NCBI GenBank assembly: GCA_902702965.1
Contig: CACRXP010000182.1
Coordinates: 878,543 to 942,542 of the forward strand
Source of the DNA: Spirometra erinaceieuropaei
Taxonomy: Eukaryota > Platyhelminthes > Cestoda > Diphyllobothriidea > Diphyllobothriidae
Length of the DNA: 64,000 nucleotides
Direction: 5' to 3'
The position numbers and the translations under genes were made by a program. Under the pieces are notes generated by a model. The model saw only the letters and a list, made by a program, of their open reading frames with translations, was not told the DNA's origin and searched no databases. Shown piece by piece: positions 1 through 64,000 of this stretch (within the stretch, counting starts at the first letter, position 1; every line of letters starts with the position of its first letter).

Positions 1-423
1 AGATCATTTATCCCAGGTGGCTATGCACACACTGGACACTGGACACAAATTTGCATGGGAGAACACCCGCATTGTTGGCGCCTGCCCAATAAGGAAAGGC
101 CGCGAATTCCTGGAAGCAATGCACTCAGATGAGGCATGCATAAATCGGCATATCGATTTAGATGCCACATACAAATTTCTCAAGGACAAATGGAAGCGAG
201 CGCAGCCAATGCCGAAGGGATGACGAAATCGTTGACGCGCATTGGCGCAGACTTCGGCCAACCATAGAATCACTTGTTTGACACGGTTAAATAGTTAACT
301 GTTTTTGTACATTGCCCAAAAGTCTGACGACGAGCTGGGGATCCAGATTCGAAAATTTACTCATTAAAGTTTATTCCCTTCCCAAAGAATCTTACTTATT
401 TTCAATAAAATTTCTTGGGATGC
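1..423 (+). mobile_element. Penelope-like element, 3' end (GIY-YIG domain tail plus 3' UTR)
   Basis: An open frame enters from the left edge at position 2 and stops at TGA 221-223. It reads the end of a PLE GIY-YIG endonuclease domain: HTLDTGHKFAWENTRIVG, then KGREFLEAMHS and CINRHIDLDATY. The noncoding tail after the stop runs into a TA microsatellite. Almost the same coding end and tail recur at 62,820-63,185, and the coding end recurs at 4,600-5,500 (minus) and 59,600-59,920. In PLE proteins this domain follows the reverse transcriptase and is thought to nick the target DNA. The 5' part lies outside the window, so intactness cannot be judged. The tail holds the hammerhead-like motif described separately. 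Confidence 0.85.
321..363 (+). ncRNA. Hammerhead-like motif in PLE 3' tail
   Basis: CTGACGA at 324-330 is followed by C, then a stem (GAGCTGG 332-338, loop, CCAGATTC 343-350 with one bulged A and one G-U pair), then GAAA at 351-354 and ATTT. This is the order of a type I hammerhead: core strand, stem II, GAAA, short stem III, cleavage strand. Odd points are one C beyond the canonical CUGANGA core and a very weak stem I (AGT against ACT). Related copies lie at 63,073-63,115 and, on the minus strand, near 58,550-58,600. Hammerheads are known in PLEs of other animals; activity here is inferred only. Confidence 0.4.
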
Positions 424-433
424 CCGTTTTCCA

Positions 434-435
<2 letters not shown>

Positions 436-465
<30 letters not shown>
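436..465. repeat. (TA)n microsatellite
   Basis: Fifteen uninterrupted TA units directly follow the PLE 3' tail. PLE tails at 4,580-4,620 and 63,190 also run into TA-rich tracts, so this may be the target sequence or a tail. Confidence 0.9.
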
Positions 466-467
<2 letters not shown>

Positions 468-479
468 AAGAGTTTTGTT

Positions 480-3440
480 AGGAATCCAGACAAGCCCTCA
501 GTCGTCTTCATCTAGAAGAATATTTAAATTATGGGTACTAAAAACACTCAGTAGTTCACTGAAACATTGGAAATGTTTGTCCTCATATCACAAAATGTCC
601 CACAAACCCCACGAGGAGCACCCATAATGGTGGACTGTTTGAAAGCGGAAGTTAGTAAGACCGTGGGGCAGTCTATGGTATGTCTCAGGCGCGTTTAGTT
701 GTTCGTGTGTTAGAAGTACAGACTTTATCAGACCCAAATGATTAAGGTATATTTGGTCAAGTTAGTAAGTTTAGCATCTGTGACTTGAATTGCTGATAGT
801 AAAGCTACTTGTGCATGGTTTCTGACGAACTCCTTACAGCAGGGGACGTAGAAGGACATTTCAGTTATGTTGCTACGCCAATTAGTTTGTCAGCTAGCAA
901 AGAGAAGTCAGTCGGAGATGATTGAACAGTACCGGGATTTAAGCGGCTGCCTTGCGCCTAATTAGAGAAGGAGTTAGATAAGAATCAAGATAAGGATTGT
1001 GACACGGGAATGGATATGCTTTGGAAGTTGGCGAAACAACCTGGCAACAGGGAGCACCTATGCCCGTCTCAAACCGATACTATTTACCTAATGTGCGGAC
1101 GCCATTCAGATTTAAGGATCGTCATAATCGTGTGATAGCCCTAATACTGAACATGGCACGGCCGAGGATTCAATTCTTCACCCATGAGATCACTGTGTAT
1201 TACTGTAAATTCCATCGTTCGATCCGCTTGGGATACTTCGTTTTTGCTCTGACAGCTGCTCGATTCCTGGGCTGGGTTTGATCCTGCAGTCCAACTTTAT
1301 TGGTAGCATGTGGTTGGCGTACTAAAACAATCTTAGTTAACATACCGAACTTTGTCACTCGCTGGACTAGAAAGGAAAAGTGAGCGTAAGCAGAGCTCGA
1401 AGCGCGCGCACAGGGAAAAGATGCTTGGTGTGGCCGAAGGTGACACGTACACACTCCCGCCTACGCAGACACTCGGTGAATTACGAGGATAAGAAGGGCA
1501 CAATCACAACAGAAAGGCCATGGAGGGGACCTTGTGGAGTCTCGCAATGGTGGCCGCTACAGTGGAACCGGCAGAGCTCCACCACGTCCGAAGAACGTCC
1601 TTGAAAAACCCGCTTAACAACTCGCTGAATTAAAATAATAAGGGGGGGGGGCACAAGCGGGTGTCAGAGCACGAGCATGGAAGTGCGTGTGAAATAATAC
1701 CTGACGGAAAGGAGACTGGAGTATAAGCAATCTCCACCGCCCTCCCACTAGACACAGCCACTCGCTGGATTGAAGTAGTAAGGAAGGCGCAAACACATGA
1801 TGAATGTAAAGTCGGCATAATCGTTCCTATTAAATTCTTTTAGGAAGCTAACTATATTTTATCGATCAAATGGACCAAACCTCATCAATTTCAAATTGCT
1901 ATATAGCCACAGGAATACTTACACTTCGGAGGTGAATTAAAAGGATTTCTCCAGCCGGATTTTGTTATAATTTTCTGGGAAAATTCATACTTTCTAAGAA
2001 ATTTCAAAGTCCCCAGTTTAAGCAGTGACCTGCAATGCATGTTCTGAAATGTGCGGCTCAATAGCCGCCAAGAACTCATCGAGAATTAGACACGAACACT
2101 TCAAGAAAACTGGAGTTTAGGCGGTGGTGGTGAGTTAAGAAACTATTTTCCGGGATCTACTTTCACTGTAGATAGTATAGCAAGACGTTGAAACGAATTT
2201 CGGAGAAAGCAATGATTAAGGAAAGATCATTTTATATTTAGACACATACAGCCTCGCAAACAACGTTTGCGAACCCGCTTTGCAAGTGTGGAAGTTTTAC
2301 AAGCAAAACCATGTTTATCAATAGGCAGATTAAATTTTTCAAAAAATCACATACCCCTGTCTTCGGCAGAGACGAAAGCTAAAAAGAAAAAGTGCAAGGA
2401 TTAAGGCGACGATGAGCTGAAAATTCTACAACTTAAATGTTTATAGAGGCTGACGTTTTCATTACTAGTAATTTGAACAGTTTGTGTGGTTGCCCTGTGG
2501 GACAACTTATATTTATGCCTACAGGATCAGAGGGGTATTTAAAATGTCAAAAGTGGAATTTAACGATTCCTGAGAAAAGCGTTTCATTCCACGGAACGTA
2601 GACATTACTAAATAGGTTTTTCGCAACTTACTGCCAACATTTTTGCGAACGCCTCCAACGAAATAAACCAGATAATTTTACAAAAAATATGTCTAAACGC
2701 CAAATCTTTTTTGGGATGTCACGTAGGGATTGGAGGTGACAGAAATCTGATAAATATGCCAAATGAACTTGCAAAACCCAATGAAACTAAGTCCCCTAAT
2801 GTGACATAGTTAAATACACACTAACAAAATTGCTCACCGATTGCAATCAGCATTAGAAGACTGATGGCCAAAAGGCGTTTCAGTAATTTCTTCATTTTGT
2901 ATTCTGTGACAATTGATTTCCAGACTATGCGTGCCTATTTATAGTAGATGTCAGCACCACGTGTGTTTTTGTATGTCAATTTTGGAAACAACAGACGCGT
3001 TTTTGGGGTCACGCAATTGTCACATTGATAAATGTTGCAAGTTGAGTCTCGTAGGCAATGACACCTTCAGCCGACATGAGTATCATGTGCAAAAGGCACA
3101 TAAGCTGACTGGACTCCTTTGTTATCGTTGTACCTGACAACTTCCCTTTAAGCTGACATGTACATCAAGCCCTAACAAGTTATTATCATGCTAGCTCGTC
3201 ACAGAATTCCGGGGTTTGCTCAGTTCACGCTCAGGACATCACCCTTCTCCAAAAGTTAGCTTAAATAACTTGGATTTTTGTGCACATACTCCGCCTTGCG
3301 CGACACAATTTAACACCACTTCTCGCAAATGCTTGTTTATACTTGTACTGGGAATTGAAATAGACTAGTTAGCCAGCCAGACAAGCACTGGGAAACGACG
3401 AATGGATGTGTTGTTTAGCGTGGATTGTAAAACCGAAATA
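480..3440. other. Left part of unit A: no gene recognised
   Basis: This is AT-rich noncoding sequence with only short chance frames. It matches 11,395-13,620 in unit B and 23,325-25,790 in unit C. A poly-G run lies at about 1,642-1,650. The stretch 500-660 is a degenerate counterpart of the reading frame that stays open in unit C at 23,262-23,768. Confidence 0.6.
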
Positions 3441-3459
3441 TTATTTTTTAAACGAAAGG

Positions 3460-4110
3460 ACTATAGTGAGAGCACTTGCTGGGTTCTATGTTGTCCAGGG
3501 GAACACTGCGGCATGTATAAACGTTCTGTGCGAGCATAATTTGGGGGTGGGATAGCCGTATGGCTACTGCCTTGGCCATCGCAAACAGCCACGGACTCAG
3601 GGACATTGAACGTCTCAACGACACTCGGATGCTCAGCTGCCGTCAAACCGCTGGCCGATGTCAACCAAATGCCTCACATTTACACTAGGATGAACTTTTT
3701 CCTACCTAGATTTAGTCAGGCAGGATGGGGCTCTCACAATTGCCTGGATAGGCGCCCAGGTGTTCGACCTACATAATCTGCCTCACAGGAGCAAGTGAAG
3801 AGGGTGAAGCGATCTGAACGAGTAGTCTATCCCTGCCTTCAAGGCGAAGAACTGGAATGTTTGTGTAAGTTACTCCTGTCTTAGTGGTTGGGTACGTGCG
3901 CGCGATAGCAGCGTTTAAGCGACAATGTACATTTTCGTTTGGCAGTGTACAAAATGACTCCTTCTTGCTGTCGACACATCCGAATTTGGGAGGTGTTCTT
4001 TCATGTATTTGCTGATAACCTTTTCGGGGTAGCCGTCTCCTCACAGAGCGTTTTGTATAATGGCGTACGTGGAGTATGTATGATTCGGCGGACTAAGCTT
4101 TGTTTCGGAC
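3460..4110 (-). mobile_element. Decayed PLE fragment inside unit A
   Basis: On the minus strand a frame of about 90 codons (4,044 down to 3,769) reads through blocks such as CRLNAAIARTYPTTKTG and NIPVLRLEGRDRLLVQIAS. Broken frames down to 3,470 include FAMAKAVAIRLSHP. These match the linker and GIY-YIG region of a PLE family different from the one at position 1. Stops and frameshifts are frequent, so it is dead. A homologous fragment sits at the collinear place in unit C (27,640-28,200), so the insertion predates the duplication of the units. Confidence 0.6.
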
Positions 4111-4599
4111 CTAGAGGGACAGGACTGTAGGAATGTGTGGATTGCACGGTCAATATTTTCTTACGAAATATATTTCTCTTTCGCCGCCGACATTTCTCAT
4201 GTCTTTTTAGCCGATATTATCATACACCGAAATTTCAAAACGGTCAGACAATTTGCTGGTATAATTACGGAAAACGTTGCCCTTCCCATACATTTTGACG
4301 ACGTCCTCCCGTCCCATGCGCCACACATCGGCATATCTGCATCTTGTGTTGTCATTTTCTGGCTCTCTAGCTTACGTGTGAAAAGATAGAAATAAAGAAC
4401 TTAAGACTTGAACTGTCCCCATCATAGTCGCTTCTTTCTGTATAAATTTTCTTGACAATTAAATAATTAGTTGACATATACCCTGGCCAGCGTGATCCTT
4501 CGCTGTTGCTGGTAGGTGTCGGACCCCAGTTTCGTAAGCATTGATGACCAGCCGAAAAGTGCCCAACAACGACATATATGTATATATGCATACCCTCTT

Positions 4600-5500
4600 C
4601 CATATGCATATCTATATATTGAAAAACAGGCATCCCCAGACATATTATTGGGAAGATGGAATTCTTCGGAAGGCAGTAAACTTTATTACGTACATTTTCG
4701 AGACTAGTTCCCCAGCTCGTGTTCAAACAACGGACGTGCAAAAACAATTAACTTCCAGACCGATTCTGACAAAGGATTCTGTGATTGGTTAAAGTCCTCT
4801 TCTCGGGATTGGTTGAGTCAGTCTGAATCTCTTCTTAACGATTTTGTATGTGACATCGTAATCGATATGTCGATTGATGTATGCCCCCAGGAATACGCGA
4901 CCTTTCCTTATTGGGTGGGTGCCAACAATGCGAGTGTTCTCCCATGCAAATTTGTGCCCAGTGGCCAGTATGTGCATAGCCATCTGGGATAGATTATCTC
5001 GTCTCTTCACTGCTAACTGATGCTTATGTATGCAGGTAGTGGCAGATTTCCCACTTTGACCTCAGTAGACGGCACCATAACTAGGACATGGGATTTTGTA
5101 GACAGCACCTTTTCTTCCGAGGTAGCCAACCCTGACCTTAGGCTGTACAAGCTATGTGCGTAAGGTAGTTGACGGCTGGTGTGAAACGTGTGTCTGGTAC
5201 TTTTTTAATTGTCTTTAGATTAGTTCAGATATATTTTTCACGTGTGGGAGAGTTCGCCAGGCGTTGGTTTTGGTGCCCGAGTGGCCGTAGCATTGGAAAT
5301 ACCTTTTCCCTTGAATTGCTGGTGCCTCATGCATTGGCGTATAAAGTCATGCGGGTACCCATTTTGGGAGAACAGTTTGTGGAGGTATTTCATTTCTGCT
5401 CGATAACTTTTTTCATCAGAGCAATGGGTTTTGGCTCGATTCAGAAGGCTGTAAACTGTACTTCGTTTGAGATATGGTTCACTCGAAAATGTCATATATC
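4600..5500 (-). mobile_element. PLE copy (RT end, GIY-YIG domain, 3' tail), decayed
   Basis: Read on the minus strand from 5,495. The first block ends a reverse transcriptase: KRSTVYSLLNRAKTHC, then KYLHKLFSQNGYPHDFI. Frames with stops follow and read [22 protein letters not shown] and HILATGHKFAWENTRIVG, then CINRHID-type remnants (YINRHIDYDVTYK) near 4,860. The tail to about 4,600 matches the tails at 330-420 and 63,080-63,185, except that the CTGACGA box is lost here. Several in-frame stops show it is inactive. It appears absent from the collinear part of unit B, so it inserted after duplication. Confidence 0.8.
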
Positions 5501-7000
5501 CACATTGAACGTCTTGACTTTTGGTCGCTCGAAAACACGCTCCAATAGCGGCAACGTAAAATTATCTGAGAATATTTTAAATCAGATGATATTTGACGAT
5601 CTAACGAGTACTTCGGAAAGTGTTATCGAATAAGCGTTTGGTGTTATTGGGGCAATAAGCTCAGAGAATTAGAAGTGGATAAAACGCAAGCGTTATATTC
5701 TTAATTGCGTATCTGTTATTGACGTTGCGCATTTGCTTTTGCAAAGTTGCGCTTTTGAGATACTTAGTCGCCCAACCTAAACCATTTGTTTGCTTAGCGG
5801 TGATGTCCCGACATTGGTTGTTTTCTTTTTTTGTTAGTTGTCAGCTTCATTTAGTTGCAAAAGGCGATACCAAGAGTATTCTGCCGTAAATGACATTCGA
5901 TAGCTTCCCTGCTTTACATCGACGTAGAGGAAACTCAATATTTTAGAAGTTTCGGCAACCAACGCCGAGGTGGCGGTCACCGTTTTCATATTGAACAAGT
6001 TTTATTAAACGTCATTAGCAGCCTTGCCACGCCCTAGCATAGTCCACTGCGCAAAGAACTTGACTACAGTTCATGTATAAGTGTCTCAACTCAACAATAC
6101 GTCTTTTATACATACACCCTTGCCTAATCCACCGCTAACTGTTCGTAAACAAATGCGATTACTTAGGTCGAAGATGAGTCCGATTCAGCCTTCTGACAGT
6201 AAATAAATAAAGGGTTTCTAAAAAAAACGTGCCCTCCACTGTCGCCTTCCACCACACCCCTTCACGAACACCAGGCATTTTCAACTACTCCCTGACTTTT
6301 TATCGAAGTTTTTAAAGCAAGTTTGCCAATATCCCTGCCTATGCATGGAATTTCTATTTCAACCGAAACAACGTGTCAACGAACTCCAACAAGTTCCCTT
6401 CGCGATGGCATTACCAGTAGAATCCTAGGCAAGGGTGGGGTTTGTAACCTCATTGAAGGGATCGAAGTTAGCCACAAACATAACGCCAACCACGACAATG
6501 CCTTCAATTGGAAATCGATAACCCGTAAGGGTTTAAAAACTCATACGTAACCGCAAGCTTGCTCTGATAAAACCCTAAAATCCTAGTCCTAGATTGAACC
6601 CCAAATCCAGAGCCTGGAGATACTAGTCCCAAAAGTAACCTAAACTATAACAAACGGGCAACTGGAGGTTAAAATCCTCTTCCTGTATAACTCTTTTAGC
6701 GACCTCCTACCAGGCAAACCGCTATGTAGCACATCTCAATAAGTAAACTAAGAAGGCAAGCTTTTGACCAGCCACCCAAGGGGTTAAATATCCTCCTTTA
6801 CCGAACACTCATACAAATGCACTTGCCGTGTTAGAAAGCTCACCCGACTGCCAGTGTCTCCCTTGCGGGAATACGATGTGGATCTGGCCTATGGGTTTTA
6901 TCTAGAAACGCAGCTAAAAAGCAGGAATACTCAGTATACCTGTCCGATATTTCCTTCCCCAACACCCAAATCCTCTTTGCACACATCGGAGGTTTTCTAT
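5500..7000. other. Unit A noncoding stretch, no gene recognised
   Basis: Matches 16,510-17,590 in unit B with scattered indels. The part 6,200-7,000 also resembles 40,330-41,000. No frame longer than chance is conserved between copies. It may be the degraded 5' region of the old non-LTR element whose endonuclease remnant follows at 7,440. Confidence 0.5.
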
Positions 7001-7002
7001 GA

Positions 7003-7368
7003 TAAAAAAGCTGGTAGGAGGGCGATCACCGATCGCGATACGGAACTCGCCTGCCCCGCTGTACCTTGGGACTCTTTCTCGAGTCCCGCCAACAGCGGCA
7101 CAGTGCGCGTGATACATGAAGGCAGAAGAGCCTTATCGACTACGACCTTGGAGACTGGAATTGCCATTTCTGGTTTGCTAGCAGTCGCCAGTCAGTCATA
7201 GTCAACCCCAAAGCGTGGTACACATAGGGCTCGATCCTGCGAGCTGTTGTTTGGGCGTCCAATGCCCCTAACCATTGAGTCACGTGTCCATTGTCCTGTC
7301 GGTTACGATAGGGCATATACAATGACAGTAGGGCACTCATGTAACTCACCCCTCCCGACACTTAATCT
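7003..7368 (-). mobile_element. SINE/retrozyme-like element S1, single decayed copy
   Basis: Unit B lacks this segment at the collinear site (17,600-17,630), so it is an insertion. Read on the minus strand it has, in order: a GAGTGCCCTACTG start, a CATTGTATATGCCC block, a tRNA-like B-box region (CAGGATCGAGCCC), a degenerate hammerhead-like block (ACCAGAAATGGCAATTCCAG) and an end reading GATCGGTGATCGCCCTCCTA. The start and end blocks are related to each other, as expected for an element carrying slightly more than one unit of a repeating sequence. It is the most diverged of the S copies. Confidence 0.65.
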
Positions 7369-7439
7369 ATAAAAAACGATTTGAAGCATCCGATTCCTCT
7401 GTTCCGTGACTTATTCCACCTCCCTCAGAAACAGTTCAC

Positions 7440-7780
7440 CCAACCGAGTTCCTTCGTCCTAAATGGTAATTCCTTGCGAAATAAGATGCCCTTGCCTCAG
7501 GATATGTTATGGCAACCGAGGCATGGGTAAAACCTTCCGCAGTGAACTCCGACCTATCTCATCTAAGCTCATCCAAAACGATCGTCAGGACAGCCGTGGT
7601 GAGCGAATATGCATATACATATATTAAGCAAATACTTGCATTTCTGCCGCTGGACCTCTCTCAATCTTCCCCGGTTAATCTCGCAAAACCTATTCCGAAA
7701 TGCAAACAAAAGGATTGCATTTACTTAACCAAACAGTTCACTTACTTTGGGTCTTTGCTACCCTAAAGCGTATTTGTAAA
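7440..7780 (+). mobile_element. Non-LTR retrotransposon endonuclease remnant (unit A)
   Basis: The frame starting near 7,509 reads MATEAWVKPSAVNSD. This matches the 'TETWL' strand of the apurinic-type endonuclease of CR1/Jockey-like elements. The unit B counterpart (17,690-17,900) keeps more of it: NVKSLVNKMPLS, then SPDIVMATEAWIKPS, DSELCLLGYSYI and NNRQDSRG. Both are broken by stops and frameshifts. Being shared, it predates the duplication. Confidence 0.5.
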
Positions 7781-9480
7781 CTCTTAGAATGGGCTCTTGA
7801 CAGAGTTTGGCCGCATGTATTAGCAAAAAAAATCCAATTTTTTCTGGTAATTTTATTGTGCACACTATCATGACATAATCCTCACCCTTTGAAGTACCCA
7901 TCGGTGCCATGATCTCATATTCTACTGCGATTACTACTTTTGCTATTTTACTTGCAAATACTGGAATTTTCACTGTGCAAATTCAAGTGCTTTGTGTTAT
8001 TACTTTATCGGAAATTAAGGAAAGCGGAACGATATTTTGCCGCCGATCCGCAAATTCAATTTCAAGTTTTGTCGATCAATAATCGACCTAGTCTATGGGC
8101 TGACTGGGTGCGAGCTTGCTTACGACCACTTTCGTGGTATTTACAATTAACGCAAAATCTACAAGCCCACGGCCCATTTAAAAGAGTGTAAAAAAGTTAA
8201 CGTGAACTTTTTCATAGACCACCATCTGCCTCTTGTATGAGACGAACAAATACTCGCCATTTACACCGATTCCATGTTTTAGAGGAGACATTTTCTGGTA
8301 CGCGCAGTTGCTGGTTTCTTTGTATTAGAATTGACTTTATTTCGCTTATAACTTACCTTTTTCCAGAAAAATGGTTATCCTACGAAAAGTTAGCGTAATT
8401 CGTATGTCTGACTGCAACTACACGTTAAAGTAGGATAAACGTGAATATTTTTTAAAGCAAAGATGTTAGACAATTGTTGTCATGAAGAACTCCCGGCAAA
8501 AATTCGCAATAAATTAAGGTAATACGGTCGGGACTTTGGTAGAAGACATGGACGGTTATTTTCACACCGGTATTCAGAATACCAAACTATTTCGTTAAGA
8601 ATTTACTGAGGTGGAAAATCACCTCATTCTAGCGGTCATCTTGTATTGTAGTTTAACTGATGAAGCATTGAATTTCAGTGGCTCATGGAAAGTAATTTCG
8701 CTATTTAGGAAACGCCTTTATCGTCGTGCTGTCACGTACTTCATTACTGACTTGAGAGCTTCTTACCAATTACGCTAGAGCATAAGAGTTAAGAGTGAAT
8801 TACTTTATCCACTACTAGAGGTACGTGCATTCTGACTAAAACAACCTCCGCAAGCTCACCAAACGCTTGTTTCTGCTAAATGCTGCCATTGTTTAGAATA
8901 GAGTAGAGTTTAGCTTGTCCAGTGCATTTATAAACTACTAAATGACCTCTGCAGCAGGTTCAGAAATGTGTTACTGCAGTAACAAATAACTAATATTTAA
9001 TACAGTATAAAGAGTACTTATCTGACTGGGCAAACCTTTTCTCTGATGATTTCCGGATCTCATCTGGTCGCATATTTTAATGAAATCTCTCCTTTCCGCT
9101 TTAAACTGTATCAAGCACTGAAGGACATATATTGCGCTTTCCTACATCCCACCGAAGAAATGGTTAATTTCCGGTTTCCATTTGCTTTGAAATCATTGCC
9201 ATCCCCATGTACACCTACTGTATTTGTTTGCAGTTGAATTTGAAAACGAGTTTTGAATATGAAAAACAAATGCATCCGCAAAAAATATATGCGGAAGCAT
9301 CCTTCTTCTTCTTAATGAATTATGGAAATTGAGTAAATAAACCTCAACATGCTTTGAAATGCACAAGCAAAATTAGCCAGGTGGAACTCGTACTCTGAAA
9401 GAAGGAAGAAGTTTAGTTTTTGACAAAATTAACGTACAATAATTGAATATACACTTCTGTTTAACAAGTATCTGCAACTT
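7780..9480. other. Unit A noncoding stretch, no gene recognised
   Basis: Collinear with 18,060-19,140 and 21,830-22,510 of unit B. At about 8,828 unit B carries a 2.7-kb block of later insertions (19,142 to about 21,825) that A lacks. I see no conserved reading frame. Confidence 0.6.
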
Positions 9481-10770
9481 TTCCTCGTATATGTCAATGA
9501 CTGCGCAAACGAACTGAATTGCGATGTCGCAATGTTTGCCGATGACATAAAGATCTGGAGTACCATACGAAGCGAAGTTGACGAGGCGCGACTACAGACA
9601 AATGTGGACCACCTGGAGCAATGGTCGAAAGACTGGCTTCTACCGTTCAACGTAAACAAGTGTACTTTCCTACGCGTCGGCAGAACCAGTTCTCCTAACC
9701 ACACGGTCTACCGTCTGATTGGCAAACCACTGCAAGAAGTCAACGCCCAGAAGGACTTGGATGTATGGATCACAACCTCGCTTAAGCCTTCGCTTCAATG
9801 TTCAAAGGTGGCCAAGTCGGCGATGTCCATGCTATACCTTGTCAAACGGGCGTTCACCTCCTTTGATGAAGGCTGCTTCGCCAAGGTCTTTCAAACTTTT
9901 GTGCGACCACATCTGGAGTTTGCTATCCAAGCATGACGACCCTGGACCGCTAAAGACTTGGGCATACTCGAAAAAGTTCAACGGCGAACAACGAAACTTG
10001 TATCTGGGCAGTGGTCACTACCCTACGAAACACGATTAGCTAATCTTGACCTCTTTCCTTTGAGTTACAGACAGCTACGTGGGGACCTGATGCAAGCTTT
10101 CCGCATCGTGCGCAATCAGGGCTGCTGTCTCGCGTTTGGAGACTTCTTCGAGTTGGCGACTACGACTAACCTGAGAGGCCATCCACTCAAACTGCGTGTG
10201 GCTGGTGCCCGGCAAGACACCCGAAAGTTCTTCTTCTCCAACAGAGTGGTTGCAGCTTGGAATGCCTTGTCTGAGGATGTTGTTATGTCGGGCTCGGTAG
10301 ATACTTTTAAATGGAGACTAGATCAGCATTGTAGCGCGCACCACAATAACGCCGGACTACGGCCACCTTGACAGCCAACGCTGACAATTTAGTGTTATAA
10401 CCATGCTACTACCAACATTTACGTAATATATGTTTATGCAATTTATTAAGCATAGACCACGTCGCACACCGCTGTTCCCATTCTCCACGATGCCTATAGA
10501 CTAAACAATTTTACTTATTTTCCCGTATCTTAAGTATGCCTCAACTGTCCGCTGTATTTGATCAACAAAGCAAGTTAATGTGCCTCTAAACTCTGTTAAC
10601 GCATGACATTCTGTGTTCATCTGTACAGTTTTTGCTATTCCCCTCGCATTTCTTTCATGTTACTTCCTCTCCATTTCCTCCATATATATCCTCTGCATGT
10701 AACCAATAGGGATTTCAAAGGTACACACCTACTTTCCCTGAAATATACTGATACTGAATAGATAATTAAG
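9481..10770 (+). mobile_element. CR1-like non-LTR retrotransposon, 5'-truncated (RT C-terminal half)
   Basis: Unit B lacks this segment (breakpoint at ATCTGCAACTT, 22,505-22,516), so it inserted in unit A only. The frame begins FLVYVNDCANELNCDVAMFADDIKIW, split here as FLVYVNDCANEL and AMFADDIKIW, the latter being the catalytic box of motif C (FADD). It then reads the thumb region (DHLEQWSKDWLLPFN, NKCTFLRVG) and the C-terminal block (LANLDLFPLSYRQLRGDLM, LRGHPLKLRV, FFFSNRVVAAWN). A TGA at 9,936-9,938 interrupts an otherwise open frame ending at 10,371. The 3' end is a short ATACTGATACTGAATA tail, like the tail of the copy at 31,877. It is a young but dead copy. Confidence 0.88.
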
Positions 10771-11389
10771 GACCTTATGAAAGCGCGTTAGCTTATTCCA
10801 TCGGAATAATTAACTGAGACGACCTGTAAATTTCTTCAAATCTATCTTCTAACATAGTACCTATGTCCTGTATTAGAATAGCTTAAGTATGTGCAGGCAG
10901 GGTTTTTTTGCGACTCCTTTTAATGCATTTGCTCGCATATACAGAACATACATATAAAGAAACGTAAATCTAATGCTACAGATAGGTTACTATTGGGTAC
11001 TCTTTTATAAATACTTGTCATATGAGCTCCACTTCAACTTACCTTTCGAGGGTGCTGACATCTAAAATAAAATATTTTGCATTACTTCCAGTTGCTGTCT
11101 AGCTGTTCATATCAACATTATCATTTTATGTGCCTATTAATAGGTTCCAGATGCTTCTGAAATTCAGTTGACCTCTATAAAAACACGCTTCTTAACCATA
11201 ATCATGACTTCTGTGCTATTTGATATCAAAAAATGATTTCACTTATATTTTTAAAACAGGTTGATTTCAATTCTTCGTTGCGCAGATTCCCCAATTTATG
11301 GCTGGCAAGGCATCGAATTCCTTCTATGCGTGACAGAGCTTGAGATTTTATTTCATTTATTCGCCTTTATTTCTCTGCTTATGCAGACT

Positions 11390-14330
11390 TCTTCATCTAA
11401 AAGGGCATCTAAGCCATGGAGTAAGTTGCAAGAATGGTAATACCGACAAAGATGCCATTGTAAGTTGCGAGAGTTAAAGAGTGTACCGTGCTATAAAACA
11501 CTCAGCACTTCACCAAGGCAGTGGAGAGGTCTGCCCCGCCATCATAAAATGTCCTACAAAGGCCACAAAGGAGCAATCATATCGGCGGAATGTTTGAAAG
11601 CAGAAATTAGTAAGATTACGAGTCAGTCTAATGTGCATCACAAACTAGTTTAGTCAGTCGTGTATTTGAAGCACAGACTGTAGTACCCCTCAGTATTTAA
11701 AGCGCATTTGGCCAACTTGTCAAAGTTAACATCTCCGACTCCAAATACTGATAACACTTATACTTGTGTTTGGTTTCTTCCGAGCTCCTAACACCACAGG
11801 ACGTAAATGGACACGTCAGTTATGCCGTTGTACCATCTAGTTTACCGCTTTGTGACGAATAATCTGTCGGCGATATGTAGCAGCACCCGGATCTGGGATA
11901 CCCCGTATTACTGGTGGTCTTGTGCTAGACTACAGGCTTAGTTGGATATGTGCCAGGATTAGTGCTAAAACCGGGGAAAAGGTATTCTCCCGAATTCGAC
12001 TCTAGGCCTCCAAATATATGAGAGGCAAATACCCGGGTCCAACCGATAACTGTTACGTATTCAACTTAAGAGTCGTCATCAGCACGTGCTTCCTAAATGC
12101 CGGCTCCAGTGTGCTTAAGGTTTCTGCCGTTTATCAATAAGATCAATGAGTACTTAATGCCAACGTTCTATCCTCTTGGGCTACCCCGTTCGTCCTCAAA
12201 CATCTGCTCGATTTCTGACTACTATCTGGCCACAGGAGTGCTTAAACTTTAAAAATAAACTAAAAATATTTTCCCTACCGAATTCTTACAAATATTTTCA
12301 AGGCAAATACAAACCTCCTAACGCATTTCAGTCTAATTAGTTACTTGCACTGCATATTCTGTTACATGTGACTCTGTAAACATCAAGAGATATTCGAGAT
12401 TAAAACCCAAAAGCTTTACGAAAACTGAAGTTTATGCGCTAATTGTGAATCCACAAACGCTTTTTCCAGGGATATACGATCTTCGCATGTAAGGTAACAA
12501 GATGCTGAAGCAAATTTCGGAGAAAGTGATGGTTTAGGATGGATTGCTTTACATTTAAACATATGCAGTCTCATTAACGATTTTTGCGTCCCACTTGATA
12601 TTTTTGTCAGTTTTGCAAATCAAATTACAGCTGTCAGTGAATCGATTCAAGTTTTCAAAGAAAAAAACGTACTCATGGCGCCGAAAAAGATGAAAGCTAT
12701 TGGAAGAGAAATGCAAGGCTCAATGAAACTTAAAACTCAATTTAATTTAATTAGGTGGAACTACTAATTCCAAATTACAGGGACTTGTCGGGGATAGTTA
12801 TTACAGCAATAGAAAGAGAAACAATTGTGTGGTTACTTTATGAAACAACTTATAGTTCTATCCGCAGAATATAAGGGATATTTCGAAATTTAGAAGCATC
12901 ATATAATAAATTCTAAAAAGGATGTATTTCGTTTCACGGAGGGAAGAGCAAACTACAAACTTTTCCTCCTAATTTACAGACAAGGCTTTCACGGATGGCT
13001 TAGTGGCAGTAATTAGATAGTTTAGTTGAAACTCAAAGCTGCTGCGTCGTCTGCGATATTTTTTGATTGAGGTGCCGCGTTTGCATCGGCAATAACAGTA
13101 ATCTAGAAAAGGATCTATTATTTTGTCGCTGAACTGTGAAAATACATTACAAAGCAATCCTAAAACCCAGTGAAGACGCTTAATATTGTTTCATATAGCA
13201 AGATTCACAATAGCAAAAATCGCTCACTGATTATGAACAGCACCAGAGAGCTGATACTAAAAAGGACTTTCAGTATTGGATTTGCAGTGAGCCCTCCCAT
13301 CTTGGATTCTGCGGCAGTAGATTTCCAAATTTGTGTGTCTATTTATAGTATATGTCAGCGGTGCATACGTTTTTTTCGTGAAAATGTTAGTAGAAACGGG
13401 CGCATTTCTTAGGGTCACGCAACTGGCGCATTGAAGTCTTGTTAGCAGGTTGTTGCGTGTTTAATTCTGAAGACAAGGCTTCCTCCACTTGACCCCAATA
13501 TCATGCACAAAAGGCGCATGAACTGCCTGGATTCTTCTGCAATGCTTGCTCGTAACAGCTTCCTCCAAGCCAGGCATATACCCTATTTCCTTACAAGTTA
13601 TCCTCATGCATCTCATTTAGAGATTGCGTTTAAAGAGGCAGCGGATAAAGTTATTGTCTTATTATTACACTGAATCCAAAGATGTCCGATAAAGCCATTC
13701 CGTGCGCGGAATGTCTGTTGAAAACGGCAATAAAATGGTGGGAATTAGGTTTTACGTTTGTGTTCCAGCGGCGCTGAAAACTTGCGAGCCGTCCTTTTGG
13801 CTTCCACATGGACGGACTGGCTGGCTACTTATACTAGTGCTCCAGACTTTACAGCTGTTATCTGGGCCATTTTTATCCTGGGCAAGGTATTTCCACATCT
13901 CGCAGTTGATTTGTAGACCCTTGAGGAGGAGGGGCGGATGGCATCATGGTAGTGTCGCCCTCTTTCTTTTGTCGGCCAGCAACCGTCACGGCGTCTCCCT
14001 AGAAGGGTCGGTTGTGTGAGCGTCCATTACCTGTCCTCGCGATGTGGGCACACCAATGCACACATTCTTGTCTCAGCATGCCTACGGCTTGCTCCACGAC
14101 TTCCATTTCGGTTATCCTCCTCTGCAATCTCTGATCTGATATTTCCCGAATACAGTTGAGACGAATGTAGTTCATTTTCCTGAATTGTTTGCAGTGGGCG
14201 ATCCATGCCTTCGCCCCGTGCGGTAAGATCTCCACCAGGAATATCGTCCGTATATTTTGAATTTACTATCGAAGCGAGGTCCGAGACAGTTACAGGCCGA
14301 GGTCTACAGTCAAACGAATACCCTACTGGC
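11390..14330. other. Left part of unit B: no gene recognised
   Basis: Homologous to 505-3,180 and 23,322-25,690. A frame at 11,465-11,653 (LRELKSVPCYKTLSTS, then SYKGHKGAIISAE) is a partial counterpart of the open frame at 23,262-23,768 in unit C. From 13,620 to 14,330 the sequence departs from units A and C and I cannot assign it. Confidence 0.55.
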
Positions 14331-14339
14331 TTTGGAGAT

Positions 14340-15105
14340 TTTGATCGCATGGAGCGAGAAATGATGCATGAAATTCAACGTCAAAAGTGTGTAGCAATGC
14401 CCATAGTATCAGCAAGGCGAAGAAAGAATGCATCCTCACGAAATTATCTCCTGAGCAATCAACCACTTAAAACGGTAGATGTGCAAAAAGATTTCGGCGT
14501 GTTCATTAAAGACGATCCTAACTTCACCACGCAGTGTTCTAAAGTCGCAGCGCGGAAATGTCAGTCATGAGTGCGATACGACGAACGTTTGTTAACTTGA
14601 ATGCATATGTCTCTGGCAAGGTAAATGGGCAGTTATTCGGCCGCACTTGGAATATGTGGTACAGGCTTGGCGGCCGTGGCTTCGGAAGGATATAGATATT
14701 CTCGAAGTTGTACAGCGGCGTGCTGCAATGGCTGCTCATTAACACCAAAAGTGTACGTACAATCAGCGCCTGACGGCCATGAACACCTATCCCCTTCACT
14801 ACAGGCAGTACAGAGGTGACCTCATAGCAACGTTTTAGTTGCTAAATGGACTTGATCTGGATGTCGTTCGGGATACGCTTTTTGAAATGGCGTCCTAATC
14901 TTATCACAGACGACACGATTACCAGCTTAAAAAAGGAACTGTGTCACAGAAATCGACATTCCTATTTTTATCACAGAGGGTCATTAGGCAATGGAGTTCT
15001 TTTTAGACATACGTTGTTAATTCCTCTACCATGAATGTGTTCAAGAGACAACTGGGAAATCACCCGCTGAAAATGCAACCCGGACTGCCGAGGTCCCGAT
15101 CTAGA
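14340..15105 (+). mobile_element. CR1-like retrotransposon fragment, heavily decayed
   Basis: A frame up to 14,570 reads NQPLKTVDVQKDFGVFIKDD and TTQCSKVAARK, matching the region just after the RT thumb in the copies at 9,481 and 31,877 (QKDLGVWI, TQCCKAAKAA). In shifted frames it continues with [12 protein letters not shown] (near 14,570), YRQYRGDLIATF (near 14,810) and VFKRQLGNH (near 15,035). Several frameshifts and stops make it a pseudogene. Confidence 0.7.
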
Positions 15106-15109
15106 GGAT

Positions 15110-16140
15110 TACGTAAATGACTATAAACATGCTACTAACATGATTTTAACAGATCCTTTTTTGTGCGTTAAACTTGACCCACGTGGAAATTTTCACAGTG
15201 CGAATGCAGTGAACAATTTCTTTGCAATTATTTCGCAAATATCATGCGTTTTTCGCATCTATGTTCCACTATAAGACTTATGTATTCTGCACACTAAAAC
15301 TGCATGCAAAATTTAGCAAGTTAACTATTTTTCTTTACACATGTACCGTCTAAAGTTAGTTCTCAGGGCTTCTGTCGTTTACTCCGGATATACTGACTGC
15401 TAGTGCTGACTAGGAAGTGGAATTTATACACCAATGCGTGTCTAGTTTTATTCGCGTTAGTCCTAGGCGCGGCCTGATCCTTCGTTGGTGCTGGTTAGTA
15501 TCTGAACTCCGTTTCGTCTGCGTTGATGGCTAACACGAAATGTTCGCATCCGAAGACGAATATGTCTATGTTTCTTTGCATAGCTGCTGTTGTTGGGACA
15601 TTAAGGGCAGATTCGAGTCCCTAAAACGGGCCAGGAGGCAGATGCGCTGAAACAAAACGGGGGTGGGGTTAGGTCATTGTCCAGCATGCGCTATCGGGGA
15701 TGGGCAACCATAACAAATGCCAACACTGGGATATGGCGGCACACTCAGCTGTCGATTCACCCCGCGCCACTGGGATTAGTGTCATCCTCTATTTCCTTGA
15801 TGTTTAAAATCCTGCCCAGAGGCCGTTGTGGAGCCGTGTGTGTGGTGGTACGTCTAAGTGGGGGTTTACCCCGTGCCACTCACGTCCCCCCCCCGCCTCC
15901 GGTTTTATGGACTCTATCTTGACACCAGAGGGTGCGGCAGATACTGCGCAAATCCACTGGCGCTGTTGAATAGTTCGCACGCAAGCTACCGTCGAACACA
16001 CGGTAGGAATCGTCGGTCAAGACGGTCGAACCGTCAACAGTAGAGTCACCCGCGAAGAGGGGGTTAAGGATAAGGTCAAGGCGCGTAAATCAGTTTCAAA
16101 GATAAGTGAAGCTTTGCCTGTGCTTGTATATTCTTCGGCA
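15110..16140. other. Unit B intergenic, with a GC-rich repeat at about 15,660-16,020
   Basis: The stretch 15,465-15,545 matches 4,485-4,565 of unit A. The part 15,660-16,020 is GC-rich, has a poly-C run at about 15,888, and loosely resembles 47,520-47,800 and 48,320-48,440 (shared wording around 'TTCGCACGCAAGCTACCGTC'). It may be a dispersed repeat. No gene is seen. Confidence 0.4.
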
Positions 16141-16144
16141 ACTC

Positions 16145-16170
16145 ATATATATATATATATATATATATAT
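16145..16170. repeat. (AT)n microsatellite
   Basis: Thirteen AT dinucleotide units, uninterrupted. Confidence 0.9.
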
Positions 16171-17689
16171 TTCCTTTTCTTAAAATGCATTATACTGCTG
16201 CGCACAATCTTTGTCAGCCCAGTTTGAAAGTCTTACAAATTAGTTGCATTTTGCGTAGCAATTACATATTACATCCTGACGTGACCGTATTTCCTATTGG
16301 CTCTGGCAAATTAACTGCAGTATTTATTTTTTAAGAATATAGTTGTTAATAACAAACGTTTCGATCCTTGCCAGGAAAGTCTTTTTTGCATTTTTCTAAT
16401 GCTCCGAAAGAGACGTGTGAAAAAATCAAAACCTACCAGATACCCCATTACCTCGGAGTACGAAAATCTTGTCCCGAAAAGCTATCCTTAGCAACCTCAA
16501 AATAGGGTGAACTCGACCACTTCATCGGTCCATATTGAACTTCTTAACCCTTCGATAGCTCAAAAATACGAATCTACTTGTGGTAACGTAAAATCAGCTA
16601 AAAGATTCCAAATCAGATAATATTTGACGATAGAGCGAGCTGTCGAACAAGCGCTTGAAGTGATTGGGCTAATAAGCTGAGGATATGAGAAGCGAATAAA
16701 ATGCAAGCATATTTTCACACTGCATATCTGCTAATGACGTGCGCATTTGCTTATACAAAGCTTTGCGCTCGAGATGCAGAGTCACGCACGCTAAGAGATT
16801 GTGTTCGCTCAATCGTAATGCCCTGACATCAGTTATTTCCCCTTTTTGTTAATTGTCAACTTCATTTGGTTGAAAAAGGAGATAACATGAGTAGTCTGCC
16901 GTAAGTGACATTGGATAGCTGCCCTGCCTCGCACTGGCGCAGAGAAAATTCAAAAATTTAAAGATGTCGGCAGCCAACGCTGAAATGACGTTCCTCGTTT
17001 TCATAATGAACAAGTTTTATTCAACGCCTTTAGAGGCCTCACCACGTCCTAGCATAGACTCCGTGCGCAAAGAACATGACTCAACTCAACAATGCGTCTT
17101 TTATACATACATCCCTGCCTAATCCACCGGCAAATGTTAGTAAACAAATGCGACTTCGTGTATCAGAGTGCAATTTTAGCCTCCTGACAATAGATAAAAT
17201 AAGTGTTTTAAAGAAAAATTGCCGTACACTTTCGCCTGTCGCCACTCCCCTCCCAAAGCATCACGCATTTCAGCTACCCCCTGAGTTTAAATCGAAGTTG
17301 TTAAAGCAAGTTTGCCAATATCCCTGCGTATGCATGGCATTTCGGTTTCAACCGAGGCAGTGTGACCCCCACCTGACAACTACTTCCATTCACGATCGTA
17401 TTTCCAGTGTAGCCCTCATAGAAATGTCCCTGCTGCTTTAGACAGCTTACCGGATCCTCACTGTCATCCTGGCGGGAATACGATGCGGTGTCTTACCCTT
17501 AGATTTCATCTAAAAACGCAGGTAACTACTAGTAGTACTCAGTATTCCTGCCCGTCATTTCCTTCCCCGATATGCGACTCCTCTTTAACCACATCGGAGG
17601 CTTTAGATGATACTAAATCTATAAAAATCGAACAGAAGTATCCGATCCCTACGTCCTGTGAAAATTCAACCACTGGATGTCCTAGCTCC

Positions 17690-18060
17690 AGTACTTTACA
17701 AACAGACTATTGGCCCCCTTAAACCTCTCCTTCCAAATGTCAAATCTTTAGTAAATAAAATGCCCTTGTCTTAGACTATGATGTCCGTTCAAAGTCCAGA
17801 TATTGTTATGGCAACAGAGGCATGGATAAAACCTTCAACAGCTGACTCCGAACTCTGTCTTCTAGGCTACTCTTACATTTGAAATAATCGTCAGGACAGC
17901 CGTGGTGAACGAACCTAAACTTATGTTAGGCAGATGCTTTGATTTCTGCCGCTGGACCTCCCAAGCTTTTCCCCGGTAAATCTCGCATAAGCCTGCTCGA
18001 AAGGCAAACAAATCGACTGGATCTACTCAACAAAACAGTTTACCTACTTCAGGTGTTCGT
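17690..18060 (+). mobile_element. Non-LTR retrotransposon endonuclease remnant (unit B)
   Basis: Broken frames read NVKSLVNKMPLS, SPDIVMATEAWIKPS and DSELCLLGYSYI, which correspond to the first third of the apurinic-type endonuclease domain of CR1/Jockey-like elements (the VTETWL motif and the following LPGYS loop). It is better preserved than the counterpart at 7,440 in unit A but still has stops. No RT from the same copy is visible downstream. Confidence 0.55.
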
Positions 18061-19141
18061 ACAGCAAAAGCGAATTCGTAAACTTAGCATGGCTTCTTCA
18101 CAGGGTATGCGGTACATGCAACAGCGAAGATCAATTTAATTCCCTCTGATCGTTTTACTGCGTATTCTATCACGACATTTTACCTATCATTTGAAATGAA
18201 CCATCAGTGCAATACACGTCTTCCGATGCGACTATTACTTTTCTCGTTCTAAGCACAAATATTGGAATTTTCAGTGTGCAAATTCCAGTGCTTTGTGCTA
18301 TTTCTTCACAGCAAAATAATGAAATCGGAGCAGCACTTTGTCTCCAAAACGTACATTCCGTTTCGAGAGAAATCAGAGGTCTTTAAATCTTTTCCGATTA
18401 ATCATCGTTCGAATCGATGTTCACACTGGGTGCGAGCTTGCCTGCAATCGCTCTAGGGGTATTTATAATTAAGGTAAAATTCACAAGCCGGCGACTCATG
18501 TAAATCAAAGTAACAAAGCTAACATGAAACCCTGCATAAAGCAACATCAGCCTCTAGTGTAATACGACTAAATACTCGCCATTTACACAATTTCCATCTT
18601 TTTTGGGGGGACATTTTGTGGTTTCTTTGCATTACAATCTACTGTATTTTGCTTATAACTTAACTGTTTCCAGAAAATGTTTATCCTGTAAACAATTAGC
18701 GTACTTCATGGGTAGGATTGCGACTACACGTTTTTGAGGATAAACGTGACTATTTTTTAAATCAAAGATGTTAGGCCTTGGGTATTACGAAGCACTCTCA
18801 TCAAAAATGTACAAGAAATTAGGGCACTACGATCAAGACCCTGGTAGACGGCATGGACCATTATTTTTACACCGGCCTTCGGAATAGCCAAACTATTTCG
18901 CTAAGAATTTTCTGAGATGGAAAATCACCTTTTTCTAGCCATCAGAACATCTTTCATTTTGTATTATAATCTAACTGACAAAACATTGCATTTTAGTGGC
19001 TCATTGGGAGTAATTTTGCTGTCTAGGAAACGACCTTTTTGTCGTTCTGGTAAGCTTTTTATTAGCAGTTTGAAGCACTTTTGCCACCTTCGATCAAAAG
19101 ATGGATTTAAAATTGAAATATTTCTGTTGCTATTAGAGGTA

Positions 19142-20015
19142 CAGTACCTGTGCTAACTCATGAAATGCCGAGGTCAAAATTATAGTGGACAATGTAGCGT
19201 ATTTTTGGTGTCGTTATTTGTGTTTATTTAGTTGAAATAAGGACGAAAAGACCGTTTTCTGAAGGAAAGTTTGATACGGATCTGTATATTAAATAGAAAA
19301 CGGGCCGGATTAAGGCGGAATCGGAGGATTCCTGATATTCAAGCAGTTTCCTACGCTATTAAAGCTTTCGGATGGAAATTCTTTATGTAACCTTATTAAT
19401 CTGTTTAAGAAGATTAATAAAAGGACGAAATTTTTTAATAAACTTTCGAACAAAAAGAAAAAATTAAATTTCAATATCAACAAAATCAGGGAAATGCAGA
19501 TAAATTATTTCTTATTGTGTTCAGGAAATAACGTGCGATTCTTTATCTAAAAATTCTATTTTACAAATTCGTAAAGTTTTATGTTTCAAAATACCGAAAT
19601 AAAAAAGTTTATCAGTGTGATTGTTTTACCAGACTGAAAATGCGTGTCGTAAACGAATAGATATTGAGTTCGCGCGACATGCCGTCACTTTGCTCTGCCA
19701 CGCCAAACGATAATTATGTCTAAACAATACTTATCCGAAGTTGACTTCCAGCGCATTCGAAAATTAGCGGCGGAGGGAATGCCGCGTGAGTCGTTAGCTA
19801 GTATTTTCAATATTAGCAAGGTCACTCTGTGGCGCATTATTAATGATAAAACTGTTCCTAGAAATAAGATAGGGGGACCAAAACGGTCCACAAGTAAGCA
19901 AGGCGACGTTTATTTTCCGCTATCAGACTTTGGGAGCCGTAGTGTTTGCCGATTTTGCGTTAAAGTCGTTAACCTGTGTTAATTCGTGACATTTCATGAG
20001 TTAGCACAGGTACTG
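19142..20015. mobile_element. Tc1/mariner-like TIR transposon T1, non-autonomous (874 bp)
   Basis: The two ends are a perfect inverted repeat of 26 bp beginning CAGTACCTGTGCTAACTCAT. It is flanked on both sides by TA (19,140-19,141 and 20,016-20,017), the target duplication of Tc1/mariner transposons. Unit A has no insertion at this site (about 8,828). The element carries one short frame with a helix-turn-helix (19,716-19,982) and no room for a DDE/D catalytic domain, so it would depend on a transposase made elsewhere. The tip motif CTAACTCATGAAATG is shared with the long palindromic element at 26,623. Confidence 0.88.
19716..19982 (+). CDS. Truncated transposase: N-terminal helix-turn-helix protein in T1
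   Basis: An 88-codon frame from ATG 19,716 to a stop at 19,980-19,982. Residues 6-40 (SEVDFQRIRKLAAEG, then SLASIFNISKVTLWRIIND) look like the first helix-turn-helix of Tc1/mariner or resolvase-type recombinases: a helix, an 'AxxFNIS' turn and a recognition helix. The basic stretch RNKIGGPKRSTSKQG could be the linker to a second DNA-binding subdomain. The protein ends beside the right inverted repeat, so the catalytic domain is missing. It may be a deletion derivative; a DNA-binding-only product could act as a repressor, but that is speculation. Confidence 0.6.
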   Translation: MSKQYLSEVDFQRIRKLAAEGMPRESLASIFNISKVTLWRIINDKTVPRNKIGGPKRSTSKQGDVYFPLSDFGSRSVCRFCVKVVNLC

Positions 20016-20017
20016 TA

Positions 20018-20412
20018 TATACGCAGTATGCTATTACAGACAAAGATAAAGTGACTGGAATGGCCATTTCTGGCTTATTAGCCGTCGTCGGCCAATCATA
20101 CCCAACCCCGAAGTGTGGAACACCCGAGGCTCGAACTCGCGACCTGTTAGTTAGAAGTCAACGCCTGTAGACACTGTACCACCAGCCCGTTGCCCTGTCG
20201 GTTTTCGATCGGGAATATACAATGGTAGGGGACGCACAGCGATCGTTCTTACTGAAGTCACTCGTTCCGTTGTGCCTTATGGGCGAGTTCGAGCCTCGGG
20301 TGTTCCACACTTCGGGGTTGGGTATGACTGGCTGACGACGGCTAATAAGCAAGAAATGGCCATTCGAAGTCTCCCTTGTCTTTGTCGGTAATAACATGCC
20401 GCATATATATAA
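20018..20412. mobile_element. SINE/retrozyme-like fold-back S2
   Basis: Two copies of the S element joined head to head. The minus-strand arm (about 20,018-20,290) contains, reading leftwards, the CCTACCATTGTATATTCCC block, a tRNA-like A and B box region and the hammerhead-like block. The plus-strand arm (about 20,283-20,412) restarts at GAGTTCGAGCCTCGGG and repeats B box, hammerhead-like block and the TTTGTCGGTAATAACATG end. Both outer ends run into TATATA. It abuts transposon T1 directly on the left. The whole arrangement, including the right flank, recurs at 63,187-64,000. Confidence 0.75.
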
Positions 20413-20830
20413 TGGCATTTGAGCAATCAGAATGGCCCATCGAACAAGATACTTTGCCATTCTTTTAAGTTTTGGAAGTCTATTGGTGATGATGTCAAAG
20501 TATTTAGGGAGTCCTTTGTTTTTTAGCCAAAGAAACGGCGTAGGTGGTTTTCCGTAGTTCTGTGCCATTCGTTAGTTTCTCCTGAGAAGTAATTAGAGTT
20601 CACTTTAACAAATTCACTGACTACCAGAAGCTTAATTTAATTGGAACACCTGTTCGTCTGCGGAAGGCACATACACATAAAATACCCCCATGCGAGGGAC
20701 GAGACATTCAGTCTGCTTGCCGTGCAATGTGTCTTGCCATTCTATTGCTTTGCAGGACCGACGGTGATATTGTGATCGTATGCTCTAAGATTTGTTTCAG
20801 GGTGACTGTGTGGGGACGATGATTCGTTTC
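20413..20830. repeat. Dispersed repeat shared with 63,588-64,000
   Basis: Starting at GAGCAATCAGAATGGCCCAT, this stretch matches 63,595-64,000 nearly base for base, with few mismatches, to the end of the window. No protein family is recognised in it. A minus-strand frame of 130 codons is open in the other copy but broken here. Confidence 0.8.
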
Positions 20831-21830
20831 GCAGTCGGTGGGTGTAGCCGCAAGGCTTCTCTGTCCCCCCTCAGTGTCTGCGACCATTTCATTCCAACAA
20901 GCTCAACTGACCTGACCAAGTCAGCGCTATTAAACTTAGTAAGCCAGAGAGAGGTCCAAATGCCGACTGCTGGATACTGATTCCCGATAATCGGGTCTGC
21001 AGAAAGTCAGCTAATGCCAACAAATTTAAAATTAAATGAAACATCCAGCCCCTATTTTCAGCTATTTTGCGGCAACAGGGTTCTTTACACGCCCTTCTCT
21101 TCGGAGATCTACATTAGGCGCAATTGTCCAGTTGAGTGACTTGTTTTCAGCCCGTATTTTCAAAATATCAGAATACCAAAAAACGCGCAATTAAGCGTGC
21201 ACGTGAGGGAATGACATCGGGTTTTTACATTCCAGAAGCTAAAATCGTCAGGTTATTTAAGTAACTAATCAGAAACGGTCACAATCTAACAGTTAGTAAA
21301 CCCTCTGCGCCAGGTCATCATCGGTGAGAATGGAAATCTGAACCTCAAGGGCAAAATAACCCGTCCGTATTACCTCTCACAGTCGAACCAGGTCGATAAA
21401 CGAAATTCTCAAATGTTTTCCACAAAGCTCGATGCCGACTAACAAGAGGCGAGTTCGTAGTGGAGTCGTGAAATGTGTGGCGTCCAAATCTCTCTGACCC
21501 GTCGTCCTATCCACAACTGTCTCCGCCTGCAGGGACGGTATACGAGCCTTCTTTTCATCGGTAAATACCTCACTTTGTGAGCATTTACAAATGCTGTCTG
21601 TGAAGTGGTGCGTTATCATTCTGAGTTATAAACTAAGCACATACAGTAGTGAACCTACTTCGGCGTCGGGTGCAACTCTGCGCTTCTCTCTTGACGATAT
21701 TTGCACATACGTACTAGTAGCAGTCTTCTAGCTAACATTCTGAGACCCTACGGGATGCCCCATAGTACCTGGTGAAACGCTGAAGCCGGAAGGTTTTCGG
21801 TCAGTCCCAGCAATCCAAGCGTAGGTGCGT
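20831..21830. other. Inserted sequence of unknown nature in unit B
   Basis: Absent from unit A. It probably continues the repeat shared with the right edge of the window, but the second copy is cut off there. No gene, RNA or transposon end is recognised. Confidence 0.4.
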
Positions 21831-22947
21831 TTTGGCTAAAGCGGCCTACGCAAGCTCGCCAAGCGTTTGTTTCTGGCAAATATTGCCACTGTTTAGAATA
21901 CGGTAGATTTTAGCTTGTCCAGCGAATGTATGTGGTATCAGAAAATATCTTTACTAGGTTCGGGACTATATCCGGTATTTAGTCAGTAATATTATCCAGC
22001 CGTAGGAGAATATGAAATTTAATTATCTGACTGAGCAACCCTTTCTTCCGACGATTTCTGGATTTCATCTGGTCAATTATCTTAACATGACTTATTCCAA
22101 CTTCCAATTTAAACTGTATGAAATACAAAGACCACATATCGCGCTTATCGACATTGCATAAAATGAATAATAGATTTCAAGATTATATCTCCTTTTGTGT
22201 TCACTGTGCAATCACTGCAATCTCCATTAAAGTTCAAATAAAAATCGGGAACTGTTTGTCAGCTATTTACTTTGAAAACAAGTTTTGATGTAGAAAATAA
22301 ATGTATATACATTGAGTATACACGGAAACATAATTCTCCTTTCCAATTAATTACTGAAATGAAGTAAATAAAAACCAAAATGGTTTAAAAAGCCCAAGTC
22401 ATGTTAGTCAGGCGGCGCCCGTGCTCTGAAATAAGAAAGAAATTCATTTTTTTTTACAAAACGAATGTAAAACGGTTAAATATACACTTATGTATCACTA
22501 TTATCTGCAACTTCAAGAAAACGTTCTGTTTTATTCCGCCGGAATGATTAACTAAGACGCGTTGTACATTATTTCAAAATAATCTTCTATGCCCTGTATG
22601 AGGTAAGCTCAACTCCGTCCAGGCAGTGGCTTTTTAAGTCACTATTCAATGATTTTTTTCTCATTGGAAATTATTATTCATAGATATAACACGACTGATA
22701 AGCATACTTTAAGCATTCATTTTTAACTATTTGTCTCTTACATTCCGCTTCAGCTTACCTTGCATATATATTGATGTCTGCAAGTAAAAATAAGAATGTG
22801 AGTAACTAGTGTATTCTCGCTACTCAAACACTGCCATTTGGTGCACGTCTAGAAGGTTCCAGGCGCCTGCCAAATTCAGTCGACCTCTGTAAAACCACGT
22901 TTTTTCCATAATTGTGGGTCGTATACAATTTGATGGTACAACATGAT

Positions 22948-23310
22948 TTAACTAACATGTTGAAAACAAAAACTGAATTCAATTCTTGGCAGAGTAGACT
23001 TCTTAACTTTTAGTTGATGAACCACCGAATTAAGAATAAATATAATAAATACGCTCACTAGAGCAATAACCACAACGACAGTGAAGTGACATGTTTTCTG
23101 GTAACATTTAACACTTCGTTGAGTGTATGATTGTGATTTTTGGAGAGAAAATGTCTCCATGGAGGTCATGGAGGCAGCAGGCCTTTTTTGCCTTGAGTTG
23201 TCCCAAACAGCCCTTAAAAGGCGATTTACTTTGTCTAGACCGCCATCGAATTCCTTGATGCATGACTGTGCCTCAGATTTTATTTCATTTCTTCGCTTTT
23301 GATTTTCCAC
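22948..23310 (-). CDS. Hypothetical small membrane protein, uncertain
   Basis: A 120-codon minus-strand frame at the B/C boundary. The first 70 residues are charged and polar (MENQKRRNEIKSEAQS, then LDKVNRLLRAVWDNSRQK). About 24 hydrophobic residues follow (TVVVVIALVSVFIIFILN), a convincing membrane segment, and then a short basic tail. The A/B boundary (about 11,250-11,400) lacks roughly 200 bp including the membrane segment, so there is no second copy to test for constraint. No family is recognised. Chance frames over T-rich DNA often look hydrophobic, so this may not be a gene. Confidence 0.2.
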   Translation of the reverse strand: MENQKRRNEIKSEAQSCIKEFDGGLDKVNRLLRAVWDNSRQKRPAASMTSMETFSLQKSQSYTQRSVKCYQKTCHFTVVVVIALVSVFIIFILNSVVHQLKVKKSTLPRIEFSFCFQHVS

Positions 23311-23768
23311 TTACGCGGCATTCTTCATCTAAAAGGGCATCTACGCCATGGCGTAATTTGCTAGAGTTAGAGAGTGTACTGTGTTATAAAACACTCAGTA
23401 GTTCACCAAGGCGGTGGATAAGTTTGCCCCGCCATCACGAAATGCCCCTCAAAGATCACAAAGAAACAATCATTTCGAAGAAATTTTTGAAAGCAGATAT
23501 AATTAAGACTGTGGGACAGTTTAAAGCTCATCGTAGGCGAGTTTGCTCGATCGTACATTCAAAGCACGGACTTTTGATGTCCCCATTAATTAAAGCACAT
23601 TTGGCAAACTTATCACCACAGGATGTAAGTGGACAGGTCATTTATGCCGTTATGCAATCTGGTCTGTCGCTCAGCGACGAGCAATCAGTTGGCGATAATA
23701 AAGTGAGACTCGGATCTAGGTTAACCCCGTATTCCTGTGAACCTTGCGCTAAAGTTCAGATAAAGTAA
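23262..23768 (+). CDS. Hypothetical protein or gene remnant in unit C
   Basis: A 168-codon open frame at the start of unit C, partly overlapping the previous frame on the other strand. The same frame is recognisable but interrupted in unit B (11,440-11,650; KTLSTSPRQWRGLPRHHKMS) and unit A (540-627; KTLSSSLKHWKCLSSYHKMS). Unit C reads KTLSSSPRRWISLPRHHEMP, so similarity survives at protein level across all three. The frame is rich in basic residues with no signal peptide, membrane segment or known motif. It could be an old gene or retroelement piece that stayed open by chance in one copy. Confidence 0.3.
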   Translation: MTVPQILFHFFAFDFPLTRHSSSKRASTPWRNLLELESVLCYKTLSSSPRRWISLPRHHEMPLKDHKETIISKKFLKADIIKTVGQFKAHRRRVCSIVHSKHGLLMSPLIKAHLANLSPQDVSGQVIYAVMQSGLSLSDEQSVGDNKVRLGSRLTPYSCEPCAKVQIK

Positions 23769-24439
23769 GATAAGGGGGCTTGAACAAGGGAACGGGTATA
23801 CCCTGAAATGTAGCGCGCGAACTATGCCCGTGTTCAACTGATAACTGTTACTGACAGTGTAGGGAGACACCTCCGACTTAACGACCATCATCAGCGTATG
23901 ATACCTCATATACCGACTCCAGCGCATCCAAACATCCTACCTTTCATCCAAGAGATCGTTGAATATTTAATGCCAGCTTTCATCGATCATCCTCTAACAT
24001 CTGCTCAATTTCTGACTGTTATCTGGTGATAAGAATGTTTAATAATTTGAAGATTAGTGAAAGGGACTTTTCCTACCGGTTTTCTGCTTAAAATTATCCC
24101 GATAAATGCAAACCGTCCAAAGCATTTTAGTCACCAGTTTTATTTTTAACTTGCAATTCACGATTGGAAATGGGCAGTTTCGTGGAAACTGAGGTTTGCG
24201 CGCTGATAGTGAATTCATAAACTATTTTCGTGAAATATACAGTCACCGTGTGGATGGCAGCAAGACTCTGAAACAAATTTCGGATCGTTTTGCGCTTAAG
24301 CACATGCAGCCTTGCACGAAATGTTTATGCTCCAAATCAAATCAAACTACTTATGTCGGCAAATCGATGCAAGTTTTTAAGGGAAAAAACATACCTATGT
24401 GGTCGGAGGAGACGAAAGCTCGTGTGAGAGACGTGTAAG

Positions 24440-26620
24440 GATTAATGAGGCTCTGAACTTAGAGTTCACCATTTTATTAACTAGAAATGCGAATTCCAAA
24501 AATGCATATGATTAACGGAGCTAATAATTTTAGCTGCAGTAACATGAACAGTTTATGTGGTTGCCATAAGGCAGGACGTACTAAGGAATCTTTCAAAGAA
24601 TTTTCTGAGCACATTCATTTTATTCCACGGAGTAACTAGGATGCAACATAAGGTTTATTTCATACTACTGACGAGCCTTTTCGGATGGCTCAGCTGCATA
24701 TAGCAGAGAATTTCTTTAAAGCTCAAAACTTCAGCATGCACAGCATAAACCCTGGTTGAGACACCTTGCTGGGATGGCGAAAGGTTCATCGCTTAGATGC
24801 TGCAATATAAAAATACATTATGAAGTACTTTCGAAACCCCGTGACTTTACTTGCTATGGTGTCGGGAGTGCGGTATAATACGTTGGATATATACATTCCA
24901 CACTACTCGTAGTACTGCTTTGTTAAATGGGCATTTCGTGGCTATTCCACAGTAGCCGATTGTCTTCGACTGAAATATTCATTGACATTTCGGTTCTGCC
25001 ACTAAAAAGTCATGTCTCGGTGACCTAACTCTTTTTCCTGCACTGAGTGATTTCTGAAATTATTCTCTTGATTATTCTTTGGAGTTCATATACCATAAAC
25101 CACATAGGGAACGCTGGGGGACCAGCTAATGAGCCTAGCCCCTCGCAGATGTTTCACGCAGAGGCAGAATATCGAAGAAAAACGTGTTTGGACTTTTAGT
25201 TAGTACCTATGTCGGGAGTACGATATAATACGTTTCATATTGTAAAATGCACATTAATAACTACTGCTCACCGATTTCAAACAGCGCTAGAAGACCGATA
25301 AAAAAAGGAGTTTTATTACTTAATTTGCAGTAAGCTTCCTCATTTTGTATTCTGGGGCAGGTTTTTCTAGAATTTTCGTGCCTATTTATATAACATATAT
25401 GTCAGCACCGCATGCGTTTTTTCATGAACATTTTGATAAGAACTGACGCGTTACTTAGGGTCACGCAATTGGCGCATTGAAGTCTTGTTACCAGGTTGTT
25501 GCATGTTGGGTCGTGAAGGCAATGACTCCTTCCCTTGACCTGAAAGTTATGAACAAAAGGCGCATGAACTGTCTGGATTCTTTTACAATGCTTGTGCGCA
25601 ACAGCTTCCCTTCAAGCTGGTATGTACACCAAGTCCTAACAAGTTATTGTCACGCTTGCCAGCCAGAGAACAACGGCGTTTGCTCAGTTTAGGCTTTAAA
25701 ATTTGAATATTGGTTCACACACACGCTCCAGCTTGCACAACACACTCTAACTCTGCATCCTGTAGATGCTGGCAATATTGCATTAGTAGATTAGTAAGTC
25801 AACCTCGTGAACGTCAGGAGTTTGCTTATGCTACAGTTAAATACGCGGACATCAATGAATTTACCTTTATCGCAAATCCTACTACTACCACTGTGTAAGT
25901 AGATGTCCTATGCTCTTGAGGACCCGTGCCTCCGTCCGTAATCCGTTAGGACGTCTCCATCCGTCTTGTTTGCGCCAAAATGTCGCTTCAGATAAATTGT
26001 ACTCTTATATTATAAAAGCCTTTGTTATTAACGCAGAATTTACAGCTGCCTTGCGTGCACCTCATTCCACAGAACGGCGTATTGTCGACTCGGCTGCAAC
26101 TGTCGACATTTTTTTGATTTTCTCAAAGTAACAATTATTTTTAGCCGGTTTGGGTTGGTGCATTTGGGTCAGTAGTCAATTGATTACCGATTGTTGATAA
26201 GGCCACGCAAATTGTAATGTCTTGCGAAACCCATAGTATGCACTTCAAGGTTTTTCTCCTAATAAGTAACAGGATGACAAAAAGGGTCTCAACCGAGAAA
26301 CGACATGCCACAATGATGGAGTAACCACCTTTTATGTTCCCAGCTAGTGAGTCTTGATGACTCGCCAACCAACCCCCACCCAAGTCGGTGACCACCTCGT
26401 TCACCTGGCCTGACCGCAGTAGAATGCTTTATGAAGTCGTGTTAAAACGTGCCTGTTGTTTCCAATCACACACCGGATGGATACATGAAGCCAGCTGGCA
26501 AAATGAGATTAAATACGTCTAAAAGACTAGTGTTAAAAATTCAAAATAGGGGACGCCTCAATGTTATAATGATTGTGGAGTAAAATTCGGCCTACAAATA
26601 CACTGATTGAAAAGGCGTTA
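24440..26620. other. Unit C noncoding stretch, no gene recognised
   Basis: Up to about 25,790 it follows units A and B. The interval 24,850-25,250 contains a short repeated phrase (TCGGGAGTNCGGTATAATACGTT type) at about 24,860 and 25,213 around sequence not seen in A or B, suggesting an inserted element. From 25,800 to 26,620 no similarity or gene is recognised. Confidence 0.4.
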
Positions 26621-26622
26621 TA

Positions 26623-27585
26623 CAGTAGGTGGGCTAACTCATGAAATGTCAACCGAACTTCCGAACTGGGTTTTCGTTTCGAAAAGATTAACTAAGTAGG
26701 GCCGTCTAACTTATCCTTATGCAGTATAATTATGCAATAATTCAGTTACCTTAGGATGTTGACTTCCAAACAGACTTCTTTTCGGCTACATGCAAAAACT
26801 GTACTCGTAAAAAATGACTACTTGACTAGCATGCAGTTTTCTAATTGATTTTCAAGGCAAAACATACAAAAATATTAATTATTTTGATCATTCGGTCAAA
26901 AATTACGTCTGCTTCCAATTTTATACTCGAAGAAGCGCATAATGTGGTTACAAAAAGTTTCTAATTGTGATATATTTTAATACCGTAAAATGGCCGTGCA
27001 TAGAACTACATGTCTCTGCATTTACCGATGTGTCCTGTAAAGTCAACAATATGACTCAAATGCTCTGCTAACGTTTATGAAATTCATATGGTCTCCTCTT
27101 AATGCTATGGAGAAGTCTATGATTTTCCGTATGAGGAAAATAAACGGCTTGTAGTTTGGAAACCCTGAATGCAATTGTAGCGGCAGGTCGGGTTCAAAAT
27201 TATGCGGGAATTGAAAATCCCTTTTGAAAACTTAATAATTCCCTTCCTTCGAGTACAAAATTGGAAGAAGGCGTAATTTACTACCGAATAAGTAAGAGAA
27301 TTAATGCCTTTATGCATATTTTCTATGACATATAATTGAATTGTTAGGGGCTTGGAATATCGATGAAAAAAATGCATGCTACAACAGTGGTCATTTTTTG
27401 CAGAGCATAGTTTTTGTATGCAGCTGGGAAAGTGTTCGTTCGAAAGTCAGCTTCCGGAATTAACGGAATTATTATAGGATAATGGTGCACGATGATTGGT
27501 TTTTCAACCATAATTATTTAATCTTTTCGAAAGAAAATCGTATTTCGGAATTTCGGTTGATATTTCATGAGTTAGTCCACCTGTC
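26623..27585. mobile_element. Long-TIR palindromic transposon T2 (about 963 bp)
   Basis: Almost the whole element is an imperfect inverted repeat. The left end reads CAGTAGGTGGGCTAACTCAT, and the right end on the other strand reads ACAGGTGGACTAACTCATG. Matching blocks continue inward for more than 400 bp per arm: TTTCGAAAAGATTAA, then AAAAAATGACTACTT against AAAAAATGACCACTG, then CTTCCAATTTTRTACTCGAAG. There is no room for a transposase. The tips share CTAACTCATGAAATG with T1, and the interior resembles T3, so T2 and T3 look like one MITE/fold-back family with Tc1/mariner-type ends. Confidence 0.82.
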
Positions 27586-27639
27586 AGGGGCATAGGGAGG
27601 TGGAAGGGGAAGTTTTCTAACCATTATCTCTATCGCTGT

Positions 27640-28200
27640 TTCGTCGCTGTAACGTGGCGTGGAAGGAATTGTGAAAAGACATGCTTGGTTCACCTTTGGC
27701 CAGCGAACCTCAGGGCATGTATAAACGATTTATGCGAACATGAGGTTGGATGGGTTAATCGTATGACCACTGTCTAAGCCATCACAAGTATTCACTGGCA
27801 CAAGAACCTCGAGTGTCTTGCTGCACTTTATAGATTAATTGGAATGCTTGGTTGACGTTTATCTAATGACCAATTCCAACCAAACGAGTCACATTATGCG
27901 TTAGAGATGGACCTTTCCACGCCCTGATTTAGCCAAACAGGATGATGCTCTCCAATCCCCTTGGATTGGTGCCCAGTTTTTTGACCAATGCAATGTGCCC
28001 CATAGGAGCCGGCGGAGGTCTGGAAGAGCTGAAGCAGAGTACTTGCAACAATCAGTCCTATTTTAGCGGCTGTGTACGTGCGCGCGATAGCAGAGTTTAA
28101 CCGGCAATGCAGAAGTTTGCTCGTCGGGTCCCCTCGCCGTCAGAGCGTCGGAATATGTTTAGTGAGAGACTTTTAAGGAACGCCGTTTTTCGTTCATCAA
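27640..28200 (-). mobile_element. Decayed PLE fragment inside unit C
   Basis: Nucleotide-level homologue of the fragment at 3,460-4,110 in unit A: the GCATGTATAAACG and CGCGCGATAGCAG blocks are in the same order. Reading frames are destroyed. Useful mainly as a marker that this PLE insertion predates the tandem duplication. Confidence 0.55.
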
Positions 28201-29060
28201 CGTGTCGGGAGTGCATATTCTCTTAGCTCGGTCGGCGAGGCAGCAAATCAAGCTTCTTTTATGACTTAGCGGGACAACATTCTAGAAAATTATGTTTTTC
28301 CTTTTCATGCATTTTCTACGAAATACACTTTTACGAATTCTTCCATCAGGTGTTATTTAAAGCAAGACCTCCAAAATGGGGAAGCATTATTTGTTTCCTT
28401 CTTCCTAAATAGGATTTAACGCTTGGTGAACCTAATTCAAATTAAGCTTTTCATCTGCTACATCGTCAATATTAGAATTAGAATAGGTTTATTATATCGC
28501 CCCTTGGGCCCTCACAGTCTCCTTTGAACTCAGGAAAAGAACCTAAAACAACCTCATCCATTTCGACCACACACTGGCTTCATTTGTTTAGGATGTCTGT
28601 TTAGCCAATAGAGCGCGAATTGAGAGTTTGTTTTAAGTTAAAAAAAACCTGAGTTCCAAAGAAAAATAATCGCAAAGGTTTTAAAAGAGAACGCTATGTA
28701 CAATATAAAAATTGAAATGTGAAGTTTGGTAGTTTTTTGGGCACGAATAATATGTCCTTCATGGAAATTTAAGAACTTTAATATCGGCCTGACCTTGCAA
28801 GTATTTTCCAGTTGGGTAAATTTGGGGGTTTTCTAGTTGATGGTTGTCAATCTATCTGGCCAGCTATAAAGGGGCGGTCGCACAGTTCCTTCGTGTTTTT
28901 CAGGAGTTTTGCCATAGTCGTCTGGACTAAGAGCTGGAAAAGAAGAATATATATCAGGAGTAAGAAACATTCAATGGTAAGTATCAATCAAAGCTGTCAA
29001 AATAATATTGAACCATGTATCATATTATTCTTGTGGATGTGACATTATAGGAGTAGTGAT
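28200..29060. other. Intergenic, no gene recognised
   Basis: AT-rich with no convincing frame. The minus strand at about 28,800-28,940 reads KLLKNTKELCDRPFIAG after a pyrimidine-rich stretch and could be a PLE remnant linked to the RT piece that follows, but this is weak. Confidence 0.3.
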
Positions 29061-29072
29061 CGACTGTTTATT

Positions 29073-29126
29073 AAGGCCATATTAAACATACATACAACTA
29101 GTGGTTGGTATGTTTAATATGGCCTT
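29073..29126. repeat. Perfect 19-bp inverted repeat (hairpin)
   Basis: Arms 29,073-29,091 (AAGGCCATATTAAACATAC) and 29,108-29,126 are perfect reverse complements with a 16-base spacer. The spacer itself contains CAAC...GTTG, which extends the stem after a small internal loop. It lies between intergenic sequence and a PLE reverse-transcriptase remnant. Confidence 0.9.
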
Positions 29127-29149
29127 ATATCAAGCATAGGAATGAAGGT

Positions 29150-29790
29150 ACTTTGTAGTTAGGCAGAGCTGGTTTTTCTCTAGTTTACCCACGAAGATAT
29201 CAGCTAGTAGAGGTCCAGCAGGTGACTCCATTGCTACTCAGCCGATCGGGCGGTAAAGTTCACCACATTTGAGTTTAGCATTTAACGTGCAGAAAAAAGT
29301 TATTTTTTAAATCTCCAAAAGGCATACCGATTTGTTTTACTCTATGGCAGCGTATAAACGTTAACAACTGGCATAAAAGTTCATATAAGTGAATATAAAG
29401 TGGCTTTATCGATTTCATTTCCTTCATGACGGTTTTATTGACCTTAAATCGAGCTCCTGGGCCTTTTAATGAAGTGTCGGTTGCTAGTGACACTGCAGTT
29501 TATATGTGCATGCATGTTGCGTAGCCTCCGATTACGGGCAACAAAGTTGTGGATAATATCTGAAAGGAGAATGTTACTGAAACATTCAAAACGGTCGAGT
29601 AAGTGATGTGATGATGGTCACTGATTCCCATGTTTACGTTAGAAAAGAGTTCTTCCTTTGCATATTCACACTGCGTCTTTCCAAAACTCTCTCCTCCGGT
29701 AGACGTCTCAATCTTCAAAAACTGGGTAAACGATGCTAGTCCATTATTTTCACAAAAAATTTCCACCAACTTCGGTATCATAACTTCTGG
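29150..29790 (-). mobile_element. PLE reverse-transcriptase fragment, decayed
   Basis: Minus-strand frames from 29,781 read FCENNGLASFTQFLKIET. A second frame (29,493 down to 29,275) ends RVKQIGMPFGDLKNNFFLHV, and a third near 29,210 reads SPAGPLLADIFVGKLEKNQ. The last two match PLE RT around motif B (xMGSPLGPLLADIFM). Frameshifts and stops separate the blocks. Confidence 0.65.
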
Positions 29791-29799
29791 ATCAGTTGT

Positions 29800-30600
29800 C
29801 TTTGTACGCTGACATTTGGCTTTTCATTTGACACTTGTGCTCTGCAGATTTAAATTAAAAATTTTCCATTTCTTTGGGTCACTAATCTAATTCTTTCATT
29901 AGTCAAGCCACCATGACATGCAAATAGGGGATTTCAGCTTATCGCCAAAACAGCGCAGAGACCTGCTGTTGGTGTCTGCCCAGAAATCTTCTGGACGATT
30001 TTCGGTGTAAATGCCCTTTTGAAATGAGTGTTATATGCAGAAGGGCAGTTAATTAATTGCTTGGTGTTTGATCATGTGTTTCAAAGCAGCATCACAAAGC
30101 TTCAATGGAATATCTGCACCTGTTCATTGTTCCAGATGCATTTGACCAAGGAAAGTTATCATACGGCCAGTAATCGACCATGATGTTGGATTGGGGCGCC
30201 GAGATATGAAACCTCTCATTATTAAAGATTAGGTTTGGGGTTAGGACTAAAGTTGGAGTACGGGAATAGGTGCCACCTAAAATTTAGCGCGAAGCCACTC
30301 GTAGTACCTGGGGGGTCTTTAGTCTCGTTTCCGAACAGATATTCGAACATTATGAGCAACGTCAGTCATCAGCAGACTTTTATCAGTGCACCTGGAGAAA
30401 TGCTCTTTAGCAAAACGATTAAATGCTGTTTAGCGTCGGTGGAGTCTGCGAAGTATCCAGACATCCTTTAGATGTCAGTGAATACATTCCAATATCCGGC
30501 ATTTTAAACACCTTGTCTACAGTCTCGGGTCATACCGTTTATCTTTGTTGAAATGTTTAAAATAAGAAATTCATGTTTCCGACCTTGACCTCTCTATGAT
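29800..30600. other. Intergenic, no gene recognised
   Basis: Only short frames. A 78-codon plus-strand frame at 30,235-30,471 has no recognisable features. The sequence GGAATAGGTGCCACCTAAAAT near 30,262 loosely resembles 49,380-49,410, which hints at a dispersed repeat. Confidence 0.35.
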
Positions 30601-30601
30601 A

Positions 30602-31595
30602 CAGTGAGTGACCTACCTCATGAAATGTTGAGTGAAATTCTGAAACGTGTTTTCGATTAGGAAGGATAATTTGGACGCGGTTGTTATATTGATTATCTTG
30701 CGACATAATCCTAGGATATTTCGAACTCGGCAGGATGTCAGCTTTTAACCACACTGCATTTTAATTTCCTGTAAAAAAACGTACTTGATAAAAAATGGCT
30801 ACTTATGTAGCATGCATTTTTCTCATTGATTTTCGATGGTTTTGAAAATTCAAATATATCTTATAGAAGCCATAAACAAAAATATGCTGTCTTTCAGCCA
30901 GTTGATAAAGAATCACGTCTTCTTGATATTTTTTATTCAGGGAAGGAGTATAAATAGTTTTTAAAAACGTTTTTCATTCCCCGAAACTTTATAGCCAGAT
31001 CTGTCATTGCATTAGCGTTTAGCGGTTTCAGTTTACAAGGTGCATGCTTTTCACGTATAGAAAGTCATATATTCCTCTGTGCGTTTAGGACGACACCATA
31101 TAGATTTTATAAAATTTTGCAATGGATCCGGAATATGTTGTATATTCCACAAGGAGCCCTCACAAACGGCCAGGTACGATGCTATGTGAATGGAAATTGC
31201 GTGGTCTTAAAAAATCTCATAATTAGAAACTTTTAAAAAACCTTATTATATCCGTTTCTTAAACTAAAAATATAAAGAAGACGTCATGCTCTATTAGGTG
31301 ACTGAAAAAAACCATATTTTTATTCATGGTTTCTATAAGATACATTTGAATTTTCAAGACCATCGAAAATAAATGAGAAAATGCATACTACTTAAGTAGT
31401 CATTTTTTACCGAGTAGGTTTTTTTAAAGGAAATTAAAACGCAGTGTCTTCAAAAGCAGACATTCCATCGAGTCCGAAATGTTATAAGGTTATGCCACCA
31501 GATAGTCAATATTACAACCGCGTCTAAGTAATCCCTCCTAATCAAAAATGCCTTTCAGAATTTCCTCCAAATTTCATTTGACCGGTCACTCACTG
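30602..31595. mobile_element. Long-TIR palindromic transposon T3 (994 bp)
   Basis: Flanked by TA on both sides (30,600-30,601 and 31,596-31,597). The ends read CAGTGAGTGACCTACCTCAT on the left and CAGTGAGTGACCGGTCAAAT on the right (other strand). Inverted-repeat similarity continues for at least 330 bp: GACGCGGTTGT, TTTTAATTTCCT, AAAAAATGGCTACTTATGTAG against AAAAAATGACTACTTAAGTAG (20 bases quoted at most per arm segment in the comparison below), and ATATCTTATAGAAGCCAT against its mate. No coding capacity. The interior resembles T2. Confidence 0.85.
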
Positions 31596-31876
31596 TATAC
31601 ATGCGGCAGTCATTGCAAAATCACAGTAAATAAAGTAAAATGACAAGCCGAGTTTGAAATTCAGTCCTTCCGCTTTCCTTGCAGACTGACTTTACACGGT
31701 TGTGTGGCCGTTTTCCTCACCGGCTCGATTGTGCAAATCTGTATATTTTTCCCTGGACGCGCCGACAGTGATGCGCCTTACGGCGTCCTCCTTTGGGTCT
31801 AAAAAATTGACGCTTTTACCGATTTCCGTAAGTATTTAGTGTGCATTATAGAAATGTCACTTACTGTAACAAAGAT

Positions 31877-33112
31877 TTCAGTCAGTCAATCAGTCAGTAT
31901 ATTTGAGGGAAATAGGCTTACGCCTTTGAACTCCCTATTTGTACATAAAAAATCGATAAGCAAGCAAAAATGTGAAGAAATTACAGCATTAAGTGAATGC
32001 ATACATTGATTCACATATGTCACTAGTCACATGGTTAAAAAGTCGCATAGTCCGCTTGTTGCTGCAGCATATTTTTGTCAAGCCGACATTTAAATGTCTC
32101 TACAGATTGAGACATGACAGTCGTCTCGGGCAGGTTATTCCACGGTTCCACGACACGGTTGGAGAAGAAATATTTTCTCACATTCAGTCTACCCTGTGGC
32201 ACACGTAGCTTGAAGGGATGTCCCCGGAGGTGAGTTGTGGTGGCGAGTTGGAAAAAGCCATCGCACCGAAGGGCACAATCCAAGCCGCGCACGATACGGA
32301 AAGTTTGTATCATGTCTCCGCGCAACTGCCTATAACTCAGAGGATAGAGATTAAGGTTAGTTAAGCGGATCTCGTATGGCAGTGCACCTTGACCTCTTAC
32401 TAATTTTGTGGCTCGCCTCTGCACCCTTTCGAGCAGATCGTAATCCTGATGCGTCCACGGTCTCCAGGCCTGAATTGCATATTCGAGATGGGGCCTTATA
32501 AACGTGCCGAAGACTTTGGTGAAGCAGTCCTCATTGAAAACTACGAATGCCCGCTTGATGGCATATAGCATTGACGTTGCGGCCTTGGCCGCCTTACAGC
32601 ATTGTGTAGAAGGCTTTAGGCTGTCTGCGATCCAAACTCCGAGATCTTTCTGAGTTTCTGCTTCTCGGAGTGGCATTCCGTTCAGATGGTAATGCCGCGT
32701 ACTAGGGCTCTGATTTCCGAGGCGCATAATGGTGCATTTGTTCAAATTGAAGGACAAGAGCCATCTGCGGGACCACTCGTCCAACCGACAAAGATTTTCT
32801 TGGAAGTTGGTCTCATCGGCAGCATTCTGGATGACATTCCAGATTTTTATGTCATCCGCAAACATGGCACAATCACAGTCCAACCCATCTACGCAATCAT
32901 TGATGAACAAGAGAAAGAGAGTTGGTCCGAGCACCGAGCCTTGTGGGACCCCAGTCTCTATGAATGTGCACCTTGATTGCTGTTGTTCTACGCAGACAAT
33001 TTGGGAGCTGCCGACAAGGAAATTTTCGATCCATTTGAGAAGTTTGCCACCGAATGGATCGAAAATTTCCTTGTCGGCCGCTCCCAAATTGTCTGCGTAG
33101 AACAACAGCAGT
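31877..33112 (-). mobile_element. CR1-like non-LTR retrotransposon, 5'-truncated, RT C-terminal half
   Basis: On the minus strand a single open frame of about 330 codons runs from the fold-back near 33,000 to a stop at 32,035. It carries RT motif B (GVPQGSVLGPTLFLLFIND), motif C (AMFADDIKIW) and the thumb (LDEWSRRWLLSFNLNKCT), then QKDLGVWIADSLKPS, VFGTFIRPHLEYAIQAW and the C-terminal LRGHPFKLRV and YFFSNRVVEPWNNLP blocks. The 3' end at 31,877-31,905 is a CAGTCAGTCAAT-type tail. No stop or frameshift breaks the frame, so this is the best preserved copy in the window. It lacks the 5' half (endonuclease and RT fingers) and begins in a self-inverted segment described separately. Confidence 0.92.
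32978..33110. repeat. 58-bp inverted repeat at the truncated 5' end of the CR1 copy
   Basis: Arms 32,978-33,035 and 33,053-33,110 match at 57 of 58 positions around a 17-base spacer. Both arms encode the same RT segment (FLVGxSQIVCVEQQQ): the left arm in the minus-strand sense of the element, the right arm in the opposite sense. The segment was therefore copied twice in opposite directions at the point where the element is truncated. Confidence 0.92.
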
Positions 33113-33150
33113 CTAAAAGACTCCGCGCTGTCATTCTTCATACCAACCAT

Positions 33151-34810
33151 AGCGTTAGGTGTGTAAATGCAAATGCAGTTTACGCCTATCCATGCCTAGT
33201 AAACATTCTGCGAGACGCAGGAGAGATTCTAAAATGGATTAATTTGGTCTTATAGCCTGCCGCAGAGCAGAGGTTCACGTAAGACTTAGATTAGGCATAG
33301 GGCATCATTTGGCATCATATTTGAAATTAGGGTTAGCATGAATATTAGGATTAGAATAAACAGCAGAGTGTCTAGTGGTGATCATTATCTCCAAGCTAAC
33401 CGCAATCCTCATCCGAGCCGCAAATCTAACCTGTAAATCCGGTTATAAATCTTCCTCTAATCGCGGCTCCAAACAAAAGTCTTACGGTTAACCTAACTCT
33501 CTTCATAATGCCTACCTTTATCAAAACCAAGGCCTTAAACGTAGTCCCAACATCACTTATTTCTTTAACCTAAAACGAGGCGCAGCTCGTCCCGTGCAAA
33601 ATTAGACATCCCAGCTACTAAGACACAAAAGTAGCGAGAAAAAAGCTGAGAAATTTGACAGGGCTAATCCCTAGAAGTGGTTCGTACCGACCACTTTTTC
33701 AAGGCTTGTAAGATTTTCTCTGCCTGTTCTTGAGTCCTTAAGCCGCCGGGCCGAATTGTCGCGATACTCGAATATATGACAACCGTTGTAGGAGTTGGGT
33801 AATATGATTATAATGGGAAAATTTTGCTTCCATTTCACCTCAATTTTGAAGTAATTTAGATTTTTGGCACAATCATATTATTGATTCTATGGTGCGAAGT
33901 GAAAACTTCCCTGCTACAACGGATATCGTCAGACCACGTAGGCGATGGCGCAGATTTAGTTTCTCTGAGTGTCGGTTTGAATTTCTTTGAGTTTACCTCA
34001 TCCTTACGTGATCAACTGTCAGTCATAAATGTCACCTACACTGTACTGATGTTTAAAGTTCCGAAAATCATGAAATGACCGCAATTCAAAAAGCTGTGAA
34101 ACCGCTAATGTTTTCCGCTTCATATTGGCATTACTTACACGCGATTTCAAAAGGATCCTCGTTAAAAAAACTAAGGGCGCTTAAAGATATAAACAGTAGG
34201 ATAGTAGATTTTGCAATATTATTTTGAACTCACGGTTACTGATGTTTCCTAGGTCTCGAGGTTGCATTGAGGTTAATAATTGGACCTACAGGGGAACAGG
34301 CATCCATTTGAACAGACGAATTCGAGTTCTTCTGCCCCACAAAATGGATATGGTGAGTGAGACATTCGTGAGGGAAAGCTGTCGTTTGGAGTATACGCAA
34401 ACCTGGACCATCCTGATGTTGTGAATGTGCGGGTATTCGGACCGTTGTTTGTCAAGCAAGGAAGTGGTTTACTGGACAGGTGGCCAAACAGAAACCCCAC
34501 GATCCAATTAAATGGCATGCGTTTAAAGAAAGAAGAGTAACGAGACTAAAACCGTACCTAGAGATACGCCTCTCGTAATTTAGTTTAACGTTAAATAGCA
34601 AAAACCTACCAAACCTTGTAGATAGAGCTTGATTATATAACACCTAATGTAATCGAAAAGGAAATACCGACGTCTTGCCGCTGTCAGTTTTACTCAAAGA
34701 TGGCTGAGGCGGCCGCTGGCAGAGGCTTTACTAAAGTCGAACTAAACAACTAATACCGACACTTGTTCAGCATTAACAGAAATTACCAGGTCATTGATGT
34801 TTTCACAGAT
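33151..34810. other. Intergenic, no gene recognised
   Basis: Short frames only. A plus-strand frame at 34,224-34,424 follows a passable splice acceptor (TTTCCTAG) and contains NNWTYRGTGIHLNRRIR before a GTGAGT-like donor, but no family is recognised and no partner exon was found. Confidence 0.35.
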
Positions 34811-34814
34811 TTTG

Positions 34815-34925
34815 AATATGTCATATTGACCAAACTGTGGAAAACTCGGCGCCACGGTGGGATTCGAACCCACACAATAAGGGGTACAGTACAGCCACTT
34901 TTTAATTGACCATAGTTGAGGTCGA
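34815..34925 (-). mobile_element. tRNA-derived SINE-like fragment (family 2), copy 1
   Basis: On the minus strand the sequence GTGGGTTCGAATCCCACC is a perfect T-arm with the pol III B-box GGTTCGAATCC. GTGGCGCCGAGTTTTCC and CACAGTTTGGTCAATATGA follow. The A-box half is lost. A fuller copy with the same trailing sequence is at 55,430-55,560, which identifies it as a repeat and not a unique tRNA gene. Confidence 0.7.
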
Positions 34926-35285
34926 ACTACTCCGACTGAAATCTGCCAAACCGCCTGGCCCAGATAGAATTCCTGTACTAGCACTTCGTGAACTTGCTAA
35001 TGAACCGTGCAAACCATTGTCTGAAATATCTCAAAAGCCGTTTGAAGAAAGTGAGCTTCCGGAAGAATAGAAGTGCGCGCTCATCAGTCCGATCCATAAA
35101 GAAGGCTAACGACTTGACTGCGAAAATTATTGTCCGTCAGACTTTCTTGCATTGCGCGTAAAATAATATAACGCATCATTAAGAGACATTTGATACAATA
35201 CCTGGGAAAAAAACAGAATATTGTTTGATGCCCAACATAGCTTTCGTTCAGGGCTCTCTTGCCTAACGTGTCTTCTTCAATAACA
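34925..35285 (+). mobile_element. Non-LTR retrotransposon RT N-terminal fragment
   Basis: Frames read LKSAKPPGPDRIPVLALREL, then EISQKPFEESELPEE, KCALISPIHKEG and DAQHSFRSGLSCLTCLL. This is the classic start of a CR1/Jockey-type reverse transcriptase (the KPPGPDGIPP, W..A.I.PI.K and QHGF..G.S motifs). In-frame stops include one at the position expected for Trp after PEE and several after KEG. It ends where the oppositely oriented element begins. Confidence 0.78.
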
Positions 35286-36170
35286 ATAATTGTAGTTAAT
35301 GCCGGTTTACAGGCATTGTCAGGGAAAGGATAAACTCATATTCGGCCGGCAGTGAAAAAAGCACCAGACAAAAAAAATGAAGAAGGTGGTTTTTATAGTT
35401 TCGAGGGTTCAGGAGAAAAAACTGTTGGCCATGAAATAACGACACTCAATAAAGGGATGAATAGCACTGCAAAAGATATTATCAGTCTCCATTTCTGTTC
35501 ATGAAATCGGGACTGGACCAAACAGAAGTTCTGAAGAACAGCTGTCGTTGTTGGCTAAAGAAATTGCCCTCGGCGAGCCCGCCATAGGGATCAGAGGCCA
35601 CCAATGCCATCGCTACGGTATAGTCCATCAGTAGATTCAGCACGAATGATTTATGGGAGTTTTCTGAAAGCAACCAGCGAGTAACAGTTCTCCTCAACAA
35701 ATGATAATTTTGCAGATTTTTCACAATCATGGGTAGTTTATTCCAAATAGCAATTGCATTTACAGAAACGAATCGACAATATTTAACAGTACTTGCCAGA
35801 GGAAGAAATAAAAAAGACCTCACGGTGAATGCTACGTCGGGGTAGACAAGATGTCTTAAAGAAGTGAGTGGGTTAAAGGTACGATTATATAAAAGCTTAA
35901 ATAGTAAGAATAGTCCACTTTGTCATCTACGAAACCATAACGGACCAAGGCCTGTAAGCCGGTAACGTTCTTGGTAAAACAAATGCAAGTGTTCAGGGGA
36001 TTAAACTCTCTTGGTAAAAAATGTTGGACGGATTTGATTTTTTTCGCTCAGAAGCACGCATGATGCTAAATAAAACGAACAGTATTCCAGGCCAGATCTA
36101 ACGTACGTTGTAAAGGTGCATTCTAATGTCCCTAGATTTAAAGTTTCAGTTCAATATTCGTAGGCTGTTC
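35286..36170 (-). mobile_element. CR1/Jockey-like element, second family, 5'-truncated copy
   Basis: The minus-strand frame 35,823-35,482 reads RSFLFLPLASTVKYCRFVSV, then NAIAIWNKLP. This matches the C-terminus of the longer copy at 37,691-39,160 (FLFLPLARTVKYRRFYSVNA). Decayed frames upstream to about 36,170 match that copy's RT connection region (GLEYCSF). The 3' UTR at 35,300-35,450 matches 36,640-36,791. It sits in opposite orientation beside the RT fragment at 34,925. Confidence 0.8.
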
Positions 36171-36585
36171 TCGCTGGACTTATATCTTCTGAGGAATTCG
36201 GTCCTGAGTTCGCTCCATTTCTCCCCTTCGAACGGTGAGAAATCCCGCTGAAAAAAATTATTGAGTGGGCATCTGGGAGTACAGCTTTCCTCTTCAGCAG
36301 TAGCAGAGCTTGTTTATCCTTTCCAAGAACATTTTTAATGGTATTTGGCGACTCGACTCACCCTTCGAATGCTTAATTGGTCCATTTCTGATAGATATCA
36401 AGACGGTGATGTTTTCGTTTTCTCGTGGTTTATTCTGTTCTTTGGGATGTTTTAAGTAGACTAAGGCATACCCTTCACGACGATGCCTTTACTGCGATCA
36501 AATGGAGAGCACTGTCGTTTATTTTTGTACACAGATTCTAAATCGCGCCAATTTCTGTTTGCATCATCGTCCAATTCAGAGACAG

Positions 36586-36587
<2 letters not shown>

Positions 36588-36636
<49 letters not shown>
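36588..36636. repeat. (AAT)n microsatellite, probable 3' tail of the adjacent retrotransposon
   Basis: About 16 ATA/AAT units lie immediately at the 3' end of the minus-strand element that follows. The other family member ends at CAATAACAATAATTG (35,288-35,302), consistent with an ATT-type tail. Confidence 0.85.
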
Positions 36637-36638
<2 letters not shown>

Positions 36639-39160
36639 CTAATGCCAGTTTACAGGCATTTTCAAGGAAAGCGATTAAACACAAATCCGACCAGCAGTGA
36701 AAAAAGGCTCCTGAGGTAAAGAATAAAAATTAAGTTGAAGGTGGTTTCCATGGTTTGGAGGGTTCAGGAGAAAAAACTACTGGTGGTATACNNNNNNNNN
36801 NNNNNNNNNNNNNNNNNNNNNNNNNNNNNNNNNNNNNNNNNNNNNNNNNNNNNNNNNNNNNNNNNNNNNNNNNNNNNNNNNNNNNNNNNNNNNNNNNNNN
36901 NNNNNNNNNNNNNNNNNNNNNNNNNNNNNNNNNNNNNNNNNNNNNNNNNNNNNNNNNNNNNNNNNNNNNNNNNNNNNNNNNNNNNNNNNNNNNNNNNNNN
37001 NNNNNNNNNNNNNNNNNNNNNNNNNNNNNNNNNNNNNNNNNNNNNNNNNNNNNNNNNNNNNNNNNNNNNNNNNNNNNNNNNNNNNNNNNNNNNNNNNNNN
37101 NNNNNNNNNNNNNNNNNNNNNNNNNNNNNNNNNNNNNNNNNNNNNNNNNNNNNNNNNNNNNNNNNNNNNNNNNNNNNNNNNNNNNNNNNNNNNNNNNNNN
37201 NNNNNNNNNNNNNNNNNNNNNNNNNNNNNNNNNNNNNNNNNNNNNNNNNNNNNNNNNNNNNNNNNNNNNNNNNNNNNNNNNNNNNNNNNNNNNNNNNNNN
37301 NNNNNNNNNNNNNNNNNNNNNNNNNNNNNNNNNNNNNNNNNNNNNNNNNNNNNNNNNNNNNNNNNNNNNNNNNNNNNNNNNNNNNNNNNNNNNNNNNNNN
37401 NNNNNNNNNNNNNNNNNNNNNNNNNNNNNNNNNNNNNNNNNNNNNNNNNNNNNNNNNNNNNNNNNNNNNNNNNNNNNNNNNNNNNNNNNNNNNNNNNNNN
37501 NNNNNNNNNNNNNNNNNNNNNNNNNNNNNNNNNNNNNNNNNNNNNNNNNNNNNNNNNNNNNNNNNNNNNNNNNNNNNNNNNNNNNNNNNNNNNNNNNNNN
37601 NNNNNNNNNNNNNNNNNNNNNNNNNNNNNNNNNNNNNNNNNNNNNNNNNNNNNNNNNNNNNNNNNNNNNNNNNNNNNNNNNNNNNNNNNNGGAGATTATC
37701 GAACGTCAATTCCTTTCATGAAATTTTGCATAGTCAAAGTAGAGGCGTTGAGGAATAGCTGGTGAGACCGGCCATAGTGTTCAGAGACCACAAACGCCGT
37801 CGCTCCGTTAGAGTCGATCAGTGGATTCAGCACCCAAAATTTGTGGGAGCTTTTCTGAATGCAAAAATCGAGTAATAGTTCTCTTAAATAAAGGAAACTT
37901 TTGCAGAGTTTTCACACTCATGGGTAGTTTATTCCAAATAGCAATTGCATTTACAGAATAGAACCGACGATATTTAACAGTACGTGCCAGAGGCAGAAAT
38001 AAGAAGACCGCACGGTGACTGTTATGTCGTGGATGGATATGATGTCTTAAAGAAGTGAGTGGGTTAAATGTGTGATTATATAAGAGTTTAAGTAGCAAAA
38101 GCAGTCCCTTTTGTAATCTACAGAACCATAAATTATCAAGGTCCGTAAGCCGGCAACGTTCTTGGTAAGACAAATGTCGGTGTTCCGGGGCTAAAATTCT
38201 CTTGGTAAAAAAGTGTTTAACGGATTCTATTTTCTTCCGCTCAGAAACACGCATAAGTGTAAATAAAAACGAACAGTATTCCAGGCCAGGTCTAATGTAG
38301 ATGTTATGAAGGCGCATTCTAATATCGCTGATTTTAAAATTTTGGAGGATAAACCCGGTCGTTCTACATGCTCTAGAGACTATCACGGCGCAGTGGTCCG
38401 ATGGTTTAGGATTCTTGGAGTACGATACGCCCAGACCTCTTATAATCCCAGGCACATTTATGTCGTAACCGTCAATAGTTAGTTCAGGTTGGTGGTCGCC
38501 GCCAACCACCATGACTGAGCATTTATGCCAAGAAAGGTAAAGGCGCCATGTGCGGCACCACTGGGCGAAAGCCTGTAGATCGCTCTTTAGGAGCTCAAGC
38601 ACAATGTTACGATCTGCCGACTTATATCGATATGCAACTTTAAGATCATCGGCATGCATGAAAGGCCTACCATTCTGAAATAAATCGGGTACATTATTAA
38701 CGAAAAGGCAAAATAAAAGTGGGCCGAGTACACTAACCTGAATGACTCCACTCCTCACACGTGTGGGGTTGGAGATAGTATTGGAAATCTCAACTCCTTG
38801 TGTACGAGTGCCCACGTAAGAGGATATAAAATTCAAAAGTTTGCCACCTATTCCGAAATAGGACAGTTTCAAGATAAGAAGAGCATGGTCAACAAGATCA
38901 AAAGCCTTAGTGAAATCGAAATAGCCTTTGTAAAGTGCAAAACCATTGTCCTTAGATTGGAGAACATGGTCAGAGAAAGATAGCCGACAGGTGTCACAAG
39001 ACCGAGCTTTGAGGAATCCATGCTGTGCACTGCTCAGTAGGTCATTCTCTTTTAAGTGATAGATCATCTTATCTTTGAGAAAAGATTTCCGAAACTGTGG
39101 GAAGGGTGTTTATGGGCCGGAAGTCATCAAATGACGTAGATTGGCCATGCTTGGGCATGG
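36637..39160 (-). mobile_element. CR1/Jockey-like non-LTR retrotransposon, second family, long copy
   Basis: A 419-codon minus-strand frame (39,067 to 37,808) covers most of a reverse transcriptase. It contains QHGFLKARSCDTCRLSF, motif A (GYFDFTKAFDLVDHALLI), a motif B region (RSGVIQVSVLGPLLFCLFVN), motif C as MHADDLKVAY, the thumb (QWCRTWRLYLSWHKCSVMVV) and the C-terminus (NAIAIWNKLPMSVKT). Broken frames near 39,065-39,150 add DFRPINTLPTVSEIF, so a frameshift lies about 39,065. Unusual residues are QVSVLGP where QGSVLGP is usual and HADD where YADD or FADD is usual. The 3' UTR continues across the assembly gap to 36,637. Confidence 0.85.
36792..37690. other. Assembly gap (899 N)
   Basis: A run of N inside the 3' UTR of the non-LTR element. 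By comparison with the sister copy at 35,286 the missing element sequence may be only a few tens of bases, so the gap may be oversized or hold another insertion. Confidence 0.99.
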
Positions 39161-39339
39161 GCAAATGTGTGAATACTTCTACAAGGTGGGATAGGTCTCA
39201 GTTCCAAGAGCGAGATTAAATATCTTGCATAAGAGCCATGGGATAATTAAATTAACATTCGCTTCTTGACTGCTAACTGAGACACTATGAGGTCCAGGTC
39301 TATGATACTGACGAAAACGCCGAATCACCACAGTCACGC

Positions 39340-39965
39340 CCCACAGAGTGAAAGTTATGGTTTCGAGCTGTTCGGAAAAACTTATGGGACATTCGTCCCG
39401 TCTCACTTAGAGTATGCAGTCCAGGCCTGGATACTGTTGTTGAAGAAAGATTATCAACGGCTGACGGATACGAAGATGGTCAAGAATCTTAATCATATAC
39501 CTTACGAAACCAGGCTGACCGAACTAAATCTGTTTCCTCTCATTTACAAGCAACTGCACGGCGAGTTCATTCAAACCTACAGGATCGTCAGAGGCCGTGA
39601 GTGTGACCTAGACTTTAATGAATCCTTTGAATTTGCCAGGACTGACAGTCTGCGTGGTCATCCATTCAAACTGCAGAGAAATCTGGCTCATGCGGACGCC
39701 CGACGGAACGCCTTCTCTCGCAGGGTCATTGGGGCATGGAACAGACTCCCTGATACAGTGGTTCTTTCGGAAACTGTCGAGTCCTTTTAAGTGTAGGCTA
39801 GATGCTCATTTGCTGGGAAACTACTGTACATATAATCACGATTGTTTTCGCGGCGGAAGTTGGCGCCTGGCTCACGCTCACCGCTAAATTTGGAGTCCCG
39901 CATTTGTTAATGTAGTTATTGATTCTGTTTCTGGTTATCGATATGAATACGGAGCTCAAGGGCAA
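39340..39965 (+). mobile_element. CR1-like retrotransposon fragment (C-terminal RT region)
   Basis: The frame reads FGKTYGTFVPSHLEYAVQAW, then PYETRLTELNLFPLIYKQL, RIVRGRECDLDF, SLRGHPFKL and RRVIGAWNRLPDTVVLSE to a stop at 39,788-39,790, with a further frame after a one-base shift. This is the same family as the copies at 9,481 and 31,877. It is truncated at the 5' end and slightly internally deleted after KKDYQRL. Confidence 0.85.
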
Positions 39966-42900
39966 AAGCCCCATTGCCTTAATTAATTGACTTAAAGTGT
40001 CTTAGTCAATGTCTGCACAGTCGGAAGCGGAATGCTCGAGTTTTTAATAAAAGTTTGGGACAGGAAAGCACTGAAACTATCAGCGGTCCATTGGGCATCA
40101 GCTGTAGGACTCCCGAGAGCGTCTCGAAGTGTGGAATGCAACGTTTTATTTTGAGTTCGTACTTATCGGGACTAAGATTTCTAGACATTAAACAAACGGT
40201 ATCTATGAACTGGGCCTCTTCGGCTAGCTGTTTTTCTTCGACAGAAATCAGCTTTTACAACATGACTACTCACAGTAAGCTCTGTAAAACACTGTCATAC
40301 ACGATCTTTCCGTACTGACTTGCGGTGAACAGGTGCGCTTCTCCATCATAACGACTGTAGGGTGATCCGATCACATTGTAAATGTCTATAACTTTATAAT
40401 GAGTTCGAATATCCGAATGCATTGTATATAAATAAGATCATTAAAAACTCTGCATGTAAACATTCAAATTCATACGTGCATACCCATATTCTACTAATCG
40501 TCCCTAGAGAATCAAAGCAAGTGCCTAGATCATAGACAAATATAACTACAATTTTATTTCCCTTCAACCTAATAAATTCACTTTTTCTAGGAAAAATTAC
40601 CCCACCTAATCGACTGTTACCCCTCCCAACAAACAGAATGTATTCTCAATTATCGCCACACCTTGTATATAAGCCGCTAAAACCACTTAATCAATATCCC
40701 CTTTTGTGAATGGGATTCCTGTTTCAATTCAAACAGTGCGCCTTTCACCCTCCAGCAAGTTTCTTTCATGGTCGTATTCCTGGCAGAATGTACATGCTGG
40801 GTTGGCAAACTCACCCGATGAACAGTAAAATCTCTGCGGGAATACACGGCAGTATGGCATATATAGATTTGTCGTAGGAACTCAGATAGCTAGTGGTAGT
40901 GATCAGTGATTCTGCCCACAAATTCCTATATCTATATTCTACTCCTTTTTACCCATACAGGATATCTTCAATGATACGATCTTTTTTACAACACCAGATG
41001 TGAGCATTCGTTCAGTTTTCCTCATTGACAGTCAAACGCTTGATGACGTAGCGAAAGTTTATACTGTTAAGCTGTGAGAAGGTTTAGGTCTGCTAAAGAG
41101 AACATGTAATGCCACAAATGAGGTTTTCCTCCTTTTATCTTTACACAATGGGCTGCATTTACTATCTCGTCGTTTTCATCTGTAACATGACGGTTTAGTT
41201 TTGTTCTTGATCCACCATATCTCCGAGTGGACTATGGTGAGGTCAAAGATAAACGGCCAACCGAAAACGTCAGCTTCGCGGAAAACCGCCCATCGAATGT
41301 CGCGAAACCCTTTCTCGAAGCGGAAGAGCTCATAGTAAGACTCAGCGGCCAACCCTTTCAGACGCTCTCCAAAATTCAGCAGTAGACGCCAACTTGACGT
41401 TTTTTAAGAATTCGAGTACTCTGTTCCAGAACATCCTGGTTTAAACGAATATCGCTCCCGAACCTATAAATTTTACCTACTAGAACGTAGCCGCAGTCAT
41501 AGTCCTGACCCAGATTAGGTCCCCGTCAGTATCTTAAAGGCTGACGCGAACGAAATTTTTCTGCCCCTCCTTTTAAAGATATTCAGTCTCGCCCTGGAAA
41601 ATGAAACCTATTCCAGTTCATGGAAGAAATAACATATTCTGCCTAATCCCACGCACGGACAGTCTATGCCATTTGACAACTCCCGGTCAATGAACAAACT
41701 CCTAGCACTTTCGAAAATCACAGGCGTTAATAAACGTTACGATGGTGTGGCACGTAAGACAATACCCAAAGTAGAGCTACTAAGTATAGATTTCACGATG
41801 CTCGACCTAGGAACACCCACCAGCTTTCTCTTTTTGATTATGTTCTACAATTTAGGTACGATGGTTTCGCACTTTACACATCGTCATTGTCGCCATAATA
41901 TCGCGATTTGGCAACCAAAAAAACGCAACCCCTGGATCCTTATTATGGACCACGCGTGGCGGATTAATTTCAATGAGGAATACACTGACATGTCCTGAAA
42001 ATGGTCTCGAAAGTTTCGACCCCCGGGCTCTCCACTCCCAACACTTATCTGTCGATTCTCCGTGTCTCCCAATCACATCGTGGCAATATTGGACGCAGCG
42101 GCTGTCGTGGTGTGAGTGCGTACATCTAAGTCATGTACTACATGGGCAAAACGTACGTAATACATGCATGCGTAGCAGTAGATCGAAACTCGGAAAGGCT
42201 AATCGGCGCTATATAGACACCTAGGTTTTACCCTGAAGGCCTGAAGCATAACGGGTTAGGGTCCACCACACACCGTAACAAGAATGCAGAACATTTTTGT
42301 TGTTCCCGCATGTCCCATAAAATAAACCTTCAGCCTGGCTTCTCTCTCTCTCCCTCGGCATGATGTCAAGTGTTAGCGCTTCCTGAAACAGCAACTAATG
42401 GTACTGTACTAAATGAAGCGCTCGCTCAGGTGGCTGAATTTTTATTCTACTACCCGAAAAATGTTCAGATGACAGCAGTGCTCGGAGTCCATGAACTAAT
42501 TTAGTGCAACAAAGAGACCTAAATCAGCGTTTCAGAAAAGTCAAGACCATTTCAGAAATTCAACCAAATTATAATACAGAACAACAGAGCCTGATTTGTG
42601 CGGATGAATTCATTATACACTTTCCACTTTTGTTTCCCTTTTAACCGGGAAAATGTACATCTGTCCATCTTTGCTCATCCCTTGTCTATTTAGGACAGGA
42701 AAATTCACCCTTTGCGCCATTTTAAAAAGGTTTGTGTTAAAGACTTCTTTTATTTGTCTTTATAAGAAGTGCCGCACCTTATAAATCCCTTTTGTTTTTT
42801 TACTTTTACGATTAACTCTTGGCCCATCCGCCTAGCATTTGCCTAGCTGTTAGCACCCGTTCATTCTTAGTTGTTTTTAATTGCTTGTACACTGAATTTT

Positions 42901-43520
42901 TGCTGTATTTATGCGGTGCACTTTTTATTTTATTACATTATGGAGTTTTCAGACCAGCTGCCGCTATCATATCATTTCTCCCTATTAGCACCGTTTCGTA
43001 GGATCTTTGTAACACTATTAAGCGTCTTGCTTTAATTTGGCCGACGCATATCGCTTTCAGAACCTTATTCTGAATCTGCAGGCAATTGAAAAGCCTACAT
43101 CTGCATGCTTTTCTGTGAACGATTACCTGAGACCTCAAGGACACCTATAACACCTGACCTACATAGACTTGGGCCGTCATGGCAGTCGCGTGCACCCTAA
43201 AGGATGCCGGTATGCTGGCAGTTTTTCACCCGTGATGTTTCAAGGCCTCACTCGATCTGTCACAAGCGAAATTGTAGAATTATTCGATCTGGGTTACTAA
43301 ACTTACGTCTGCAGTGTTCCTCTGAAACCTTGAGAGGGGCGCTTAGAGACTGGACTGGTAGCGGACAGACGACACTGTTTGACAGCTGATCCCTAATGTA
43401 CATTAAGAACTGAGGCGGTTCTGTTATTTTCCATGTGTCGAGGTCATTAAGAGGCCTTGCTCGTTGCGAACAGTGCCACTACCGACACATATTAATTAAT
43501 GTTGATCTCTCATTGACCAA
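39966..43520. other. Intergenic, no gene recognised; unit-like fragment at about 40,330-41,000
   Basis: The stretch 40,540-41,000 shares phrases with 6,200-7,000 and 17,230-17,600: TTTCAATTCAAACAGTGCG against TTTCAACCGAGGCAGTGTG, TGCGGGAATACACGGCAGT against GGCGGGAATACGATGCGGT, and the CTAGTGGTAGTGATCAGTG region. It is therefore a remote relative of the unit sequence. Between 41,000 and 43,520 I recognise neither gene nor repeat. A CT-rich run lies at about 42,340-42,355. Confidence 0.4.
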
Positions 43521-43524
43521 AGTT

Positions 43525-43581
43525 ACTGTTGTGGTTGGCACCCTATAGTACAGTTTACTATAGGGTGCCAACCACAACAGT
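43525..43581. repeat. Perfect 26-bp inverted repeat with 5-base loop
   Basis: Arms 43,525-43,550 and 43,556-43,581 are exact reverse complements (ACTGTTGTGGTTGGCACCCT and inward) separated by CAGTT. The right arm continues into a short direct repeat, GTAGCCACAAC and GTAACCACA-type phrases, to about 43,612. There is no poly-U tract or gene context to suggest a terminator. Confidence 0.95.
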
Positions 43582-43611
43582 AGCCACAACGTAACCACAG
43601 TAACCACAACG

Positions 43612-46115
43612 TAGCCGATTTACGATATACGCGTATCGAGAGGATAGCTTTTTTGTCTGGCAGATGTATGCCGAGTAGATATCGAATTTTCGCTGTACAC
43701 GGAAATATTGCTGTCTTATACTAAATCGACCCTCTATTGTTTCTGTGGCCCCTTCGGTGCTTTTTCCCATGGGTTTCGAAGTCCCTATTCAAGAAGCCAC
43801 TTCATGGCACCTAGGAAAACTAAACGCAGGGCCCAAAAGTTGCGCGGGACTGCATATAATACACTCACCTTGCTCTAGTTTATTTCTAGCTTTCACGGAC
43901 GTTGTTTTTGATTGTACAGTTTATTTCAATATGCCTGTCAGCTCTTTATCGTGATTGCGTACAAGGCCTGATTGACGCGCGCGCATCGATTCCGAGCGCC
44001 GTCCCAGGATCTGATAACTGTCAAATACATATAGTATCGATATTTACAAATCATTGTATTGGTTTTTGCTGTCGTCATCATGGCTGGCAACCCAAAACGC
44101 AGACTTGTGGGATCTGGCCGTTCGTAATTTTGTCCAGGTCCATGAGACTGACCCGCATCCTCTCCTTTGAGGCAGGCAAATTGTCTATTTGGAAATTTTT
44201 ATGCAGTGACTTGAATCTTTCTCGATAATCCGTAATCCGCTCCAGGGTATGCTAGCACGTTACGAAAAAAACTCGGGCATGAACCGTCATCGGGAATGCC
44301 CTCGAAGGTTTTAATAATAGCCCATTCTTCGCATCATCTGTCCGACTGACTATTTCATTTGTTCCTACAGGGTTTACGCGTTGTGGTCCCTGCGAAAGTA
44401 TAGGAGTTTGGAGTCCTTTCCCCTTTCCTCTTAAGTCACATTGCGAAATTTTTCTGATTCCAAACAAGCCTCGATGTAGCTTGTAAGACACGGAGTCCAC
44501 CAGTTGCATGCAATCGAAGTGTGACCAAACAAACGTATCCTGTGGCATTCGAAAGTTTTCCCCGTTGGTGTGTTGGAATCCTTTACTAATTAGTAGACGT
44601 CCTTTTCGAGCCTTGACAGCAGGTTACACGAATTGTTTCACTGACACTATGATGGCATTTAAGTGGTCCCAACGTTGCAGGATGATTCCGATCACAGACG
44701 GCCGTCGTTAGTCGATGCTGTACGATGGCGCATTTTTCAGCCTTACTCTTAGAATCCTTACGAAAGACTTGGCCATCTATGCGCCGACATCGAGGCCCTA
44801 CTGATCAATGCATCCGTGTTTGAGTTAAAACGTTTGTCAGTAAGCATTATGGAACTGTTGGAAACCATCTGTGATGGTTTATTAATGTGTATAAGAGCGA
44901 CCGGCGCTGGCTGCAGAAATTAGGAAACCTGCGTTGTCTGCATGTTGGGGATTCCCGATTTTTCGTGGTTGGAATACAATGAAAGTTGGCGTAGTGCATG
45001 CAACTGCCCCATTGACAGCTCATTCTGACTCTAGTGCATCTGCAACTGCAGACGTTTCTGCCAGACTCACAATATGTGAATTCTCTTACGGCAAAAGGTA
45101 CCCAAGTTCTGCAAACATGTTTCTTGGACGAAAAACATTCATAAGCATAAAACGGGCATGACCTTATCCGGTCTAAAGTGCCAATTCATTGGTACCGGCA
45201 GGGTCCAATGGTTCTTCCGGATGATTTTCTTTAAAATTCCGAACCACACTAGTACTTCGTAGTCGGAGATCAAAATTATCTTAAATTAGGGAACTCTCGG
45301 AGTATGTGCCTGTTTGATATGTCATGTGAAGGTGAGATGAACAGGCACCTAAAAGTCCTTGCAACACTCAACTCTATATTTCTTCACATTCAAAAGCCTA
45401 CCCAAACTGATGTGAGAGTAAAGACTCAAGATGTCATGATCGCGACTATTTAAGGTGCAGATGATAGGGACTAAGGGGCACAGATGAGGAAGTTTAAATC
45501 CGTCATGCCTTGCGTGCAACCCCCTAATCCACTTCGACTTCAGTCTGATACTCCTCATCCGCTTCGAATGTCACATGTGATCAGCATCATACTTAATGCT
45601 TGATGTAGATGCTCAGGGAGAACTTCACAGTGACCCTGATGGCCACGCGAGACAAAGGGCCGCCTTTTCGCAGAACGTCTTTTCCAGCTCCTTTCTCCCT
45701 CGCTCGTGCATTTTCACAATACGTGGTAAATTTGAGCAGTCACAACAACCGACTGTCATTATCCGTGCGTTAGGTGAAAATTTACCCAGCCGCGTTTCAA
45801 CTTCACCGAATCATATATTCGCCTGCTTCTGGTGACATATTTTGCATGGATGTATTGGTTCAAGCCAATGGCTCCGTGTAATTACCTTGCTCAAAAGTAA
45901 TGACGTTAGGTGCCTTCCATGAGTTTTGCCGGTTTCGTAAGTTGTAGTTAGGCTTCCTCTCAACATGACCTTCACTAAGGCCTCGCGTACAATCTGCAAG
46001 ACAGCCAATATATCTTAACTGGTCCGTTAATCCCTTTCGCCTTAAATGCTTTTTGCGAACTCAATGGTTGTGCCTATGTGTGCTCGTACGCTTGCACTTT
46101 GTATCTATATTTTAG
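43612..46115. other. Upstream region of the CZIB-like gene, no exon recognised
   Basis: No recognisable repeat. The missing first coding exon and the promoter of the zinc-binding protein gene should lie here, but the exon would encode only about two or three residues and cannot be picked out by eye. Confidence 0.4.
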
Positions 46116-46199
46116 GTGTACGATCTAGAATTCTGTGCAAAATTGGAAAATATTAGTGAAGTTGTCCCCCACGGGTCTGATTTCCGGTGGTACATTCAG
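46116..46199 (+). CDS. CZIB: CZIB-like exon 2
   Basis: 28 codons, phase 0 at both ends, acceptor TATATTTTAG, donor CAG|GTAGGT. It encodes VYDLEFCAKLENI and GSDFRWYIQ, aligning with residues 4-30 of the human protein. Confidence 0.9.
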
Positions 46200-47969
46200 G
46201 TAGGTTCTTTATTGCTGGCGTTTAAATGCGTTCTCCCAGGTCAAATGCACTAGTTGTAACGAAGTTCATGAAGATTGGGTATACCTCTGTGAAGGAGTAA
46301 GTTACCAGGAGCGGAATTACTGCGTTTGTTTCCACAGGAGCGGGTCCCTTTGAAGGGTTCCAGGAGTTCCACAAACCTAAAACTGAAATGTAAATTCTGC
46401 AGCCGTGAAAATTCTGCCGGTACACATCTGCCTTTACCCATACACCTGACCGTCTACGTCTTTACTTAACTTGTGCTGCTTCTGTTGTCTGCTGTTATTT
46501 GGGACTGTTTTTTTTAGCTTAATTGCCTGTGATTGGCTGTTTGGAGTTCGAAATAATTCTTTCTCTTTCGTCGTATGAACTATGGTATGGTTGCAAGTGG
46601 ATAGTGTCGTTGTTTTTTCTCCTCACGATAGTCCTCTTGATCCTTAGGAAATAAATAACGTATCTCACTCCCGGCGTATTCTCGTAGTTTCTCTGTTAGA
46701 CTTCTCCGACAACAGTCTTTTTCTGTCTGATAGCATTGTAAGTGGGTCTGAATCAATACCTCCTTGCCTCAGCTTAGGTCACTGTACTCAAATCTAAGTT
46801 CTTTTTTCTTCAGTTGGACGTTTGATAATGATCTGACCTCCTTTTTTTCTTCCACTTTCAGACATCGTCCCCGGAAGCGTGAGTCCCTACACTGATGACT
46901 CTTCCGAGAAGTTTAGCAGAATGATGCGGCTAGACTGCCGTGGCCTCCAACCCCTGGCTTTCTCACCCAGAGTTGGCTGGCGCGTTACCTCATCCGCCTC
47001 CAGCAGGGTCTTTGAGGACGTGGATCTTGGTCAAGGCGTGAGTCGAGTCAGCCACCTTATTTGACCTGCTGCTTACCACATCCTCGTCGTGCAAAAAACG
47101 TCCAGCGGGAGTCCACGCATCCACCTTCCATAATATTACAAAAATAAGTGTCTTTGAAGTTTCTATAGTGCAGACACTTGGCGTGGCGTATGTTTCGTCA
47201 GCCAGAGAACAACTCATTAACTCAGATGCTTTTCGTGGGAGGGTTTGTTTGAGCCCTGAACATGACGAGGATAAATTACTCGCGGATCGGGAGTTTGCCT
47301 CACTTTGCAACACTTTCTTAACTCCTGGACCGACAAACTTCTTCAGTGATTACTTATTCCTTTATGACCTTGGTCTGTAGGCGTTTAGTATGCCGAGATC
47401 AGCTAATCATGGCCCCCACGGCCTGGTATGCGCTGGCAGCTCTCTGGCATGTGGTCCCCTGCCATTAGGTGCGCTTGCGCTCCCGCTGGGTACACAGGCC
47501 ATGTGCACGACTGCCCAGTCTTCCTCCTTCTGACCCGTTGTGTAGACCAGGGGATGTGGAGTGGAGTGCCAAGGTGCGGCCTCGGCCGCGCCATCCACCT
47601 GCGTCCTCCGTCCGCCTCCAGTCTCCTTGACCCTTTCTTAACGCCGGGCTCAGGTGGGGACAAGGAGATAGTGCGGTAGATGCAGTGCAAGTCTGCACAC
47701 ACCATAAACTAATTCACGCGGAGGTCACCGCGCCTGCTTCACCTTGCTGTGGAGCGCACAGTGAACAACGTCGGAGGCGACGGTCGAACTGGTATGACCG
47801 TATCGATCGTAGTCGGTCCCCATGTCCGCTGGTCGTTTGAATGAAACCCCCACTCATATTTATATTGCTTATTTTTTTCCTCTTCTAGGACTGGACAGAC
47901 TACGATGATGAGGGCGATCAGTGCGTCGGTGTTTTCGATGTTGCTTCCCGGTTTGTAAGCTCAAAGTGA
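46116..47969 (+). CDS. CZIB: CXXC motif-containing zinc-binding protein (UPF0587/DUF866), five exons
   Basis: Coding exons 46,116-46,199, 46,240-46,296, 46,338-46,419, 46,862-47,037 and 47,889-47,969 join in phase and give 159 residues against about 160 in human CZIB (formerly C1orf123). Recognisable in order: AKLENI and GSDFRWY; two zinc-ligand CxxC pairs (VKCTSCNE and LKCKFCSRENS); the LDCRGLQP motif; and the DWTDYDDEG tail. Family members are small soluble zinc-binding proteins; structural work shows a beta-sandwich with a four-cysteine zinc site. The exact biological role is unsettled. Only the initiator exon is missing: an in-frame TAG directly before 46,116 forces splicing there. Introns are 40, 41, 442 and 851 bp. 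All key cysteines are present, so the gene looks functional. Confidence 0.93.
46240..46296 (+). CDS. CZIB: CZIB-like exon 3 (first CxxC pair)
   Basis: 19 codons, acceptor TTCTCCCAG, donor GGA|GTAAGT. It encodes VKCTSCNEVHEDWVYLCEG with the first zinc-binding CxxC. It is bounded by introns of only 40 and 41 bp. Confidence 0.9.
46338..46419 (+). CDS. CZIB: CZIB-like exon 4 (second CxxC pair)
   Basis: 27 codons plus one base, acceptor TTTCCACAG, donor CCG|GTACAC. It encodes ERVPLKGSRSS and LKLKCKFCSRENSA with the second zinc-binding CxxC. The split codon (G+AC) gives Asp with the next exon. Confidence 0.9.
46862..47037 (+). CDS. CZIB: CZIB-like exon 5
   Basis: Acceptor TTCCACTTTCAG, donor GGC|GTGAGT, 2 bases plus 58 codons. 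It encodes DIVPGSVSPYTDD, the conserved LDCRGLQPLAFSPRVGW block and FEDVDLGQG. Confidence 0.92.
47400..47830. repeat. GC-rich intronic sequence resembling 15,660-16,020
   Basis: Lies in the last CZIB-like intron. Open frames on both strands reflect GC-rich composition. Phrases around 47,530-47,600 and 47,700-47,800 (for example GACGGTCGAACTGG) resemble 15,800-16,030, and 48,330-48,430 is a second weak relative. Possibly a decayed dispersed repeat. Confidence 0.35.
47889..47969 (+). CDS. CZIB: CZIB-like exon 6 (C-terminus and stop)
   Basis: Acceptor TCCTCTTCTAG, 26 codons plus TGA. It encodes DWTDYDDEGDQCVGVFDVAS and RFVSSK, the family C-terminus. Confidence 0.93.
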   Translation, partial: DWTDYDDEGDQCVGVFDVASRFVSSK

Positions 47970-47990
47970 TCTCTTCCACTCCTTTGTCCT

Positions 47991-47996
47991 AATAAA
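47991..47996 (+). promoter_or_regulatory. Polyadenylation signal AATAAA of the CZIB-like gene
   Basis: A canonical hexamer 22 bases after the stop codon, giving a very short 3' UTR. Confidence 0.75.
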
Positions 47997-47999
47997 GCC

Positions 48000-50357
48000 C
48001 AAACACTTACGCAAGTCGTTCTTTTCCTGCGGGCTTCTCTGGCCCCAAGTGCCCCCTGAAGATTGTTTCGGCCAGCTTTAATTACACTTGTCGTAACCGA
48101 TAAGAACCCCCCCCCCCTCCATCTGTCTCATCGGAGCTGCGCCTCTTCCTGAACCTGCCTCGTCATAGTCTACGATTGGGCGTTTGGATGAGGCGTTGCG
48201 ATGACGAATACAATCTTACGGCACCTCTCCGTCTGAGCATCCTCTATGATGTTAAAGTTTAGTTAATCGCGCGCGGACTGGGTCTTGCGTGGACGGGCTA
48301 CTTTGCGTTGTCCACCACCACGTCCGGTCGTTTTGACATTATCTTGGCATCGGTCTCCGGTGGGTAGATGCTGCTTAACTCGGTTGTCACTGTAAACTAA
48401 CTCGCGCGCAAGTTACCGTCCTGTGCCAAGCATTCCGTGGACATCGTTGCATCCGATTGTCTGTCTGTCATGCACCGATACGATTCCCATATCTCATGAG
48501 TGAGACCTGCTGTCTTAACAAGCCCATCTTGCACTTCTTTTGAAGATGACAATGCGGGTTGCTAAAAAGACAAGATGTGACCACGTCGTCGTACTCGCCT
48601 GATATTCCAAACTCTCAAAGGTGACCCCCAATTAAGCTCTGTTTGCTGCCTCAGGGTCGATGACCTTGAATGACCGACTGATCGAAGATCCACATCGTCT
48701 ATTCCAAGATTGGCATGTCTGTTGATAATTAGACTGTTTCCTGCGCTTGAGCTGCGACATTGCAAATATCTCTCCCCCTTCCTATTGAGTTTTCTCAGAA
48801 AATGTAACAACACGACCGTCCAGTCGGCAGGCCTGATCGCGATAGTAGGTGTCATTCGTAGAAAAGCTATTTTGCTCATTCCGGCACATGCAAGTAGAAC
48901 CCTCTTGCAGATCCTAAAGTGTCGACTTGGTCTGCCAACTTTGGTGGATTTTGTTCCAAAATACCATATCTTCTCAATGCTGCACATTCATTTACTTCCG
49001 ATACTAATTACGATTATGTAAGCCGTTCTTGTGTGTGTGTGAGCATTGACTCCACAACGGGTTGGGCTGTAGATGTGTTGGACCAAGACAGGAGCCAGAC
49101 TGGCTCACAGCACGCGTTTAGCGGGCCGCGCCGAGTCTGTGTGAGAGGCCGTACATGGGCATATTGGCAGACATTGGACGCAGACCCTCACACCACGTCA
49201 GCTGCTGTGGACCAATCACATCACCCGCTGATTAGCAGGTTCGGGCACTATGCTTGGGCATTGCGGAAGGAAGAGTGAGCGAGGTCGACATTGGGGAATC
49301 CTTCCCTACAGCAAGTCAACGCATTCCCCACCGTGGCCTTGCACTGGACTCCAGGGAATGGGAGTCACGGTTTGGACACGGAAATAGGTGCCTTCTCTGG
49401 GATTTAGTGCAAAGCCACATGTAATACCGTATCGAACTGGTACGTAGGGCAAAGTTCACTTTGACGGGCAGAGCGGAACGCCTATACTCGCAGGTATTTT
49501 TCTATAAATATGGCCGAGGAGAATTTACTCCTGGTGAATGTGGGATGGGGTTAATGGGCAACTAAAAGAAGGAAGGGGATTCTATGCCGTCGCCGATTTT
49601 GCTGCTGACATACACGCTGCAGAAATCTATGCCAATTTCGGGGATGAAACGATAGGTGGTACGGGACTGCTTCAAGTTGGTCTCATGTTAGGCGTCTGGC
49701 AGATCCACCCGCAACACGACTGCATCGTTCCGGTTTAGTCTAACAGTATTTAGTAGGTATCGACTTCAGTGCAGCTGCGGGATGTGCAACTACGCTGGGA
49801 AACCGGCCGACGGTTGCAAGCGCGAATGCACGGGCATCAGTTGGTCGTGCGAAGGTTGGACCCAAAGTCGGAGGTAGCAAGCCGTGCCGCGCAAATTTGT
49901 CGTCATTGAGATTGTGAGCGGGGACGATGATCATACGGCAAGGTAGGTGCAAGAAGCCGGGATGTCCACCGACTGTTCTGTCAACCGCCACAGCAGCCTG
50001 CCCCCCCATATCTGACTTTACGAACATTCTTGACGGGGGACAGTCACGGCGCAGGGAAGTCGGGGCCGTCAACTATCGCCGCGAACATGGGTGCCGGCAG
50101 GTTTCTGTGCACGGCTTCTGCTGGTGCGATGGCCGAAAACTTGTTCTGTCGAATTTTAAGCCACCTCTTTTGTGAGGACCATTTAAAATTGAATGCCATC
50201 ACGTCATTATGCATTATTTAATGTCTGGCTCTGCCAAAAGGATTACAGAACTGTAGACCTCTGGAGGAGTTATGGGATGCATTTTAGTTTGAACTTTATC
50301 CAAATGCACAGATTAAAAAGAAGTCTCCAACTTCACTGCTTCTTCCATTATCCCGCT
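48000..50357. other. Intergenic between the CZIB-like and glutamate receptor genes (convergent)
   Basis: No gene recognised. A poly-C run occurs at about 48,109-48,117. Frames in 49,500-50,220 are chance-like in GC-rich sequence. The glutamate receptor 3' UTR must lie just left of 50,358; an ATTAAA-type signal is possible near 50,218 on the minus strand. Confidence 0.5.
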
Positions 50358-50619
50358 CTATTCCCCAGACTGGCACGCCTTCCGACTGTCCCATTTGGCC
50401 TTCAGTGCAGGCAGCGTTGAGAACCACAGCTTTTCAATGCCGAGACTGAGGAGTGAAACAAGAGCGCTGATGGCGAGGAGGATGAAGGTGCCAGAACTCT
50501 GGTTCATGTCAATAGTCATGGATCCCTCGGTGACTGACGACCCATCCGGCCTCTTCAGCGGGGCCAACCACTTGCTGTACAGCCTTTGGATGATACCAGT
50601 CTCTTTAAGTCGACGAATG
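50358..50619 (-). CDS. Glutamate receptor exon: end of S2, TM4 and C-terminus
   Basis: Acceptor GCCCACCAAAACAG after a long pyrimidine tract. Joining at phase 2 gives 13 residues between the GT and KETG landmarks, the usual spacing. It encodes [18 protein letters not shown], then TM4, and stops at TAG after [13 protein letters not shown]. The cytoplasmic tail has no obvious PDZ-binding motif. Confidence 0.93.
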
Positions 50620-53600
50620 CTGTTTTGGTGGGCAAAAAGAGAGTGCAAAAAGATCGTCCGATGTTTGGTATGCAACACTGAATAGGCAGCAATTCTACTT
50701 ACTACGAGTCAAAGGCCCTCTTGTATTCCGTTCCTGCGACGATTGGAAATCCGTAGAAGGAGTGTGCGAATGTCTCCTTCATCCTCGATATCCCCCTGTT
50801 CACGGCATCCTCCATTACGCCCGCGGTGACTTCATCGTCAATGTAGACGAACTCCGGAGAGGCGAGAATTTTCTCCATGCCTTCCGCCTCGGAGACCGTT
50901 ATTGTTCGTTTCCAGAGTCGGCCATACGTACTTTCTGGACCGGCCTTCTAAGGCAGAGAGTAGGGAAACGTCTGAACACATCGCCGTAGCTGAAATCCTG
51001 GTAAACCGTGGCCACTACGGTGGTTAGGTTAATTGCTAATTAGAAGGTGAAAATGCCAACAGAAGGGCAATTTTGAGCTCAGGTTAGCAAACCTAAGAGA
51101 TCCGTGTCGATAATCTGAAATAAATGAAGCGCTTACCTGATCGAGGGAATTGTACTGCTGACGTTTCGACTAGCATGGGCGACGCTCCAGTATCAAAGAG
51201 TTTAGTGCAAAAATCGACCAGAATTTCGAATACACAGCCAAATTAGTTGATGTTGGGCTGATTTGTTTTTCCCTTCTTTCACTGCCTTGGACTACTGGCC
51301 GTTAATTGTAAGTGCTGGTGACCTCCTGTTTTGTGTGTCGTCACATAAATTGGGGTTAGTTGTGCTTGTGTCCCCCTTTTAGGCGAATTAGTCGACAGGC
51401 GGGGTTTGCTCGGTATTCGTAAGCTCCGTGTGACTGTCTTGTCCTGGTCATGGTGTATGCAGTGAAGTAGGACTTTAAAGGCCGCAAGAAGGTCTAGGTG
51501 CCCGTTGATGGAAATGACATCTGAGCACTAAGCTTCATGTGGGAGACGTTCTGTCCTTGAGGCACCCCGGCCTAAGACGGCTGCTCATTTAAAGTCAAAA
51601 CTGTAGCCAGTTCATCCGATGTGAGCCTCAAGCTGTGAGTTTGGGCCTAGTATCCTATTCTCCAGTTTGCTGTCATGCAGGCGGGTCTGCAATTTCCGTC
51701 CGCTTTCCCCAACGTAGTTGCAGTCTCCACCGTTACAATGTATTTAATAGACAATTCATTGGGTTTCAGTGGGTGGCAATATGTCTTTGGGTTGCATCAA
51801 AGGACGTCAGATTGTTGCCTGGTGTCCATGGACAGTGCCTTCCCTGGCGGGTTATAACAGTCGTGAAACCGCCTCGCAGCGTCTCGGAAACTCATTTAAT
51901 GTAATGAATAGCTCTCCAGAAATCGGGTTGCTCTTCCTGTTGCCGTTGTCTGTTCACTCGGCACTTGCTTTACCTGATAAAGTAGCTTGGGTATCCACTG
52001 GCCCGAAAGAGGGCATGGAGGTATTGTCGCTCAACTATTTTGTCGGCTGGTGTGCTGCAGTGTGTTTCAACTGTTTGGAAGAGAGTACGGACAGAGTTGT
52101 GTTTGTAAGAGTGCCGACCAATCCCTTCAAAACGTCAGCAATACAATTCCCTCGATCCTGTAAGGACTTCATTCTTATCAAGGACGATTTTATCCAGCTG
52201 CGCGGAAAGCTTACCGTTGAGGTGGTGAGTGGAATTGTGTGGCCAAATCAGAGCGACATCCATGTTGACCTTGGAGTTGGTCGTACAGCTAGCATGACTG
52301 TGGCTGGCGGGCTTTCAGAGTCCCACAGCACAGCCGGCGACCTTGACGGCCAAGCTTGTTGAAATGACAATAGTAAGCGGCTAGGGTCGGTTACCTACTG
52401 TTGACACATGTCGCCACCACGCGAAAATTCGCCAGATAGATCAAACGGACTTTTAAGTCCCCCACGGGACCCAGGTGGTTTTCCCCACAAACGTAAGACC
52501 GTATCATATATTAGTTCATCAGGGCCAGTGACAAGTAATCTAACGTGTATGTTCAACTCAGACTGACTTCTGCTCATTCGGATAGGGCTTTTAATGAGTA
52601 TGAGAAAGTAAATGTTCATGAGAGCAAACTGTACCTCCATTATACTTGCAGCATAGGAGCCACGAGCTACGAGGGGGATGATAGCTGTGTCATCAGCCAG
52701 CTCCTCAAGCGTCTCGAAGGGCGGAATGACTTCGCTGCTGCTCAAGAAAGCCACAAGCTCTGCCTGGTAGGCGGCCTGTAGAAGGACAACGTACATCCAC
52801 CAGCTGGCCATGAGGATTCTCGACGAATAAGCAAGTGGGTAGAATTCCTGTGCTGCCGAATAGGCGTGGCCAGAAGGGGGATTTAGAAAATTAGCATGGA
52901 AACACGTTTTTTTCTATTACAAAGTCACTTTCCAAAAACATCTCACCCTGCATCACGAAGGCCTCAAATGTATTCCACAGATTGTCCCAAAGACTAATTT
53001 CGTCTGAGACAGCGCCCAACAGACGTAGGTTCCAAGCACTGAATGGGCTACAACGGCTTAGACAGCAAATCAGCCCTGAGGTCAGGAAGATGGAGGCGAT
53101 TATAAGAGTCCAGGTCTGCCAGTGAAAGGGTGTTGCCATGCGAACTAGGTTGGAGCTTTCTGCCGGGGTTCTGTAAAAAACTGCCAGATGGGCACTTTGA
53201 AAAGGCTCCATAAACTGGATCGCCTTCGCCCGCTCAGCCGAGATTGTGATTGGACCTACAGCGAACTCTACCTCCTGCAGTAAGGCGGTAAAGATAAGTG
53301 GGAGGATATCAGTCAGCACTGAGACTGGAAAAGAGAACAAGCACATTCCATAACCTGATTGGTGAGTGTTTTCCTAGCATATGTAAGTATACATATACAT
53401 GCATGTATTTAAGTATATATAATATATAATACATAGGCAGAATGATATTACCGACAAAGACAAGGGAGACTGGAATGGCCATTTCTGGCTTATTAGCCGT
53501 CGTCAGCCAGCCATACCCAAGCCCGAAGTGTGGAACACCCAAGCCTCGAACTCGTTCCGTATGAACGATCGGTGAGCGCCCCCTACCACTGTATATTCCC

Positions 53601-56600
53601 GATCGAAAACCGACTAGGCAACGGGCTCGTGGCCCGGTGGGTAGAGGCGTGGACTTCTAAACCAACAGGTCGCGAGTTCGAGGCTCGGGTGTTCCACACT
53701 TCGGGCTCGCATATGGCTGGCTGACGACGGCTAATAAGCCAGAAATGGCCATTCCAGTCCCCCTTGTCTTTGTCGGTAATATCATTCTGCCTATATATCC
53801 TGCGCCGCTGTGCGGCTGCTGGTTGGGCTCGAGAGAGAGCCCATAAGGCACAACGGAACGAGTGAGTTCCGTATGAACGATCGGTGAGCGCCCCCTACTA
53901 TCATAATATATAATACAATATAAGAATATAAGCGAAGGTGCGCGTCCCCATATATAAGAAGAAAATGTGATTTCTGGAATCCTAGTTTCACCGTTCTGGA
54001 GTTTCCGAAACATACAAGCTTCTGTCCTCAGAAGTGGGTGTGGTATCGCCTTTCACAGTATTCATAAGTGGCGATGGTCATGTTAAAAAAGGTTTACCTA
54101 TGCAGCCAGAGAGGCAGGATGGAAGGGCTGTGGACTGGCATCGCCCACCAGCCGGAGTCAACAAATCGACACCTAGTTATAGGGCTGAAGGCCCCCCTCC
54201 CACGAGGTAGAACCACAATCGTCATCTACCGATCTAGGTGTCACTTCCGCGAAGTCAGCAGCATTGGAGAGACCGGTAAACGACTACCGACCCCTGCCGG
54301 AGAACACATGAAAACATTCTGGAGGATGAACCAGTTATTGCTGATGACGGAACACTGCACCGACTATGGACATATTTTTGTCTTCCGGAATGCCGAAATT
54401 TCTAGTAGTGGGAATGAGGGCGTGGCTAGGCTAACAGTCGAGGTCTGGCACATGGGGACAACCTCCGTCAGCCGTTATGTGGCACTTTCTGCGGCCTACC
54501 AAACCCTCCAGATTTAGCTCAGTGAACAAAAGAGCAAAAGTGAAGCTAAGTCAATCATAAATCCAAACATGAACAAGTCCAGGGCGGACACTCACGTCGC
54601 AGCATAAAAACCCTGATCCGACGAAGGCGCAGTTTCCCCTACCGACGTACCATCCACTACACCGACCGATAAAAATGAAGACGGTTATGGCATCGTAAAC
54701 AAAATTGTCAGCCTAAGACCTCAGTTAAGATCCGCCACGGTCTCCGTGTGTATGCGGATGATGACCACCAAAGTTAATCCATTACCCTCTCATCAGGTGG
54801 CAAGATGCTCGAGGACTCCCTTTCCACCCCTTCCTCCCTGTCGCACTGGGTGCGCAGGTAAGCCCCTTTTGGAATGACCATCATTGCGATAACACACTCT
54901 TCTTCGAGAACGGAAGCTTGTCTGCACCCGAAACGTCAGAGCAATAAACTTATTATTCGCAAAATCGTCATTCCTTCTCATACACACATATATATATAGT
55001 GGCAGAGGGCGCTCACCGATATATATATATATATGGCAAAGGTATTATGCTGCCGTCTCCATATAGGTACCAGCTAAAAGCCCAGACTGCTGTTTCGACG
55101 ATATTCTGCTGCTGCCCGGCACAGCTGCGAGGTGTTCGGCTCGGCAGTGTGCCCCCCAGCGTTCTCTATGCGGCTTCTGGCATATAAACTCCAAAGAATA
55201 ATCAAGCAGGTATAGCCAGCTAATGAGTCAGAAATGGCCATAGTACGGATCTTGACCGACCCCATTCTTTTCGTCTGCCGGTTGAGTTTCTGGCGAAAAA
55301 AACCTTTTGCCAAATGACACTTTCTCATATGGTACATAGAAAGTTCGCCCAGGTACTCCCAGGCCGGACAAAAGCATTTTAGGAAGTTTAATTCGAAGTA
55401 GTGAGATAATTCCGAGACTAAGTAACTTTTATTACCAATGCATATTGACCCAACTGTGAAAAACTCGGCGCTTCGGTGGGATTCGAACCCACGCATTAAG
55501 GGGAAGACTTTACTACAGCCAGCGCTCTAACCACTTAAGCTACGAGGCCTCGCTGAACGACGCGTGTATAATCACATTTGGTTCAAGTAATCCGCCCAAC
55601 TTACCACAACGTCTATAATCAACCAAATCTGATACAGTAATTTAACTGCCCAAGCAGGATTTCCTAAGTAATTCACCTAGAATCCACCACATGACTACCA
55701 GGCACACGTAAATTTTTTAGTGCTAGTCCCCAACTTTTCGCCGGACTTATGGGTCCTGTGCAAAAAACTATTTAACCCTGCCTAACAAGCAATTCTGCGG
55801 CTGACCGGAGCCCGCCTCAATTCGCGTCAATTGCATCTTGTTATCCCGTCAGCACTAGCTATGCCCATACGAGCTGACACAGATTGCCCAGTTTGACCAA
55901 AGTAGACGGTATCACAAATATCACACAGGATATTGTGGACAATGCCTTTTCTGCTGAGGTGAATAATCCTTTCCGTAGGATGTAAAAGCCGTATGCGTGG
56001 GGTATTTTTCGGTTGGTGTGCTACTTTTATCCTATGTCCGTCAACTGTCCTTCGACAAACTGCGATGCATTTTCCATGTATGGAATAGTTCATTAGGTAA
56101 TTATTTTGGTGTCTGGGCTGCCGTAATTTTCAAAAAATCCTTCTAAATGGACCCTTGATGCTTTACCCGGTCTTTACGATGAGCGAAGAATGTGAATGTC
56201 CAAACCTAAGGTTTTTTTCCACAAAAAGAAATCATCAATGTCAAAAATTAATGGACACAGAATAAGGCATCCAGTCCCATATTACGGACAGCAGATTTCG
56301 TGTGACTTTGCTCAGACAAATAATTAACTTTTAGGCTGCTAGCAATTATTTTTTCTTAAACAGGACTATTGTTACTAGTCTGCCACAACCAGTACCTGCT
56401 ACATTGTACGCCATCCAATTCTAACAAAATTTTAGTGTTATAGTCATTCGAACAAAAGTACAGCACTCCTGGTGTCCCAAACCTAAGGTTGGGTATGATT
56501 GGCTGATGACGGCTAGTAAGTCAGAAGTGTCTTTTCCAGTTTCCCTTACCTTTCGCCATACAAATGCACAACGCGATGAGCAGGTTCCATAACCAGATTT

Positions 56601-59600
56601 GCGAACTTCCCTTCTTACGACAAACATACTCTTTTTCATAAAAAATATACTGAGGGTTTCTGTGTTATTTCGGATCAAAAACGTTTTCTATATTGGAATT
56701 TTCATCTTTCTTGGGCTTGAAATGGCAGATTATTATTTCTAGAATCGCTGCACAAAAATTGATTTTTGTGCGTTGTTTCTGTGATTTTTGCTTGAGGGTA
56801 CAATGGCATCCAAAATCAGTTAAAGGTAACATCTGCTGAAGTGTTATGTCCTTTTGAATAGAAGTTACATCGAAATCTGCTCACAATATTAGCCTCTATG
56901 AGGTATTTTCATGTTATGATTGACGCTTTTCACTGGCATAGCCTCTGTTCAGTGGCACAGTGAGACATACGAGCCCATGCACCACGAGTTTCTGCGAACG
57001 CTGCATGTCAAGGCTACTTGCGTTAATTAAGTAGGCAATATATCTAGGTTTCACCTCCGCGAACTTTCGGAATTCCTACGAGGAATGTGATATAACTACA
57101 ATATGGTACAACTTACCCCCCGGACAACGAGGCCTATAAGGCCAGTCCAAGAACCATTTGGCAGCTTACGGCCATATTCGCCGTCCGCGGGCGTCACGAG
57201 CTCAAAACTAGGTGAGAGCGGAAGGACATACATTCAGTCACATTTAAGTGCTCCTGCGAACGAATCTTTTCAATTTTTTATTCGATCGCATGGAAGGTTG
57301 ATTAAAAAAGTTAACATAAGTTTGCATTATGCCAACGTCTCGAATCAGCCACGCATGAGCTTGATCAGGAAGGAACTATTTGTGGTGGGCAGTCAAGAAT
57401 GTGCTAACCTATTGGACTGTGTATATGTTTGGGAGCGAAGCTGCTGTTAGGAGTAGTAATCGTAATAGTATTATTATTATTATTATTAGTAGTAGTAGTA
57501 GAAGCAGTAGTAGTGGTAGTTGTAATATTGGTGGTGCCAGTGGTGGTGTCGCCAGCGATGACGAATAGGCCTTTTAGTATTATCAGCAGGAGGAGGAAGA
57601 AGAAGAACAGAAGAAGATGACAATAGATTTCTAGTTAAAGTCTATAGGAGCAGAAACTTGTTTCTTTTCCATTACAAGATGTGCAGTCCAGTTGCAGAAA
57701 GCATTGTTTTATCGCCGTCGACAAAAAATCATAAACTAATTATGGAAAGCTCGGAGAAGTGACCGTACCCTCAAGGGTGCTCAATGGAATAAATGTATGT
57801 ATTAATTAATTATTACTGAATAAAACTTAAAGTTTGCATTCATATCTACAAGACAGCATTAAGGAAAGATTCTTTTCCATATAGTTCCGGATAACAGGTT
57901 TCTTGTATGCGAATTCTGGGGAATTAGACAAGACGGTTAACTCGCAACCTCAGATTATGGGAGCACATTCTTGGCTTTTGAATAAATTGTCTACGGGAAA
58001 TTGGATACATGTCAACGAGCACAACAAACTTCAGCGTTTTTCTTCAAGAACAAACATCATTGAAGCCCGCAATACGAAACCAAAACGAATAGTTTCTCCA
58101 GTTTAGCATTTGTGATGCAATATGTTAATAAAATTTTCCCATCGCCCATATATGTGCATATATTTATATGCGGAATGTTGTTACCGACAAAGACAAGGGA
58201 GACTGGAATGGCCATTTCTGGCTTATTAGCCGTCATTAGCCAGTCATGCCCAACCCTGAGGTGTGGAACACCTGGGACTCGAACTTGCGACCAGTTAGGT
58301 ACGACTGGCTGATGACATCTAATAAGCCAGAAATGGCCATTCCAGTCTCCCTTGTCTTTGTAGGTAATACCATACTGCCTATATCATGCGCCGCTGTGCG
58401 GATGCTGGTCGGGCTCTAGAGACAGCCCGTAAGGCACAAGAGAACGAGTGAGTTCCGCAAAAACGGTCGGTGAGGCCCTCTAACTTTATATATGTATATA
58501 CATTTGAAGGCATATGCGTACTTTGTGGAAGGGGGAGAACTTCATTGAGCAAATTTTCGACGTTGGTTCCTCGTATCGTCGTCAGACTTGAATAAATGTG
58601 CAAAAATCAATTAACACTTCAAACGTGCTGAGAAATCAGTATTCGTTTGGTGCTTCAGCCTGTAGGCAGCCGCTGTGTGCGTTAGTCTGGAGCAATTAGC
58701 TGCGCGGCATCCGACTAGTTTTTCCTATTGATGCATTACTCATCGGAGTGCATGGCCTTAAGAAACTCGGCATTTTTTAGTACGTAAACTGCGTCAATGC
58801 GAGGTTTGTTACCGCAGTTGCTTTACTTGAATTCATGGACCTTTGTTTAGAAACAAAGTTTTCGTTCGACCACCATTATTATCAACAACTAAAAGGCGCC
58901 CCTATGAGATCACCTATATCTGGCTTTCTTGCCGAGGTGACAATGAAGAAACGGAAACTAGTAGCTCTTCCATTAGTTAACCCTTAAATGTGGGTGCAAT
59001 ATGTAGACGACATATTTGTTTTTACTAAAAAAGCTCCACTGGATGTGTTCCACAACACCATCAACTCAACCAATTCGGTGAATTACATTTATGCTGGAAA
59101 TAGAAGTTGACAATAAACTCCTATTTCTAGCTGTTCTCGTACAGCGGAAGACTGACGAACAATACTCACGTCCGTTTACTGCGAAGAAACATACGCTAAA
59201 ATAATTTTACACTATAAGAGCAACCGCCCTATGTCCTACAAGCGGAGTACTGACAAAATTCTGCCACGTAGAGCAAAACAATTTGCTCTGATGATAAAAT
59301 CTGCTATATTAAGCTAGACTACTTGTTTGAATTGGTTTCCCAGAACGGTTACCCTAAATGTTTCGTATGTCGATGCATGAGACAACAAGAGTTAAAAGTA
59401 AAGGAACTAGACAGTTCTAATCAAACGCCCAAAGTAAATTCCTCGCGAATCCTTCCTTTCATAAGGAATTTGTCTTAACTTGCTGAAAGACGCTTGAAGA
59501 AACACCAAATAAAATTGTCACACAAGTCGACGACTACATTACACACTCACCTTGTAAACTCTAAGGATAGGGTTGACTATCTCGATAAAAGGAAGTCGTC

Positions 59601-62536
59601 CATAAGATCCCATGAGATGCCTGACACCGTATACTGCGGCCAAACGGGAAAATTTGTCTCTACACGTATCCACAAACACCAACTGGCAGTTAAGAGGCAA
59701 AGGCCACCGGTCTCAAATGGCCACGCACACGCTTAATACTGGGCACACCGCATGGGATAAAACTCTTATCGTCGGAGTTTGCCCCTCTAAAAACGGCCGG
59801 GAGTTTATTGAAGCTATGCACTCCGGCGAGTCATGCATCAATAGGCACATCGAGTTAGATGCCACGTACGAAAATCTCAGTGGAAAGTGCAACAGACAAA
59901 AGCCAATCGATACAGACTGACGCACGCGGCGGCCGCTTACTGGCTGAAGCACCAAAGGAGTATTGATCTGATAAGAAGTAGAAGCGATCGCTGGAACAAG
60001 ATCTTTATTTGCCAGACGTTTCAGATTCTCACTTGGACCCGTCATCAGATACAGTGACAGAAACGCGTGACCCGTGCACAGGAAGTTGCAGCATTTATAG
60101 CAGGCAGTCGCTATGCTACCGCATACCTATGGTAACCGCTCTTCCTTCATCAATTGTTGCCCGTTAGTGCGCTACTGGTTTGACTGCCGGCATGAAAGTT
60201 GCTAATTGCTGAAATCTCATCACCCTTTCTAGGTGCTGGCGTGATGATTGCGCGGCAACCTGGCTCACCGGCTGCGTGCTCCCCGGATGGCAAATTACTT
60301 TGGCCAGCTTGTGCCTCAGCAGAGAATATGGAGTAGGGCTGACGTTGCACTTGTTTGTAGACTGAGATCCCGTGAACCATGACTCAAGCAACACGCCACT
60401 TGCCATTATCTGTCGCTGCAGATCGGGTATTTATTCCGACAGGAATGGGCGCACACCGATCTATTGGCTTCCCGAAGCAAACAAGCTTCGTTTGGGCGAT
60501 AGGGGTCACGAACAGGCAACCGCCTACCAGGTCGAAGTCGGCCACGCCACGATAGCAGAGGAGGGAGACGACAGAGTCCGGGAGGGTAGATTGATACAGC
60601 ACTGGCAGAGTCAAGAAGACGCAATCTCGGGCACTGTTTCGGGCCCGTAACCCTGACCATCAGCGGGGACCAGTAACAGGCACACCTGACGCAGTTGGTC
60701 CACCACTGTGGTCTACTAGATGGGTCATATGCACTTCATCGAACCGAAGTTCATCAATGCCTCGTCACCTGTCATTCTCTGTCGCCGCAGATCGGGTATG
60801 TGTTACATCAGGAAAGGACGCACACCCATCTATTAGCTTTCCGAAGCAAACGAGACTCTTATGGGTGACAAGGGTCACGAACAGGCAACCAACTATATAC
60901 GTACATATGCCAACCAACTGATATGAATTTATGCGCTTTCCCTCTCATTTGCATCGTCTTTAAGGCAGTTGAACCGAGGAATATCTGCCGCTTCTGGCCT
61001 CTGGTGCTTAAACTATCCTATTAGGTGGCAGTCGACGATAACCCTATACAGGCAGTCTCCAAAATCCCCTTTGGCACAATTAAATAGGTCCTCTGCTCTC
61101 GGCGAAATTGGCTTGGCGTAAACAACTGTTAGCATGATGTGTGTAGGTACGTAATTGCCATACCGATTATCAGTTCGCACGCAAACAGTTAGCCAGTACC
61201 AACGAGTCAAAGTCACGCCCATTCATGCAGCTTCAACAGTTACAATCTAACCATCCTAAATTCACAAGACCTGGTTCAGAATGCCACGGTAGGTAGTTCA
61301 CGATCCGCCGTGCTCTAAGAGGGTTATCCCGTGCAACAGAGCTGGATATCGGTATACCTCATTGACTGGAAGCTAGTTTGTGCAACCAATTTATACAAAT
61401 CGGCAGACAATGAAGCCCTGATGACTTGTTAGATTTTCCCCGTCAGATTTTTTCCGTCAATTCCCCTCGTATTTGCACACTCTCAGTGAATCAGTGGTGG
61501 AGCTCACGGCCATGGAAACAGACTGACAATATTGTGCGATACCAATGATCTGTTCTCAGATTCTGCCTGATGCGGCCTGATCGCCGTTATTCTCGTTCAT
61601 GTCCATTTTATGAGGCTGAGGAAGCATTTTACGCGACTGATGACTCGGTGTTGGCAAGAGGGTTCCAATTAGTTCGGAGTAGATAAATGTAATCCTTATG
61701 TGTGAACATGGTAACTCACCCGAACTGGAATTGCTCCTGAAGCAGTTGAAGTAAATCGATTTGGAAACCAGAGGCATTTTGCAGAAATCCATTCTCATCC
61801 AGACTGCCGCCTTCAACAAATCCTCTCGCCTTTAAATAGGAAAACAGGAGATGCGTACTATTAATTAGTACAGCAAGTTGCGATGGGTACAGCATGATTA
61901 GTCCTGCCTTTTAGACAATCCAACCCCGGGATTTGAAGACTACTCATTAGATACGTGGCACTGAGGTTGCTTTTCTCAAAAGGCTGGTTTCTTACTTATC
62001 ATACACGTGAAGCGGCTTCCTCATGGTGCCGATGTCATTGACCGATTACACGCTTACCATGACCTTGGTGATAAGATCAACCTCCGGACCGTAGGCAACC
62101 CGACTGACTTCTGTACAAATAGGACGTACTTCACTCATCTTGGCCATTTAGCACCGACTGTTCATGAACCTATTCGACAGCCCAATCTTCTTTAAGATTA
62201 CTCTAACCGTTCCTTCATTCTTTTCAATTGTCTTCCGAGATAATTGGGCAACATGATACCAGAAAAGAAATGTTTCTCCGCGTTTTTAATAGACAGACAG
62301 CCTTGTACCTGCAAACAGCCGATTCGAAGTTTTTCGCCGAAGAAGCTGTAAAAGGCGTTTGGAAAGAGGCCGCTGATGTCAGATTTAGGTGCCTGGAAGG
62401 CGGCAAAATCGGTCATCTCTAAGCTGCCATCCGCTTGAAGTTGTGCTGTCCTGTAGAACGTGATTGGCTCATGCAGTCGTCGGGTTCTGGAAGCGAACAT
62501 CCAGAGACTGTTGAGAAGGCCAGTCTCGTTGTACCA
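50358..62536 (-). CDS. Ionotropic glutamate receptor, divergent (six exons; 5' end beyond window)
   Basis: Exons in order: 62,536-62,309, 61,829-61,720, 53,324-52,947, 52,852-52,635, 50,947-50,703, 50,619-50,358. They encode a ligand-gated cation channel subunit: end of the amino-terminal domain, S1 ([32 protein letters not shown]), TM1, pore and TM3 ([18 protein letters not shown]), S2 (ending [18 protein letters not shown]) and TM4 ([19 protein letters not shown]) with a short tail. Pro, Thr and Arg of the PxTIxxxR ligand site are kept; the S2 acidic ligand residue is Asp (FVYIDD). The SYTANLAAF gate motif is altered to AYQAELVAF, and the Q/R/N site is Met by alignment. Phases agree at all checked junctions, except that a short S1 exon is missing in the 8.4-kb intron. 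Probably an active but divergent clade. Confidence 0.93.
50703..50947 (-). CDS. Glutamate receptor exon: S2
   Basis: Acceptor CTACTCTCTGCCTTAG, donor TA|GTAAGT. It encodes [36 protein letters not shown] with the acidic ligand-contact position, and [19 protein letters not shown]. Confidence 0.93.
51450..52370 (-). mobile_element. Decayed PLE in glutamate receptor intron
   Basis: On the minus strand, broken frames read [36 protein letters not shown] and, near 51,740-51,670, [19 protein letters not shown], the start of a GIY-YIG domain (YVGESGRxLxTR). SINGHLDL follows near 51,530. Several stops. A long plus-strand frame over the same interval (51,769-52,362) is its antisense shadow. Confidence 0.7.
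52635..52852 (-). CDS. Glutamate receptor exon: pore exit, TM3 and start of S2
   Basis: Acceptor TATTCGGCAG, donor GAG|GTACAG. The split codon makes Ala, giving [16 protein letters not shown]3 then follows with the altered gate motif [11 protein letters not shown] and the S2 start [13 protein letters not shown] and [12 protein letters not shown]. The preceding intron is 94 bp. Confidence 0.93.
52947..53324 (-). CDS. Glutamate receptor exon: end of S1, TM1 and pore helix
   Basis: Acceptor TTCTCTTTTCCAG, donor CAGG|GTGAGA. It encodes [19 protein letters not shown] with the ligand-site Arg, [17 protein letters not shown]1 ([19 protein letters not shown]) and the pore helix up to [11 protein letters not shown]. 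An internal alternative acceptor (CTTACTGCAG, before GAGGTAGAG) has a longer pyrimidine tract and could be used instead, depending on the missing exon's phase. Confidence 0.93.
53434..53900. mobile_element. SINE/retrozyme-like fold-back S3 with a complete unit
   Basis: The minus-strand arm (53,434-53,553) holds a hammerhead-like block (53,468-53,512) and B-box region. The plus-strand part (53,554-53,900) is a full unit. It begins GTTCCGTATGAACGATCGG at 53,554, then has TATATTCCCGATCGAAAACC, a tRNA-like A box near 53,630 (TGGCCCGGTGGGTAGAGG), a B-box near 53,668 (GAGTTCGAGGCTC), the hammerhead-like block (53,715-53,759), TTTGTCGGTAATATCATT and a CGCCGCTGTGCGGCTGCTGG block. The start sequence is then repeated at 53,866. 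The period is 312 bp. It lies in the intron of the glutamate receptor gene. Confidence 0.78.
53715..53759 (+). ncRNA. Hammerhead-like self-cleaving motif in element S3
   Basis: Stem I 53,715-53,720 (GGCTGG) pairs with 53,754-53,759 (CCAGTC; GACTGG in other copies pairs perfectly). The core CTGACGA is at 53,721-53,727, stem II is GGCT-AATA-AGCC, GAAA is at 53,742-53,745, and the palindromic ATGGCCAT forms a two-base-pair stem III with a GGCC loop or an intermolecular stem. The cleavage strand is AUU before stem I. The base pair closing stem II is C against A here; the minus arm at 63,230 has T against A, which pairs. Short stem III variants are known to act as dimers. Confidence 0.5.
54068..54520 (+). 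mobile_element. PLE GIY-YIG domain fragment (family 2)
   Basis: A 149-codon frame to a stop at 54,515-54,517. Its second half reads [18 protein letters not shown], then [34 protein letters not shown] and [15 protein letters not shown], the full order of a PLE GIY-YIG nuclease: the G-E-TGKRL motif with the expected Arg region, the EH motif, the GH-F motif, the glutamate block and a terminal N/R-H-L block. The usual catalytic Arg in 'TR' is Pro (LPTP), so it is probably inactive. No RT is seen upstream. Confidence 0.75.
54521..55430. other. Intronic, no exon recognised; short TA repeat and S-element scrap
   Basis: A (TA)n tract lies at 55,017-55,034. Just left of it GCAGAGGGCGCTCACCGAT matches the end of the S element on the minus strand, and the block 55,205-55,240 (AGCCAGCTAATGAGTCAGAAATGGCC, given here only in part as GTCAGAAATGGCC) looks like a broken hammerhead-like motif. 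The interval is a likely rearranged S copy. Confidence 0.4.
55430..55560 (-). mobile_element. tRNA-derived SINE-like fragment (family 2), copy 2
   Basis: The minus strand has an A-box (TAGCTTAAGTGGTTAGAGC) that can form a D-arm and a perfect B-box T-arm (GTGGGTTCGAATCCCAC). The region between them is about eight bases too long and cannot form an anticodon stem, and the acceptor ends do not pair well. The downstream GCGCCGAGTTTTTCACAG and GGTCAATATG sequence is shared with 34,815-34,860. This is a tRNA-like SINE head, not a working tRNA gene. Confidence 0.7.
55790..56100 (-). mobile_element. PLE fragment (linker and start of GIY-YIG)
   Basis: The minus-strand frame 56,093-55,827 reads [19 protein letters not shown], then [17 protein letters not shown] and [15 protein letters not shown]. 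This is the PLE linker followed by the Cys pair and the (V)Y-GQTG start of the GIY-YIG nuclease. Truncated on both sides. Confidence 0.78.
56100..58155. other. Intronic, no exon recognised; S-element scrap and trinucleotide tract
   Basis: At 56,485-56,555 GGTTGGGTATGATTGG, CTGATGACGGC, AGTCAGAAG and TTCCAGTTTCCC are a decayed plus-strand hammerhead-like block of the S element. At 57,460-57,610 lie ATT, AGT, GGT and AGG/AAG trinucleotide runs. Nothing else recognised. Confidence 0.45.
58160..58485. mobile_element. SINE/retrozyme-like fold-back S4
   Basis: The minus arm (58,160-58,295) runs from GTTACCGACAAAGACAAGGG through the hammerhead-like block (here CTAATGA instead of CTGACGA, so broken) to the B-box. 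The plus arm (58,296-58,485) has an intact CTGATGA core at 58,309-58,315 within 58,303-58,347, then TTTGTAGGTAATACCAT, the CGCCGCTGTGCGGATGCTGG block and the GGTCGGTGAGGCCCTCTAAC end. It is flanked by TA-rich sequence on both sides. Confidence 0.75.
58490..58620 (-). mobile_element. PLE 3' tail only, with hammerhead-like motif
   Basis: The minus strand reads AAGTCTGACGACGATACGAG, then GGAACCAACGTCGAAAATTT and a CTCAATGAAGTTCTCCCCCTT block. This corresponds to the 3' tail at 320-400. No coding part is attached, and it abuts S4 directly. Confidence 0.6.
58850..59935 (+). mobile_element. PLE copy: RT motifs B-C, linker and GIY-YIG, decayed
   Basis: Frames read [19 protein letters not shown] (motif B) and [16 protein letters not shown], the RT catalytic box [24 protein letters not shown] and [14 protein letters not shown] follow in one frame near 59,620-59,735, and [12 protein letters not shown] and [20 protein letters not shown] in another to a stop at 59,918. 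At least one stop lies between motifs B and C, plus many frameshifts. Same family as the copies at 1 and 62,820. It lies in the large glutamate receptor intron. Confidence 0.85.
60010..60420 (-). mobile_element. PLE fragment (family 2), end of GIY-YIG and 3' UTR
   Basis: The minus-strand frame 60,406-60,164 reads [19 protein letters not shown], then [13 protein letters not shown], the terminal block of a PLE nuclease ([19 protein letters not shown] type). The 3' UTR continues to about 60,010. The 5' side is cut at about 60,420, where an unrelated direct repeat begins. Confidence 0.7.
60402..60888. repeat. Direct repeat pair 60,402-60,525 and 60,772-60,888
   Basis: Both copies run CTGTCGC, GCAGATCGGGTAT, ACAGGAA, GGGCGCACACCGATCTATT-type sequence, CCCGAAGCAAAC and GGGTCACGAACAGGCAACC in the same order with about one mismatch in ten. 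The spacing of 370 bp is not filled by a third copy. Origin unknown. Confidence 0.75.
60890..61719. other. Intron of the glutamate receptor; possible cryptic exon near 61,140-61,190
   Basis: On the minus strand, about 61,191-61,146, a frame reads [13 protein letters not shown]. It resembles the S1 segment 'LVPDGKYGA' that is missing between the neighbouring receptor exons and lies in the right place. No AG acceptor in frame is found close upstream, so it is not called as an exon. Confidence 0.3.
61720..61829 (-). CDS. Glutamate receptor exon: S1, GFxIDLL helix
   Basis: Acceptor TTCCTATTTAAAG, donor GG|GTGAGT, ending in phase 2. It encodes [17 protein letters not shown] and [17 protein letters not shown], the S1 helix region following the first strand of the ligand-binding domain. 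Confidence 0.9.
62309..62536 (-). CDS. Glutamate receptor exon: end of amino-terminal domain and start of S1
   Basis: Acceptor CTACTTTTAG, donor CAG|GTACAA, exactly 76 codons. It reads [18 protein letters not shown], then [16 protein letters not shown], and ends [12 protein letters not shown], the 'LRV' strand that opens the ligand-binding domain. Upstream exons should lie to the right of the window or are unrecognised. Confidence 0.88.
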
Positions 62537-62819
62537 CTAAAAGTAGCCGAAACGTAGTCTGTTTATGTGACTACCAGTAGAGCGTCATCAAATTAAGATG
62601 ACTTTTTTGAAATATGTAAACTTCGCCCCATCAGCGGGAGTTTTGCAGATGAGAGGAGCATTTGTATTTTCACACCTTATACTGTCTACGTGATTTTAAA
62701 CAGAATGGCATTTTAGAGTTGCGAAGATTCCCATTGAAAAATTCAAAAGGCAATTTGGCAAGCGTACGTCTGTTTCGGTAAGTTCTCTTCAAGTCTGTAC
62801 AATTTTATGGCTATATATA

Positions 62820-63185
62820 TTGTTGGCGCCTGCCCTACAAGGAGAGGCCGCGAATTCCTGGAAGCAATGCACTCAGATGAGGCATGCATCAATCGGCATA
62901 TCGTTCTAGATGCTACGTGCAAATTCCTCAAGGACAAATGGAAGCGAGCGCAGCCAATGCTGAGGGGATGACGAAATATCATTGACGCGCATTGTCGCAG
63001 ACTTCGGCCAACCACGGAATCACTTGTTCGGTGCGGTTTAAATAGTTAACTGTTTTTGTACATAACTCAGTAGTCTGACGACGAGCTGGGGAACCAATTT
63101 CGAAGATTTACTAATAAAGCTTTTACTTTTCCCAAAGAACCTATCATCTTCAATTTATATCTCTTGGGATGCCCGCCTTCCAGCA
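62820..63185 (+). mobile_element. PLE 3' end, 5'-truncated, with hammerhead-like tail
   Basis: Starts abruptly inside the GIY-YIG domain (GREFLEAMHSDEACINRHIV, then CKFLKDKWKRAQPM) and stops at about 62,968. The tail matches 221-420 closely, including CTGACGA at 63,075-63,081 and the (T)CCCAAAGAA block, and ends at TATATA next to fold-back S5. It inserted upstream of the receptor exon at 62,536. Confidence 0.85.
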
Positions 63186-63186
63186 C

Positions 63187-63587
63187 TTATATATGCAGTA
63201 TGCTATTACAGAGAAAGACAAGGAGAATGGGATGGCCATTTCTGGCTTATTAGCCATCGTCAGTCAGTCATACCCAACCCCGAAGTGTGCAACACCCGCA
63301 CTCGCGACCTGTTATTTAGAAGTCCACGCCTGTAGACACTGGACCACCAGCCCGTTGCCCTGTCGATTTTCGATCGGGAATATACAATGGTAGGGGACGC
63401 ACAGCGATCGTTCTTACGGAAGTCACTCGTTCCGTTGTGCCTTATGGGCGAGTTCGAGCCTCGGGTGTTCCACACTTCGGAGTTGGTTATGACTGGCTGA
63501 CGACGGCTAATACGCCAGGAATGGCCATCCCAGTCTCCCATATCTTTGTCTGTAATAACATGCTGCATATATATATATATATATAAT
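63187..63587. mobile_element. SINE/retrozyme-like fold-back S5
   Basis: Same architecture as S2. The minus arm is 63,187 to about 63,450 and the plus arm to 63,587, both ends in TATATA. The minus arm's hammerhead-like block has CTGACGATGGC, so stem II closes with a T-A pair, and an AUC cleavage triplet. The plus arm (63,492-63,536) has CTGACGA and AUC but GGAA in place of GAAA. An AT microsatellite lies at 63,567-63,584. Confidence 0.78.
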
Positions 63588-64000
63588 GGCGTTTGAGCAA
63601 TCAGAATGGCCCATCGAACAAGATACTTTGCGATTCTTTAATGTCTTGGAATTCTATTGGTGATGATGTCAAAGTATTTAGGGAGTCCTTTGTTTTTTGG
63701 CCAAAGAAACGGCGTAAGTTGTTTTCTGTAGTTTTGTGCCATTCGTTAGTTTCTCCTGAGAAGTTATTAGAGTTCACTGGAACAAATTCACTGACTACCA
63801 GAAGCTTAATTGCATTGGAACACCTGTTCATCTGCGGAAGGCACAAACACATAAAATACCCCCATGCGAGGGACGAGACATTCTGTCTGCTTGCCGTGCA
63901 ATGTGCGTTGCTATTTTGTCGCGTTGCTGCACTGACGGTGATATTGTGAGCGTAGGCTCTAAGAGTTGCTTCAGCGTGACTGTGTGGGGACACTGATTCG
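63588..64000. repeat. Dispersed repeat shared with 20,413-20,830 (runs off the window)
   Basis: Nearly identical to the sequence right of fold-back S2. It contains a 130-codon minus-strand frame (63,993-63,601) with no recognised family; the first copy has stops and shifts in that frame. The right boundary is outside the window. Confidence 0.8.

Follow-up and report, generated by a model that had tools for sequence, protein, structure and literature searches.

Introduction

Hammerheads of Penelope-like elements (PLEs) are said to have been the subject of work by Cervera in 2014 and PLE-associated hammerhead variants of work by Luense in 2017, and the Schistosoma repeat SMalpha was reportedly treated by Ferbeyre in 1998. 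PLEs with minimal type I hammerheads in their pseudo-LTRs are described in portions of PMC7761336, PMC3846280 and PMC11167929. In the sections of these papers available, Penelope inserts are closed by an inverted pLTR, mostly lie head-to-head and have duplications of 8-10 bp and an optional tail (PMC3846280), and the PLE protein, which prefers AT-rich DNA, cleaves both strands and extends them, with internal starts at two sites (PMC11167929). The same sections report that the PLE hammerhead cuts only with the protein present and is dispensable for insertion in vitro, the insertion of an Anolis PLE being unaffected by hammerhead mutants (PMC11167929). Excerpts of two further papers propose PLEs as carriers of retrozymes (PMC7229834, PMC7761336), the metazoan non-LTR forms of which are non-autonomous elements with tandem units of about 300 nt and canonical hammerheads of type I layout, several shown to cut (PMC7229834). 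In Schistosoma, the excerpted account of SMalpha and W36.2 describes SINE-like elements, SMalpha being a 335-bp repeat with an active type I hammerhead (PMC8490949).

Here we describe a repeat of the tapeworm Spirometra erinaceieuropaei, S, which carries a hammerhead-like block and came to light in a stretch of 64,000 nt that was analysed as a whole and is called the window below (contig CACRXP010000182.1, positions 878,543 to 942,542). A LINE reverse transcriptase encoded in the window matches a protein of Spirometra erinaceieuropaei with 94% identity over 88% of the query, which places the host in Spirometra or close to it. Like the PLEs in the accounts cited, S lies in head-to-head pieces and partial tandems at AT-rich targets, with short target-site duplications, a choice of two 3' ends and a minimal stem III; unlike them, it measures 312 nt, is non-coding by size and without the PLE ORF, has Pol III-like boxes and a C·A pair closing stem II, and about 100-110 nt separate its two 3' ends, compared with 30-40 in PLEs. 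It shares with retrozymes, as characterized in the excerpt, a non-autonomous nature, the unit size, the type I layout and PLEs as proposed movers, whereas copies of S are dispersed and frequently paired in inverted orientation, and S is known from DNA sequence. With SMalpha it has a flatworm host and a SINE-like form in common, and it is likened to that repeat by layout. Among the papers listed in searches of the open-licence literature, none reported such an element.

Results and discussion

The block occupies positions 53715-53759 (+) of the window. Read directly, it comprises a 6-bp stem I with one G·U pair (GGCTGG at 53715-53720 and CCAGTC at 53754-53759), the full core CTGACGA (C3-A9, 53721-53727), a C at position 10.1 (53728) opposite an A at 11.1 (53741), a 4-bp stem II with an AATA loop (GGCT/AGCC, 53729-53740), GAAA (G12-A15.1, 53742-53745), the palindrome ATGGCCAT as stem III (53745-53752, with TGGCCA between A15.1 and U16.1) and a T at H17 (53753), 3' of which the layout would predict cleavage, at unit position 167 (u167). 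The original prediction had claimed a hammerhead-like fold here, recurring at six places, and the layout is present as it had described. A long pattern of the block, with up to three mismatches, matched eight times in the window against 0.00 expected from shuffles; a short pattern matched nine times against 0.06, which confirms the recurrence and puts the block at nine places, including 20060-20091 (-), 58208-58239 (-) and 56503-56522 (+) beyond the first six. An old copy at 7132-7200 (-) was detected by profile search, and in the copy at 20,326 one extra base weakens stem I. By analytic estimate, chance would produce a match to a strict descriptor that ignores the 10.1-11.1 pair 2.7e-7 times in a 312-nt unit and 5.5e-5 times in a window; in simulated sequence, a looser descriptor matched 0.8 times in every 344 kb, both strands counted.

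A consensus of 108 rows, six of which come from doubly taken places, carries the core C3 U4 G5 A6 N G8 A9 / G12 A13 A14 / A15.1-U16.1 / H17, each base in 90-98%. Among the rows lettered on both sides (88-94 rows), 90-98% form any given one of the six stem I pairs, and 87-91% of rows form those of stem II. The four commonest minor bases in the block (26%, 25%, 15% and 13% of 108 rows) keep the pairing or fall on N7. A C against A at the close of stem II had been singled out as the weak point of the fold, rightly: among 97 rows the 10.1-11.1 pair is C·A in 80, U-A in 6, A·A in 6, C-G in 3, C·C in 1 and U·C in 1, with G-C in none, and the copy at 63232 (-) has T-A. Natural copies with the variants include L018:1203-1278 for U-A and L028:2648-2721 for C-G. 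PMC2837043 lists G10.1-C11.1 among the 'conserved positions' and has compensatory changes at this pair. After the consensus had been built, L003 (the window place) and L009 (overlapping L008) were excluded from row and cluster counts, which brought the 108 rows to 102.

The block lies within a single S insertion (53434-53902) that consists of an inverted arm followed by a direct copy slightly longer than one unit, with arms of 126 nt that are 95% complementary. The insertion is bounded by an exact, AT-rich 15-bp target-site duplication, ATAATATATAATACA, at 53419-53433 and 53903-53917. Its minus segment (53434-53554; about u87-212; 95% identity to the unit by BLAST) has the unit 3' end as its outer end, and the BLAST match extends to 53429, inside the duplication; the plus segment (53554-53902), delimited by self-comparison and BLAST to the unit, goes from u280 to u312 after one full turn, about 345 nt. 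The unit length of 312 nt follows from a 33-nt direct repeat that recurs at this spacing, copy 1 (53554-53586 (+)) being the end of the preceding unit and 100% identical to copy 2 (53866-53898 (+)). Positions 53587-53898 served as the reference unit, whose 100% identity holds by construction. BLAST to the unit located further inverted pairs at 20016-20410, 58162-58491 and 63188-63574, an old copy at 7012-7333 (-) with 72% identity and an old fragment at 56494-56553 (+), u126-185, with 78%. Flank comparison showed that the first and last of these pairs have their right flank in common; judged by these sequences they probably derive from one insertion, and the 25 minus-then-plus clusters counted below therefore include one doublet. 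The head-to-head inverted pairs with their target-site duplications had been overlooked in the original prediction, as had a second hammerhead-bearing repeat family, R, treated below. Next to the focal copy, two frames at 52398-53373 (-) match ligand-gated ion channel (glutamate receptor-like) domains in Pfam.

Segments of S were collected with a tripled 312-nt unit as BLAST query, whose matches cross the unit boundary. They are frequently partial tandems, 19 of the 56 young segments (>=90% identity) exceeding one unit and the longest reaching 793 nt, and the commonest form is the head-to-head inverted pair. Among 60 complete clusters, the order minus-then-plus ('-+') was seen 25 times and '+-' never, with 15 single '+', 15 single '-' and 5 other orders; joints between adjacent segments were '-+' in 31 cases, '+-' in 3, '++' in 2 and '--' in 1. 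Since the pairs are minus then plus, the outer ends on both sides are 3' ends, and in the 56 young segments these concentrate at u201-212 (29) and u308-10 (23), with 4 elsewhere. The 5' ends, at the inner joints, are scattered along the unit. Exact flank repeats of >=9 nt that are not A/T-only were sought in the 30 nt around each S end, beyond the exact boundary alone, and found in 13 of 32 young clusters, compared with 3.2% of re-paired flanks; in two of these clusters the repeat consists almost wholly of TA. Nine of these clusters are '-+', an order shown by 18 of the 32, and with such repeats around 9 of 18 young '-+' pairs we regard the '-+' pair as one insertion. Single copies running from u18/20 to u2/4 (297 nt) also have duplications (L026, L031). 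None of the 56 5' ends lies at the predicted cleavage site (u165-170), nor any in u145-184, and six junctions fall at u185-189; this gap may be explained by pauses of the reverse transcriptase before the block or by microhomology. As cleaved linear monomers would give starts at 168 and none was seen, we infer that the templates were uncut or circular. By eye, S has no poly(A) tail.

The original prediction placed the fold in a tRNA-boxed repeat. Box-like motifs are present in the focal copy, TGGCCCGGTGG at 53630-53640 (+) and GAGTTCGAGGC at 53674-53684 (+), read from the sequence against what we take to be the A-box and B-box consensus. The tRNA label itself found no support in the Rfam tRNA model (RF00005): tried on a single young copy (L026), the model left its head unmatched even when given only 111 nt. 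An old S copy in L029 gave a mascRNA-menRNA match at E 0.11 on the other strand. Elsewhere in the window, a tRNA-like sequence at 55468-55549 (-) scores 32.5 bits, above the cut-off of Rfam.

In 264 kb made up of the window and 20 stretches of 10 kb (L033-L052), none picked by similarity, a profile of the block matched 36 times; two of these matches coincide in part with one on the other strand. This is about one match per 8 kb and, extrapolated to the 759-Mb genome, gives an estimated number of S copies of order 100,000. The young copies over-represent the focal subfamily because L003-L032 are the 30 loci, out of 40 scored among 1459 candidates, that best matched the focal copy. In the sections available, SINEs make up 4% of one assembly of S. 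erinaceieuropaei (PMC4265353) and 1.09% of another, which has 10.41% 'LINE/Penelope' (PMC8166898). Protein searches found S-derived peptides, three in Schistocephalus solidus and one in Dibothriocephalus latus, and a search with a short region returned a single candidate, the query itself; an exact 26-nt S pattern had 0 matches in the bacterial/archaeal and viral collections. One of the Schistocephalus solidus peptides opens a predicted Rho-GAP protein (P0124, about residues 1-28), as an exonised repeat or an annotation artefact.

PLE remains are plentiful around S. The GIY-YIG domain has at least 34 matches over the cut-off in the genome (150 scored of 4416 candidates), and the loci examined hold 54 PLE pieces, from which, and not from full-length copies, PLEs are known here. 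The window has 13 Penelope-like RT/endonuclease pieces at nine places (2-190, 4825-5468, 28210-28473, 49758-50003, 51468-52110, 54128-54526, 55863-56030, 58859-59887 and 62798-62938), some <600 bp from S copies; that at 54128-54526 (+), which lies 230 bp from the focal S, is a fragment of a GIY-YIG endonuclease in which Pfam itself found nothing and which shares 54% identity with P0121, a Sparganum proliferum protein, in its PLE part. A 352-aa frame in L008 combines RT, with Pfam RVT_1 below the cut-off, and a motif that we take, from its presumed consensus, to be GIY-YIG-like; on four other PLE frames Pfam gave no match. Five S-PLE neighbours lie within 100 nt of each other: three have S minus followed by PLE plus (L029, L010 and L019, with gaps of 20, 57 and 95), and the other two have both parts minus (L018) or both plus (L037). 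P0121 shows the order S minus, PLE plus once more. Such joints could be the trace of two-sided priming with two different RNAs, which is suggestive only: PLE pieces near S are expected from chance alone at so high a PLE density, and the hybrid joints are few. In L019, a lone minus S copy has on its left a flank with a 12-nt match about 1.3 kb downstream, beyond a PLE fragment, and the whole (L019:1501-2808) is a possible S-PLE hybrid insertion.

The second family, R, has an orthodox type I hammerhead layout with G10.1-C11.1, a palindromic stem III such as CACGTG and a long stem II. With the Rfam hammerhead model RF00163 it passes the cut-off in L001, at 42.3 bits, and in L002, at 34.5 bits, and among the matches listed a descriptor or BLAST also located it at L005, L049 and further loci; decayed copies lie in the window at 25038-25240 (+) and 55023-55204 (-). 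Its pairs are minus-then-plus in L001, L002 and L005 and plus-then-minus in L010. R thus resembles S in the minimal palindromic stem III and the minus-then-plus pairs, and differs in the canonical closing pair, the long stem II and the RF00163 matches in L001 and L002. Downstream of the block, similarity between S and R was not significant, 0.22 of shuffles being as good.

A search with the Rfam hammerhead model had been suggested as a check on S. RF00163 left S unmatched at E<=10 in the window, in the S of seven loci and in a 141-nt stretch, a miss that weighs little because the model matched R in L001 only, one of three control loci, and is insensitive here (no match to R in L005 or L049). 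A second check, a consensus with a search for compensatory changes, came out divided: the consensus keeps the core and the stems, but covariation exceeds shuffles only slightly. Counted in 78 of 88 prepared copies, representing 69 distinct rows, cells changed on both sides numbered 9 against 4.2 in shuffles (reached by 9/500) and pairs with a change on both sides 6 against 3.2 (23/500); the covariation score was reached by 52/500 shuffles, and 90.6% of cells were paired against 89.8% (4/500). RNAalifold predicted no pairs. The kinship with type I hammerheads and SMalpha that had been put forward is therefore upheld in part, by a flatworm retroelement of ~312-nt units with a type-I-like layout, a minimal palindromic stem III and Pol III-like boxes, and is weakened by the lack of an Rfam hammerhead or tRNA match in the searches run, the C·A that replaces the conserved G10.1-C11.1 and the weak covariation.

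Conservation of the block was compared with that of the head and tail of the unit in old copies, a region being counted only at >=50% identity. In copies picked by their head, identity was 85.9% in the block and 74.8% in the head (n=9, in stretches not chosen by similarity), or 86.2 and 76.7% over all loci (n=17). With CpG sites left out the values were 86.5 and 76.8% (n=18), and the block stood above the head in 15/18 copies, or in 17/18 without CG/TG/CA, in a comparison that dropped copies with <60% identity in the block and so favoured the block. In tail-picked copies, by contrast, block identity was 68.5% (n=14) or 71.1% (n=34), below the tail itself, perhaps because many lack the block. 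Mean coverage by 34 old whole-unit matches was 29.0 at u145-156, 7.5-19.0 before u120 and 9.1-13.0 after u204. In PMC2837043, selection on the satellite hammerheads of Dolichopoda is argued on the same ground of conservation. Reading back from the peptides of Schistocephalus (3) and Dibothriocephalus (1), in which the first R of SRRQ covers position 10.1, the tryptophan that fixes A11.1 is present throughout; codons implying a changed G8 occur in two of the four peptides, and one of these two, P0123, implies U-A at 10.1-11.1.

Folded as a monomer, S has a minimum structure that differs from a hammerhead. For the dimer of the 55-nt consensus, the predicted fold has the topology of a double hammerhead, apart from a pair between A14 and U17. 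The energy of the dimer is not exceptional, as 11, 38 and 139 of 300 shuffles were as low for three S versions and 134 for R, and a check for a free core and GAA returned 'False' in all four. The core of S most likely descends from a hammerhead. It is possible, if on balance doubtful, that the core still cuts, as judged from its sequence. We think it unlikely, though not negligibly so, that S represents a new kind of hammerhead, in which a protonated or protein-held C·A pair closes stem II, a PLE-bound dimer yields circles and two-sided copying follows, the '-+' pair being its fossil.

The explanation that we consider probable is that S is a SINE-like, non-autonomous element mobilized by PLEs, with two-sided priming and a conserved, hammerhead-derived core in a block that it needs. 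S has the head-to-head pieces with target-site duplications of PLE-type insertions and two alternative 3' ends, albeit more widely spaced than the published 30-40 bp, and the genome has the PLE enzyme; we infer from this that Penelope-like reverse transcriptase/GIY-YIG endonucleases of the host would move S, with about 312 nt per unit. The enzyme would cut both strands at a mostly AT-rich site, and on each cut strand reverse transcription would begin internally on S RNA, at u~205-212 or ~312/1-10. Copying would proceed along a tandem or circular template over as many as 2.5 unit lengths, and the two cDNAs would meet head-to-head, gap repair leaving the target-site duplication. The first of these start sites lies 45 nt downstream of the cleavage site predicted for the block, which itself would derive from a hammerhead carried by PLE-type elements and be retained because master copies need it, as a weak, possibly protein-assisted dimeric ribozyme or as an RNA structure bound by the enzyme. 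The 15 '+' and 15 '-' clusters, which are single-ended, speak against this explanation. S may offer an estimated hundred thousand genomic records of start sites, two-sided priming and S/PLE template switching, and the one deviant pair in a conserved hammerhead-like core a sharp test of the purpose of PLE-associated hammerheads.

A serious possibility, which we hold more tentatively, overlaps with this explanation as to the mover and takes the block as a binding or start signal of the PLE reverse transcriptase that is not a ribozyme, or is one no more, its hammerhead look being a relic or an accident of a hairpin and a palindrome. It would cover the C·A pair, conservation of the block without clear compensatory changes and the lack of 5' ends at the predicted cleavage site, and the Anolis mutants described in the excerpt of PMC11167929 agree with it. 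Against it stand the joint occurrence of every core base, U16.1 and H17 with a stem I of 6 bp and a palindrome as stem III, for which strict chance is about 3e-7 per unit, and the four commonest minor bases, which keep the pairing or fall on N7. That the whole pattern is a chance find in a long window is very improbable: the first search was made by eye and one conserved pair is missing, but with the strict layout so rarely expected in a window of this length, and with the head of the repeat less well conserved than the block, pure chance was rejected.

Two further readings concern the element as a whole. The A/B-box-like motifs, the single 297-nt copies with duplications and the abundance of LINEs stated in the accessible part of PMC8166898 would suit an ordinary tRNA-derived SINE moved by a LINE (RTE-BovB or CR1), with pairs that are chance neighbours or products of twin priming. 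This is improbable: '-+' joints far outnumber '+-' joints, duplications enclose whole pairs, 3' ends fall at two internal positions and units run in tandem, all of which fits PLEs, and neither a poly(A) tail, by eye, nor a match to the tRNA model, in the copy tested, was found. A foldback or MITE-type DNA transposon with the block within its inverted repeats is hardly credible: inverted arms of 126 nt with 95% complementarity and flanking duplications recall one, yet arm length varies among copies, the inner joints are scattered and single-ended copies carry duplications. With variable arms and tandem units, a DNA-transposon or MITE identity was rejected.

Apart from S, a LINE RT frame in the window contains a near-perfect hairpin of 111 nt (32989-33099), which matches mir-3938 on both strands below the cut-off.
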